Below, one piece after another: positions 1 to 41,143 of a stretch of DNA of 41,143 bases. The position numbers were made by a program, and so were the translations under genes. Under the pieces are notes generated by a model. That model was given only the letters and a program-made list of their open reading frames with translations. It searched no databases and was not told where the DNA came from. The stretch covers positions 9,785-50,927 of the forward strand of contig JBBDQU010000016.1 in NCBI GenBank assembly GCA_040905865.1. Direction: 5' to 3'. Origin of the DNA: Alphaproteobacteria bacterium. GTDB lineage: Bacteria > Pseudomonadota > Alphaproteobacteria > UBA8366 > GCA-2717185. The stretch's first letter is position 1; each line of letters begins with the position of its first letter.

Positions 1-33
1 CCCCCCCCCACAACTATTTAATCGGGGGTTCAC

Positions 34-966
34 TTGCCAAATTCAGCCATTCCAACCTGCTCGGACCTGATCAAGAGCGGGTTCGTCAAGCGGCGAAAAA
101 TCATTGGCGAGGTCATGCGCGCCTTTCTGTTTCTCAGCGCGGCCCTGTCGATCTTCGTGACCACGGCCATCGTGTTCGTCCTGCTGCGTGACGCCTGGCC
201 CTTCTTCGCGCAAATTCCGCTCACGGATTTCCTGTTCGGCACCATGTGGACTCCGGTCTTTGCCGATCCGCAGTTCGGGGTGCTGCCCCTGCTGTTGGCG
301 ACGCTTCAGACCGCCGGACTCGCGATGATCATCGCCGTTCCCTTCGGCCTGATCATGGCGATCTATCTCAGCGAGTACGCCAGACCGTCCGTGCGTGAGA
401 CGATCAAGCCGGCGCTCGAGATGCTGGAAGCGGTGCCGACCGTCGTGTACGGGTATTTCGCGCTGCTCGTGATGACGCCATTCCTGCAGAATTTCATCCC
501 CGGGCTGAAGGGAATCAACCTGCTGGTGCCCGGCATCATCCTTGGCATCATGATTCTGCCCTATGTCGTCTCGATCTCCGAAGACGCCATGCGTGCCGTG
601 CCCAACGGGCTGCGCGAGGGTGCCTACGCGCTCGGCATGGCCAAGTGGCAGGTCGCGATCAGGGTGGTCATTCCGGGGGCATTTTCCGGCATCACAGCGG
701 CGTTCATTCTTGGCATGTCGCGCGCGGTGGGCGAGACGATGGTGCTGGCCATCGCCGCGGGTCAAAACCCCAACCTCACCTGGGACCCGCGCGAAGGCGC
801 GGCCACCATCACCGCATACATTGTGCAGATGAGCCTGGGCGACGTGGCGCACGGGTCGCTGGCATACACGACGATCTTCGCGGTCGGCCTGCTTCTCTTC
901 CTCATCACGCTCACGTTCAACGTCATCGGCTTCTATCTGCGCCGCAAGTTCCGCGAGGCTTATTAA
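34..966 (+). CDS. pstC: Phosphate ABC transporter permease PstC
   Basis: Inner-membrane permease that pairs with PstA to move inorganic phosphate delivered by the periplasmic PstS. The 310-residue protein shows about six hydrophobic segments and, near residues 196-235, the ABC-permease cytoplasmic loop (EGAYALGMAKW ... SRAVGETM) that contacts PstB. An in-frame stop at 19-21 limits the start to TTG at 34 or ATG at 115; the ATG has a GAGG close by, but the basic stretch before it (KRRK) matches the usual N-terminus of the family, so the TTG is kept with moderate confidence. It is followed after one base by pstA. pstS and any Pho box would lie outside the window on the left. Confidence 0.93.
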   Translation: MPNSAIPTCSDLIKSGFVKRRKIIGEVMRAFLFLSAALSIFVTTAIVFVLLRDAWPFFAQIPLTDFLFGTMWTPVFADPQFGVLPLLLATLQTAGLAMIIAVPFGLIMAIYLSEYARPSVRETIKPALEMLEAVPTVVYGYFALLVMTPFLQNFIPGLKGINLLVPGIILGIMILPYVVSISEDAMRAVPNGLREGAYALGMAKWQVAIRVVIPGAFSGITAAFILGMSRAVGETMVLAIAAGQNPNLTWDPREGAATITAYIVQMSLGDVAHGSLAYTTIFAVGLLLFLITLTFNVIGFYLRRKFREAY

Positions 967-967
967 G

Positions 968-1921
968 ATGGCCGTTACGACGGAAGGAAATCTCGGCGCG
1001 TCGACCAATACCAGCCGAGCTGCATTCAACGCCGTCCGTGCAGCGAAGCGGAAGGACATCGTCTTTGCCCTTGGCGGGCTTTTGGTCATGGCCATTGCCA
1101 TGACGCTTTTGCTCACCTTGATAGGCGATCTCGTGGTGCGCGGATTGCCGCGGATCGACTACGATTTCCTGACCAATTTCCCGTCGCGCCGGGCCGCGCG
1201 CGCCGGCATCCTTTCGGCCTGGGTCGGATCGCTCCTTGTCATGCTGGTAACGGCGCTGCTTGCCGTGCCGGTCGGGGTGGCAGCCGGCCTCTATCTGGAG
1301 GAGTATGCGAGGAAGGGGAAGCTGGCGAACATTATCGAGATCAACGTGGCGAACCTCGCCGGCGTGCCTTCGATCATTTACGGACTGCTTGCGCTCGGCC
1401 TCTTCGTCTATGGCATGAACCTCGGCAAGACCGTGATTGTGGCCGGCATGACGCTGGCGCTGCTGATCCTGCCGATCGTTATCGTGTCCACGCGCGAGGC
1501 GGTGCGTTCGATTCCACGCGTCATCAAGGAGGGCGCCTACGGGCTTGGCGCCGACCAATGGCAGGTGATGTGGAACTACATCATTCCCGCGGCGCGGCCT
1601 GGTATCCTGACCGGCGCCATCGTTGGACTCAGTCGCGCCATCGGCGAGACGGCGCCAATAATCACGATCGGCGCACTGACTTTCATTGCCTTCCTGCCGC
1701 CGCCCCCGGTGTCGGGTGAGTTCCCATTCATTTCTTTCGAGTGGCTGACCGCGCCCTTCACCGTGCTGCCGATCCAGATGTTCAATTGGGTGTCACGCCC
1801 TCAGGTCGATTTCCACACGAACGCGGCGGCGACCGGCGTCGTGCTGATGGTGCTGACCCTCTCGCTCAACGGCATCGCGATCTGGATACGCTACCGGCTT
1901 CGCAAGGCGCACAGAAACTAA
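968..1921 (+). CDS. pstA: Phosphate ABC transporter permease PstA
   Basis: Second membrane subunit of the Pst phosphate importer, 317 residues. A basic N-terminal tail of about 30 residues is followed by six hydrophobic segments. The EAA-type loop ([12 protein letters not shown] ... [10 protein letters not shown], about residues 180-220) closely parallels that of PstC, as expected for the coupling helix that docks on PstB. It starts one base after the pstC stop, so translation is probably coupled. Length and order (C-A-B-phoU) are typical of the operon. Confidence 0.95.
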
Positions 1922-1937
1922 TTCCACGGTGAAAGAT

Positions 1938-2798
1938 ATGAACTTCAGCAGTACCCAGACCAGCGTGATCTCCGAAATTCCCGGTCCGGTGGATGACAAA
2001 ATGCCGCCCCCGATCAAGCCGGCAGCGGAGCAGGAGAACCTGCGCGCCCGGCTCGAAGACTTCAACTTCTTTTATGCGGACGGCACGCAGGCGATCAAGA
2101 ATGTGACCATGCCGATCCTCGATCGGAAGGTGACAGCGATTATCGGACCTTCCGGCTGCGGCAAGTCCACGCTTCTTCGCAGTCTCAACCGGATGCACGA
2201 CCTTTATCCGGGCAACCGCTACGAGGGGCGGATCATTCTCGAGCCTGAAGGCGAGAATCTGGTCGGGCCCGATGCGGATCCGGTACTGGTGCGGCTGCGC
2301 ATCGGTATGGTGTTCCAGAAACCGAACCCCTTTCCAAAATCCATATACGAGAACGTCGCTGCCGGATTGCGCGTGCGGGGCGTCAGAAATCGCGTGGTGA
2401 TCGACGAAGCGGTGGAAAGCGCGCTCAAACGGGCTGCGGTGTGGGACGAGACCAAGGACAAGCTGCACGGTTCGGCCTATGACCTTTCGGGCGGGCAGCA
2501 ACAGCGCCTGTGCATTGCTCGCGCCCTGGCGTCGAACCCCGAAATTCTGCTCCTTGACGAGCCGACTTCTGCGCTTGATCCGATCGCAACGGCGAAGATC
2601 GAGGACCTGGTGCAAGAGCTTTCGGAGAGCGTCACGATCGTAATCGTGACGCACAACATGCAGCAGGCAGCGCGCATCTCGCACCGCACGGCATTCATGT
2701 ATCTGGGAAATTTGATCGAGTTCGGCGAAACCGAGCAGATTTTCAGAGCGCCGAAGCATCCGAGAACCGAAAACTACATCACGGGTCGCTACGGTTGA
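1938..2798 (+). CDS. pstB: Phosphate ABC transporter ATPase PstB
   Basis: Cytoplasmic ATPase that energises the Pst importer. Walker A (GPSGCGKS), the Q-loop ([12 protein letters not shown]), the ABC signature (LSGGQQQR), Walker B (ILLLDEP) and the switch histidine (VTHNM) are all present in order. The family-typical [11 protein letters not shown] string separates PstB from other ABC ATPases. Two starts are possible: GTG at 1929 and ATG at 1938. The ATG is preferred because GGTGAAAG sits just upstream. An N-terminal extension of about 35 residues before the ABC core is common in alphaproteobacterial PstB. Confidence 0.95.
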
Positions 2799-2846
2799 TC
2801 CTCTTTGCGATTGAGTTCTGGAAATGTTACCGCGGAAGGCCGGAAA

Positions 2847-3536
2847 ATGACTGAGAAGCATACGCTGCGTTCGTTCGATGATGCCCTTGACAATCTGTCT
2901 TCGCGAATTTCGACCATGGGACAGCATGTCATCGCAATGGTGGACACAGCGGGAAAGGTATTTCGTGACCGGGACGTCGAAGGCGCGAAACAACTGGTAA
3001 GAAGAGATCTGGACATCGACCGTCAGCAAGACGAAATCAATGCCGCCGTGGTCGAGTTACTCTCCCGTTTCAATCCCATTGCCCGCGACCTGCGGGAAGT
3101 ACTGGCAATGGAGCATGTGGCGGCGAATCTGGAGCGGATAGGCGATCACGCGAAGAACATCGCCAAGCGGTCGATCACGGGTCCCCAGCCGATTGCTTCC
3201 GGGGGAGGCGCGGAACTTCTGGATCAGCTGCACAATTTCGTTTTGCGCTCGCTCCGCGATGTGATGCGCGCACTGGGCGATCGCGATGTTTTGCTTGCGG
3301 ACCAGGTACATCGCAATGACGACCATATGGACCAGCTCTATGACGACCTGTTCCACACGATCATAGCTGACCTTCAGGTATCCCATGGAACGGCCGCCAA
3401 CGAAATTCAGGCACTTTTTGTCGGCAAGAGCCTGGAGCGCATCGGGGACCACGCGACCAACATAGCCGAGGAAATCCGTTTCATGACCAAAGGAGACATG
3501 CCGTCGGCGACACGTGAATCTGATCTGTCTCATTGA
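2847..3536 (+). CDS. phoU: Phosphate transport regulator PhoU
   Basis: PhoU links the Pst transporter to the PhoR/PhoB system and restrains phosphate uptake. The 229-residue product has the two-fold repeated three-helix architecture, seen as two copies of an ERIGDHA(K/T)NIAxxI motif (about residues 92-107 and 195-210), whose acidic residues bind metal clusters. The ATG at 2847 is chosen over upstream starts because it begins the conserved MTEKHTLRSFD N-terminus and is preceded by GGAAGG about eight bases away. It ends the pst operon; phoB, often next in related genomes, is not here. Confidence 0.94.
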   Translation: MTEKHTLRSFDDALDNLSSRISTMGQHVIAMVDTAGKVFRDRDVEGAKQLVRRDLDIDRQQDEINAAVVELLSRFNPIARDLREVLAMEHVAANLERIGDHAKNIAKRSITGPQPIASGGGAELLDQLHNFVLRSLRDVMRALGDRDVLLADQVHRNDDHMDQLYDDLFHTIIADLQVSHGTAANEIQALFVGKSLERIGDHATNIAEEIRFMTKGDMPSATRESDLSH

Positions 3537-3563
3537 AGATATGGCGGCTTCACAGGATTGAAT

Positions 3564-3581
3564 GGAACCTGCCGCGGTTCC
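3564..3581. terminator. Weak hairpin between phoU and the converging gene
   Basis: A perfect six-base inverted repeat (GGAACC / GGTTCC, six-base loop) lies between the convergent ends of phoU and the small unknown gene. It lacks a T-run, so a role as terminator is only a possibility. It also contains GGAAC and a nearby CGTT, but their spacing is 12, wrong for an EcfG promoter. Confidence 0.25.
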
Positions 3582-3622
3582 GTTCGGCATGCCATCATAG
3601 CGCCCCGCATCGACGATAAAGG

Positions 3623-3949
3623 TCAATCGACGGAACCCGGATCGACGGCGACGCCATTGCGAACGGCCCTGACGATACGTGGCGCACTCGCCGAAGGGAT
3701 CCTTTCACCGTTTCCTATCCGTGTGACCCTGTACAGCTTTACGTCTTCGAAACCGGAGCGTTCCGGCGAACTCTCGTTACCGACGTGCCGGCCGCCCGGT
3801 CCCAGGTCGCGGGCTGCGGTGGCCACGGCGGTACCGGACGATTCCGCCTCCACGATAACTTCGTCCCAGCGGGAATGGTCCAGCCAGCGCGGATCCGTGG
3901 GATCGGCCACGGGTTCTATCTTCCAGAGATGCATATCCTGCCGCTGCAT
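3623..3949 (-). CDS. Small conserved-looking protein of unknown function
   Basis: A 108-residue soluble protein, no signal peptide or membrane segment. I do not recognise a named family. The N-terminal part (LWKIEPVADPTDPRW followed by WDEVIVEAES and an alanine-rich helix) has the look of short alphaproteobacterial proteins of the form 'WKIEPVxxxxDPxW..S..(E)(V)IVxA...A..A', with a later LYRVTRIG strand. Two starts are possible: ATG at 3949 and ATG at 3934; the second begins MHLWKIEP directly and has an AGGA just upstream. It is the last gene of a - strand series below the EEP hydrolase (72-base gap) and could share its transcript. Confidence that it is a real gene is moderate. Confidence 0.55.
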   Translation of the reverse strand: MQRQDMHLWKIEPVADPTDPRWLDHSRWDEVIVEAESSGTAVATAARDLGPGGRHVGNESSPERSGFEDVKLYRVTRIGNGERIPSASAPRIVRAVRNGVAVDPGSVD

Positions 3950-4020
3950 ACCCGATGCGCCACTTCTCCAGTAAGGTCTATCGGACTCACCTGTTCAGAT
4001 CGACCCGGTCGCGGTTCCAC

Positions 4021-4680
4021 TTACCGACGTCGGTACCATGACATCATCCGGACAGGCTCTGCTTCCAGGCACTCCTCACCGGAGGTCGCCAGATCCAGAA
4101 CGATAGGGCAATGGTCGGAACGCCCGCGGTCTAGTATCCCGGTACTGGTACAGCGCAGGCCGCGCGCCAGACATCGGTCTAGCCGGAACGGAACGACATT
4201 GGCTGCCCGGTGCGTCGCCCGACGGGGACCGATATCGGTAAAGCCGCGAAGGAATATCGGACCGACAGCATTGAAATCCCCGATAATGGCGGCGGGACCT
4301 TCAAGGGACGCCGCCGTGTAAGTAAGCTGACGCCGGTTCAGCCGTTGTCCGTGCGACAGATGTATATTCGCAAAGGCAATTCCATTGAGTTGCACTATCT
4401 GCGCAATGCGGCGCGGCAGACGGCCGGGCAGAGAGGAAACAGGCAGCGACAGTTCCGTCGGCTGCTCCAGGCGACCCGGAGTCCAGGCCGCCAGCCCGTA
4501 TATCCGGCCAGGCATCGGCATGTGCCGGATGTTTCCACCGGCCAGCGACGTCAAGGCTTCAATATCGTTCGTCGCTTCCTGCAACAACAGGAGATCAGGT
4601 CGCTCCCTGTCGATAAGCATCGAAATGTTTTCGACAGTCGCACCTGTCTGGCGCAGAAGGTTCCAGCTGATTACTTTCAC
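4021..4680 (-). CDS. Endonuclease/exonuclease/phosphatase (EEP) family protein
   Basis: Predicted Mg2+-dependent phosphoesterase of the EEP fold, 219 residues. Visible catalytic landmarks are the N-terminal SWN (Asn7), LLLQE (Glu35), an H in the IHLSHG strand, GDFN, and the C-terminal SDHCPI. These are the signature residues of DNase I/sphingomyelinase/exonuclease III-like enzymes; the substrate cannot be told from sequence. The start is GTG at 4680, supported by AGGGAG eight bases upstream; the reading frame extends further up but without family similarity. It lies 154 bases below the cardiolipin synthase-like gene on the same strand. EEP and PLD-type genes often sit together in alphaproteobacteria, suggesting a shared lipid or envelope role (inference). 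Confidence 0.8.
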   Translation of the reverse strand: MKVISWNLLRQTGATVENISMLIDRERPDLLLLQEATNDIEALTSLAGGNIRHMPMPGRIYGLAAWTPGRLEQPTELSLPVSSLPGRLPRRIAQIVQLNGIAFANIHLSHGQRLNRRQLTYTAASLEGPAAIIGDFNAVGPIFLRGFTDIGPRRATHRAANVVPFRLDRCLARGLRCTSTGILDRGRSDHCPIVLDLATSGEECLEAEPVRMMSWYRRR

Positions 4681-4834
4681 GCAGGCTACTCCCTGTAGAA
4701 TAATGTCCTTCCGTCCGGCCGACGAGCAACCAGGATGTTGCGGGTTTTTGTAAAATGGAATACGGGTCAAGGGTACCCGGTATTACAGATGGTTACAGCG
4801 GCACGGAGTTCAAGGACTTCAGGCAAACAAAACC

Positions 4835-6262
4835 TTATAAATACGGCAACATCAGCCGCGCCGCCGCGTCCCGCAGACGCAAGGCAAGCGGTTGCGTCGC
4901 GAGTTGCGACGCCGGCACCCGGTGCGATACCGCGATCCTTGCGTCGATCATGCCGTCAATTTCCGCGGTGGTTGCACGGGAATACGCCTCCAGATTGAAT
5001 TCGAAGTTCAGTCTCGTGCTGCGAGTGTCCCAGTTTGCTGTTCCGATCAGGCACCAATGGCCATCCACGGTCATCAGTTTCGCGTGACTGAACGGCTGGG
5101 ATACCCGATAGATGCTGATGCCGGGTGGCAGCTGCCTGAGATGCGCACCCATGGCCCAGTCCAGCACGCGGTGGTCCGACCTTTCCGGAATGAGGATGTC
5201 TATCGAGAGTCCGCGCAGTGCCGCCCATTCTATCGCATACATGAGTTTCTCATCCGGGAGAAAATACGGCGTTACAATCCGTAGCCGTTTGTTGGCCGCA
5301 AAAATCGCGGCGGCCAGAACGGTTTCCAGAATTCCGACCTGCTCATCCGGACCGGAACTTATGCCGCGCGCCCAGACAGAACCGGCATTGTGGAGTTCGG
5401 GCCACCAGACGTCGTCGTCAAGCATCTCCCCGGTGGTAAACCCCCAATCCTCCGAAAACGTTTCCATAAGGTGGCGAACCGCCGGGCCCTCCACGCGAAA
5501 GTGAATATCGGAAACGGGATGCTCCGGGTGACGGCCGATAACGTTCTCGTCAGCGATATTCATCCCGCCGGTAAAAGCTGTCCTGCCGTCCACGACCAGT
5601 ATTTTCTTGTGGCTGCGCATGTTCAGATACGGCATCCGCCAGGGCAGCCTGTTATGGAGGAAGCGCGCAACGGTTACGCCTTCGCGGCGTAGCGCCCGAA
5701 CCGCGGGCGCGTAAAAATAGCCGCCGCCGATGCCGTCGATGAGCACCCGTACATGGACGCCCCGCGCTTGCGCTTCGCAAAGCGCCTTGATGAATAACCG
5801 GCCGACCCTGTCGGCCCGAAAGATGTAGGATGCAAACGCGATGCTGTGCCGGGCATTCCGTATCGCGGACAGCATCGCCGGGTAAGCCTTGTCACCGCAT
5901 TCCAGCGCAACGATGCTGTTGCCGCCGGTCAGCGCCTGCCCCGTCAGTTGTTTGACGACGCGTGCTATGAGGCCGATGTTTTCAGGAATCTCGGGGGCGG
6001 CGCATCCCTGCGGCGCAGCCGCGCGCAAATTGATCGCCTGACGCAGTCGCGAGGCGCGACGGGCAACGCGGTTTATCCCGAAGAAATAATATGCGGTTGC
6101 GCCGAAGAGCGGCGACAGCCACGCCACCCCGATCCAGGCAATCGCGGCCCGGACGGATCTGCGGCGGAGAAGAACATGGATCGTTACGGCGCCTCCCAGG
6201 ATCACGTGAATAACGCCGATCAGCATTCCGTGACTGAATAAATCCGGCAGGACATAGGTCAT
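4835..6262 (-). CDS. cls: Cardiolipin synthase / phospholipase D family protein
   Basis: Membrane-bound PLD-superfamily enzyme, 475 residues, probably joining two phosphatidylglycerol molecules into cardiolipin. Two hydrophobic segments open the protein (about 10-30 and 40-62), as in ClsA-type synthases. Two HKD motifs follow: HKKILVVD at 218-225 and HAKLMTVD at 393-400, each followed by a G(G/T)xN segment. The gene starts nine bases after the stop of the CheB-CheR-HWE kinase gene, so the two are very probably co-transcribed from the EcfG promoter at 9481-9506. Cardiolipin content commonly rises under osmotic and stationary-phase stress, in line with such control. Confidence 0.88.
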   Translation of the reverse strand: MTYVLPDLFSHGMLIGVIHVILGGAVTIHVLLRRRSVRAAIAWIGVAWLSPLFGATAYYFFGINRVARRASRLRQAINLRAAAPQGCAAPEIPENIGLIARVVKQLTGQALTGGNSIVALECGDKAYPAMLSAIRNARHSIAFASYIFRADRVGRLFIKALCEAQARGVHVRVLIDGIGGGYFYAPAVRALRREGVTVARFLHNRLPWRMPYLNMRSHKKILVVDGRTAFTGGMNIADENVIGRHPEHPVSDIHFRVEGPAVRHLMETFSEDWGFTTGEMLDDDVWWPELHNAGSVWARGISSGPDEQVGILETVLAAAIFAANKRLRIVTPYFLPDEKLMYAIEWAALRGLSIDILIPERSDHRVLDWAMGAHLRQLPPGISIYRVSQPFSHAKLMTVDGHWCLIGTANWDTRSTRLNFEFNLEAYSRATTAEIDGMIDARIAVSHRVPASQLATQPLALRLRDAAARLMLPYL

Positions 6263-6271
6263 CGAAGAATG

Positions 6272-9200
6272 TCAGCAGTCGGTCGCCGGGGCTGCGGCTC
6301 CGGGTGTAATAAGCTGCGACTGGGACTGCATGGGGATTTTCAACACCGCACGAACACCGTCAGGGTCGAAGCGGATATCCACCGTGCCGTCGAGTTCGTA
6401 TTCCACTTCACGTTCGATCAGCGTTGTTCCGTAGCCGCTTCCCCTGGGCGCGACGACAGCGGGACCGTCCGTTTCTCGCCAGCGTAGGACAAGCCAGTCT
6501 CCAATCTCGTCCTGTTCTGTCTTCCAGTCGATTGATACCCTGCCTTCGGACGCGGAAAGCGCGCCATACTTCACCGCGTTGGTTCCCAGTTCATGCAAAA
6601 CCATGCCAAGCGCCAGGGCGGCCTTCGGATTGACCCGCAACGGCGGACCCGAAAGCGAGATGCAAGCGTCACCGGACAGTTCATGCGCCTGCGTTGCATC
6701 GCGGATCAGTTCGGCCAGGTCGACACTGGTCCATCCCTCCTGCGAGATAAGATTATAGGAGGTGGCCATGGCCTCCAGGCGGCCCGAGAAGACCTCCACG
6801 AACGCTTCGGGATCGGTGGTGCGGCGGGCGGTCAGCCTGGCCAGCGCCATTATGACTGTCAGCATGTTCCGTACGCGGTGGTTCAACTCGTCGATCATGG
6901 TGCGAAGGTGATCCTCCGCATGCACGATCTCGCTGACATCCACGAACGTCACGAGTGTTCCCTCGACTCCCTCGCCGCCGCCCTGATACGGCAGTACTCT
7001 CATCAGGAAATGCTGATCGCCGCAATTCACGCGCCGTTCCAGCGGTTCGCCGGAATTCGCAACCGACTGAATGTTGTCGCACAGATCGGGCAGGTCCACC
7101 TTGTATGTAATGTCGGTCAGGGGACGGCCCCGATCGCTCGGGAGCAAATTGAAAATTCCTTGTACTTTCGGCGTAAACATGCGAATTCGCAGGTTCAGAT
7201 CGAGGAAGACAACGGCAATATCCGTGCCTGCGAAGACATTTTGAAGGTCGCTGTGCGCCGTATCGAGCGCGCGCATCTTCAACTCCAGATCGGCATTCAC
7301 ACTCTGGAGCTCCTCATTCATCGATTGAGACTCCTCCTTCGAGGTCTCCAGTTCCTCATTTGCCGATTGAAGCTCCTCATTCAGCGAAAGCAGCTCTTCA
7401 TTCGTGGACCGCGCTTCGTTCAATGAAATCTCATATTGCTCCGTTAACAGCTGAATACGCTCACGCATCTCGTGCAATTCCTGCTCCAGCTGTCTGCCAT
7501 CGTCTTCGGAGCGATTGGCCGGCAGGGGAATGCTGTCATTCTCCCGGACCTGCGTCGGTCCGGTTTCGTCAAACAGGACCACATACAGCGGTTCTTCCCT
7601 GTCGATGGTCAGGGGCTCAACGATCAGGACGACCGCCTGTACCTTGTCGCTGTCCGGTTCAAGCATCATGCCACGCCGGGATGCAGCGCGGTTCCCTTCC
7701 CGGGCCTCCTTCAAGGCGAGCATTAAATCGAAGCGCAATTCCTTCCGGGCCATCGGCAGAATCTGCTGGATCGGCTTTCCGGTGGAAAGTTCAAGATATT
7801 TTCCGGTGCCCGACGACGAATGGATAATATTCCCGGAACGATCCACGACCACGTGCGGCGGGACATAGCGCGCCACGACCAGTTCACCGACGGCGCGACT
7901 CACCGCCGACATGCCGGCCGTCCTGTTTCTGTAATGCCCCTCGCCGGCCGAACGGGTTCTGGTAAAGGGCAATATCGGGGCAGGCGCGGCGCGGCCCGGA
8001 TCATCGTTGCGCCTGAAAATCGAATTCGTGCTGTCCACCGGCGTAAACAGTTCGGTTCCCCTGGAAACGCTCTCCGATGTCCCAAGGAACAGGAATCCCC
8101 CGGATCGAAGAGCGTAGTGAAACACCGGAAGTAGCTGCTGCTGCAGGTCGCTGCCAAAATAGATCAGAAGATTGCGGCACGATATCAGGTCGAGCCGCGG
8201 AAAAGGCGGATCGTTTGTAATATTGTGATGCGAGAATACACACAGTTTACGCAACTCCTTGCGAACGGTATAGGTGAGACCGTCGCTGTCGAAGAAGCGT
8301 TCCTTGCGCTCTTCGGATACGCCGCGCAGCAGCGGGGCCGGATATCTTCCCGCTCGCGCGGCCGCCAGTGCGTCCTCGGCGAGGTCGCTGCCAAAAATGC
8401 AGATTTTGGGACGCGATCCCGCCCTTGCCGCACCTTCACTCAACAGGATAGCCAGTGAGTATACTTCCTCCCCGGTTGCGCATCCCGGAACCCAGACCCG
8501 AACATCCGTATTCGGGTCGATATCCTCCACAAGTTCCGGAATTACGTTTTTTTCCAGACTTTCAAACGCATCGTCGTTGCGAAAAAAATAGGTGACGCCT
8601 ATCAGCAGGTCCCGAAACAGGGCTTCGTGTTCCGCCGGATTGTCGCGCAATGTATCCACATAGTCGCCAACGTTGAAAATCTGCAGCACCTGCATCCGCC
8701 GCTGCACACGGCGCATGAACGAGCCTTCCTTGTAACCGCTGAAATCATGTCCCAACTGCTTTGCAAGCAGCGCGCATATCTCCAGACGAACCGCATCGGG
8801 ATCCTGCGTCGGCGTTTCTTCTTCTATTGCGGTTGCAACACTTTCCGCGGCCTTCAGGTAGGCGGTAATGCGATCCATCATCTTTTCAGGCGGAAGAATA
8901 TAGTCGCTCAGACCGGCGCTTATGACGCTTTCAGGCATGCCGGTATGCTTCGGTGTGGAATGATCGGCGCCCTGGGTGATGGACAGGCCCCCATGTTCCT
9001 TGATTCTCTTGACGCCGATGGTCCCGTCGCTGCCTGTACCCGAAAGGATGATACCGATCGCCCGTTCCGCCGCATCCGCCGCCAGCGAGGAAAAAAAGAT
9101 GTCGATCTGGTTGAGCGGGCGCTGGTTTCCGGCGGCGGCCACCTTCAGCCGCCCCGATTCAATCGTCAGTAAAGTGCCTGGCTGAATAACATGCACGCTG

Positions 9201-9418
9201 CCCGGCTCGACCGCATCGCCGTCTACCGCCGGCTTTACGGGAATCGGCGCACTACGGCGTAAAATCTCCACGAGCATACTCTCGCGATCCGGCGAAAGAT
9301 GCGCAATCACCACAAAGCCCATAGGGGTATCCGGCGCGATCGTCCGGAAAAACGCCTGCATCGGTTCCAGCCCGCCCGCGGACGAACCCAGCGCCACTAT
9401 GGGAAAATCGGTTGCCAA
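6272..9418 (-). CDS. CheB-CheR-PAS-HWE hybrid sensor histidine kinase
   Basis: A 1048-residue soluble multidomain signalling protein. Order: CheB methylesterase-like domain (1-190; catalytic Ser12 in GSSAGG, His in AHLSPD, Asp in SGTGSDG); CheR-like methyltransferase (about 210-480; GCATGEE SAM loop, SCRNLLIYF); a second globular part; a long coiled coil of NEEL(L/Q)S(L/A/V)NEE repeats (about 640-720); a PAS domain (about 725-830); and an HWE-family kinase core with His847 in ELNHRVRN, the N-box HELGTNAVKYG and WRE at 980-982. No receiver domain and no membrane segment. HWE/HisKA_2 kinases frequently feed the PhyR general stress pathway. An exact EcfG promoter lies 63 bases upstream, implying feedback (inference). 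The cls gene follows directly. Confidence 0.93.
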   Translation of the reverse strand: MATDFPIVALGSSAGGLEPMQAFFRTIAPDTPMGFVVIAHLSPDRESMLVEILRRSAPIPVKPAVDGDAVEPGSVHVIQPGTLLTIESGRLKVAAAGNQRPLNQIDIFFSSLAADAAERAIGIILSGTGSDGTIGVKRIKEHGGLSITQGADHSTPKHTGMPESVISAGLSDYILPPEKMMDRITAYLKAAESVATAIEEETPTQDPDAVRLEICALLAKQLGHDFSGYKEGSFMRRVQRRMQVLQIFNVGDYVDTLRDNPAEHEALFRDLLIGVTYFFRNDDAFESLEKNVIPELVEDIDPNTDVRVWVPGCATGEEVYSLAILLSEGAARAGSRPKICIFGSDLAEDALAAARAGRYPAPLLRGVSEERKERFFDSDGLTYTVRKELRKLCVFSHHNITNDPPFPRLDLISCRNLLIYFGSDLQQQLLPVFHYALRSGGFLFLGTSESVSRGTELFTPVDSTNSIFRRNDDPGRAAPAPILPFTRTRSAGEGHYRNRTAGMSAVSRAVGELVVARYVPPHVVVDRSGNIIHSSSGTGKYLELSTGKPIQQILPMARKELRFDLMLALKEAREGNRAASRRGMMLEPDSDKVQAVVLIVEPLTIDREEPLYVVLFDETGPTQVRENDSIPLPANRSEDDGRQLEQELHEMRERIQLLTEQYEISLNEARSTNEELLSLNEELQSANEELETSKEESQSMNEELQSVNADLELKMRALDTAHSDLQNVFAGTDIAVVFLDLNLRIRMFTPKVQGIFNLLPSDRGRPLTDITYKVDLPDLCDNIQSVANSGEPLERRVNCGDQHFLMRVLPYQGGGEGVEGTLVTFVDVSEIVHAEDHLRTMIDELNHRVRNMLTVIMALARLTARRTTDPEAFVEVFSGRLEAMATSYNLISQEGWTSVDLAELIRDATQAHELSGDACISLSGPPLRVNPKAALALGMVLHELGTNAVKYGALSASEGRVSIDWKTEQDEIGDWLVLRWRETDGPAVVAPRGSGYGTTLIEREVEYELDGTVDIRFDPDGVRAVLKIPMQSQSQLITPGAAAPATDC

Positions 9419-9480
9419 TGCATCGCCATCCTGAATTTTCGCATCAGAAACGCGCCGTGAAGTGGCCGGCGAGTACGGTA

Positions 9481-9506
9481 AACGCGAAATACGCCATTAC
9501 CGTTCC
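9481..9506 (-). promoter_or_regulatory. EcfG-type promoter of the CheB-CheR-HWE kinase operon
   Basis: On the - strand GGAAC (9506-9502) is followed after 17 bases by CGTT (9484-9481), the exact consensus for the alphaproteobacterial GSR sigma factor EcfG. The inferred TSS is near 9474, about 55 bases before the kinase ATG at 9418. Confidence 0.85.
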
Positions 9507-9528
9507 ATCCCGGGAGCCTCGGGCGCAC

Positions 9529-9891
9529 CTACTGCAGGATTCGCCGGAGCGCCGTTTCCAGTTCATATAACCGGAATGGCTTTTTCAGGACCTGTCGGTC
9601 CGCGTATTTAGGCTCGACAACCCTGTCGCTATAGCCGGTGCAGAATATGAACGGTATGCCTTTCCCGGCGAGAGCGTCGGCGACCACGAAGCTATCCTGA
9701 CCATTCAGATTCACGTCGAGGATCGCGGCGTCGATGCCTTTTTCCGTCAGCACCCGCAACGCCTGGGCAGGTTTCCTCGTCACTACCACGTTCCGGCAGC
9801 CTAACTCGTCGAGCAGTTCCTCCAGTAAAATCGTTATCATCATCTCGTCTTCCAGCACGAGAATGCGATGACGGGACAGCATATCGTCCAT
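9529..9891 (-). CDS. Single-domain response regulator (FAT GUY type)
   Basis: A 120-residue stand-alone receiver. Acidic pocket Glu14/Asp15, phospho-acceptor Asp59 (AILDVNL) and conserved Lys104/105 (LKKPF) are present; there is no output domain. The segment PFIFCTGYSD at 81-90 matches the PFxFATGY signature of the FAT GUY group of receivers, of which characterised members (such as SdrG) act in the general stress response phosphorelay. It ends 22 bases before the EcfG promoter of the neighbouring kinase, so it is a natural partner candidate. No EcfG motif was found in its own upstream region. Start ATG at 9891; ATG at 9882 is an alternative. Confidence 0.88.
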   Translation of the reverse strand: MDDMLSRHRILVLEDEMMITILLEELLDELGCRNVVVTRKPAQALRVLTEKGIDAAILDVNLNGQDSFVVADALAGKGIPFIFCTGYSDRVVEPKYADRQVLKKPFRLYELETALRRILQ

Positions 9892-10188
9892 CGGAAGGCA
9901 CCCCCCTGTCTTTCAAAAGATCTACGTGAATATTACGGCCTCCTTGGAACGCAAATGTCAGTGTCAGGGTCTTTATTTTGTCGCATTGTCACTGGACAGG
10001 CGCCGCAACCCGCTTCAGACCGCCCTGCCGGTGGTTCCCCGGCAACAGGGCTTCGCGGCGCGCATTACCGTCCAGATATTAAGCCACATTAAGATAGTAT
10101 TAACGCTGCCAGGATTTTGCAACTGCCAGTCGACGGGGAAAGCAAGGACGCAATCGGTAGAATCGGGGCACAGGACACAGGTCCATGT
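9892..10188. other. Intergenic region between divergent receiver and GST genes
   Basis: About 300 bases upstream of both the receiver (-) and the glutathione transferase (+). No convincing ORF is seen. A GGAAC at 9946-9950 lacks a correctly spaced CGTT. The region should hold the receiver's promoter, which I cannot identify. Confidence 0.5.
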
Positions 10189-10214
10189 GGAACCCGAAAC
10201 CGAAATCCGGCGTT
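10189..10214 (+). promoter_or_regulatory. EcfG-type promoter of the glutathione transferase gene
   Basis: GGAAC at 10189-10193, 17-base spacer, CGTT at 10211-10214. The inferred TSS near 10221 leaves a leader of about 48 bases before the TTG start at 10269. Confidence 0.85.
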
Positions 10215-10268
10215 TGCTGAAAATACGTCACAGCAACTGCCCATACCCGGCGAGACGGAAGCCAGCAA

Positions 10269-10865
10269 TTGAAACTCTATTGCAATCCAATCGTTCCCAG
10301 TACGCGCAGCATACTCGTGACGGCGATGGAAGCGGGCCTCGAAGACGAACTGGATATTGTCCGGACCGGCGGCACGGACGTCGAGGCTTCGGAGGCGGCA
10401 CGGGCGGCGGGAGTCGTTCAGGAACCCAGACTGGCCCTGGACGACGGGACTGTCATTGTCGGCGCGCAGCAGATTTGCGCCTGTCTGGACAGTCTGCATG
10501 AACGCCCGGGCATGATTCCCGGCGCCGGCGAGGCGCGACTTGAAATCGATCAGCTTGAATCGGCGGCGGAAGAACTGTTCGAGGCGGCGCTATACCGCTA
10601 CCAGGCGCTCCATTGGCCCGATACAGGCGACAACGTTGCGTCCGCGCAATGGCAGCGCATGCAGCAGATAATAGAGACACTGGAATCGGTTGCCGGAACG
10701 GTCATGACCGGCCCCGTCAATCTGGGTCAGATAGCCGTGGCCTGCACGCTTGGCTGGCTCGATAAATATCTTCCGGACGACGACTGGCGCAGCCGGTCGC
10801 CCGCGCTTGCCCGATGGTATCGCAGGTTTCGCGACCGTCCCTCGATGCGCGCCACAGAGCAATGA
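10269..10865 (+). CDS. Glutathione S-transferase family protein
   Basis: Probable cytosolic GST-fold protein, 198 residues. The N-terminus MKLYCNPIVPSTRSILVTAMEAGLE is the first strand and helix of the thioredoxin-like GST domain, with the usual Ser/Cys-region for glutathione near residues 5-12. The central ARAAGVVQEPRLALDDGTVIVGAQQICACLD corresponds to the G-site with the cis-Pro region (here less canonical) and the (E/Q)S-type helix, followed by an all-helical C-terminal domain ending in the common RSPALARWYRRFRDRPS pattern. Start is TTG at 10269, backed by GGAAG seven bases upstream. EcfG control suggests a role in detoxifying electrophiles during stress; the actual substrate is unknown. 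Confidence 0.85.
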   Translation: MKLYCNPIVPSTRSILVTAMEAGLEDELDIVRTGGTDVEASEAARAAGVVQEPRLALDDGTVIVGAQQICACLDSLHERPGMIPGAGEARLEIDQLESAAEELFEAALYRYQALHWPDTGDNVASAQWQRMQQIIETLESVAGTVMTGPVNLGQIAVACTLGWLDKYLPDDDWRSRSPALARWYRRFRDRPSMRATEQ

Positions 10866-10909
10866 TTTCCGGGCGACCGCCATCCAGGTCCGCTGACGTC
10901 GCGTTAACG

Positions 10910-10934
10910 GGAACGAATTGTCCCGGCCGCCGTT
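10910..10934 (+). promoter_or_regulatory. EcfG-type promoter of the molybdenum hydroxylase operon
   Basis: GGAAC at 10910-10914, 16-base spacer, CGTT at 10931-10934. The inferred TSS near 10941 is about 40 bases before the ATG at 10981. Confidence 0.85.
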
Positions 10935-10980
10935 AACCGAACGGGAACCATGGCTGCCCGCACCTGCCATTGAGGCGAGA

Positions 10981-11475
10981 ATGACCGAGACCGTGGCGCA
11001 GGAACATACTGTCGATCTGCATGTCAACGGAAGCCATTACCGGATCGCGGTGGATGAGCGTACCAGCCTGCTTGACGCCTTGCGCGACCGGCTGGGCCTG
11101 ATCGGCGCCAAGAAAGGCTGCGACCACGGCCAGTGCGGCGCATGCACCGTCCATATGGAAGGCCGCCCGGCTCTCGCGTGCCTGACATTCGCTGTCATGG
11201 CGGACGGACGGAACATCGTGACGATAGAGGGGCTCTATGGCGCCGACGGAAAACTGCACCCGATGCAGCAGGCCTTCATCGATCATGACGCTTTTCAATG
11301 CGGTTATTGCACGCCAGGCCAGATCATGGCGGCGGTGTCATGTGTTGTTGAGGGGCATGCGGAATCCGGCGCCGATATCCGTGACTACATGAGCGGAAAT
11401 CTCTGCCGCTGCGCGGCCTACCCGAACATCGTCGCCGCGGTGGAACAGGCCCGCGACCGGATGAAGGACGGCTGA
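10981..11475 (+). CDS. Molybdenum hydroxylase, [2Fe-2S] subunit (PaoA/YagT-like)
   Basis: Electron-transfer subunit of a xanthine dehydrogenase-family enzyme, 164 residues. The plant-ferredoxin-type cluster (CDHGQCGACTVH ... C) comes first and the second cluster (CGYCTPGQ ... CRCAAY) follows, as in PaoA, CoxS and related subunits. Unlike E. coli PaoA, no twin-arginine signal is present, so the complex is probably cytoplasmic. The ATG at 10981 is chosen because GAGG precedes it and the conserved part begins shortly after; an upstream extension to 10918 falls within the promoter. First gene of a three-gene operon; the next gene begins one base after its stop. Confidence 0.93.
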   Translation: MTETVAQEHTVDLHVNGSHYRIAVDERTSLLDALRDRLGLIGAKKGCDHGQCGACTVHMEGRPALACLTFAVMADGRNIVTIEGLYGADGKLHPMQQAFIDHDAFQCGYCTPGQIMAAVSCVVEGHAESGADIRDYMSGNLCRCAAYPNIVAAVEQARDRMKDG

Positions 11476-11476
11476 C

Positions 11477-12478
11477 ATGCAGCGCTTCAGCTTTGAACGC
11501 GCAAAAACCGCGCGCGATGCGGCGATCTCGGCACAATCGGACAACTGCCGGTTCATTGCCGGCGGCACCAACCTGATCGACTATATGAAGCTCGGCGTCG
11601 AGCGTCCCGAGGCGCTGATCGACATCAATTCCCTGGCGCAAGGCGATCCCGGAACGATCCGGGCGAACCCGGAGGAATTGCGGCTGGGGGCGCTGGTTCG
11701 AATGGCCGATGCCGAGGCGCATCCCGAAATCCGTCGCAGCTATCCCGTTATCGTCGACGCGTTGCGCCTCGCCGCGTCGCCCCAGATTCGCGCCATGGCA
11801 AGCCTTGGCGGCAATGTCCTGCAGCGAACGCGATGCGAATATCTGCGCGAACGGTCGTGGCCCTGCAATCGGCGGGATCCGGGAAGCGGCTGCGCCGCAT
11901 TCAACGGCATCAACCGCGAACACGCCATCCTTGGCGTAAGCGATGCGTGTATCGCGGCCTATCCGGGGGATCTCGCACAGGCGCTTATCGTGCTGGACGC
12001 GACGGTGGAAACGATGAGCCGAGGCGGCGGCCGGATTATCGCCTTCGCCGACCTGCACCGTCCGCCCGGCAATTCCCCGGAAATCGAGACGATCCTCGAT
12101 CCTGGCGAGTTGATTACCTTCTTTTCGGTACCGGCAGGCCCGCATACCCGGCGGTCACGCTTCGTAAAGATACGCGACCGGGCCTCGTATCAGTTTGCGC
12201 AGGCATCGACGGCCGTTGCGCTCGATCTCGACGGCGACATCGTGCGCGACGTACGAATTGCCCTCGGCGGCGTCGCAACGGTCCCATGGCGGGCGCGGCA
12301 GTCGGAGGCCCTCCTGCGCGGGCGCAAGCTCGACGAAGCCGCTGCACGGGATGCGGCCGAGTGCGCATTTGCCGACGCAGAAACACGCGATCGCAACGGG
12401 TTCAAGCTGACGCTGGGCAGGCAGACCGTCATGCGCGCACTGCTTGAAACCGTCACGATGGAGATCGGGGATGGATGA
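11477..12478 (+). CDS. Molybdenum hydroxylase, FAD-binding subunit (PaoB/YagS-like)
   Basis: FAD subunit of the same enzyme, 333 residues. FAD-binding signatures FIAGGTNLIDYMKLG and SLGGNVLQRTRC are visible. A cysteine-rich insert (TRCEY ... WPCNRRDPGSGCAAF ... DACIAAYPGD, about residues 116-165) matches the extra [4Fe-4S]-binding loop that distinguishes PaoB/YagS and 4-hydroxybenzoyl-CoA reductase from ordinary CoxM subunits. The C-terminal CO_dehydrogenase flavoprotein domain (VRDVRIALGGVATVPWRA) is complete. The gene overlaps the start of the large subunit by eight bases, indicating coupled translation. Confidence 0.92.
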   Translation: MQRFSFERAKTARDAAISAQSDNCRFIAGGTNLIDYMKLGVERPEALIDINSLAQGDPGTIRANPEELRLGALVRMADAEAHPEIRRSYPVIVDALRLAASPQIRAMASLGGNVLQRTRCEYLRERSWPCNRRDPGSGCAAFNGINREHAILGVSDACIAAYPGDLAQALIVLDATVETMSRGGGRIIAFADLHRPPGNSPEIETILDPGELITFFSVPAGPHTRRSRFVKIRDRASYQFAQASTAVALDLDGDIVRDVRIALGGVATVPWRARQSEALLRGRKLDEAAARDAAECAFADAETRDRNGFKLTLGRQTVMRALLETVTMEIGDG

Positions 12479-14732
12479 TACGACCCGATCGTCCCGGGGC
12501 GAAGCGGACATGGCGCCGCCGCGTATCGACGGGCGTCTCAAGGTCACCGGCGCATGCCGCTACGCCGCCGATTTCCGGTTGCGCGGCCTTGCCCACGCCG
12601 TAATGGTAACGAGCGATATCGCCCGCGGCCGGATTGAGGCGGTCGACATGGATGCGGCGCGGGCTGTTCCAGGCGTGCTCGATATCCTGAGTCATGGCGA
12701 TATGGAGGGTGTGAACCCGCCCGGCTTCGGGACATCCAGTTTTACATCGCTCGGCCCCCTGCATACGCAGGACATCGTCCATGACGGCCAGATTGTCGCC
12801 CTCGTGGTTGCCGAAAGTTACGAGGCCGCATGCGAGGGCGCCGAGGCCGTTGCGATTACCTATGCCCGCGAACCGGCCGCCGGCACCCTTTCGGCTGATG
12901 GAGTCGAGGTTGAGGAGGACGAGGACAGCGCGGTGTCGACAGGCGACTTCGACGCCATTTTCGCCGATGCGCCTGTCCAGCTCGATCTGGAATATCATAC
13001 GGCATCCGAGACCCATAACGCCATCGAGCTGTTCTCCACGACCTGCGTTTGGGAGGAAGGCCGCCTCACGGTTTATGAGCCGAGCCAGAACGTGTTTGGC
13101 TTCCGGGGACAGATTGCCGCCCAGCTTGGGATCGAGCCCGGCCTGGTGCGTGTGATCAGCCCGTATGTCGGCGGCGGCTTCGGTTCGAAAGGACCGATCA
13201 CACCGCGTACGGCCATCGTCGCGGTTGCGGCCCGGCGCCTCGGCCGGCCCGTCCGCTGCGTTGCCACGCGCATGCAGGGTTACACCACAACGAGCTACCG
13301 CGCGGAAACGCGTCAGCGCGTGCGGATAGGGGCGCACCGGGACGGGCGGATCGCCGCATTCGGCCATGACGGCTGGGAGCTGACGTCACGCACGGACGAC
13401 TATATCACCGGGGGAAACGACCTTACGGTTCGTCTGTATGGTTATGACGCCGTCTGTGCGCGCACATATGCCGTGCGAACGGATCGCCAGACCCCCGGTT
13501 ACATGCGGTCGCCGCCGGAAACGCCATACGTTTTCGCATTGGAAACGGCGCTGGACGAACTGGCCGAAAAGCTCCGGATCGACCCGGTGGCATTGCGCCG
13601 GATCAACGACACCGATATCGACCCGGTTTCCAGAAAGACTTACACCAGCCGTTCCCTGATGCAGTGTTACGATGCCGCTTCCGATGCGTTCGGCTGGTCG
13701 CGCCGCAACCCGGCCCCGCGATCCATGCGCGACGGCGAATGGCTTGTGGGGTTCGGCTGCGCCACCGCCACGTATCCGACACACGTTGCCGCCGCGACGG
13801 CGCGGGTGCGCTTCGGGGCGGACGGAAGCGTCCTGGTGGAGAGCGCCTCGCACGAGATTGGCACGGGGATTCGAACGGTCGCCGCCCAGATGGCCGCCGA
13901 GCGGCTGGGCGTGCCGCTGTCGTCCGTTTCGGTCGCGATGGGCGACACCGACCTGCCCCCGGCGCCGGTATCCGGCGGTTCGAACAGTACGGCAAGCGTC
14001 TGTTCGGCGGTGATGCAGGCTTGCGATCGCATCCGCGACCGTTTGTTTCGCGCCGCACCCGCGGACAGCCGTCTTGGCAACGGAGACCCCGACTCGTTCC
14101 GGATAAAAGACGGCGCGGTCAGGGCCGGTGAAAACCGCATCCTTGGAATCGAGGAAGTGTTCAGGTCCATGGGGGCCGGCATGATCGAGGAATATGCCGA
14201 GTTCGTACCCGCGGGGGCGCCCGATGACGCAATCCGCAAGCTTTACGACGGCAAAACCAGCATGGTCGGCGAGTATATGGGCAGCAAGCTTATGTATGCG
14301 TTCGGCGCAATATTCGTCGAGGTCCGCGTGCACTCGCGCACCCGGGAAATACGCGTACCGCGAATGACCGGCGCCTTTGCCGCCGGTCGGATCATGAACC
14401 CGCGCACGGCGCGCAGTCAGTTGATGGGCGGCATGATCTGGGGCATGAGCTGCGCGCTGCTGGAGGAAACCCAGATCGATCCCCATACCGCGCGCTACGT
14501 CAACCGGGACCTGCAGGATTACCTGCTGCCGGTCAACGCGGATATCGGCGAGGTTGATGTTCTGTTTGTTCCCGAAGAAGACAACGAAGTGAATCCCGCC
14601 GGCGTAAAGGGGCTCGGAGAGTTGGGAAACGTGGGCACAAACGCCGCAGTTGCCAATGCCGTCTATCACGCCACGGGAAAGCGCGTGCGCCATTTCCCCA
14701 TCAGGATTGAAGACCTGCTCGAAACCGGATGA
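12471..14732 (+). CDS. Molybdenum hydroxylase, molybdopterin-binding subunit (PaoC/YagR-like)
   Basis: Catalytic subunit, 753 residues, expected to oxidise an aldehyde or heterocycle at a molybdenum cofactor (MCD type by subfamily). The fold shows the N-terminal aldehyde oxidase hammerhead domain (about 15-130), GGGFGSKG (about 235-242), and near the C-terminus KGLGELGNVG, which carries the catalytic base glutamate. The active-site loop usually written RAPGEA reads MRSPPETP here, a departure that may affect substrate choice. Start ATG at 12471 has a GGGG just upstream and overlaps the FAD gene; the frame extends to 12444 without similarity. A mocA-like cofactor insertase or XdhC is not seen next door. 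EcfG control hints at aldehyde detoxification under stress (inference). Confidence 0.92.
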   Translation: MDDTTRSSRGEADMAPPRIDGRLKVTGACRYAADFRLRGLAHAVMVTSDIARGRIEAVDMDAARAVPGVLDILSHGDMEGVNPPGFGTSSFTSLGPLHTQDIVHDGQIVALVVAESYEAACEGAEAVAITYAREPAAGTLSADGVEVEEDEDSAVSTGDFDAIFADAPVQLDLEYHTASETHNAIELFSTTCVWEEGRLTVYEPSQNVFGFRGQIAAQLGIEPGLVRVISPYVGGGFGSKGPITPRTAIVAVAARRLGRPVRCVATRMQGYTTTSYRAETRQRVRIGAHRDGRIAAFGHDGWELTSRTDDYITGGNDLTVRLYGYDAVCARTYAVRTDRQTPGYMRSPPETPYVFALETALDELAEKLRIDPVALRRINDTDIDPVSRKTYTSRSLMQCYDAASDAFGWSRRNPAPRSMRDGEWLVGFGCATATYPTHVAAATARVRFGADGSVLVESASHEIGTGIRTVAAQMAAERLGVPLSSVSVAMGDTDLPPAPVSGGSNSTASVCSAVMQACDRIRDRLFRAAPADSRLGNGDPDSFRIKDGAVRAGENRILGIEEVFRSMGAGMIEEYAEFVPAGAPDDAIRKLYDGKTSMVGEYMGSKLMYAFGAIFVEVRVHSRTREIRVPRMTGAFAAGRIMNPRTARSQLMGGMIWGMSCALLEETQIDPHTARYVNRDLQDYLLPVNADIGEVDVLFVPEEDNEVNPAGVKGLGELGNVGTNAAVANAVYHATGKRVRHFPIRIEDLLETG

Positions 14733-14881
14733 CGGCCCGCGCCACCGTCCGCGACGCGCCCGCTTCCGGCCAGACGGACGCGGGGCGGCGGTGTGCATGC
14801 GGCTGGCCGTGATCCGACCGGATGGCCGACACAGCATCCGTATCGTCCGGTATTAAATTCCGGTATCGGACAGGAATCACC

Positions 14882-14907
14882 GGAACAAAACCCCCGATGA
14901 GCTCGTT
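14882..14907 (+). promoter_or_regulatory. EcfG-type promoter of the second single-domain receiver
   Basis: GGAAC at 14882-14886, 17-base spacer, CGTT at 14904-14907. The inferred TSS near 14914 lies downstream of an upstream in-frame ATG at 14897, which helps fix the true start at GTG 14942. Confidence 0.85.
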
Positions 14908-14941
14908 TCAATACTATAGTGCCAATAACCGGGATGTCGTC

Positions 14942-15331
14942 GTGAAGGTGCTTATCGTTGAGGACAATGTATTCGTTGGCATGCATCTGGAAGACGCGTT
15001 ATGGCGGCTGGGCCATGAAGTGATAGGGCCTGTGAAGACAGTGGAAGAAGCGATCGCACTGATATCCAATGGCGACGTCGAGTTTTCCCTGGTCGACGTG
15101 GAACTGGAAGAAAGTCTTGCGACGGACGTAGCCCAGGAACTCTGCGATCGGTCCATCCCGTTCATCTACGTTACCGGCTGCGATGAAAGGCTGGTGCGCG
15201 CGACGATGCCAGAGGGGCCTATCCTGAGCAAGCCCGTTTCCATGGCCCGGCTTCGCAAGGTACTGCAGCCCGGGCAACGCGATGACGCACGCAAGGCGCC
15301 GGCAAGGAACTACGAGATAGAACCGCTATAA
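14942..15331 (+). CDS. Single-domain response regulator (FAT GUY-like)
   Basis: A stand-alone receiver of 129 residues. From the GTG start the protein reads MKVLIVEDNVFVGMHLE, a textbook receiver N-terminus; Asp52 (SLVDVEL) is the phospho-acceptor and Lys97 (LSKPVS) the conserved lysine. PFIYVTGCDE (73-82) resembles the FAT GUY signature PFxFATGY, with Cys in place of Tyr. The last 20 or so residues are a charged tail without known function. Longer starts at 14822 and 14897 are rejected because the EcfG promoter at 14882-14907 would place transcription start after them. Together with the receiver at 9529-9891 it gives the window two possible phosphorelay partners for the HWE kinase. Confidence 0.87.
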   Translation: MKVLIVEDNVFVGMHLEDALWRLGHEVIGPVKTVEEAIALISNGDVEFSLVDVELEESLATDVAQELCDRSIPFIYVTGCDERLVRATMPEGPILSKPVSMARLRKVLQPGQRDDARKAPARNYEIEPL

Positions 15332-15382
15332 CTGGCTGCCTTTACCTGACCATCCCCTATGCGCTCGCCCGGTTTAAATGAC

Positions 15383-15400
15383 TGCCCGGCCTGCCGGGCA
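15383..15400. terminator. GC-rich hairpin between receiver and small peptide gene
   Basis: An eight-base perfect inverted repeat (TGCCCGGC / GCCGGGCA, two-base centre) lies between the convergent receiver and 28-residue peptide ORF. It is followed on the + strand by a short T-rich stretch. It may serve as a bidirectional terminator. Confidence 0.4.
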
Positions 15401-15422
15401 CAGGTTTATAATTCACTTGTCT

Positions 15423-15509
15423 TTATTTTGTGGTGTCCATTTTTCGTCCAATGTAGCACGCCAGAATGGCGATAAGGGCAGCGATAACCATTAACAACAT
15501 AAACTCCAT
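15423..15509 (-). CDS. 28-residue predicted membrane peptide
   Basis: A short ORF encodes a 28-residue peptide with one hydrophobic helix (MEFMLLMVIAALIAILACYI) and a basic, hydrophilic tail GRKMDTTK. A strong purine-rich AGAGGGGAG lies a few bases upstream of the ATG at 15509, which is the main argument that it is translated. Its topology suggests N-out/C-in by the positive-inside rule. I do not recognise a family. No EcfG motif was found upstream. Confidence is moderate because of its length. Confidence 0.5.
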   Translation of the reverse strand: MEFMLLMVIAALIAILACYIGRKMDTTK

Positions 15510-15664
15510 GTCTCCCCTCTCTTTCAATACACAAATCAGCCGGTAAAATTAAAGATTGTTCAGACCCGCCTGCATGCGGACATGTGGATATTCGACCGAT
15601 CGCCATTCATGCAGACCGAGACTTAATCACTGAGCGACGGCAGGTCGGGCGACGCGGGTCCGCG

Positions 15665-15736
15665 TCATCGTCGTCGGTAGCAGACCGGTTCAATCGGCCT
15701 GGGAATTGCTCTAACAGAAATCAGGTAGCGCATCAT
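15665..15736 (-). CDS. Possible 23-residue basic peptide
   Basis: A short ORF (MMRYLISVRAIPRPIEPVCYRRR) preceded by a strong GAGAGGGGG ribosome-binding-like sequence. It is basic and carries no recognised domain. The Shine-Dalgarno match resembles that of the neighbouring 28-residue peptide, but the ORF is too short to support by composition. It may equally be a leader peptide or chance. Confidence 0.2.
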   Translation of the reverse strand: MMRYLISVRAIPRPIEPVCYRRR

Positions 15737-15886
15737 TTTCCCCCTCTCGTTGGGGTCGGTGGGAATTCTCCCGGGCTCCGCCATCGACGGAGACGCCTTA
15801 AAATCAAACGCGAAACAGCCTGCACGGTTCCGAAGGCCTTTCGAATTTTCGGTGCTGAACCGCACATTGCTCAAGGTCATCCGGAA

Positions 15887-16387
15887 TTACCGCACTTGCC
15901 GCTGAATTACCTTTCCGGCTTTTTCGAGCTGGTTGTAACAATCGATTTCATTGCCTCTTTTGGCTTCTGCCCGGGCGGCAATAAGGATCGACTCCAGCAG
16001 GATCCGGTCAGACGGATTCAGTCCTGCCAGATCCTGATTTTCTGCGGGTTTTGCGCCACCGTTTACGTCCGGCGTGGTGGGCATGCCGTAGCGTCGGTCG
16101 TCAGGCGGTTCCATGACTCCCTGGTCACCAGTGGGCGCGGGCTCGAATACGCCCCCTTGCGGCGGCGCCTCGTCCGGCGCCTCGGTTCCCGGCACGTTTT
16201 CCCGGCCGATATCCGGCGGATCAATCGAAAGCCCGTAGATGTCAGCTATTTCGTGCGCCTGTTCGAGGCATGTTTCGGCGGACGCCGGCGCCGCAGCGAT
16301 ACCGGCGCCCAGTAACCCGTAAACTGTCATACGGCGTAGCAAGCACATAACGTTGCCGCCAAAACATTCCAGCGTTCTTTCCGCCAT
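15887..16387 (-). CDS. Secreted protein of unknown function
   Basis: A 166-residue protein with an N-terminal signal peptide (hydrophobic VYGLLGAGIAAAPASA, likely cut after ASA near residue 37). The mature part has a cysteine early (ETCLEQAHEIAD), a long proline- and acid-rich linker (about 55-110; repeated PP, APDEAPP, EPPDD), then a helical segment LNPSDRILLESILIAARAEAKRGNEIDCYNQLEKA with a second cysteine, so one disulphide is possible. I do not recognise a family. Start ATG at 16387 is supported by GGAGAAT five bases upstream and an exact EcfG promoter 35 bases further up. It is therefore a probable stress-induced periplasmic or exported protein. Confidence 0.75.
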   Translation of the reverse strand: MAERTLECFGGNVMCLLRRMTVYGLLGAGIAAAPASAETCLEQAHEIADIYGLSIDPPDIGRENVPGTEAPDEAPPQGGVFEPAPTGDQGVMEPPDDRRYGMPTTPDVNGGAKPAENQDLAGLNPSDRILLESILIAARAEAKRGNEIDCYNQLEKAGKVIQRQVR

Positions 16388-16421
16388 TGGGATTCTCCGG
16401 TTACTGCGAACATTCGAAGTA

Positions 16422-16447
16422 AACGGTTGCCCAGGGGCGTTGGTTCC
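16422..16447 (-). promoter_or_regulatory. EcfG-type promoter of the secreted unknown protein
   Basis: On the - strand GGAAC (16447-16443), 17-base spacer, CGTT (16425-16422). The inferred TSS near 16415 lies about 28 bases before the ATG at 16387. Confidence 0.85.
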
Positions 16448-16501
16448 TGGTTTGCGACATTCCCGGCGCGCGCGCTGCGCCGTTGTTGCGGCAACCGCGG
16501 A

Positions 16502-19027
16502 TCATGCCGCTTTTACATTCAACGCGTTCAATGCGGATTGTTTCAGGCCCTGGCGAACGCTACCGTACCCTTCCCATGGATCCCGTCCTGCAAGGCGCTC
16601 CCGGCCCTTGTCGATTGTGACAATGTTCGCCGCACTGAAGTCGCCCAGCACGTCCCACGACACCGGCCATGCGACAGGCCCTCCCTCCCGCGCGCGCGGA
16701 GAATAGGGCGCGATTGCCGTTGCGCTCCTTGAATTGCGCAGGTAATCGATGAAGATGCGTCCCGTTCGCCTGGCCTTGCTCATGGTCGCCGTAAATCGTT
16801 CGGGGTCATGATCGGAAAACCGTTCCGCAAGCGCTTTTGCGAACGCTTTTACGACAGGCCATTCGTGACGCCGCATGAGCGGTACAACCACATGAATGCC
16901 CTTGCCGCCCGTGAGCAACGGAAAGCATTTCAGACCGAGGGCATCCAGCGCATCCCGCATGTCTGTTGCTGCATCTTTTACCTCGGAGAAATCGATCCCC
17001 GGACCCGGATCAAGATCGAATACAATTCGTTCCGGCCGCTCGATATCGTCGATCCGCGACCCCCAGACATGTATTTCCAGGACACCCATCTGTGCCGCGG
17101 CGACGAGGCCGGCCTTTCGCGTCAGATAGAGATAGCTTTCCGTGCCGCCGGATTTCGCGGGAATTTCCATCGATTTGAGATCGGACGGCAATCCCGACCC
17201 CGCATGACGCTGAAAGAAACAGCTTTTTTGGCGACCCTGCGGGCATCGAACAAGGCTCACGAGCCTGTTCCCGCAATAGGGAAGCATGCGCTCTCCAACG
17301 GCGTCAAAATATTCCGCGAGACCGTGTTTCGTTATGCCCTGCCTGGGAAACAGGACGCGATCCGGGTGGGTCAGGCGGATCCCGGCAACTGTCTTGTCCT
17401 CCGCATCTGGCATCCTGTCCACCTCATCTTGGTCCACGGGCCTGATCGGCCGCTCTGCTGTGACTTCCATTGGCTTCTTGTCTTCGCGCAGCCCCAGATA
17501 CCTTCCGTGCCGGACGAGGCCATCCCGGGTGAATTCCGCAAAGGCGATCTGGGCCACAAGCTCGGGCCTGATCCATCGGGCGGATTTGGCTATCGCACCT
17601 GGTGGCGGCGTATCCAGCGGTGACGTCTTTCGCGACAGGGCGCGGAACCGCGTCGCCAGCCTGCCCAATTCCGATTCGCTGAACCCGGTTCCGACGCGGC
17701 CGGCATACACGAGCCTGTCGCCATGGTATTGACCCAGCAGGATCGAAGCAAACGGCCGACCCTTGCTCGACGGCGACCATCCCACAACGACAAACTCCTG
17801 ATCCTTGCTGCATTTTACCTTCAGCCATTTACGTCCGCGCCCCGGCCGGTAAGGCGCGTTCATATGCTTGGCAATGATGCCTTCCCAGCCCCTGTCACAC
17901 AGTGTGTCCAATAATGTCGCGCCATCCGAAACGTCGTCGACGTAATAGAGCGGTCCCTTGCGCGGCAGATCGCTCAGCAGTTCCTTAAGCCGTGCTTTCC
18001 GCTGCGTAAGGGGTTGGCGAACAAGGCTGCTGCCGCCGTCGGCAAGAAGGTCGAATATAAAATACGACAGATTGCCCGAACCTGATTTAAGCGCGTCCTG
18101 CAGCAGACCAAAGTCCGAACGACCGTTTCCGTCGATAGCGACGACCTCTCCATCGAGTAGTACGCCATTCAGATTCAACGCAGACAACGCATCCGGGATT
18201 TTCGGATAACGCGCTGTCCAGTCGAGGCCGCTCCGCGAGTACAGATGTGCTACGTCACCGGAAACCGCGGCGATTGTCCGGTATCCGTCGAACTTCACCT
18301 CGAACCGCCAGACGTCACCCTCAGGTACTTCGTCTACCAGTGTGGCCAATGCGGGTTTGTGAAACGCCGGCAGCGGTGCGCCGCCGGTCTTGCGACGCCT
18401 GTTCGTTCTGCCGCCGCTCTCCCGCTGTACTTCGGGATGCGTCTCAATGGCATCGATGGTGCGGCCCGAAGCCACGCTGTCCGTCGCCGCCCCGGTGACG
18501 TCGGTTTCACGGTCGGCAAATTCGTCATCTTCCTTTATGAGCAGCCAGTTTTCCCGCTTTTCCGATCCCTTTCCCTTGAAGCGAACAAGCGCCCATCCGC
18601 CCTTCAGCCGCTCGCCGTTCAATCGAAAGGTCAGCTTTCCTGCCTTCAGGCCTTCCCGGGGATCATCGTCCGGCATCCAGTTTCCTTCATCCCACAGGAG
18701 TACCGGGCCCGCACCGTACTGGCCGTCGGGAATGCGCCCCTCGAATCTTGCATATTCCAGAGGATGGTCTTCCGTACGGACCGCCAGGCGCTTTTGCGAG
18801 GGGTCCAGGCTTGGGCCTTTCGTGATGGCCCAACTCAGCAGGACGCCATCCAGTTCCAGGCGCAGGTCGTAATGAAGCCGGCGAGCAGCGTGCTTCTGAA
18901 TGGCATAAAGATTCCCCTTCCGGGCGCGGCTTACATTCCCTTTCGGCTCAGGCGTTTCGCCGAATCGGCGCTTGCGATTGTAAACATCGAGAGCACTCGC
19001 CCTTTGGCGATTCCGGGAGGAGGCCAT
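16502..19027 (-). CDS. ligD: Multifunctional ATP-dependent DNA ligase LigD
   Basis: NHEJ enzyme that processes, fills and seals DNA double-strand breaks with Ku; 841 residues. Domain order is 3'-phosphoesterase (about 35-160; HAARRLHYDLRLE with His46, His52, Asp54), ATP-dependent ligase (about 220-520; adenylated lysine Lys245 in EVKFDGYR, then GWEGIIAKH and KWLKVK), and primase-polymerase (about 545-835; FDLDPG metal-binding aspartates, GGKGIHVVVPL). This PE-LIG-POL arrangement is the usual one in rhizobial LigD. The gene starts three bases after the ku stop, so both are served by the EcfG promoter upstream of ku. NHEJ genes under GSR control are known in other alphaproteobacteria. Confidence 0.95.
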   Translation of the reverse strand: MASSRNRQRASALDVYNRKRRFGETPEPKGNVSRARKGNLYAIQKHAARRLHYDLRLELDGVLLSWAITKGPSLDPSQKRLAVRTEDHPLEYARFEGRIPDGQYGAGPVLLWDEGNWMPDDDPREGLKAGKLTFRLNGERLKGGWALVRFKGKGSEKRENWLLIKEDDEFADRETDVTGAATDSVASGRTIDAIETHPEVQRESGGRTNRRRKTGGAPLPAFHKPALATLVDEVPEGDVWRFEVKFDGYRTIAAVSGDVAHLYSRSGLDWTARYPKIPDALSALNLNGVLLDGEVVAIDGNGRSDFGLLQDALKSGSGNLSYFIFDLLADGGSSLVRQPLTQRKARLKELLSDLPRKGPLYYVDDVSDGATLLDTLCDRGWEGIIAKHMNAPYRPGRGRKWLKVKCSKDQEFVVVGWSPSSKGRPFASILLGQYHGDRLVYAGRVGTGFSESELGRLATRFRALSRKTSPLDTPPPGAIAKSARWIRPELVAQIAFAEFTRDGLVRHGRYLGLREDKKPMEVTAERPIRPVDQDEVDRMPDAEDKTVAGIRLTHPDRVLFPRQGITKHGLAEYFDAVGERMLPYCGNRLVSLVRCPQGRQKSCFFQRHAGSGLPSDLKSMEIPAKSGGTESYLYLTRKAGLVAAAQMGVLEIHVWGSRIDDIERPERIVFDLDPGPGIDFSEVKDAATDMRDALDALGLKCFPLLTGGKGIHVVVPLMRRHEWPVVKAFAKALAERFSDHDPERFTATMSKARRTGRIFIDYLRNSRSATAIAPYSPRAREGGPVAWPVSWDVLGDFSAANIVTIDKGRERLAGRDPWEGYGSVRQGLKQSALNALNVKAA

Positions 19028-19030
19028 GAA

Positions 19031-19951
19031 TCATCCGGTCTTTTTTTGCCGGCCACCGGAGGACGACCGGCGGTTTTTGTCCGACTTCGCCCCGCTAACG
19101 CTTCGCTTCAGCGCTTCAACAAGGTCAATCACATTCGCGCCGCCGGACGCGCCTTCCTCCTCGTCAACCCTGACGACTTTCTTCCGCTTCGCTTTTGCAT
19201 CGATCAACTCGCGTACCGCAGCGGTGTAGCTGTCCTTGAACTTTGTCGGATCGAATGCGGCGGATTTTCGCTCGATAAGTTCCTTCGCCAGATCCAGGAG
19301 TTCCTTGTCCGGACGGGTGTCCGAAAGCGTTGAAAAATATGGCGCCGCACTCCGCACCTCATCGTCGAAACGCAGCGTTTCCAGCAACATGCCCTGCCCG
19401 GACGGCTTCAGCGCGCCGATATACTCACGACCCCGCATGACAAATTGCCCGATCCCGACCCGTTCCGATGACCGGAGCGCCTCGCGCAGGATGCCATAGG
19501 CCTCTTCGGCCAATTCATTGTCGGCGACGACGTAATAGGGCCGATCGAACCAGATAGGGTCGATTTCGCAATGGCCGACAAACTGCACGAGATCCAGCGT
19601 CTTTCTGGCTTCCAATTTTATATCCTCAAGTTCGTGGGGGTCGATCAGGATATATTTTCCCTTCTCCAGTTCGTATCCCTTCACGATGTCGTCGGTATCG
19701 ACAGGACCGATCCCCGGGACAACTTTTTCGTAGCGGATGCGTTTCCCCGACGGTTCATGGATCTGGTGAAAGCTGATATGCTGGCCGCCCTGTGTCGCCG
19801 GGTACAACTTCACGGGTACCGACACCAATGCCAGACGCAGGTTACCGGACCAGGACGGACGCCTGCCTTCGATACCTCGACCGGCGTGACTGGATGACCG
19901 TGTCGTCTTCTTCCGGGCCGAAGACGATGGTGTGGTTTTCTTGGCCGCCAT
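19031..19951 (-). CDS. ku: DNA end-binding protein Ku
   Basis: Homodimeric ring protein that holds broken DNA ends and recruits LigD; 306 residues. The core Ku fold begins RPSWSGNLRLALVSVPVKLYPAT and includes HQIHEPSGKRIRYEKVVPG and the YVLID-like KYILIDPHELEDI. A Lys/Ser-rich N-terminal extension of about 30 residues and a basic C-terminal tail flank the core; basic C-termini in Ku aid DNA binding. ATG at 19951 is preferred over 20035 because the EcfG -10 element ends only 12 bases before it and the longer start would overlap the promoter. The leader would then be about five bases with no Shine-Dalgarno, i.e. nearly leaderless. Confidence 0.93.
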   Translation of the reverse strand: MAAKKTTPSSSARKKTTRSSSHAGRGIEGRRPSWSGNLRLALVSVPVKLYPATQGGQHISFHQIHEPSGKRIRYEKVVPGIGPVDTDDIVKGYELEKGKYILIDPHELEDIKLEARKTLDLVQFVGHCEIDPIWFDRPYYVVADNELAEEAYGILREALRSSERVGIGQFVMRGREYIGALKPSGQGMLLETLRFDDEVRSAAPYFSTLSDTRPDKELLDLAKELIERKSAAFDPTKFKDSYTAAVRELIDAKAKRKKVVRVDEEEGASGGANVIDLVEALKRSVSGAKSDKNRRSSSGGRQKKTG

Positions 19952-19962
19952 GATAGCGCAGT

Positions 19963-19988
19963 AACGGACAGAACCATCCGCCGGTTCC
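19963..19988 (-). promoter_or_regulatory. EcfG-type promoter of ku-ligD
   Basis: On the - strand GGAAC (19988-19984), 17-base spacer, CGTT (19966-19963). The inferred TSS near 19956 is almost at the ku ATG (19951). It is divergent from the sodB promoter about 65 bases away. Confidence 0.85.
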
Positions 19989-20053
19989 GCTATCGGGTAT
20001 TGAAACAGGCGATACGCGGGCCGGAATCGGCGCAAGTCAGTGCCCGCGCGAAC

Positions 20054-20078
20054 GGAACCTTCCGTCGGCCGCGGCGTT
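20054..20078 (+). promoter_or_regulatory. EcfG-type promoter of the superoxide dismutase gene
   Basis: GGAAC at 20054-20058, 16-base spacer, CGTT at 20075-20078. The inferred TSS near 20085 gives a leader of about 64 bases to the ATG at 20149. Confidence 0.85.
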
Positions 20079-20148
20079 CACTGCGTAGATGACGCAAAAT
20101 CCCACGTTCATCGAACACAGGATTTCGACGCGACAGAAGGAGAAATCA

Positions 20149-20775
20149 ATGCCCATCAGTCTTCCGGAATTACCATACGCCCTAGATGCCCTGGCGCCAC
20201 ACATGTCTGAACGGACGCTTCAGTTCCATCACGGAAAGCATCACAAGAGTTACGTCGACAAGGCGAACGGCCTGATTGAAGGAACGCCCCACGAAGGCAA
20301 GGAGCTGTACGAGATTGTCGTTGCGGCAGCGCGTGACAAGGACACGGCGCTATTCAACAATGCTGCGCAGGCGTGGAACCACAGCTTCTTTTGGCAGTGC
20401 ATGACACCGAACGGCGGCGGTGCGCCCGAAGGCGAAACCATGGATGCGATTGAAAATGCCTTTGGCGGTCTCGATGGTTTCAAGAAGGAGTTTCGGGAGA
20501 AAGCGACCGGGCAGTTTGGAAGCGGCTGGGCGTGGCTCGTACTCCGCGACGGAACGCTGGAGGTTACAAGCACGTCTAACGCTGAAACGCCAATTGTTTC
20601 GGGTCTTCAGCCTGTCCTGACCTGCGATGTCTGGGAGCACGCCTATTACCTCGATTATCAGAACGAGCGGCCCAAGTTCGTGGATGCTTTCCTTGACAAT
20701 CTGGTCAACTGGAATTTCGTCGCCGAGCAACTGGCTGCCTCGGAGTCGACGGAAAAACGGCGCGGCGTCGGTTGA
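20149..20775 (+). CDS. sodB: Superoxide dismutase, Fe-type
   Basis: Converts superoxide to oxygen and hydrogen peroxide in the cytoplasm; 208 residues. Metal ligands are His27 (FHHGKHHKSY), His78 (WNHSFFW), Asp160 and His164 (DVWEHAYYLDY). Gln74 in NNAAQAWNH and the STSNAETP stretch are features of the iron-specific rather than the manganese class; metal use could still be cambialistic. Start ATG at 20149 has a strong AAGGAG eight bases upstream; an upstream start at 20089 lies within the leader. EcfG control fits the oxidative-stress branch of the GSR. Confidence 0.95.
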   Translation: MPISLPELPYALDALAPHMSERTLQFHHGKHHKSYVDKANGLIEGTPHEGKELYEIVVAAARDKDTALFNNAAQAWNHSFFWQCMTPNGGGAPEGETMDAIENAFGGLDGFKKEFREKATGQFGSGWAWLVLRDGTLEVTSTSNAETPIVSGLQPVLTCDVWEHAYYLDYQNERPKFVDAFLDNLVNWNFVAEQLAASESTEKRRGVG

Positions 20776-20803
20776 ACCAGCGTTGCTGGATCATCGATAA
20801 GAC

Positions 20804-20861
20804 AGGTCAGGTCATGGTTGCTGGATCGCCACAGGCGAATTCAACAACCATGACCTGACCT
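20804..20861. repeat. Perfect 17-bp inverted repeat between convergent genes
   Basis: The arms AGGTCAGGTCATGGTTG (20804-20820) and its exact complement (20845-20861) enclose a 24-base loop containing the small palindrome CGCC/GGCG. It lies between the ends of sodB and the DUF296 gene and covers the latter's stop codon, so it could be a bidirectional terminator. A diverged copy of the loop and right arm occurs at 36951-37004, which points to a small mobile or interspersed repeat family. Confidence 0.8.
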
Positions 20862-21294
20862 AGCAGCGGATGAGGGACAATCCGGAACGACGGTCGTACT
20901 GCTTCTGAAGATGGACCGGATGTTCCGTCAGGATAATTTCCAGGGTTGGCCGGACAATAGCCTTGGCAAGATGGCCGCCATGCGCCGTTCCATCGTGTCT
21001 GCCAACGATCAGATGGCAATGCAGCGCCGGCTTCCCCTCTTCGTCCAGGGCGATATCACCTGTCAGGGTCAGGACTTCGACCTGCTCGTTGAATTCCGCG
21101 GCGTTTTCATACTCCCGAGTCTCCCAGTTGAACCAGGTGGTCCTGACATAGGAAAACGCGCCGATACCCTTGAAGCTGCTGCTCGTGAGATGTTCTCTCG
21201 TCGCGAATTGCCGCAGTTCGTCGAGGACGTCGTCTCCCGTCTCCAGGATCAGGGCGAAGGTTTTCGGCTTTTCGGAGATCTTCTTGCTGAACAT
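20860..21294 (-). CDS. PPC/DUF296 domain protein
   Basis: A single PPC (plants and prokaryotes conserved, DUF296) domain of 144 residues. The family core is clear: FALILETGDDVLDELRQFA, SSFKGIGAFSYV, EVLTLTGDIA, and the metal- or nucleotide-pocket histidines in LHCHLIVGRHDGTAHGGHL. Bacterial single-domain members form trimers; their function is not settled, although they are often called DNA-binding by homology to plant AHL proteins. The ATG at 21294 matches the family's normal start; the frame continues upstream to a GTG at 21408, past the EcfG promoter, and is not needed. Confidence 0.88.
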   Translation of the reverse strand: MFSKKISEKPKTFALILETGDDVLDELRQFATREHLTSSSFKGIGAFSYVRTTWFNWETREYENAAEFNEQVEVLTLTGDIALDEEGKPALHCHLIVGRHDGTAHGGHLAKAIVRPTLEIILTEHPVHLQKQYDRRSGLSLIRC

Positions 21295-21340
21295 TCCATG
21301 GACCCGCTTGTTTCTGAATTGGCCAGTCTCTCGTTTTATT

Positions 21341-21365
21341 AACGGCAACGGGCGTTCGCTGTTCC
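21341..21365 (-). promoter_or_regulatory. EcfG-type promoter of the DUF296 gene
   Basis: On the - strand GGAAC (21365-21361), 16-base spacer, CGTT (21344-21341). The inferred TSS near 21334 gives a leader of about 40 bases to the ATG at 21294. Confidence 0.83.
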
Positions 21366-21445
21366 GCAATCCGGGACGCCCTGTGCATGGGACAGGCTCT
21401 CCTGTCACGCCGCCTCCGATCAGATCGTGTTTGGCTGGAGTCCCC

Positions 21446-21697
21446 TCACGCGATCAGCGTCAGGCCGAACAGGATCGCCAGCCACAGGCCCGTGGCGGCA
21501 ACGGCGAGCCGTGGCAACATCCCGTGCGAAGACAGGTGCATGAACAGTGTTGCAATCAGCGTGGCTTTGCCCGCCGCAATAACGATGTTGAGAACGGCGT
21601 TGAATACGCCGAGTTCCACGAAAGAAAATCCGACGGTCAGACCGAGCAGCGCCATGAGCGCCCCATAGATCATGAAAAGTTTGCCGGTCTCGCTCAT
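21446..21697 (-). CDS. caa3 oxidase subunit IV
   Basis: An 83-residue protein with three hydrophobic helices (about 7-30, 33-53, 62-82), matching the small COX4/prokaryotic cytochrome c oxidase subunit IV family. The motif KATLIATLFMHL in the second helix is typical. It helps assemble or stabilise the oxidase and carries no redox centres. The ATG at 21697 overlaps the stop of the subunit III gene as ATGA, the same coupling seen through the operon. It is the last gene of the respiratory cluster. Confidence 0.85.
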   Translation of the reverse strand: MSETGKLFMIYGALMALLGLTVGFSFVELGVFNAVLNIVIAAGKATLIATLFMHLSSHGMLPRLAVAATGLWLAILFGLTLIA

Positions 21698-22332
21698 CGG
21701 TCTATCAGGTAGAGGATCGGAAACAGGAAGACCCAGACGATATCCACGAAATGCCAGTACAGCCCCATCGCCAGTATCCGCCGTCCGCGGCCCGCATCGC
21801 CTGTCCGGCGCCACATGCCCAGTATCCACAGCATGGCGACGAGCCCGCCGAGCAGGTGGGCCGCGTGCAGCGATGTCATCGTGAAATAGAGATTGAAGAA
21901 ATATTCGGCGTGGACCGGTTCCGGCCCCTCGTAACGGAACGCCAACCCGAGAACCGGCGCCAGCCCCTCGCGGAATTCGCTGTAATATTCGTAACCCTTT
22001 ATCGCCAGGAACGCCGTGCCAAGGCATGCCGTTGCGGTCATGGCCAATACGCAGGGGCGCCAATTGGATTTCCGTGAATACGCGTGGGCGAGGGCCATCG
22101 TCAGGCTGCTGGTGATCAGCACGGCCGTATTGAAGGTCCCCAGAGGCAGGGAAAGGTGCTGCGACGCGGCAGAAAATGTCTCGGCATGTTCAAGCCTTGC
22201 GGTGAGGTAGACCAGCAGCAATGCGCCGAACAGCATCGCTTCCGAACCAAGAAAGATCCACATTGCGAAAGCGTCGGCTGCCCGCTCCCGCGCCGCGATC
22301 CTGAAGGCCTCGCTCTGCGTGTTGTCGGTCAT
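21694..22332 (-). CDS. ctaE: caa3 oxidase subunit III
   Basis: Heme-copper oxidase subunit III, 212 residues with five predicted helices: ([16 protein letters not shown]), ([19 protein letters not shown]), ([21 protein letters not shown]), ([19 protein letters not shown]) and ([18 protein letters not shown]). The last, YWHFVDIVW, is the classic subunit III signature. The five-helix length (not seven) is common for caa3-type enzymes. Start and stop overlap the adjacent subunit I and IV genes by four bases each. Confidence 0.93.
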
Positions 22333-23939
22333 GGTCCCTCTTCCGGTGGCGGATAGGCATAGGGTGGACCTGAGACACGCGGCAGTTCATCGAAGTTATG
22401 CACAGCGGGCGGCGACGACGTCCGCCATTCGAGACCGGTCGCATTCCACGGGTTGTCCGTGGCGCGAGGCCCCCGGAACACTGACCAGCCCAGATAAAAG
22501 AGCGGCATCAGATAGCCCACGGCCAGCACCACAGCCCCTGCGGAGGACAGCACATGCCAGAAACTGAACTCCGGCGGATAGGCATGATAGCGCCGCGGCA
22601 TGCCGAGATAGCCGAGCACGAATTGCGGGAAAAAGGTGAGGTTGAATCCGATGAAGGTCGTCGCCGCCGCGATTCGTCCCCACAGCTCGGAGTAGAGCCG
22701 ACCCGTCATCTTCGGCCACCAGAAATGCAGCCCGGCCATGTAGGCCGTCACCATTCCGCCGACCATGATGTAATGGAAGTGGGCGACGACGAAATAGGTG
22801 TCGTGAAGATGCACGTCGACCGCGAGCGAGGCGACAAAAAGCCCGGTAAGGCCGCCAAAGGTGAATAGTCCGAGAAATCCCAGGGCATACAGCATCGGCG
22901 TTTCGAAACTGATAACCCCCTTGCGCAGCGTGAGGCTCCAGTTGAATACCTTTATGGCCGACGGAATTGCGACGCAAAATGACAGGAAGGAAAAAACGAT
23001 TCCGGCGTAGGCGGACTGGCCGCTGACAAACATGTGGTGGCCCCAGACGAGGAAGCCAAATATCGCTATGGCCATGCTGGCCAGGGCAACCGCCTTGTAG
23101 CCGAACAGCGGACGCCGGCTGAAACAGGGAATAATCTCCGAAATGACCCCCATGCCCGGCAGGATCATGATGTACACGGCGGGATGCGAATAGAACCAGA
23201 AGAGGTGCTGGAACAGCAGGGGATCGCCGCCAAGCGCCGGGTCGAAAACGCCGATTCCGAAGACCCGTTCGAGGACGATCAGGATGAGCGCCGCGGCCAG
23301 AACCGGCGTGGCGAGAACCATCACGAGGCTGGTCGCATACATCGTCCAGACAAAGATTGGCAGCCTGAACCAGGTGAGGCCCGGTGCGCGCAGCAAATGG
23401 ATCGTCACGATGAAGTTGATGCCTGTCATGATCGTGGAGAAGCCGACGATGAACACGCCGAGCGCCGCGATGCTGACAAAGCTGTTGGAATAGAGGCTGG
23501 AATAGGGCGTGTAGAAGGTCCAGCCGGTGTCGACGCCGCCGGCAATCACGGCGAACAGCGCAAACAGGCTGCCGACCATGAACACGTACCAGCTCGCGAG
23601 GTTCAGGCGGGGAAACGCCAGGTCCCGGGCGCCGAGCATGAGCGGCAGCAGGAAATTGCCCAGCGTGGCGGGGATTGACGGCACCAGGAAGAACCAGATC
23701 ATGATGATGCCGTGGATCGAAAAGAGACGATTGTAGACGTCGTCGGTGACCAGATCGCCCGCCGGCGTGGCCAGTTCGAGCCGCATTATTACCGCCATGG
23801 CGCCGCCAACGAAGAAGAACATTGTCAACGACGCGAGATACAGCCAGGCGACCCGCTTGTGGTCGGTCGTCAGCAGCCACGAACGAACGCCCGAGCCTTC
23901 CTGGAAATAGGATTCCGGCGTGGCGGCGGTCTGCGTCAT
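22329..23939 (-). CDS. ctaD: caa3 oxidase subunit I (A2-type heme-copper oxidase)
   Basis: Catalytic subunit, 536 residues, about twelve helices. It binds low-spin heme (His76, His389), high-spin heme (His387) and CuB (His252, His301, His302), with Tyr256 placed for the His-Tyr cross-link. The D-channel glutamate of A1 enzymes (HPEVY) is replaced: the motif reads YSHPAVYIM at 250-258, the tyrosine-serine signature of A2-type oxidases such as those of Rhodothermus and Thermus. The K-channel region ([11 protein letters not shown], Lys330) is present. It reduces oxygen to water while pumping protons. Overlaps subunits II and III by ATGA. Confidence 0.96.
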
Positions 23940-24880
23940 TGCACGCTCTCCCCGGGCGACAGGGACCGGACATATTCGGTGAGCATCTGCAGTTCCGATT
24001 CATCGATGAGGCCGTCGTAACTCGGCATGACCGGTTCGTACCCGGCAGCGATCTCCTTGTCCGGCATCAGGATCGAGTCGCGGATGTAACGGTCATCGGC
24101 TATCGTTGCCGTACCGTTCGAAAGAGCCACCGGACGGCCGAAAACACCGTCGAGCCGCGGCGCGCGGACCTGGCTCGAATCGCCGTGACAACCGGAGCAG
24201 CCGAGCGCGCGGAACAGCCTTCCGCCTGCCTGTGCAAGCGATTCGCCTTCACCCTGCAGTTCCAGCCATTCGGCGAATGCCGCCGGCTCCATCACAATGA
24301 CGAAACCGCCCATCGCCGAGTGTTCGGTGCCGCAGAATTCAGCGCAGAACAGGCGGTAACGACCCGGCCTGGTCGCAGTGAACCAGACATGGCTTGCGCG
24401 GCCGGGCACAACGTCCTGCTTGACCCGAAATGCCGGCACATAGAATGAGTGGATGACGTCCTGGGATGCCATCGATACGACAACCGGCTGATCGACAGGA
24501 ACATGAAGCTCGTTGATCTCCCGCTGGCCACCGGGATGACGGAACTGCCACATCCACTGTTTGCCGATCGCCGAGATTTCCAGCGCATTGGCGGGTGGAT
24601 TGTCCCGGTCGAGGAACAAGACAGCGCCCCATACGAACAGTCCCAGGGCGACCAGGAACGACGTGCTGGTCCAGCCGATTTCCAGCCGCAGGTTGCGTGT
24701 CCGCCTGCCGGAGCGGTCCGCGCTGCTGCCGGCGCGATAACGCACGGCGTATCCGACAACGAGAATCGTCAGAAAGAGGCCGATGCCGAACGAAAACGCC
24801 ACCAGGGTATAGAACAGCGTGTCTATGCCAGCCGCCCCTGCGGCGGCGCTTTCCGGTATGAACCGTATCTGGTCGTTCAT
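23936..24880 (-). CDS. ctaC: caa3 oxidase subunit II with fused cytochrome c
   Basis: Electron-entry subunit, 314 residues. Two N-terminal membrane helices (about 20-46 and 70-92) anchor a periplasmic cupredoxin domain with the CuA ligands His144, Cys179, Cys183, His187 and Met190 ([12 protein letters not shown]). A C-terminal cytochrome c domain binds heme through CSGCH (228-232) with a likely Met ligand in VMPSY; this fusion defines the caa3 class. No lipobox or cleavable signal is evident. The ATG at 24880 overlaps the SCO stop; the longer frame to 25012 lies inside the SCO gene and is rejected. Confidence 0.95.
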
Positions 24881-25638
24881 GACCGGTTCCTCCGGAACAG
24901 GAGGACAAGGATGGCTAGGGAGAGAAGGAGCACGGTCAGGAATCCGCCAATCTGCAGCGATGCCATGACGACAGAGGTGTATCGACCCTTTGAGTCGTCG
25001 AACCCTGCGCACAGAAGGAACACCTGATCTGCGACCGATCCCAGCCGGCCCCGCGAGGCCTCCACGAGAGCAAGGCGGAGATCGCGCGCCTCAAACGCCA
25101 TGGCGGGCAGGACACGCGCAATCCGCGCGTCGGGCGTCAGGGCGAAAATCGCTATCGGGTGTACGAATTGCCCGGCATGGGTGCGCGTCTGGAATGTCAG
25201 GCCGGACTCGCGAGCGAGGCGCGCGCCGGCGCCCCCGGCATCGGTGAGGAACCGCCACGGCCGGACGACATCCTCATCCGTGGCATCCGCGAGTTTGGCC
25301 CGCGCTTCGCGGGCGTCCCGGGAGGTTTCGTTGCTGTCGATGGAGATGAACAGGGCATTGTAGTCGCGCTCGTCCAATCCCGTTTCCGACAGGGCGTTTG
25401 CGACTGCCGTCTGCGCGACGCCGCAAAGATTTGGACACTTGGCGTATCCGAAAATCATCAGGGCAGGTTTTTCGGCAAGCGCCTCTTTCAGGGATATCGC
25501 CTGACCGTCGCCTGTACGAAATGGACTGTCCAGCGACAGGGTCGCGCCGATTTCCGGCGTGAATTCGGGTCGGGTATAGGCGCTGGCGCCAGACCAGGTG
25601 GCGAGAGCGACCAGCAACAGGGCGGTGGCGCGTCTCAT
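24877..25638 (-). CDS. SCO1/SenC copper chaperone with C-terminal anchor
   Basis: Thioredoxin-fold protein that delivers copper to the CuA site of subunit II; 253 residues. A signal peptide (MRRATALLLVALATWSGASA) is followed by the SCO domain with the copper ligands Cys68 and Cys72 (CPNLC) and His160 in the HAGQFVHP region. A C-terminal hydrophobic helix (about 225-247) followed by RRN anchors it from the periplasm, an arrangement often seen in SCO proteins encoded beside ACIII-caa3 clusters. ATG at 25638 has GGAGGCG upstream and overlaps the stop of the preceding gene. Confidence 0.92.
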   Translation of the reverse strand: MRRATALLLVALATWSGASAYTRPEFTPEIGATLSLDSPFRTGDGQAISLKEALAEKPALMIFGYAKCPNLCGVAQTAVANALSETGLDERDYNALFISIDSNETSRDAREARAKLADATDEDVVRPWRFLTDAGGAGARLARESGLTFQTRTHAGQFVHPIAIFALTPDARIARVLPAMAFEARDLRLALVEASRGRLGSVADQVFLLCAGFDDSKGRYTSVVMASLQIGGFLTVLLLSLAILVLLFRRNRS

Positions 25639-26090
25639 TCGACGCCTCCTTCCAATTGCTGCCGGATTGCCGAACGGCACCGTGCTGCCTGCGGGGCGCG
25701 TGGCACGGCAGCCATGAGAAACCGGCAATCCCCATCCGCATTTGCGGCCTTCTGTCCCCAGTCCGGAAAGCCGTTCTCCGCCGCGATGCGCAGGGCGTCG
25801 GCAACCGGTATCCGCGCTATGCCGGCATCCCGGTCAACCCAGCCCAGGGTCGTCAGCGCCTGTTGTTCGCGCTGCCGAAAGGCCGCGAGTTCGGATTTTG
25901 GCGACCGCTGAAGAAGCGGACCGGACCCTTGCTGTTCGACGACAGTCGAAGGCCACCGCGCCGCCGTGTCGAAGAACAGGGCCAGAAGGGTCAGCGACGC
26001 CACGAGGAAGAGAATCAAACCGACACCGAAGACGATCAGCGCCTTCGGGGAGACGTCGCGGCTCTCCGGTTGCCTGGAATTATCCGGCAC
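25635..26090 (-). CDS. Single-span membrane protein of the ACIII-caa3 cluster
   Basis: A 151-residue protein with one N-terminal transmembrane helix (ALIVFGVGLILFLVASLTLLALFF) and a periplasmic domain. The stretch ALTTLGWVDRDAGIARIPVADAL matches a motif (GWVDRxxGxxRIPxxxA) that recurs in small unnamed proteins encoded next to SCO and ACIII genes; its function is not established but placement suggests an assembly or supercomplex role. Two cysteines near the C-terminus (DCRF, ARCRS). The start is GTG at 26090, supported by GGGGAGG seven bases upstream and by an 11-base overlap with actF; an upstream ATG at 26255 lies inside actF. Confidence 0.8.
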   Translation of the reverse strand: MPDNSRQPESRDVSPKALIVFGVGLILFLVASLTLLALFFDTAARWPSTVVEQQGSGPLLQRSPKSELAAFRQREQQALTTLGWVDRDAGIARIPVADALRIAAENGFPDWGQKAANADGDCRFLMAAVPRAPQAARCRSAIRQQLEGGVE

Positions 26091-27237
26091 GGGCGCGCCT
26101 CCCCAACCAGGAATCGATCCGGTCCGATCGCGACAGGGCAACCAGGTATGCGAGGGAGAACAACCCGCCGGCTGCCAGCAGGGCCGATCCGTCAATCCAT
26201 CCGGCAATTGCGCTGTCGCGCCAGACAGGCGGCCGAACCCGCCATAGCACATCAAGAAAATGGCCGATCAGGATGATGCATCCCAGCGCCATGACGCCGG
26301 ACCGGGAGCGCTTCACCGCGCGATTAAGGAAAGCGGCAAATGGAACTGCAAAATGAAGGATGATCAGCAGCCAGAGAATGTAGCGCCACCCGCCCTCGAC
26401 TCTCAGGAGATACCAGTGAATTTCAATCGGCAGGTCGGCCGCCCAGACGATCAGCCACTGCATGAAGGCAAGATAGACCCATATCAGCACAAAGCCGAAA
26501 AGCATGTTTGCCGTGTCCTCGCGAACGGAGACGCCGGGTCTGTCGTCAGCCGCCTGTATCGGTGTGTCGAGGGCAGCCAGAACAAGGATCGCCAGCGCAT
26601 GAGCGGCAGCCATCTGCCCTGAAATTTCGAGCAACGGATACATGCTCGAGTAGAACTCCGGTTCGAGCGACATCATCCAGTCCACGGAGAACACGGAAAT
26701 GGCGATGACATGCACTATCAGCCCTATCGCGGCATTCCGCTGGTGGTATCGTCGCCGGGTGACGGTCCCGGCCGCCGTGTCCGCCGTCAGGGTCCATCGC
26801 AGGACAAGCCATGCCAAGCAGAGCCACAGGACACTGCAGACGGCAAACCGCACCAGGAAGAACGGCGTGTTGAGATAGGCGAGCTTGCGACGAGCCGTTT
26901 CCGAGAGGCCGGACAGATCGCCATCGGCCCAGGGAAAAACGAGACCGAGCGAACCGGCTACCGGCAGGAGCAGAAGCAGTCCCAGCGGCAGCACCGTGAC
27001 GGCGGCGCGTAAGGGCACGTACATCGCGCGGCCCCAGGCGCCGCCCGTCAGCATGTGGATCATCAGCACCGTAATGGCGCCAAGCGACAGGCCGAGGACA
27101 AACAGGGCCATCGTCATCCATGCGGCAACCGTGGCGGGACCGTCGAACATGAACCCGACGCCACAGCCGACGATACCCGCCGCCGCAACCGCGACGACAA
27201 TGAGACAGCATCCGGTTGCCAGGCGGCTTTCCATCAT
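26080..27237 (-). CDS. actF: Alternative Complex III subunit ActF
   Basis: Integral membrane subunit of the ACIII quinol oxidoreductase, 385 residues with about ten helices. It belongs to the ActC/ActF branch related to NrfD/PsrC; the helix SVFSVDWMMSLEPEFYSSMYPLLEISGQ is characteristic of ActF. In solved ACIII structures ActF pairs with ActC to form the membrane core and contributes a proton half-channel; whether it translocates protons here is inferred from family. Overlaps actE by ATGA. Confidence 0.92.
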   Translation of the reverse strand: MMESRLATGCCLIVVAVAAAGIVGCGVGFMFDGPATVAAWMTMALFVLGLSLGAITVLMIHMLTGGAWGRAMYVPLRAAVTVLPLGLLLLLPVAGSLGLVFPWADGDLSGLSETARRKLAYLNTPFFLVRFAVCSVLWLCLAWLVLRWTLTADTAAGTVTRRRYHQRNAAIGLIVHVIAISVFSVDWMMSLEPEFYSSMYPLLEISGQMAAAHALAILVLAALDTPIQAADDRPGVSVREDTANMLFGFVLIWVYLAFMQWLIVWAADLPIEIHWYLLRVEGGWRYILWLLIILHFAVPFAAFLNRAVKRSRSGVMALGCIILIGHFLDVLWRVRPPVWRDSAIAGWIDGSALLAAGGLFSLAYLVALSRSDRIDSWLGRRARAG

Positions 27238-27773
27238 CGTCCGGCCCCCTGATCGAGTTGTCGACGCAGCGCATCGGGCAGCATGTCGAGCGGTGCATGA
27301 TGGGCAAGCTGAAGGGTCCGGATATAGGCGACGATGGCCCAGCGGTCTTCAGGCGGCACCCGGTCGGCATAGGGATGCATCGCGCCATAGCCCGCCGTGA
27401 TGACGTTGTAGAAATGAACGTCCGGCGCCATTCTCAGGGCAGCCAGATGGAAGCTTGGCGGTTCGGGAAAACCGCGCTGGACGACGATACCCTTTCCGGT
27501 TCCCGACATGTCGTGGCAGGGTACACAGAATATGTTGTAGTGCTTCTGTCCCTGTTCGAGATATGCCATGCCGGGACGGTCCGGCAGGCTGGTTCGCTGC
27601 GGGCCGATGTCGTCATCGCGCGCGACGGTGCCTGGAACGGGAAGCCGGGCGGACATCCCATCCCGGAAGACGGGACTTGCCTCCAGCGGCTCCGACCGCG
27701 GCATGTCTTCCATCTGCTGGTCGCAGCCGGCGATAAGGATCGCCCCGAAAGCCGCTGCGAACGCGCGCATCAT
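27234..27773 (-). CDS. actE: Alternative Complex III subunit ActE, monoheme cytochrome c lipoprotein
   Basis: Periplasmic monoheme cytochrome c, 179 residues. An N-terminal lipoprotein signal (AAAFGAILIAGC, lipobox LIAGC with Cys17) anchors it to the outer face of the membrane. Heme is bound by CVPCH (about residues 83-87), with Met in YGAMHPYADRV as probable distal ligand; EDRWAIVAYIRTLQL is the usual C-terminal cytochrome c helix. In ACIII this subunit passes electrons from the ActA hemes toward the oxidase. Overlaps actD and actF by ATGA. Confidence 0.93.
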   Translation of the reverse strand: MMRAFAAAFGAILIAGCDQQMEDMPRSEPLEASPVFRDGMSARLPVPGTVARDDDIGPQRTSLPDRPGMAYLEQGQKHYNIFCVPCHDMSGTGKGIVVQRGFPEPPSFHLAALRMAPDVHFYNVITAGYGAMHPYADRVPPEDRWAIVAYIRTLQLAHHAPLDMLPDALRRQLDQGAGR

Positions 27774-28297
27774 CGGGCAATCTCCTCGATTGAGATGGCT
27801 TCGACAGCGGCGAGATTCCGCGCCACCTCAGCCCTGTCGAAACGCGGGTCCGCCGCCTCGACCAGCAGGAAAAACCCGCCGCCGCGCGCGTAGGAAAACT
27901 TCTTCGCATTGAAAACGGGATGGTAGTATTCCGGCTGTCCGTTTGCCGCCAGCATGCCGAAAAACGCCGAGAGTCCGGCCCCCAGGATACCGCCTTCGAA
28001 GGCAAGGACGACGAAGGGCGTCCAGGCGTGCAGCGGTCGCCCGCCGACATTGATCGGGTAGTCTATCGCAAGGGAATACCAGACGAGACCATAGGTGGCC
28101 GCCGCCCCGATCACGCCGCCGGCCAGCACGACCCAGGGCAGGCGCGTCTTTCGCATGCCGAGCGCCGCCGCCAATCCGTCGATCGGAAACGGTGAAAACG
28201 CGTCCATGCGACGGTAACCGGATTCCCGCATCCGGCGCGCCGCCGACGTCAGCGTTTCAGGGTCGGGAAACTCGCCCAGGAGACCGTAGCAACTCAT
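27770..28297 (-). CDS. actD: Alternative Complex III subunit ActD (DUF3341)
   Basis: A 175-residue DUF3341 protein. The cytoplasmic N-terminus (MSCYGLLGEFPDPETL ... GYRRMDAFSPFPIDGL) carries the conserved D(A/V)xSPFPIxGL motif; two helices follow (about 57-78 and 95-115), then a soluble tail beginning with the YYHPVFNAKKF segment. It has no cofactor and is a structural subunit that cradles the membrane core. Overlaps both neighbours by four bases. Confidence 0.93.
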   Translation of the reverse strand: MSCYGLLGEFPDPETLTSAARRMRESGYRRMDAFSPFPIDGLAAALGMRKTRLPWVVLAGGVIGAAATYGLVWYSLAIDYPINVGGRPLHAWTPFVVLAFEGGILGAGLSAFFGMLAANGQPEYYHPVFNAKKFSYARGGGFFLLVEAADPRFDRAEVARNLAAVEAISIEEIAR

Positions 28298-29673
28298 GGT
28301 CCGGCTCCCTGCGTCTCGTGCGCCAACTCCTCGACTTCAAAAATGGTGATCGCCGGAAGGATCCGGATGAACAGGAAAATCAGCGCCAGGAACGTGCCGA
28401 GCGAACCGAACAGGATTCCGAAATCGAGCCAGGTCAGGGACTGTTCATTCCACGACGATGGAAGGTAGTCGCGGCTGGGGCCCGTGACCACGATGACATA
28501 GCGCTCGAGCCACATGCCGATGTTGATCAGCAGGGCGATGACAAACAGCGCCGCCATATTGAACCGGATGCGCCGAAACCAGAGGGCCTGCAGCACCACG
28601 ACATTGCAGAACAGCATCGACCAGAACAGGACCCCATAAGAACCGAAGGCGCGATTCCACATCATGTGGCGCTCGAACGCTTCTCCCGAATACCATGCGA
28701 AAAAGGCTTCGTTCGCGTAGCCATAGGCCACGAACAAGCCTGCGGCGATCATGATCTTCGCGGCGTTATCGATGTGGCGGTTCGTGATAATATCCTCGAC
28801 CGCAAACGCGCGGCGTAGCGGAATCGCGATTGTCAGCACCATGGCGAAGCCCGAATAGAGGGCGCCGGCGACGAAATAAGGCGGGAAAATCGTCGAGTGG
28901 TATCCCGGGATCATCGCGTAGGCGAAATCGAGCGACACAATCGAGTGTACGGACACGACCAGCGGCGCCGCCAGGGCGGCAAGCAGATAGTAACTCGTGT
29001 CAAAACGCGCCCAGTGATAGGCGGAGCCGCGCCATCCCAGCGCCAGAATGCCGTAGAAAAGCTGGCCTGCCCGGCTTCTTGCGCGGTCGCGCAGGATGGC
29101 CAGGTCAGGCAGCAGCCCCATATACCAGAAGAGCAATGAAATGGTCGCATAAGTCGCGATGGCGGCGAAATCCCAGACCAGCGGGCCGCGCCATTGCGGC
29201 CATTGCATATGGGTGTTGGGCAGGGGGAGCAGCCAGTAGAAATACCATGGCCGGCCGAGATGGAGGATCGGGAACAGTCCCGCGATGGCAACGGCAAAAA
29301 GTGTCATCGCCTCGGCGAAGCGGTTGATCGACGCCCGCCAGGGCTGCCGTAACAGGAGCAGCACTGCGGAAATCAGGGTTCCGGCATGTCCTATGCCGAT
29401 CCACCAGACAAAATTGCTGATCATCGTGCCCCAGGCCACGGGGATGTTGATCCCGTATTCGCCGACGCCGACGCTGAACAGGTACGTGATCGAGTACAGA
29501 AAGAGCAGGACCAGCAAAAACGCAGCGAGGAAACATGGCCAGAACAGGCGCGGCAGGCGGCCTTGCAACGCGATGGAGCTTATTCGCCGGGTGATTTCAG
29601 GAAAGTCGTGTGTCCCGCGCAGGACCGGAGGCGGATCGGGCGGCAGTCCGCCTTGCGGCAAAGGTTCAGCCAT
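28294..29673 (-). CDS. actC: Alternative Complex III subunit ActC (NrfD/PsrC family)
   Basis: Quinol-binding membrane subunit, 459 residues with about ten helices. N-terminal DPPPVLRGTHDFPEITRRI is the usual cytoplasmic tail. Helices with GIGHAGTLISAVLLLLRQPWRASINRFAEAMT and PGYHSTIFPPYFVAGALYSG carry the conserved His/Asp/Arg residues of the NrfD quinol site. It oxidises menaquinol or ubiquinol; electrons pass through ActB and ActA to the oxidase. It begins inside the actB stop (eight-base overlap). Confidence 0.95.
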   Translation of the reverse strand: MAEPLPQGGLPPDPPPVLRGTHDFPEITRRISSIALQGRLPRLFWPCFLAAFLLVLLFLYSITYLFSVGVGEYGINIPVAWGTMISNFVWWIGIGHAGTLISAVLLLLRQPWRASINRFAEAMTLFAVAIAGLFPILHLGRPWYFYWLLPLPNTHMQWPQWRGPLVWDFAAIATYATISLLFWYMGLLPDLAILRDRARSRAGQLFYGILALGWRGSAYHWARFDTSYYLLAALAAPLVVSVHSIVSLDFAYAMIPGYHSTIFPPYFVAGALYSGFAMVLTIAIPLRRAFAVEDIITNRHIDNAAKIMIAAGLFVAYGYANEAFFAWYSGEAFERHMMWNRAFGSYGVLFWSMLFCNVVVLQALWFRRIRFNMAALFVIALLINIGMWLERYVIVVTGPSRDYLPSSWNEQSLTWLDFGILFGSLGTFLALIFLFIRILPAITIFEVEELAHETQGAGP

Positions 29674-32659
29674 TGGAATCCCCTTTGGCAGCTTTACGTT
29701 GCCGCGCCAGTTCCGGATTCGGATTGCCGATCCTGCCGAGATAAGTGGTCCGCGGTCGGGTGTTCAGTTCCGCGAGCAATGCGTAGCTGTGCGCCGCGCC
29801 CTTTTCTTCGACGACGCGTGAGTCGGCATCGTTGATGTTCCCGAAAACGATCGCTTCGGTCGGGCAGGCCTGCTGGCACGCGGTGATAACGGCACCGTCG
29901 TCGATTGCACGGTCTTCAAGCTGGGCATCGATGCGGGCCTTGCTGATGCGCTGGACGCAATAGGTGCATTTTTCCATCACGCCGCGAGAGCGTATGCTGA
30001 CGTCAGGATTACGCGCGGCCTGCTGCGGTCCGGCGGTTTCCTTGTCGAAGTCGACATATTGCAGGAAGTTGAACCGCCGGACCTTGTAGGGACAGTTCTG
30101 CGAGCAGTACCGTGTGCCGATGCAACGGTTGTAGACTTGGGCGTTCAGGCCGTCATGGGTATGAACTGTCGCATTGACCGGGCAAACGGTCTCGCACGGC
30201 GCCTTCTCGCAATGCATGCATGGGACCGGCTGGAAGAAGGTATCAGGCGTGTCCAGCGAACCGTGGTAATATCGGTCCACGCGCAGCCAGTGCAATTCGT
30301 GCCCGCGCGCGCACTCGTCCGGACCGACGGTCGCGATGTTGTTTTCCGTCTGACAGGCGGCGACACAGGACATGCAGCCGATGCAGGTGCTCTGGTCAAT
30401 CGACATGCCCCAGGATTCGCCGGGATAGCGCCATCGGGGATAGAGTGATCTGGTCGGTGCGGGTGGGACGCCATCGTTGACGAAGCCGGGATTGGCGCGG
30501 AACTTTTCGAGGGACGTATGACGGACTATATGGCGGCCCTCCATGGCCTGATGGTGCTGGGTCGTCAGGACACGAATGCGCCCGCCGGTCGGTTCGACGG
30601 TTGCGCCGGCAACGATCGAGGATGCATTCAACGGCTTCAACAGGAAGGCGTCGTATCCCGACGCCATCGCCGCCACCGTACCGGCCTGTTGCCGCCCATG
30701 GCCAAGTGAGAGCGTCACCGTTTCGTCCGGATGGCCGGGGACGATCCACACGGGCGCCTCAAGCGTGCGCCCGGCATGGCTGATCCGCACAACCTGCTCG
30801 TTCCCGACACCAAGTTCTTCCGCCGTAGCGGGCGACAGCAGCGCGGCATTCCCCCATACCAGCTTTGTTATGGGCCGGGGCAATTCCTGCAGCATTGCCG
30901 AATTGGCGTGCCGCCCGTCCCAAAGGAAGGGATCCGGCACGAACCGCAGTTCCAGTCCCGTTTGCCGGGTCTGCTGCACCGGTTCGTCGCGGCGGCGCGG
31001 CGGCGGCATATCAATCGCGGGAAACGCGCTGTCGGCAACAACACCGCGTTTCAGGCTTTTCCGCCAGGCTGTCTCGTCCATTCGCTCGGCCCAGCTTTCC
31101 CGCACGATCGTGCGGACGTCCGGGCTGGCTTCGCCCGAGATCGCGGCAATGACCTCGTGCACGCCGATTCCGTTGTAGAGCGGACGAATGAGCGGCTGGA
31201 TTATCGAGGCCGTACCGTCGAAGGCGCGCAGGTCGCCCCAGCTCTCAATCTCATGGGTGGCGGGGATGTGCCACTTTGCGTGCAACGCCGTTTCGTCCTG
31301 GTAAAGTCCCAGGTGGAAGAGGCGGGGGACGCGGTCAAGCGCCCCGGCTACGTCCAGTTCGGCGGGCGCCGTATGGACCGGGTTGGATTGCAGGACCAGG
31401 GCGGCATCGATCCGTCCGGCGCGAATCCCGGAACAGAAATCCGCGAGGTCGCCATCTGCCGCAAGTCGATGCGGGGGATCGATGAATGCAACGGTATGCC
31501 CCACCGAGCCGAGCCGGACATTCATCCGCATTGCCGCCTCGCAGGTTGCGGTAGTGGCGTTCGCACCGGGGACAACCAGAGCGTTCCGGCCCGCCTCTTC
31601 GAGGTCGCTGGCGAGAGCGGCGAACCATGCCGGATCGCCCGGCGGTTCCGTGTCCGCCACCGGATCTCTACCGCGCGCCTCGAGATACGCCGCCATGCTG
31701 TCCACGGCACTCGGTTTCACGGCGATCCTGTGGTCGGCCGTGGCGCCGGTGATTGTCGGGGTCGATTCGATGACGTAAACGCGGCTCATGTCGTCTGCCG
31801 GATGGCGGACCCGGCGCCGCGCCGCAAAATCGCGGGCATAGGCCAGGCGCCCCGGCGTTTCGTTCAGGAAATCGGCGTCGAGCGACAGAACCACGTCGGC
31901 CCTGTCGAACCGGTAGATCGGTGCAAGGTCGCGGCCGAATACATGTCGAGTGGCCGTATCCGTTGACACGCCGCCCAATGGATCGTGGAGAAATACCCGC
32001 GCTTCCGGCAGACGCAACCGCAATGCCTGCAATTGACGTTTTAGTGTGGGCGACGTCGTTGGCTCGAGTAGAATGGCGAAACCGCGTCCTCTGGTTTCGG
32101 CGATTTCATAAGACAGTCCCGCGAGGGCCCGTTGCAATGCCTGGAAACTTATCGGTCGCCCATCCCGCGTGGGCCATTGAGACCGATCCGGGTCGAAAGC
32201 GGCAAGCACGGCCGCCTGCATCACAGCGTCGGTTGCCCCCCGTGACGCCGGATGGTCAGGATTGCCTTCGACCTTGGTAGGACGGCCCTCATGCGTTTCG
32301 ATGAGGGCGCCGATGCCATAGCCGCCACTCGCCAGCGTCGTGGCGTAATAACGGGGCTTTCCGGGGATCACATTCTCCGGCTGATTTACATAGGGTACGA
32401 TGCTTTCCGCCTCGTCGCACCCGGAGAGGCCCGCCAGCGCCAGGGAAGCGCCGAGCAGCTTCAGGACCGTTCGCCGGTCCGAAATTCCGTCCATTGATGC
32501 CGCGGCGGCAGGAAATTCCGATGCGAGGTATTCACGGAATGCATCGCTGTCCGCCAGTTCATCGAGTCCGCGCCAGGGTTCCTGCCGTTGGCCGAGACGA
32601 CGGCGCAGCGTATCGAAACTGCAGGATTTCCGGGCGGAGGAATTAGCGATGACAGGCAT
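29666..32659 (-). CDS. actB: Alternative Complex III subunit ActB (molybdopterin-fold plus Fe-S)
   Basis: Large periplasmic subunit, 997 residues. A TAT-type signal (SDRRTVLKLLGASLALAGLSGC, about 60-82) directs folded export. The N-terminal two-thirds resemble the molybdopterin oxidoreductase catalytic subunit but, as known for ActB, lack a cofactor site. The C-terminal third is ferredoxin-like with four cysteine groups for Fe-S clusters: CIGCMSCVAAC, CMHCEKAPCETVCP, CIGTRYCSQNCPYKVRRFNF and CTYCVQRI...CQQACP. It wires the quinol site to the ActA hemes. Overlaps actA by 17 bases. Confidence 0.95.
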   Translation of the reverse strand: MPVIANSSARKSCSFDTLRRRLGQRQEPWRGLDELADSDAFREYLASEFPAAAASMDGISDRRTVLKLLGASLALAGLSGCDEAESIVPYVNQPENVIPGKPRYYATTLASGGYGIGALIETHEGRPTKVEGNPDHPASRGATDAVMQAAVLAAFDPDRSQWPTRDGRPISFQALQRALAGLSYEIAETRGRGFAILLEPTTSPTLKRQLQALRLRLPEARVFLHDPLGGVSTDTATRHVFGRDLAPIYRFDRADVVLSLDADFLNETPGRLAYARDFAARRRVRHPADDMSRVYVIESTPTITGATADHRIAVKPSAVDSMAAYLEARGRDPVADTEPPGDPAWFAALASDLEEAGRNALVVPGANATTATCEAAMRMNVRLGSVGHTVAFIDPPHRLAADGDLADFCSGIRAGRIDAALVLQSNPVHTAPAELDVAGALDRVPRLFHLGLYQDETALHAKWHIPATHEIESWGDLRAFDGTASIIQPLIRPLYNGIGVHEVIAAISGEASPDVRTIVRESWAERMDETAWRKSLKRGVVADSAFPAIDMPPPRRRDEPVQQTRQTGLELRFVPDPFLWDGRHANSAMLQELPRPITKLVWGNAALLSPATAEELGVGNEQVVRISHAGRTLEAPVWIVPGHPDETVTLSLGHGRQQAGTVAAMASGYDAFLLKPLNASSIVAGATVEPTGGRIRVLTTQHHQAMEGRHIVRHTSLEKFRANPGFVNDGVPPAPTRSLYPRWRYPGESWGMSIDQSTCIGCMSCVAACQTENNIATVGPDECARGHELHWLRVDRYYHGSLDTPDTFFQPVPCMHCEKAPCETVCPVNATVHTHDGLNAQVYNRCIGTRYCSQNCPYKVRRFNFLQYVDFDKETAGPQQAARNPDVSIRSRGVMEKCTYCVQRISKARIDAQLEDRAIDDGAVITACQQACPTEAIVFGNINDADSRVVEEKGAAHSYALLAELNTRPRTTYLGRIGNPNPELARQRKAAKGDSNG

Positions 32660-33251
32660 AGCAATCCATCATCTTTTCGCGGCGAATGTCGTTGGTTGTC
32701 ATGAGCGCCGCCTGAATGGCCTCCAGATTGCGTGGCGGCTTCCACCTCATGTCGAAAACCGACGACGGCGGCCGAAGTCTGGGCGCCGGATCGCGGTGGC
32801 AATCCAGGCACCAGTCCATGGTCAGGGGATGTTCCCGAACCATCAGCGGCATGTCGTCCACCTGCCCGTGACACGTTACGCAGGCAACGCCGGTCTTCAG
32901 GTGGATGGCATGGTTGAAGTAGACAAAATCCGGTACGCTGTTGACGCGTTTCCATTCCAGCGGCTGACCGGTGGCGAGGCTATCGCGGACCGGCGCAAGC
33001 ATGGCGGCGTTGGTCCATATTTGTGAGTGGCAGGTCATGCACACGCCGGTCGCGGGCAGCCCTGCAAACGCAGACACCTCGACACTATTGTGGCAATAAC
33101 GGCAATCGATCCCAAGGCCGCCTACATGGTGCGCGTGACTGAACGGAACCGGCTGTTCCCGCGCCTGTGCCGTGTTCGTGTAAAAGCCGGAACGCGGCGC
33201 CAGCGTCGCGATCAGGAGCACGGCCACCGCCGCCGCCACGATTCCAAACAA
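32643..33251 (-). CDS. actA: Alternative Complex III subunit ActA, pentaheme cytochrome c
   Basis: Five CxxCH heme sites are visible: CRYCH, CMTCH, CVTCH, CLDCH and CYACH, spread over the periplasmic part after one N-terminal membrane helix. This number and order define ActA. The only usual start codon in the frame is TTG at 33251, which has no ribosome-binding site. The frame is open to a stop at 33321 and the upstream codons read AQVFKPYANGVARF, matching the family N-terminus that normally begins 'MAQIF'. A strong AGGGAGGAG (33300-33308) sits just before, but the codon where Met belongs is ACA (33297-33299). A true start may therefore be missing from this sequence. First gene of the respiratory operon. 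Confidence 0.9.
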   Translation of the reverse strand: MFGIVAAAVAVLLIATLAPRSGFYTNTAQAREQPVPFSHAHHVGGLGIDCRYCHNSVEVSAFAGLPATGVCMTCHSQIWTNAAMLAPVRDSLATGQPLEWKRVNSVPDFVYFNHAIHLKTGVACVTCHGQVDDMPLMVREHPLTMDWCLDCHRDPAPRLRPPSSVFDMRWKPPRNLEAIQAALMTTNDIRREKMMDCYACHR

Positions 33252-33400
33252 AACGAACCGGGCAACGCCGTTCGCGTATGGCTTGAAAACCTGCGCTGTC
33301 TCCTCCCTCGGATTGACCCCTTACCTACTGAATTCAGCACAACTCGTGACCATATCGGTTCCATGACGTCAGGACCCTGACAGCCGGTTGTCGCGACGGT

Positions 33401-34045
33401 CTACCGGCTCACGCCGTCAAGCTCGATCACCGCGTCGACATCCGACTGCACCGGGTTGTAGGGGCGTTCGCGACGGATCCGGACAGTGGCCCAATCACGC
33501 GACGCTGTCTTCGCGCCCCGGCTGTAGAGAAGGCGTTGGGGCTCGCCGTCGCGCGCCAACGCGATATCCGCGACGGACCCTGAATTTTCTCCCGTATCCA
33601 GCAGAATGTCGGCAGAAAAAAGCTTCGAAGCGAGAACGCCGTCGCGCACGCCAAGCGTGCCGGAAACCGGTCCGTAATACCGGTCGAACTTCCCCAGCTC
33701 GGCTGGTTTGCCCCGATACAGAAAGGCCTTGCGGTCAATGTCGTAATAAAGCTCATTCCACGGGATAATCACGCCGTCCGCGTCTATGATTTCCGGTTCT
33801 TCAACGGATAGAATCACCTTGATTTGTCCTCCGCCCTCCAAAGGAATGAGAGCATCCGTGACAGCCCCGATCTGCGGCTGGGGGTTGTAATAGCCACGCC
33901 CCTCCGGCTCCAGCATCACCGGAGCGTCAATAACGGCGCTCAGCATGATCGGCCTGTCCGTCTGGCTGAACGATCGCAACGGCCAGACAAGACAGAACCC
34001 GATCACCATCGCTGAAAGTATCGAAGTGGCGGAAATCTTCGCCAT
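33401..34045 (-). CDS. Periplasmic protein of unknown function
   Basis: A 214-residue protein with a signal peptide (SILSAMVIGFCLVWPLRSFS, cut near residue 27). The mature part contains ADGVIIPWNELYYDIDRKAFLYRGK and a region DILLDTGENSGSVADIALARDGEPQRLLY, which looks like a degenerate PRC-barrel (compare GEEIGEVENIII in the PRC gene at 34514). I would call it a possible PRC-barrel relative, not more. Start ATG at 34045 has AAAGG seven bases upstream. It follows dodecin by 92 bases on the same strand and may be read from the dodecin EcfG promoter. Confidence 0.7.
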   Translation of the reverse strand: MAKISATSILSAMVIGFCLVWPLRSFSQTDRPIMLSAVIDAPVMLEPEGRGYYNPQPQIGAVTDALIPLEGGGQIKVILSVEEPEIIDADGVIIPWNELYYDIDRKAFLYRGKPAELGKFDRYYGPVSGTLGVRDGVLASKLFSADILLDTGENSGSVADIALARDGEPQRLLYSRGAKTASRDWATVRIRRERPYNPVQSDVDAVIELDGVSR

Positions 34046-34137
34046 GTTCAGCCTTTCTTTCCGATTGGCTTTCCATGAAACCGGCGCGGTCCGGCATGCC
34101 GCGATATTTCGTCCGGTTGCCGTCGGTCCAGGCGCTG

Positions 34138-34341
34138 TTAATTGTCGAGAACGAACGTAACCAGCATATGGACCTTGTATTCGGACACCCGGTCGTTATC
34201 GATGACGACTTCCTGTTCCTTCACCCACGCGCCCTTCATATTGCGGACCGTCTTGGCCGCGCGTGTCAGGCCTTCGTTGATGGCGTCCTCGAATCCCTTT
34301 GTCGATGTCGATGAAATTTCCGTCGTGCGCGCAACCGTCAT
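34138..34341 (-). CDS. Dodecin, flavin-storage protein
   Basis: A 67-residue dodecin that assembles into hollow dodecamers holding flavin. The family pattern is complete: VARTTEISSTSTKGFEDAINEGLTRA, then the flavin-stacking tryptophan and nearby glutamine in MKGAWVKEQEVVIDNDRVSEYKVHMLVTFVLD. ATG at 34341 has AAGGAG seven bases upstream. An exact EcfG promoter precedes it. Bacterial dodecins are thought to protect or buffer flavins under stress and in stationary phase, consistent with GSR control. Confidence 0.94.
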   Translation of the reverse strand: MTVARTTEISSTSTKGFEDAINEGLTRAAKTVRNMKGAWVKEQEVVIDNDRVSEYKVHMLVTFVLDN

Positions 34342-34376
34342 TGGTATTCTCCTTTTGCCATGTTTGATATCAGGTC

Positions 34377-34401
34377 AACGCGGACCCTGGCGTCTTGTTC
34401 C
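34377..34401 (-). promoter_or_regulatory. EcfG-type promoter of dodecin
   Basis: On the - strand GGAAC (34401-34397), 16-base spacer, CGTT (34380-34377). The inferred TSS near 34370 gives a leader of about 29 bases that includes the AAGGAG ribosome site. Confidence 0.85.
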
Positions 34402-34446
34402 GGAATCACGGTTCGATATTTCCCGCCGGCCCGGCGCCGCCGAACC

Positions 34447-34481
34447 GAGTAACCGGACGCAATACTTGCGTCCGGTTACTC
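34447..34481. terminator. Perfect 16-bp hairpin downstream of the PRC-barrel gene
   Basis: Arms GAGTAACCGGACGCAA (34447-34462) and its exact complement (34466-34481) enclose a three-base loop. It lies 32 bases after the PRC-barrel stop and before the dodecin promoter, so it probably ends the PRC transcript. A T-run (TGTTTTTT) follows only on the + strand; on the - strand this gives an A-run before the hairpin, a bidirectional-like layout. Confidence 0.65.
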
Positions 34482-34513
34482 AAGATGTGTTTTTTAGGGA
34501 GCGGCATCCGGCA

Positions 34514-35296
34514 TCATCGACCGAACCCGTTGTCGTTCATTTTATTGTAGTCAAAAAGTTCGGCCCGCGAGACTTCCTCCCGCGAATACGGCAGGCGGTA
34601 ATATTCATGCCCGGGGCTCCAGGCATGCGGATACCTGTAGAACGGATAGGCAAAGGGTCCGACGTAGCCATGGCCGCTCGCTGGCGCGACGATAACCGAT
34701 CTGACGGCGCCGTCATTGTCGAAGATCAGGTCGGACACGTAACCGTAGTTTTCGTCGTTGGCGAGGACGACATAGTCGTCAAGCAATTCGGTTGCCTTCC
34801 ACTTGCGTGGGCCGGCGGTGACATCCTCCGCGACCCTTTTTGTCGCACCCACGTTCCCGACGACATGAAAGATCGAATAATCCTCGACCGTCTCCTCCCT
34901 GACGGGGATTGTCACGCGGTCGGCGTTTTCCCGGCCAACCTCGTCCCATGGCACGGCAACATGCGTGTCGCCAATATCCCAGAATCCGCCGACTTCCGCG
35001 ATAATGGCCAGGGCATGGCCATTTTCGTCGATAATAATGTTCTCCACTTCGCCGATTTCATCGCCTTCCGGACCGTACACACTGGTATCCATCAAGCGCC
35101 TTGCGCTCCATCCGTTGTCATAGAGCGCCTGATAATCCCAGTCGCGCAATGCGATAATGTCGACTGTTTCAGATCGCGCGGCGGTCTTTTCTGACGCGTT
35201 TGCGGGGCGCTGTTCCTGTCCTGATGCCGGTGCGGTCAAGGCGATGCCCAACGCGGCCGCCAACGACGCAACGGTCAGATATGTCTGCCGGGGCAT
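34514..35296 (-). CDS. Exported protein with two PRC-barrel domains
   Basis: A 260-residue protein with a signal peptide (YLTVASLAAALGIALTAPASG). Two PRC-barrel units can be read: LMDTSVYGPEGDEIGEVENIIIDENGHALAIIAEVG (about 67-103) and ATELLDDYVVLANDENYGYVSDLIFDNDGAVRSVIVA (about 165-202). A Tyr/Pro/His-rich tail follows (GPFAYPFYRYPHAW). Secreted PRC-barrel proteins are common in alphaproteobacterial stress regulons, but their ligand is unknown. ATG at 35296 has AGGAGG upstream and an exact EcfG promoter beyond it. Confidence 0.87.
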   Translation of the reverse strand: MPRQTYLTVASLAAALGIALTAPASGQEQRPANASEKTAARSETVDIIALRDWDYQALYDNGWSARRLMDTSVYGPEGDEIGEVENIIIDENGHALAIIAEVGGFWDIGDTHVAVPWDEVGRENADRVTIPVREETVEDYSIFHVVGNVGATKRVAEDVTAGPRKWKATELLDDYVVLANDENYGYVSDLIFDNDGAVRSVIVAPASGHGYVGPFAYPFYRYPHAWSPGHEYYRLPYSREEVSRAELFDYNKMNDNGFGR

Positions 35297-35332
35297 GGTA
35301 TCCTCCTGGGTCGGTGAACGTTCCGGGATGGT

Positions 35333-35357
35333 AACGCCGGCGTCCGGTGCGTGTTCC
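35333..35357 (-). promoter_or_regulatory. EcfG-type promoter of the PRC-barrel gene
   Basis: On the - strand GGAAC (35357-35353), 16-base spacer, CGTT (35336-35333). The inferred TSS near 35326 lies about 30 bases before the ATG. Confidence 0.85.
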
Positions 35358-35410
35358 GAAACCGCACCCTTCGGTCCCGTTTCGGTCCCGTCGGCAATTC
35401 CCGAAATGCC

Positions 35411-36529
35411 TCATCGAAGCGGGCGGAGACGTCGAACGGCGCCTTCGGACTCGTCGATCAGTATGTAGATGTAGCCGTCCGGACCCTGCTCGACATCGCG
35501 CACGCGTTCACCGATCGGGATACGTTCTTCGTTGGCAACTTTGCCACCATCGAGGTCGAGCCTGACGAGCGCATGCTCGGTCAGTCCGGCAATCAGCAGA
35601 TCCCCTTTCCAGTCCGGGAATGCATCGCCGCCATAGAAGGCGATTCCCGACGGCGAAACGACCGGGTTCCAGTGATAAACCGATCCCGCAAGATCGGGAC
35701 GCTCCGACGGATCGGGAATGTCGATAAATGTATAGTGGCGACCCCAGCTTACCAGCGGCCAGCCATAGTTTTTCCCCGCTTCGGGAATGTTGATTTCGTC
35801 GCCGCCGCGCGGCCCTAATTCGCTGATCCACAGCGCACCGGTCTCCGGATGAATGGCCGCGCCCTGAACATTGCGATGACCGTAGGACCAGATTTCCGGC
35901 TTTGCGTTCCGGTCGCCGACAAATGGATTATCCTCGGGTACGTTTCCATCCGGCCTGATTCGGACGATGGTTCCCAGATGATCGGACAGATCCTGAGCAG
36001 GATCGAATTTGAATCGTTCGCCCAGCGTGATGAACATGGCGCCATCCGGCGCGAATACAATTCGCGATCCGAAATGCTTGCCGCCGGAAACTTTCGGTTC
36101 CTGTCGGAAGACGACCGCCACGTCGGTCAAACGCTCATCGTTCAATTTACCGCGGGCAACCGCGGTAGAGGCGCCGCCCTCGCCCGGTTCCGCATAGGAA
36201 AGGTAGATGAGCCGGTTCGACGCAAATTCGGGATCGAGCGCGATATCCAGCAGTCCACCCTGGTCCTCGGCATAGACTTCCGGAACACCGGCGACCGGCG
36301 CCGATATCTGGCCATCCTGAGAAACGATCCGCAACCGGCCCGGGCGTTCGGTCACCAGTATCCGGCCATCCGGCATGAACGCCATGCTCCATGGATGCTC
36401 CAGTCCGCCCGCGACAAGTTCGGTGCCGACCGATCCCGCGCTGGTTATTACCGTGCCGCCGGTGACACTGCTGGCCGGCGCACACGCCAACCCCATAATG
36501 GACATCAGGATGACGATCGCCGATCGCAT
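35411..36529 (-). CDS. PQQ-dependent sugar dehydrogenase-like lipoprotein
   Basis: A six-bladed beta-propeller of the glucose/sorbosone dehydrogenase family (as in Asd), 372 residues. Blade signatures include GLEHPWSMAFMPDGRILVTERPGRL, GGLLDIALDPEFASN, SGGKHFGSRIVFAPDGAMFITLG, WSYGHRNVQGAAIHPETGALWISELGPRGGDEINI and YGWPLVSWG; these hold the PQQ and Ca2+ site in characterised enzymes. The signal (MRSAIVILMSIMGLACAP) has a lipobox-like LAC. ATG at 36529 is preferred for its AAGGG site and signal peptide; ATG at 36583 is possible, and longer starts pass the EcfG promoter. The natural substrate is unknown. Confidence 0.88.
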   Translation of the reverse strand: MRSAIVILMSIMGLACAPASSVTGGTVITSAGSVGTELVAGGLEHPWSMAFMPDGRILVTERPGRLRIVSQDGQISAPVAGVPEVYAEDQGGLLDIALDPEFASNRLIYLSYAEPGEGGASTAVARGKLNDERLTDVAVVFRQEPKVSGGKHFGSRIVFAPDGAMFITLGERFKFDPAQDLSDHLGTIVRIRPDGNVPEDNPFVGDRNAKPEIWSYGHRNVQGAAIHPETGALWISELGPRGGDEINIPEAGKNYGWPLVSWGRHYTFIDIPDPSERPDLAGSVYHWNPVVSPSGIAFYGGDAFPDWKGDLLIAGLTEHALVRLDLDGGKVANEERIPIGERVRDVEQGPDGYIYILIDESEGAVRRLRPLR

Positions 36530-36832
36530 CTCTACCCTTGCAGGCGACAAGCCGCCGCGGACCTCGTGCCAATTCGTTCTCATATCCGTTAACCCCGATT
36601 GTTTCGTTCGTAAGCGGCATTTTGCTACAATAACGATACGATGCTCGATTTCGTTCCGACGGCTGAATGTTCCCCGTACCCGTTGCAGCAGGAAATCTCC
36701 CGCATCCCCTCGGGGAGCGGGCTTCGTCAACGTCCGGGCGCGGCGCGACCGCTCGGCGGTGACCTGATTGTTCTGCGTCATCGGACAGGCCAACGGGCGG
36801 ACCTTCAGAGTCGAGCTAAAGCCGGGACATGC
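36530..36832. other. Intergenic region upstream of the sugar dehydrogenase gene
   Basis: About 300 bases. It contains the EcfG promoter at 36632-36657 and an imperfect GC-rich hairpin near 36699-36721 (CCCGC.TCCCC against GGGGAGCGGG) that could end the small-peptide transcript but lacks a T-run. No additional gene is evident. Confidence 0.5.
36632..36657 (-). promoter_or_regulatory. EcfG-type promoter of the sugar dehydrogenase-like gene
   Basis: On the - strand GGAAC (36657-36653), 17-base spacer, CGTT (36635-36632). The inferred TSS near 36625 is about 96 bases before ATG 36529 or 42 before ATG 36583. Confidence 0.83.
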
Positions 36833-36919
36833 CTAGAAGATCAGCATCAGAATCCCGATGACAACCAGAAGTCCGACCAGGAAGATGAAACCGACCGTGC
36901 CGCCAATGAACCTGAACAT
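36833..36919 (-). CDS. 28-residue hydrophobic membrane peptide
   Basis: A short ORF encoding 28 residues: a short MFRF head and then a single glycine-containing hydrophobic helix to the end (GFIFLVGLLVVIGILMLIF). ATG at 36919 has GGGAGA seven bases upstream. Such single-span peptides are often stress-induced and missed by gene callers. A near-EcfG motif (TGAAC-N16-CGTT, 37013-37037) lies about 95 bases upstream. It has the same length as the peptide at 15423-15509, although the sequences are not obviously related. Confidence 0.55.
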   Translation of the reverse strand: MFRFIGGTVGFIFLVGLLVVIGILMLIF

Positions 36920-36950
36920 TCTTAATTCTCCCATGTATCCATAGCACCTT

Positions 36951-37004
36951 CACGTGTTGGCTGGGTCGCCAGAGGCGATTCCAAACAAACACGACCTGAT
37001 CCAG
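36951..37004. repeat. Diverged copy of the sodB/DUF296 intergenic repeat
   Basis: The sequence CTGGGTCGCCAGAGGCGATT at 36961-36980 aligns with 20821-20840, and the following segment (CAAACAAACACGACCTGATCC) aligns with the right arm at 20842-20861 with one insertion. The left arm is only partly conserved. Two related copies 16 kb apart imply a dispersed repeat family. Confidence 0.65.
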
Positions 37005-37012
37005 GATTAACG

Positions 37013-37037
37013 AACGCTGAACGGACGACATTGTTCA
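37013..37037 (-). promoter_or_regulatory. Possible variant EcfG promoter of the small peptide
   Basis: On the - strand TGAAC (37037-37033), 16-base spacer, CGTT (37016-37013): one mismatch in the -35 element. Position and strand suit the 28-residue peptide ORF ending at 36833. Confidence 0.4.
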
Positions 37038-37123
37038 GATTGTCGATCGCCTGGGGAACTGGCACGGCCATTGACGCTCCGGGCGGCAGCCATTGAGCCG
37101 GTAAACGGGCTGTCGGCGTTTTA

Positions 37124-39295
37124 TCACCGTCGCTCGTCTTCGACGGCGCACCATGCGAGGAATGGTTCCCGGTCCTGCAGAAAGGCCATGGTTTCTTCCG
37201 GCGTCAGCCATTTCTCCAGCGCCGCCAGGTCCGCGGCACGCTCCGATTTGGTCCGCGCCAGAACCCCCGGTACGTCGATTTGTTCCGGAGCGGATTCCGT
37301 CCGGTCCTCGATCTGCGCCAGATGCCAGTCGCGCAGCGACCGGTCGCGGACGAGATGCCGCAGCGGCCCGTCCGGTTCCACCGCGAAGCGTTCAAGGTTT
37401 TCCTCATACGCGGCCAGTATCCCGGGCAGACGCCGTTCTTCGGGCGTGCGCAGAATGGCGAGGCGGCGCAGCGCGTTGCCCCAGCCCACGCTGCCGCCGA
37501 TCCAGGACAGCGGCGCGGCCAGAACCAGCCCCGCGGTTATCGGCAGCATCCACAGGAAAAGGTCGGGGTTGAGCGTCCAGGCCAGCAGGCCCAGCCCCGC
37601 GCCCGCGCCCATGTGCCATCGATGCGCCCGCACCGCATCGGCGAAGGGAATACTGCCGTCGCCGCGCCGCTGGGGCGCCCAGCCGCTGTCCCCGCCGAGC
37701 AGCACCTCGCGTACGATCCGGGACTGCGCCATCATCATGATGGGGGCGTAGAGCACCGACATCAGCAGTTCCGCCACGACACCCGCCGTCAGCGCCAGCG
37801 GACCGCCGAAGCGGAACAACCGCCGGGGATGGAGCATGACCCCGAGCCATCCCAGCGTCTTGGGACCGAGCACCACGGCAATCGACAGTACGAAAAGGCC
37901 GATGGCGCGCTCGCTGTCGAAAACGGGCCAGGTGGGAAAGAGCGACGGTTCGGTGAAATATTCCGGCTGCGCAAGGGCTGCCTGCACCGCGATGACCAGC
38001 CCCACCGCCACCAGCCCGAACCACAATGGCGCGCTGAGATAGGCCATCATGCCGCTCAGCAGATGCATCCGGCTGACGAACCGCAGGCCGCGCGCAAATA
38101 CGAACCGGCCATGCTGCAGGTTGCCCTGGCACCACCGGCGGTCCCGCACCATCACGTCCTGCAGGGAAGGCGGCGCTTCCTCGAAGCTGTCCGGCAGATC
38201 CGCGTCGAGCCGGACGCCCCATCCGGCGCGAACCAGCAGGGCCGCCTCGATGAAATCGTGGCTCAGGACGGGCCCCCCGAACGGCGGCTTGCCGCCCAGG
38301 ATTGGCAGCCGGCACGCGGCGGCGAAGGCCTCCGTGCGGATGATGGCGTTATGGCCCCAGAAATTTCCGCTGCGGCCATGCCATGCGGCAAGGCCATGGC
38401 CGACGACCGGTCCGTAACACCGGTTGGCGAATTGCTGCAGACGGGCGTACAGGCTGCGCGCGCGGACAATCGCCGGCAGGGTCTGCAGCAGGCCGAGGCC
38501 CGGATCCGCGGCCAGCCGGCGGGTCATTTCGACGATGGTTTCCGGCCCGATCAGGCTGTCGGCGTCCAGCACCAGCATGGCGTCATAGGCGCCGCCCCAG
38601 CGCGAGACCCAGTCGGCGATGTTGCCAGCCTTGCGTTCCGTGTTGTCGCGGCGATGGCGGTAATAGATCGGACAGTCGTCGCTCGCCCCGGCGATCAGGC
38701 GCGCGAATGCGGCCTCTTCGGCGATCCAGGCCGCCGGACGATTACTGTCGCTGAGGATGAAGACGGCATACCGGCCGGGCGCCAGCCGTCCCAGGCCTTC
38801 CGTCATCGCGGACAGCCGCGCGGCGACGGAACCGCCGTCTTCGTTGTATACCGGCGCCAGTATCGCGGTGCGGAATGCAACCGGATCCTCGCCGGGCGGC
38901 CGGGCAAACGCGAGATCGGACCCGAGCTGCCGCAGGAATCCCAGGACGGCCTGACAGAATGCGAGGCTGATCCAGGTGAAATTCAGCGCGAAGAACACCA
39001 GGAACACCCATTGCAGGACCGTCAAACCGCCGGTCGCCATGACGCCATGCATTTCGATCACGCCATAACCGGAAAGACCGAGGGTTCCGGCGACGAGAAG
39101 AAGGCGGGCCGCGGCAGTGGTCAGCTTCCGCCATACGCTGCCGCCCGGCCGCCAGTTCCGGCGCAGCCCGTGCAGCGGCTGGCGGGGCATCGCCAGCGGC
39201 GCATCCGGCGGCCGCGACGGGCTGAGACCCGCATCCAGCAGCGTCTCAGCTGCGAAGCCAGCGATTGAGCCAGGTTTCACCGACCGGGTTTCCAT
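37124..39295 (-). CDS. opgH: Glucan biosynthesis glucosyltransferase OpgH/MdoH
   Basis: Inner-membrane GT2 glucosyltransferase that makes and exports the beta-glucan backbone of osmoregulated periplasmic glucans; up to 723 residues. Visible are the UDP-glucose/metal motif region (APVYNEDGG; LDADSLIGPETIVEM), the acceptor motif SHDFIEAALLVRAGWGVRLDADLP, and RRWCQGNLQHGRF as the Q/RxxRW-like element. About seven to eight membrane helices flank the catalytic domain. The family-typical APLAMPRQPL occurs near residue 32. The ATG at 39295 overlaps opgG by 50 bases; later starts (ATG 39190) would cut this conserved piece. Co-transcribed with opgG. Confidence 0.92.
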   Translation of the reverse strand: METRSVKPGSIAGFAAETLLDAGLSPSRPPDAPLAMPRQPLHGLRRNWRPGGSVWRKLTTAAARLLLVAGTLGLSGYGVIEMHGVMATGGLTVLQWVFLVFFALNFTWISLAFCQAVLGFLRQLGSDLAFARPPGEDPVAFRTAILAPVYNEDGGSVAARLSAMTEGLGRLAPGRYAVFILSDSNRPAAWIAEEAAFARLIAGASDDCPIYYRHRRDNTERKAGNIADWVSRWGGAYDAMLVLDADSLIGPETIVEMTRRLAADPGLGLLQTLPAIVRARSLYARLQQFANRCYGPVVGHGLAAWHGRSGNFWGHNAIIRTEAFAAACRLPILGGKPPFGGPVLSHDFIEAALLVRAGWGVRLDADLPDSFEEAPPSLQDVMVRDRRWCQGNLQHGRFVFARGLRFVSRMHLLSGMMAYLSAPLWFGLVAVGLVIAVQAALAQPEYFTEPSLFPTWPVFDSERAIGLFVLSIAVVLGPKTLGWLGVMLHPRRLFRFGGPLALTAGVVAELLMSVLYAPIMMMAQSRIVREVLLGGDSGWAPQRRGDGSIPFADAVRAHRWHMGAGAGLGLLAWTLNPDLFLWMLPITAGLVLAAPLSWIGGSVGWGNALRRLAILRTPEERRLPGILAAYEENLERFAVEPDGPLRHLVRDRSLRDWHLAQIEDRTESAPEQIDVPGVLARTKSERAADLAALEKWLTPEETMAFLQDREPFLAWCAVEDERR

Positions 39296-40799
39296 TCATA
39301 AGGGGTTGAAGGCGTATTTCGCATAACGGCGCGCTGCCGGGATCGAAGGTCACGAAAACCCGGAACCCGCCGGTCGATGGATTCGGCTGGATCCTTGTTT
39401 CCAGGAGCCGGCCTGTCGAAACCGAGACATGCGGGGTTACCTCGCCCGCCGCAATATTGGGCGCCGCGCCGTAATCGACGACGTACTGCTGCTTGCCGTT
39501 CGCGAGGTCGAGACCGAAGGCGCTGCGGCCGACCGTCGCAATATCCTGCGGCGGCGGATAATCGTTCGGCCATGTAAGCCGGTAGGAAAAGGGAAATGCC
39601 ACCCCCGGTTCGAGGGGCCGGCTCGGCCGCCAGTAGGCAACGATATTGTCGTTGCCCTCGAAGGGGGAGGGTATTTCCACGAGGTTGACGAAGCCCGCGC
39701 CCCAGTCGCCGCGCGGCGCGACCCATGCCGACGGCCGCTTGTCGTAGTGCGCCTCAAGATCCTGGAACTGTGAAAAATCACGGATCCTCTGAATCAGACC
39801 GAACCCTTTCGGGTTCTCGTCGACGAAGGCGCTGACCTGCAGGGCGGCGGGATTGGCGAGCGGGCGCCACAACCGTTCCCCCTGCCCGGTGACCATTGCA
39901 AGCCCCAGCGAATCATGGACGGCTGGGCGGTAATCCGGCCGGTCCGGCGGATCGATGGCGCCATGCATGAACATGGATGTCAGCGCGCCAAGGCCGATAT
40001 GGGTCAGGGGCGCGCGCGGGATCAGCGTCGCGTCCACGTCGATCGTCGTCGGCGCGCCGGGATAAATGCCAAAGCGGTAGGCGCCGGCAACACGGGGACT
40101 GTCGAGCAGGGCATGCGCCACAATGGCGTTGGCGCGAGACGACGGCCGCTCGATCCAGAACCGGCGAAAGGTCGGAAACTCCTCACCCGTCGGTTCCGCC
40201 ACGTCGATCGCAAGGCCCCGTGCCGACAGCCCGTAGTGCTGCCCCTTGGAAACGGCGCGCAGATAACTCGCGCCCTGGAAGACGATGAATTCATCACGAT
40301 AGTCGGGCCGGTTGAGCGGATAATGCAGCCGGAATCCGGCGAATTGCGCCACCTTGCTGATCAGGGCGCCGATTTCCGGGTTCGGCGCCTCGAAACTTTC
40401 CGGCCCCACGGCGATGGCGCGGGACCGACCGTCTTCGACGATGAAAACATCGACGCCATGCTTGTACAGCGAGCCAGGCGCAAAGAGCTCGATTGAAAAC
40501 GGCGTTGGAGCCTGGCCCCAGATGGCTTCATCCTTGCGGTACCGGATTTTGCGATAGGCATCGTAGTCGAGGTCTTGCAGCCCGGCGGGCAGGGCCGCGA
40601 GCGGCCGGAAGGGCTGCGATGCCAGCGCACGGGCCTGATTCACGACGGTGTCGCGGGTGAACGGTTCGGTGTCGCGGGCGGCCGGTTCCGTCCTGCCCGA
40701 CGGCCCCGCCATCCCGGCACCGGGAAGCATCAGGGACAGCCCGGCTGCCAGCCCGCCCATGACCTGTCGCCGGCACAGCAATCTTTCGTTGGCGCGCAT
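39246..40799 (-). CDS. opgG: Glucan biosynthesis protein OpgG/MdoG
   Basis: Periplasmic protein needed to branch or release osmoregulated periplasmic glucans, 517 residues. It starts with a twin-arginine-like signal (CRRQVMGGLAAGLSLMLPGAGMA). The mature protein shows the family's beta-sandwich features: YRKIRYRKDEAIWG, FELFAPGSLYKHGVD-like, SFEAPNPEIGALISKVAQFAGFRLHYPLN, FQGASYLRAVSKGQHYGLSARGLAID, and HDSLGLAMVTGQGERLWRPLANP. ATG at 40799 is chosen because it begins the signal and lies 41 bases after an exact EcfG promoter; the frame continues to 40886 past the promoter. opgH overlaps its end. Confidence 0.94.
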   Translation of the reverse strand: MRANERLLCRRQVMGGLAAGLSLMLPGAGMAGPSGRTEPAARDTEPFTRDTVVNQARALASQPFRPLAALPAGLQDLDYDAYRKIRYRKDEAIWGQAPTPFSIELFAPGSLYKHGVDVFIVEDGRSRAIAVGPESFEAPNPEIGALISKVAQFAGFRLHYPLNRPDYRDEFIVFQGASYLRAVSKGQHYGLSARGLAIDVAEPTGEEFPTFRRFWIERPSSRANAIVAHALLDSPRVAGAYRFGIYPGAPTTIDVDATLIPRAPLTHIGLGALTSMFMHGAIDPPDRPDYRPAVHDSLGLAMVTGQGERLWRPLANPAALQVSAFVDENPKGFGLIQRIRDFSQFQDLEAHYDKRPSAWVAPRGDWGAGFVNLVEIPSPFEGNDNIVAYWRPSRPLEPGVAFPFSYRLTWPNDYPPPQDIATVGRSAFGLDLANGKQQYVVDYGAAPNIAAGEVTPHVSVSTGRLLETRIQPNPSTGGFRVFVTFDPGSAPLCEIRLQPLMNGNPVGETWLNRWLRS

Positions 40800-40839
40800 T
40801 GTAATTGAACTTTCGATCGGAATCCTTATCCGGCACCAG

Positions 40840-40864
40840 AACGTGAAGCCGGCAATATGGTTCC
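40840..40864 (-). promoter_or_regulatory. EcfG-type promoter of opgGH
   Basis: On the - strand GGAAC (40864-40860), 16-base spacer, CGTT (40843-40840). The inferred TSS near 40833 gives a leader of about 34 bases to the opgG ATG. Confidence 0.83.
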
Positions 40865-40967
40865 GAATAAAGCGGCCATATGGCAACGGTTGGACTTAAA
40901 TAAGGCAACGCCGCCGGATCCGCCGCCAGCCGTCTCGAAACCGGTGGTCTATGCCGGGCAAGTTCAT

Positions 40968-41063
40968 AAAAATCGGTGACAAAAATCGGTGACAGTGCAC
41001 TATTTATAATTTCCAAAACCGGTGACAGTGCACTATTTAAAATCGGTGACAGTGCACTATTTT
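40968..41063. repeat. Short tandem repeat block at the window end
   Basis: Three full copies of GGTGACAGTGCACTATTT (starting 40988, 41021 and 41045) and one truncated copy (GGTGAC at 40975), each preceded by an A-rich AAAATCGG or similar. Spacing is irregular (13, 33 and 24 bases), unlike a CRISPR. Such GGTGACAGT blocks resemble repeats that accompany REP-associated Y1 transposases. It probably explains why the contig ends soon after. The remaining 80 bases hold no recognised gene. Confidence 0.7.
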
Positions 41064-41143
41064 TGATACGCTGCAATCTGCCCGACTTCGCCAGGGTACA
41101 ATCATGAATCGTTAACGTGCGAGGATTTCGGCGCGGAATGCCG

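Follow-up and report, generated by a model that had tools for sequence, protein, structure and literature searches.

A possible self-methylated CheB-CheR-PAS-HWE kinase under EcfG-type promoter motifs in an alphaproteobacterial genome without a PhyR or chemoreceptor match

What do the methylesterase and methyltransferase domains of a soluble histidine kinase act on, and into which pathway does such a kinase feed? The locus described here raises both questions. The window, which is the whole stretch of 41,143 nucleotides analysed, encodes on the reverse strand a kinase of 1048 amino acids (6272..9418, TTG start at 9418) with the order CheB-CheR-PAS-coil-PAS-HWE. The CheB_methylest, CheR_N, CheR, PAS_10 (6935..7246, reverse strand) and HWE_HK (6644..6889, reverse strand) domains were all detected by Pfam in the one frame, so that the four domain kinds of a CheB-CheR-PAS-HWE kinase are present in a single chain, while residues 497 to 624 or thereabouts are PAS-like by predicted secondary structure alone. 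H847 of the HWE domain and, further on in the kinase core, N947 and W980-R-E982 are invariant in three relatives and presumably have their usual roles in an HWE kinase core. Relatives with 44-45% identity are encoded in two other genomes (G057 and G087), and another relative is that of Brevundimonas intermedia (L122); a peptide-pattern scan of genome contigs with the single kinase protein as query gave nine pattern matches and no confirmed relative. The kinase had been described as lacking a membrane segment, and its highest 19-residue Kyte-Doolittle mean of only 1.4 indeed makes a membrane helix unlikely. A gene for a phospholipase D type protein, similar to cardiolipin synthase by Pfam (4835..6262, reverse strand), starts 9 nt past the kinase stop and is probably in one operon with it.

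Two single-domain receivers accompany the kinase. Receiver 1 (P0002; 9529..9891, reverse strand) lies directly upstream on the same strand and carries the motifs PFIFCTGY, ILDVN and LKKPF; receiver 2 (P0003; 14942..15331, forward strand, GTG start) carries PFIYVTGC, in which the last position is off, LVDVE and LSKPV. Both are stand-alone proteins with the motif, the phospho-accepting Asp and the Lys of FATGUY receivers, and the best solved relatives of both are Sma0114 (2lpm) and SdrG (5ieb), which bears out their initial annotation as FATGUY-type. SdrG of Sphingomonas melonis, MrrA of Caulobacter and Sma0114 of Sinorhizobium meliloti share with them a PFxFATG[G/Y]-like motif and the company of HWE kinases, from which the terminal Cys of the receiver 2 motif is a departure. 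According to passages of PMC5964349 and PMC9981736, FATGUY receivers are not confined to stress signalling, examples being Sma0114, CckA and CpdR.

The promoter motifs of the kinase and of receiver 2 suggest an EcfG-type sigma factor. EcfG motifs generally have a spacer of 16-17 bases, and an exact GGAAC-N17-CGTT precedes the kinase (9481..9506, reverse strand, 63 nt from its TTG) and receiver 2 (14882..14907, forward strand, 35 nt from its GTG), as had been claimed for the two genes; receiver 1 has no exact EcfG motif of its own. As the receiver 2 promoter falls inside the frame opening at 14822, a start at that position does not fit and the GTG at 14942 is the likely one. The motif occurs fifteen times in the window, eight times with N16, the spacer length of the Rhizobium etli motif (PMC3892343), and seven times with N17. 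Since 0.78 copies were expected from 100 shuffles of the window, the largest count being 4, the window is best described as an EcfG-type regulon island; at the rate found outside it, 1.2 copies would be expected (P ~4e-12). Genome-wide there are 141 matches versus 69 for the pattern read backwards. This backwards control, applied to 114 genomes, left 8 of the 11 genomes with PhyR over the cut-off without a clear motif excess; it is not neutral, and we therefore relied on shuffles of the window and on a comparison of motif density within it and beyond it. Judged from their upstream sequence, kinase and receiver 2 look like targets of an EcfG-type sigma factor. Among the best 80 of 571 CheB-CheR loci, a motif with a spacer of N15-18 was found within 400 nt upstream in 3 of 32 HWE-type relatives (0.43 expected) versus none of 48 others (Fisher P 0.06), so that stress control is not general for HWE-type CheB-CheR kinases. 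The stretch around the G087 relative has no exact motif; the one exact motif around the G057 relative is on the strand opposite to the kinase, at a distance of more than 2 kb.

EcfG-type motifs, an HWE kinase and FATGUY receivers are typical of the general stress response, as parts of PMC5898713 and PMC5964349 describe it, and SdrG and MrrA do act in the PhyR pathway. The kinase could on these grounds be an input of a standard PhyR-NepR-EcfG cascade, as the initial annotation had assumed. The search for PhyR makes this highly improbable. With NF006623 no match exceeded the cut-off or spanned both PhyR domains, be it in the window's genome, scored as 100% complete, or in the 42 other genomes of its order (G001-G042), some of which are as low as 62-65% complete; in most genomes the best 20 candidates were scored, in the window's genome the best 20 of 41, and there only separate ECF or receiver matches were obtained. 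PhyR over the cut-off was found in 11 of 114 genomes, all outside the order. A search of the window's genome with PF22233, in which all 22 of 22 candidates were scored, agreed in finding no PhyR, and NepR (PF18557, E 0.001) had no match there among 43 of 43 candidates, although a divergent copy of so short a protein could be missed. One candidate PhyR, C54, was rejected as an ECF factor; the gene after it resembles one for a membrane-bound anti-sigma factor. What the genome has in common with the PhyR-NepR-EcfG response is the GGAAC-N16/17-CGTT motif and, as candidates for the sigma factor, EcfG-like ECF factors, whereas PhyR and NepR were not found. The ECF factors at C24, C38 and C22 match PhyR-adjacent ECFs of other families with up to 43%, 41% and 39%, respectively, and among the three C24 is the only one with an EcfG motif upstream. 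A signalling route from the kinase to PhyR was accordingly rejected and is very unlikely here. The proposed self-reinforcing module thus loses its PhyR route and keeps its promoters, so that the motifs upstream of kinase and receiver 2 are now what speaks for self-reinforcement.

If not to PhyR, the kinase may signal to the receivers beside it. A small receiver related to P0002 or P0003 was found within 1.5 kb in 20 of the 32 HWE-type loci and in none of the 48 others (best 80 of 571 loci; Fisher P 6e-11 with loci treated as independent), some of the 48 being truncated at the end of a contig and one, L147, being a disrupted gene with fragments of HWE. Since P0002 and P0003 were the queries, receivers of other kinds would escape this search. 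In G087 and G057 a receiver is directly 3' of the kinase. That the receivers belong with the kinase, as first annotated, is thus matched by a pairing which recurs. The receivers might instead serve one of the other kinases of the genome, where HWE/HisKA_2 matches are limited to three, at C9 and C64 besides C16, and be near this kinase merely through the regulon island. FATGUY receivers can be promiscuous hubs, as stated in a section of PMC5964349, but the position of receiver 1 and the recurrence of the pairing speak against this explanation, which we consider rather improbable.

The CheB domain (8867..9397, reverse strand) and the CheR methyltransferase, with CheR_N and a SAM-binding domain (8024..8782, reverse strand), were both assigned by Pfam and by alignment to solved structures. 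The CheB domain has no receiver domain in front. Its S13, H40 and D131 align with the Ser, His and Asp of solved CheB which we take to be catalytic; in an alignment of diverse fusions neither S13 nor H40 varies in any of 33 rows, D131 is conserved in at least 90%, and CheR R280, T315-E318 and D345 are likewise invariant in all 33 rows. The catalytic residues had been called apparently intact, and these alignments agree. The remark that no chemoreceptor is encoded nearby was an understatement, as a profile search of the whole genome for MCP (PF00015, E 0.001) gave no match. Two intact-looking enzymes in a genome with no such match need another substrate. In the open-licence PubMed Central literature searched, no statement was found on what the enzymes of CheB-CheR kinase fusions modify, nor a mechanism for CheB-CheR-PAS kinases.

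A candidate substrate is found in the kinase itself. Between CheR and the kinase core, and between the two PAS-like domains, AlphaFold2 predicts a single helix of 90 residues (642-731; 7226..7495, reverse strand). The model, used for secondary structure and confidence, has a mean pLDDT of 82.2 and a pTM of 0.50, with 42-59 in the coil up to residue 680 and 73-81 beyond, and 31 of the 33 rows of its alignment come from loci found by coil patterns. The helix carries five Glu-Glu pairs spaced every seven residues (E674/675, 681/682, 688/689, 695/696 and 702/703; 7307..7402, reverse strand), the proposed cis target of CheB and CheR. With the coil alone as query, 37 matches were obtained in 289 genomes of the class, and 35 of these are fused to CheR and/or CheB: 34 have CheR in the same reading frame, the CheR status of two being taken from separate searches, and one has CheB only. 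The two matches lacking both enzymes are weak (E 2e-4 and 4e-4). With the full-length query, 13 of 14 CheR-containing frames had 4 to 8 E/Q pairs at an exact spacing of seven residues; in G083 (L105) CheR is fused and the array is absent. This co-occurrence may simply reflect descent from a single ancestral architecture.

Conservation within the coil is uneven. The coil-only search gave 31 non-redundant sequences, that of the window among them, after removal of rows having over 10 gaps in the array; their mean entropy was 0.18 bits at the Glu-Glu positions, as against 1.15 and 1.88 at core a and core d, respectively, and 1.95 in the PAS part. This set avoids loci found by pattern, yet its query is the coil itself; a larger set of 100 sequences is biased, as peptide patterns containing the Glu pairs had served to find most of its loci. 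The pair positions scarcely vary and hardly ever hold Gln. The pairs are mostly flanked by S, T or A at -3 and +3, which account for two of the four positions given as small in the receptor methylation consensus (PMC6829392). The full consensus, [ASTG][ASTG]XX[EQ][EQ]XX[ASTG][ASTG], does not fit the window's five pairs, which are small at -3 and +3, at +4 in two pairs and at -4 in none. With hydrophobic residues taken as a-d the pairs fall at f-g, so that the second Glu is not at heptad position c, where chemoreceptor methylation sites lie (PMC6829392). The arrangement therefore resembles chemoreceptor adaptation in its enzymes, its heptad-spaced Glu pairs and its small flanking residues, and differs in register, in the lack of a receiver domain on CheB and in joining the enzymes to their putative acceptor within a single chain, with no receptor match in the genome. 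By its sequence, the coil is a good candidate for methylation in cis by the fused enzymes. Receptor sites do not require such near-invariance of both Glu residues, which may point to a role in structure or docking.

Such a role is part of two other explanations. CheB and CheR may be active in trans on another protein, such as a receiver, a transcription factor or another kinase, with the coil as a docking or dimerisation rod. The conserved catalytic residues and the missing chemoreceptor match would suit this, and CheR action on a non-receptor protein is published: the relevant part of PMC8546571 reports methylation of PhoP at R112 in vitro by Salmonella CheR, with Glu-site methylation not detected there. 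However, the small receiver, the sole partner surveyed, goes with HWE-type kinases only (best 80 of 571 loci), while the coil accompanies CheB/CheR regardless of kinase type, and we regard action in trans as somewhat unlikely. Alternatively, both domains may be binding or sensing modules, e.g. for S-adenosylmethionine, or relics, and the coil an ordinary signalling helix conserved for folding. They do occupy the sensor position, an Azospirillum survey, in the part concerned, has both CheB and methyltransferase domains in its list of input domains of kinases (PMC4618731), and loci with one enzyme exist (L121 and L208 with CheB, L141 and L168 with CheR). The conservation of S13, H40 and D131 in diverse fusions and that of the Glu pairs, far above the hydrophobic core of the coil, make this explanation unlikely.

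The reading we prefer, to which we give a probability of about 0.4, is that of an EcfG-induced soluble HWE kinase which signals to FATGUY receivers and methylates its own coil, in a genome where PhyR, NepR and a chemoreceptor were not found. Stress would free an EcfG-like sigma factor which, given the motifs observed, would transcribe the kinase, together with the phospholipase D type gene, and receiver 2. The kinase would autophosphorylate on its HWE histidine and from there phosphorylate receiver 1, perhaps receiver 2 as well, as the conserved residues and the gene pairing suggest. The receivers would then act, like MrrA and SdrG but not via PhyR, as phosphoryl sinks or as shuttles that connect to other kinases or further partners. 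Fused CheR would methylate, and CheB demethylate, the glutamates of the coil, for which their co-occurrence and conservation argue. With the coil running on into the PAS domain and the kinase core, the kinase may set its own gain with no receptor.

CheB-CheR-PAS kinase fusions are widespread and carry the same enzymes and coil as the window's kinase. Compared with other such fusions, an HWE core is present in 32 of 80 loci and a related receiver is near 20 of these 32 (best 80 of 571), while control through a sigma motif would be an addition seen here and in a few other loci at most. We tentatively propose that the CheB-CheR-PAS kinases of many phyla may be one-chain adaptive kinases with their own methyl-accepting helix, typically of five to eight Glu-Glu heptads, and no chemoreceptor, the window's copy being a stress-induced version in an order which runs an EcfG-type regulon without PhyR/NepR. 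These fusions are common. In a genome that has them but no chemoreceptor match, the usual substrate drops out, and the helix of Glu pairs offers a specific and testable replacement for it. If true, soluble kinases in general, and not chemoreceptors alone, would use reversible methylation for adaptation. The same enzymes and coil were found in records titled Proteobacteria, Verrucomicrobia, Flavobacterium, Planctomycetaceae, Chloroflexi and others.

The kinase is encoded in a single 1048-residue frame (6272-9418, minus strand), in which a domain search recognised CheB, CheR and PAS_10 domains and an HWE kinase domain. Its stop codon is followed after 9 nt by the start of a phospholipase-D-type gene. 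Upstream, on the same strand, lies the stand-alone receiver 1 (9529-9891), and the equally stand-alone receiver 2 (14942-15331, plus strand) is found 5 kb away, with a glutathione S-transferase-like (GST) gene and a set of three molybdenum hydroxylase genes between the two. The genome, assembled at 4.37 Mb in 85 contigs, is 100% complete by score; the window, part of its contig C16, also contains, at 21446-32659, a gene cluster for Alternative complex III and cytochrome oxidase.

Between CheR and the kinase core, residues 642-731 are predicted to form one helix, here called the coil, in which a Glu-Glu pair returns every seven residues, usually preceded directly by N or K and followed at a distance of three residues by S, T or A. 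Searches with the full-length protein, which itself contains the coil, found 4 to 8 in-register E/Q pairs in 13 of 14 CheR-containing frames (five or more in 12), the exception being L105, a CheR-containing frame devoid of any Glu-pair array. The coil alone as query matched 37 times in 28 of 289 genomes of the class; 34 matches have CheR in frame (two assigned from separate searches), one has CheB only (G181) and two weak ones have neither. A coil-plus-PAS alignment was further scanned against 84,980 species genomes, and the best 80 of 571 matches were kept as loci. CheB and CheR share one frame in 69 of these 80; the remaining 11 comprise five genes cut by contig ends, two that carry both enzymes but are interrupted by a frame break, two with CheR only (L141, L168), one with CheB only (L121) and a broken gene with neither (L147). 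Natural one-enzyme versions of the coil protein are CheB without CheR (L121, L208) and CheR without CheB (L141, L168), useful material for testing modification in cis. Runs of five or more pairs occur in 113 of 121 frames with the CheR motif and in 9 of 871 frames of at least 300 residues without it, sets that count fragments of some genes as separate frames and that, like the 80 loci, are largely selected for the coil. Eight of the nine are CheB/CheR fusions or pieces missed by the motif, three being one gene. Among 31 non-redundant sequences from the coil-only search, entropy was 0.18 bits at the Glu positions, 1.15 at core position a, 1.88 at core position d and 1.95 in the PAS part; in an ordinary coiled coil we would expect the core to be conserved above the surface.

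Both enzymes look intact in their catalytic residues, as the initial annotation had proposed. Across 33 fusions CheB never varies at S13 or H40 and D131 is at least 90% conserved, and in an alignment to solved CheB the three fall on the positions of the catalytic triad; R280, T315-E318 and D345 of CheR are likewise invariant. The reported lack of a nearby chemoreceptor extends to the whole genome, where the MCP signalling domain PF00015 has no match at E 0.001 (10 of 10 candidates scored). The genome encodes at least three CheB-CheR kinases. Besides that of the window there is a CheB-CheR-PAS-HWE kinase on C9 (965-4482; L045 and L118), whose reading frame is interrupted after the PAS part and before the HWE core by a shift either real or due to assembly, and one of HisKA type on C38 (19471-26143), about 3 kb from a second EcfG-like ECF gene.

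The consensus for receptor methylation, as given in PMC6829392, is [ASTG][ASTG]XX[EQ][EQ]XX[ASTG][ASTG], in which the second Glu occupies heptad position c. Of this the coil has the Glu pair and, at -3 and +3, small residues; the set of small residues is incomplete, however, and the register differs. The coil is thus, by definition, not a methylation helix of the receptor type, though it may function like one. Modification of the coil in cis by CheB and CheR would be the most likely use of the enzymes. Action in trans on another protein comes next: a non-receptor target of CheR is on record, R112 of Salmonella PhoP, although the same assay did not detect methylation of Glu (PMC8546571). To the broadest form of the cis reading, in which CheB-CheR-PAS kinases of many phyla tune themselves through their own methyl-accepting helix, we give about one chance in three. 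A survey of Azospirillum counts CheB- and methyltransferase-type domains as kinase inputs (PMC4618731), and among open-licence papers none was found that deals with the coil or with what CheB-CheR kinase fusions act on.

The window carries 15 copies of GGAAC-N16/17-CGTT (8 N16, 7 N17), against a mean of 0.78 and a maximum of 4 in 100 dinucleotide shuffles and 1.2 expected at the rate outside it; genome-wide there are 141 copies versus 69 of the backwards-read pattern. Eleven lie 11 to 63 nt ahead of a same-strand start codon: kinase (63 nt), receiver 2 (35), GST (55), hydroxylase set (47, ATG 10981), an uncharacterised gene (35, start 16387), Ku (12), superoxide dismutase (11), PCC (47), PRC-barrel (37), sugar dehydrogenase (49) and MdoG (41), the distances for Ku, PCC, dehydrogenase and MdoG being measured to an in-frame ATG that follows the longest start. 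The four remaining copies lie within another gene or some 300 nt from a start. This density and placement mark the window as a putative EcfG-type regulon island with kinase and receiver 2 among its probable members, in keeping with the promoters first assigned to both. Their spacers are N17, in contrast to the N16 of the R. etli EcfG motif (PMC3892343); receiver 1 has no exact motif of its own. A 28-aa hydrophobic tiny frame (15423-15509, minus strand) lies about 0.3 kb downstream of the motif at 15807-15831.

The suggested route through PhyR did not hold up. With NCBIfam NF006623, searched in 114 genomes (best 20 candidates scored in most), matches over the cut-off were found in 11, every one outside the order of the window's genome, and G087 gave a partial match only. 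In the window's genome and G001-G042, which belong to its genus, family or order and of which several are incomplete, matches span essentially either the sigma-like or the receiver part, not both; nor is there a match in G057, where one of the two nearest kinases is encoded. NepR (PF18557) had no match in the window's genome, the only one covered, with a positive Caulobacter control. The 15-motif cluster (9481-40864) is a candidate island of stress-regulon genes in an order where PhyR was not detected. EcfG-like ECF sigma factors on C24, C38 and C22 reach 43%, 41% and 39% identity to PhyR-adjacent ECFs of four other loci (L110, L111, L112, L114). Among the ECF loci examined, only that of C24 (6389-7536) has an EcfG motif before its sigma gene, at a distance of about 600 nt and separated from it by an uncharacterised 82-aa reading frame; we take the C24 factor as the leading candidate for reading the motif. 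Genes for a DUF2254 membrane protein and a PRC-barrel protein lie next to it.

Sma0114 and SdrG are the best solved relatives of both receivers. The two share 27% identity, and within the genome receiver 1 finds its best match in receiver 2. The FATGUY signature ascribed to both is complete in receiver 1 and fails at the last position, a Cys, in receiver 2; aligned relatives' receivers also differ at this motif. Such receivers are described, in PMC5898713, PMC5964349 and PMC9981736, as phosphoryl shuttles between kinases, not solely in the stress response. Among the best 80 of 571 matches the kinase is HWE-type, by similarity to that of the window, in 32 and not in the other 48. Twenty of the 32, but none of the 48, have a small receiver related to receiver 1 or 2 no more than 1.5 kb away; in only 6 of the 32 does such a receiver carry the strict form PFx[FY]x[ST]G. 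An EcfG-type motif (N15-18) is present in the 400 nt upstream of 3 of the 32 (0.43 expected) and of none of the 48 (0.33 expected). HWE-type CheB-CheR kinase and receiver are therefore, by gene neighbourhood, a recurrent pair, and EcfG control of such kinases is at best occasional.
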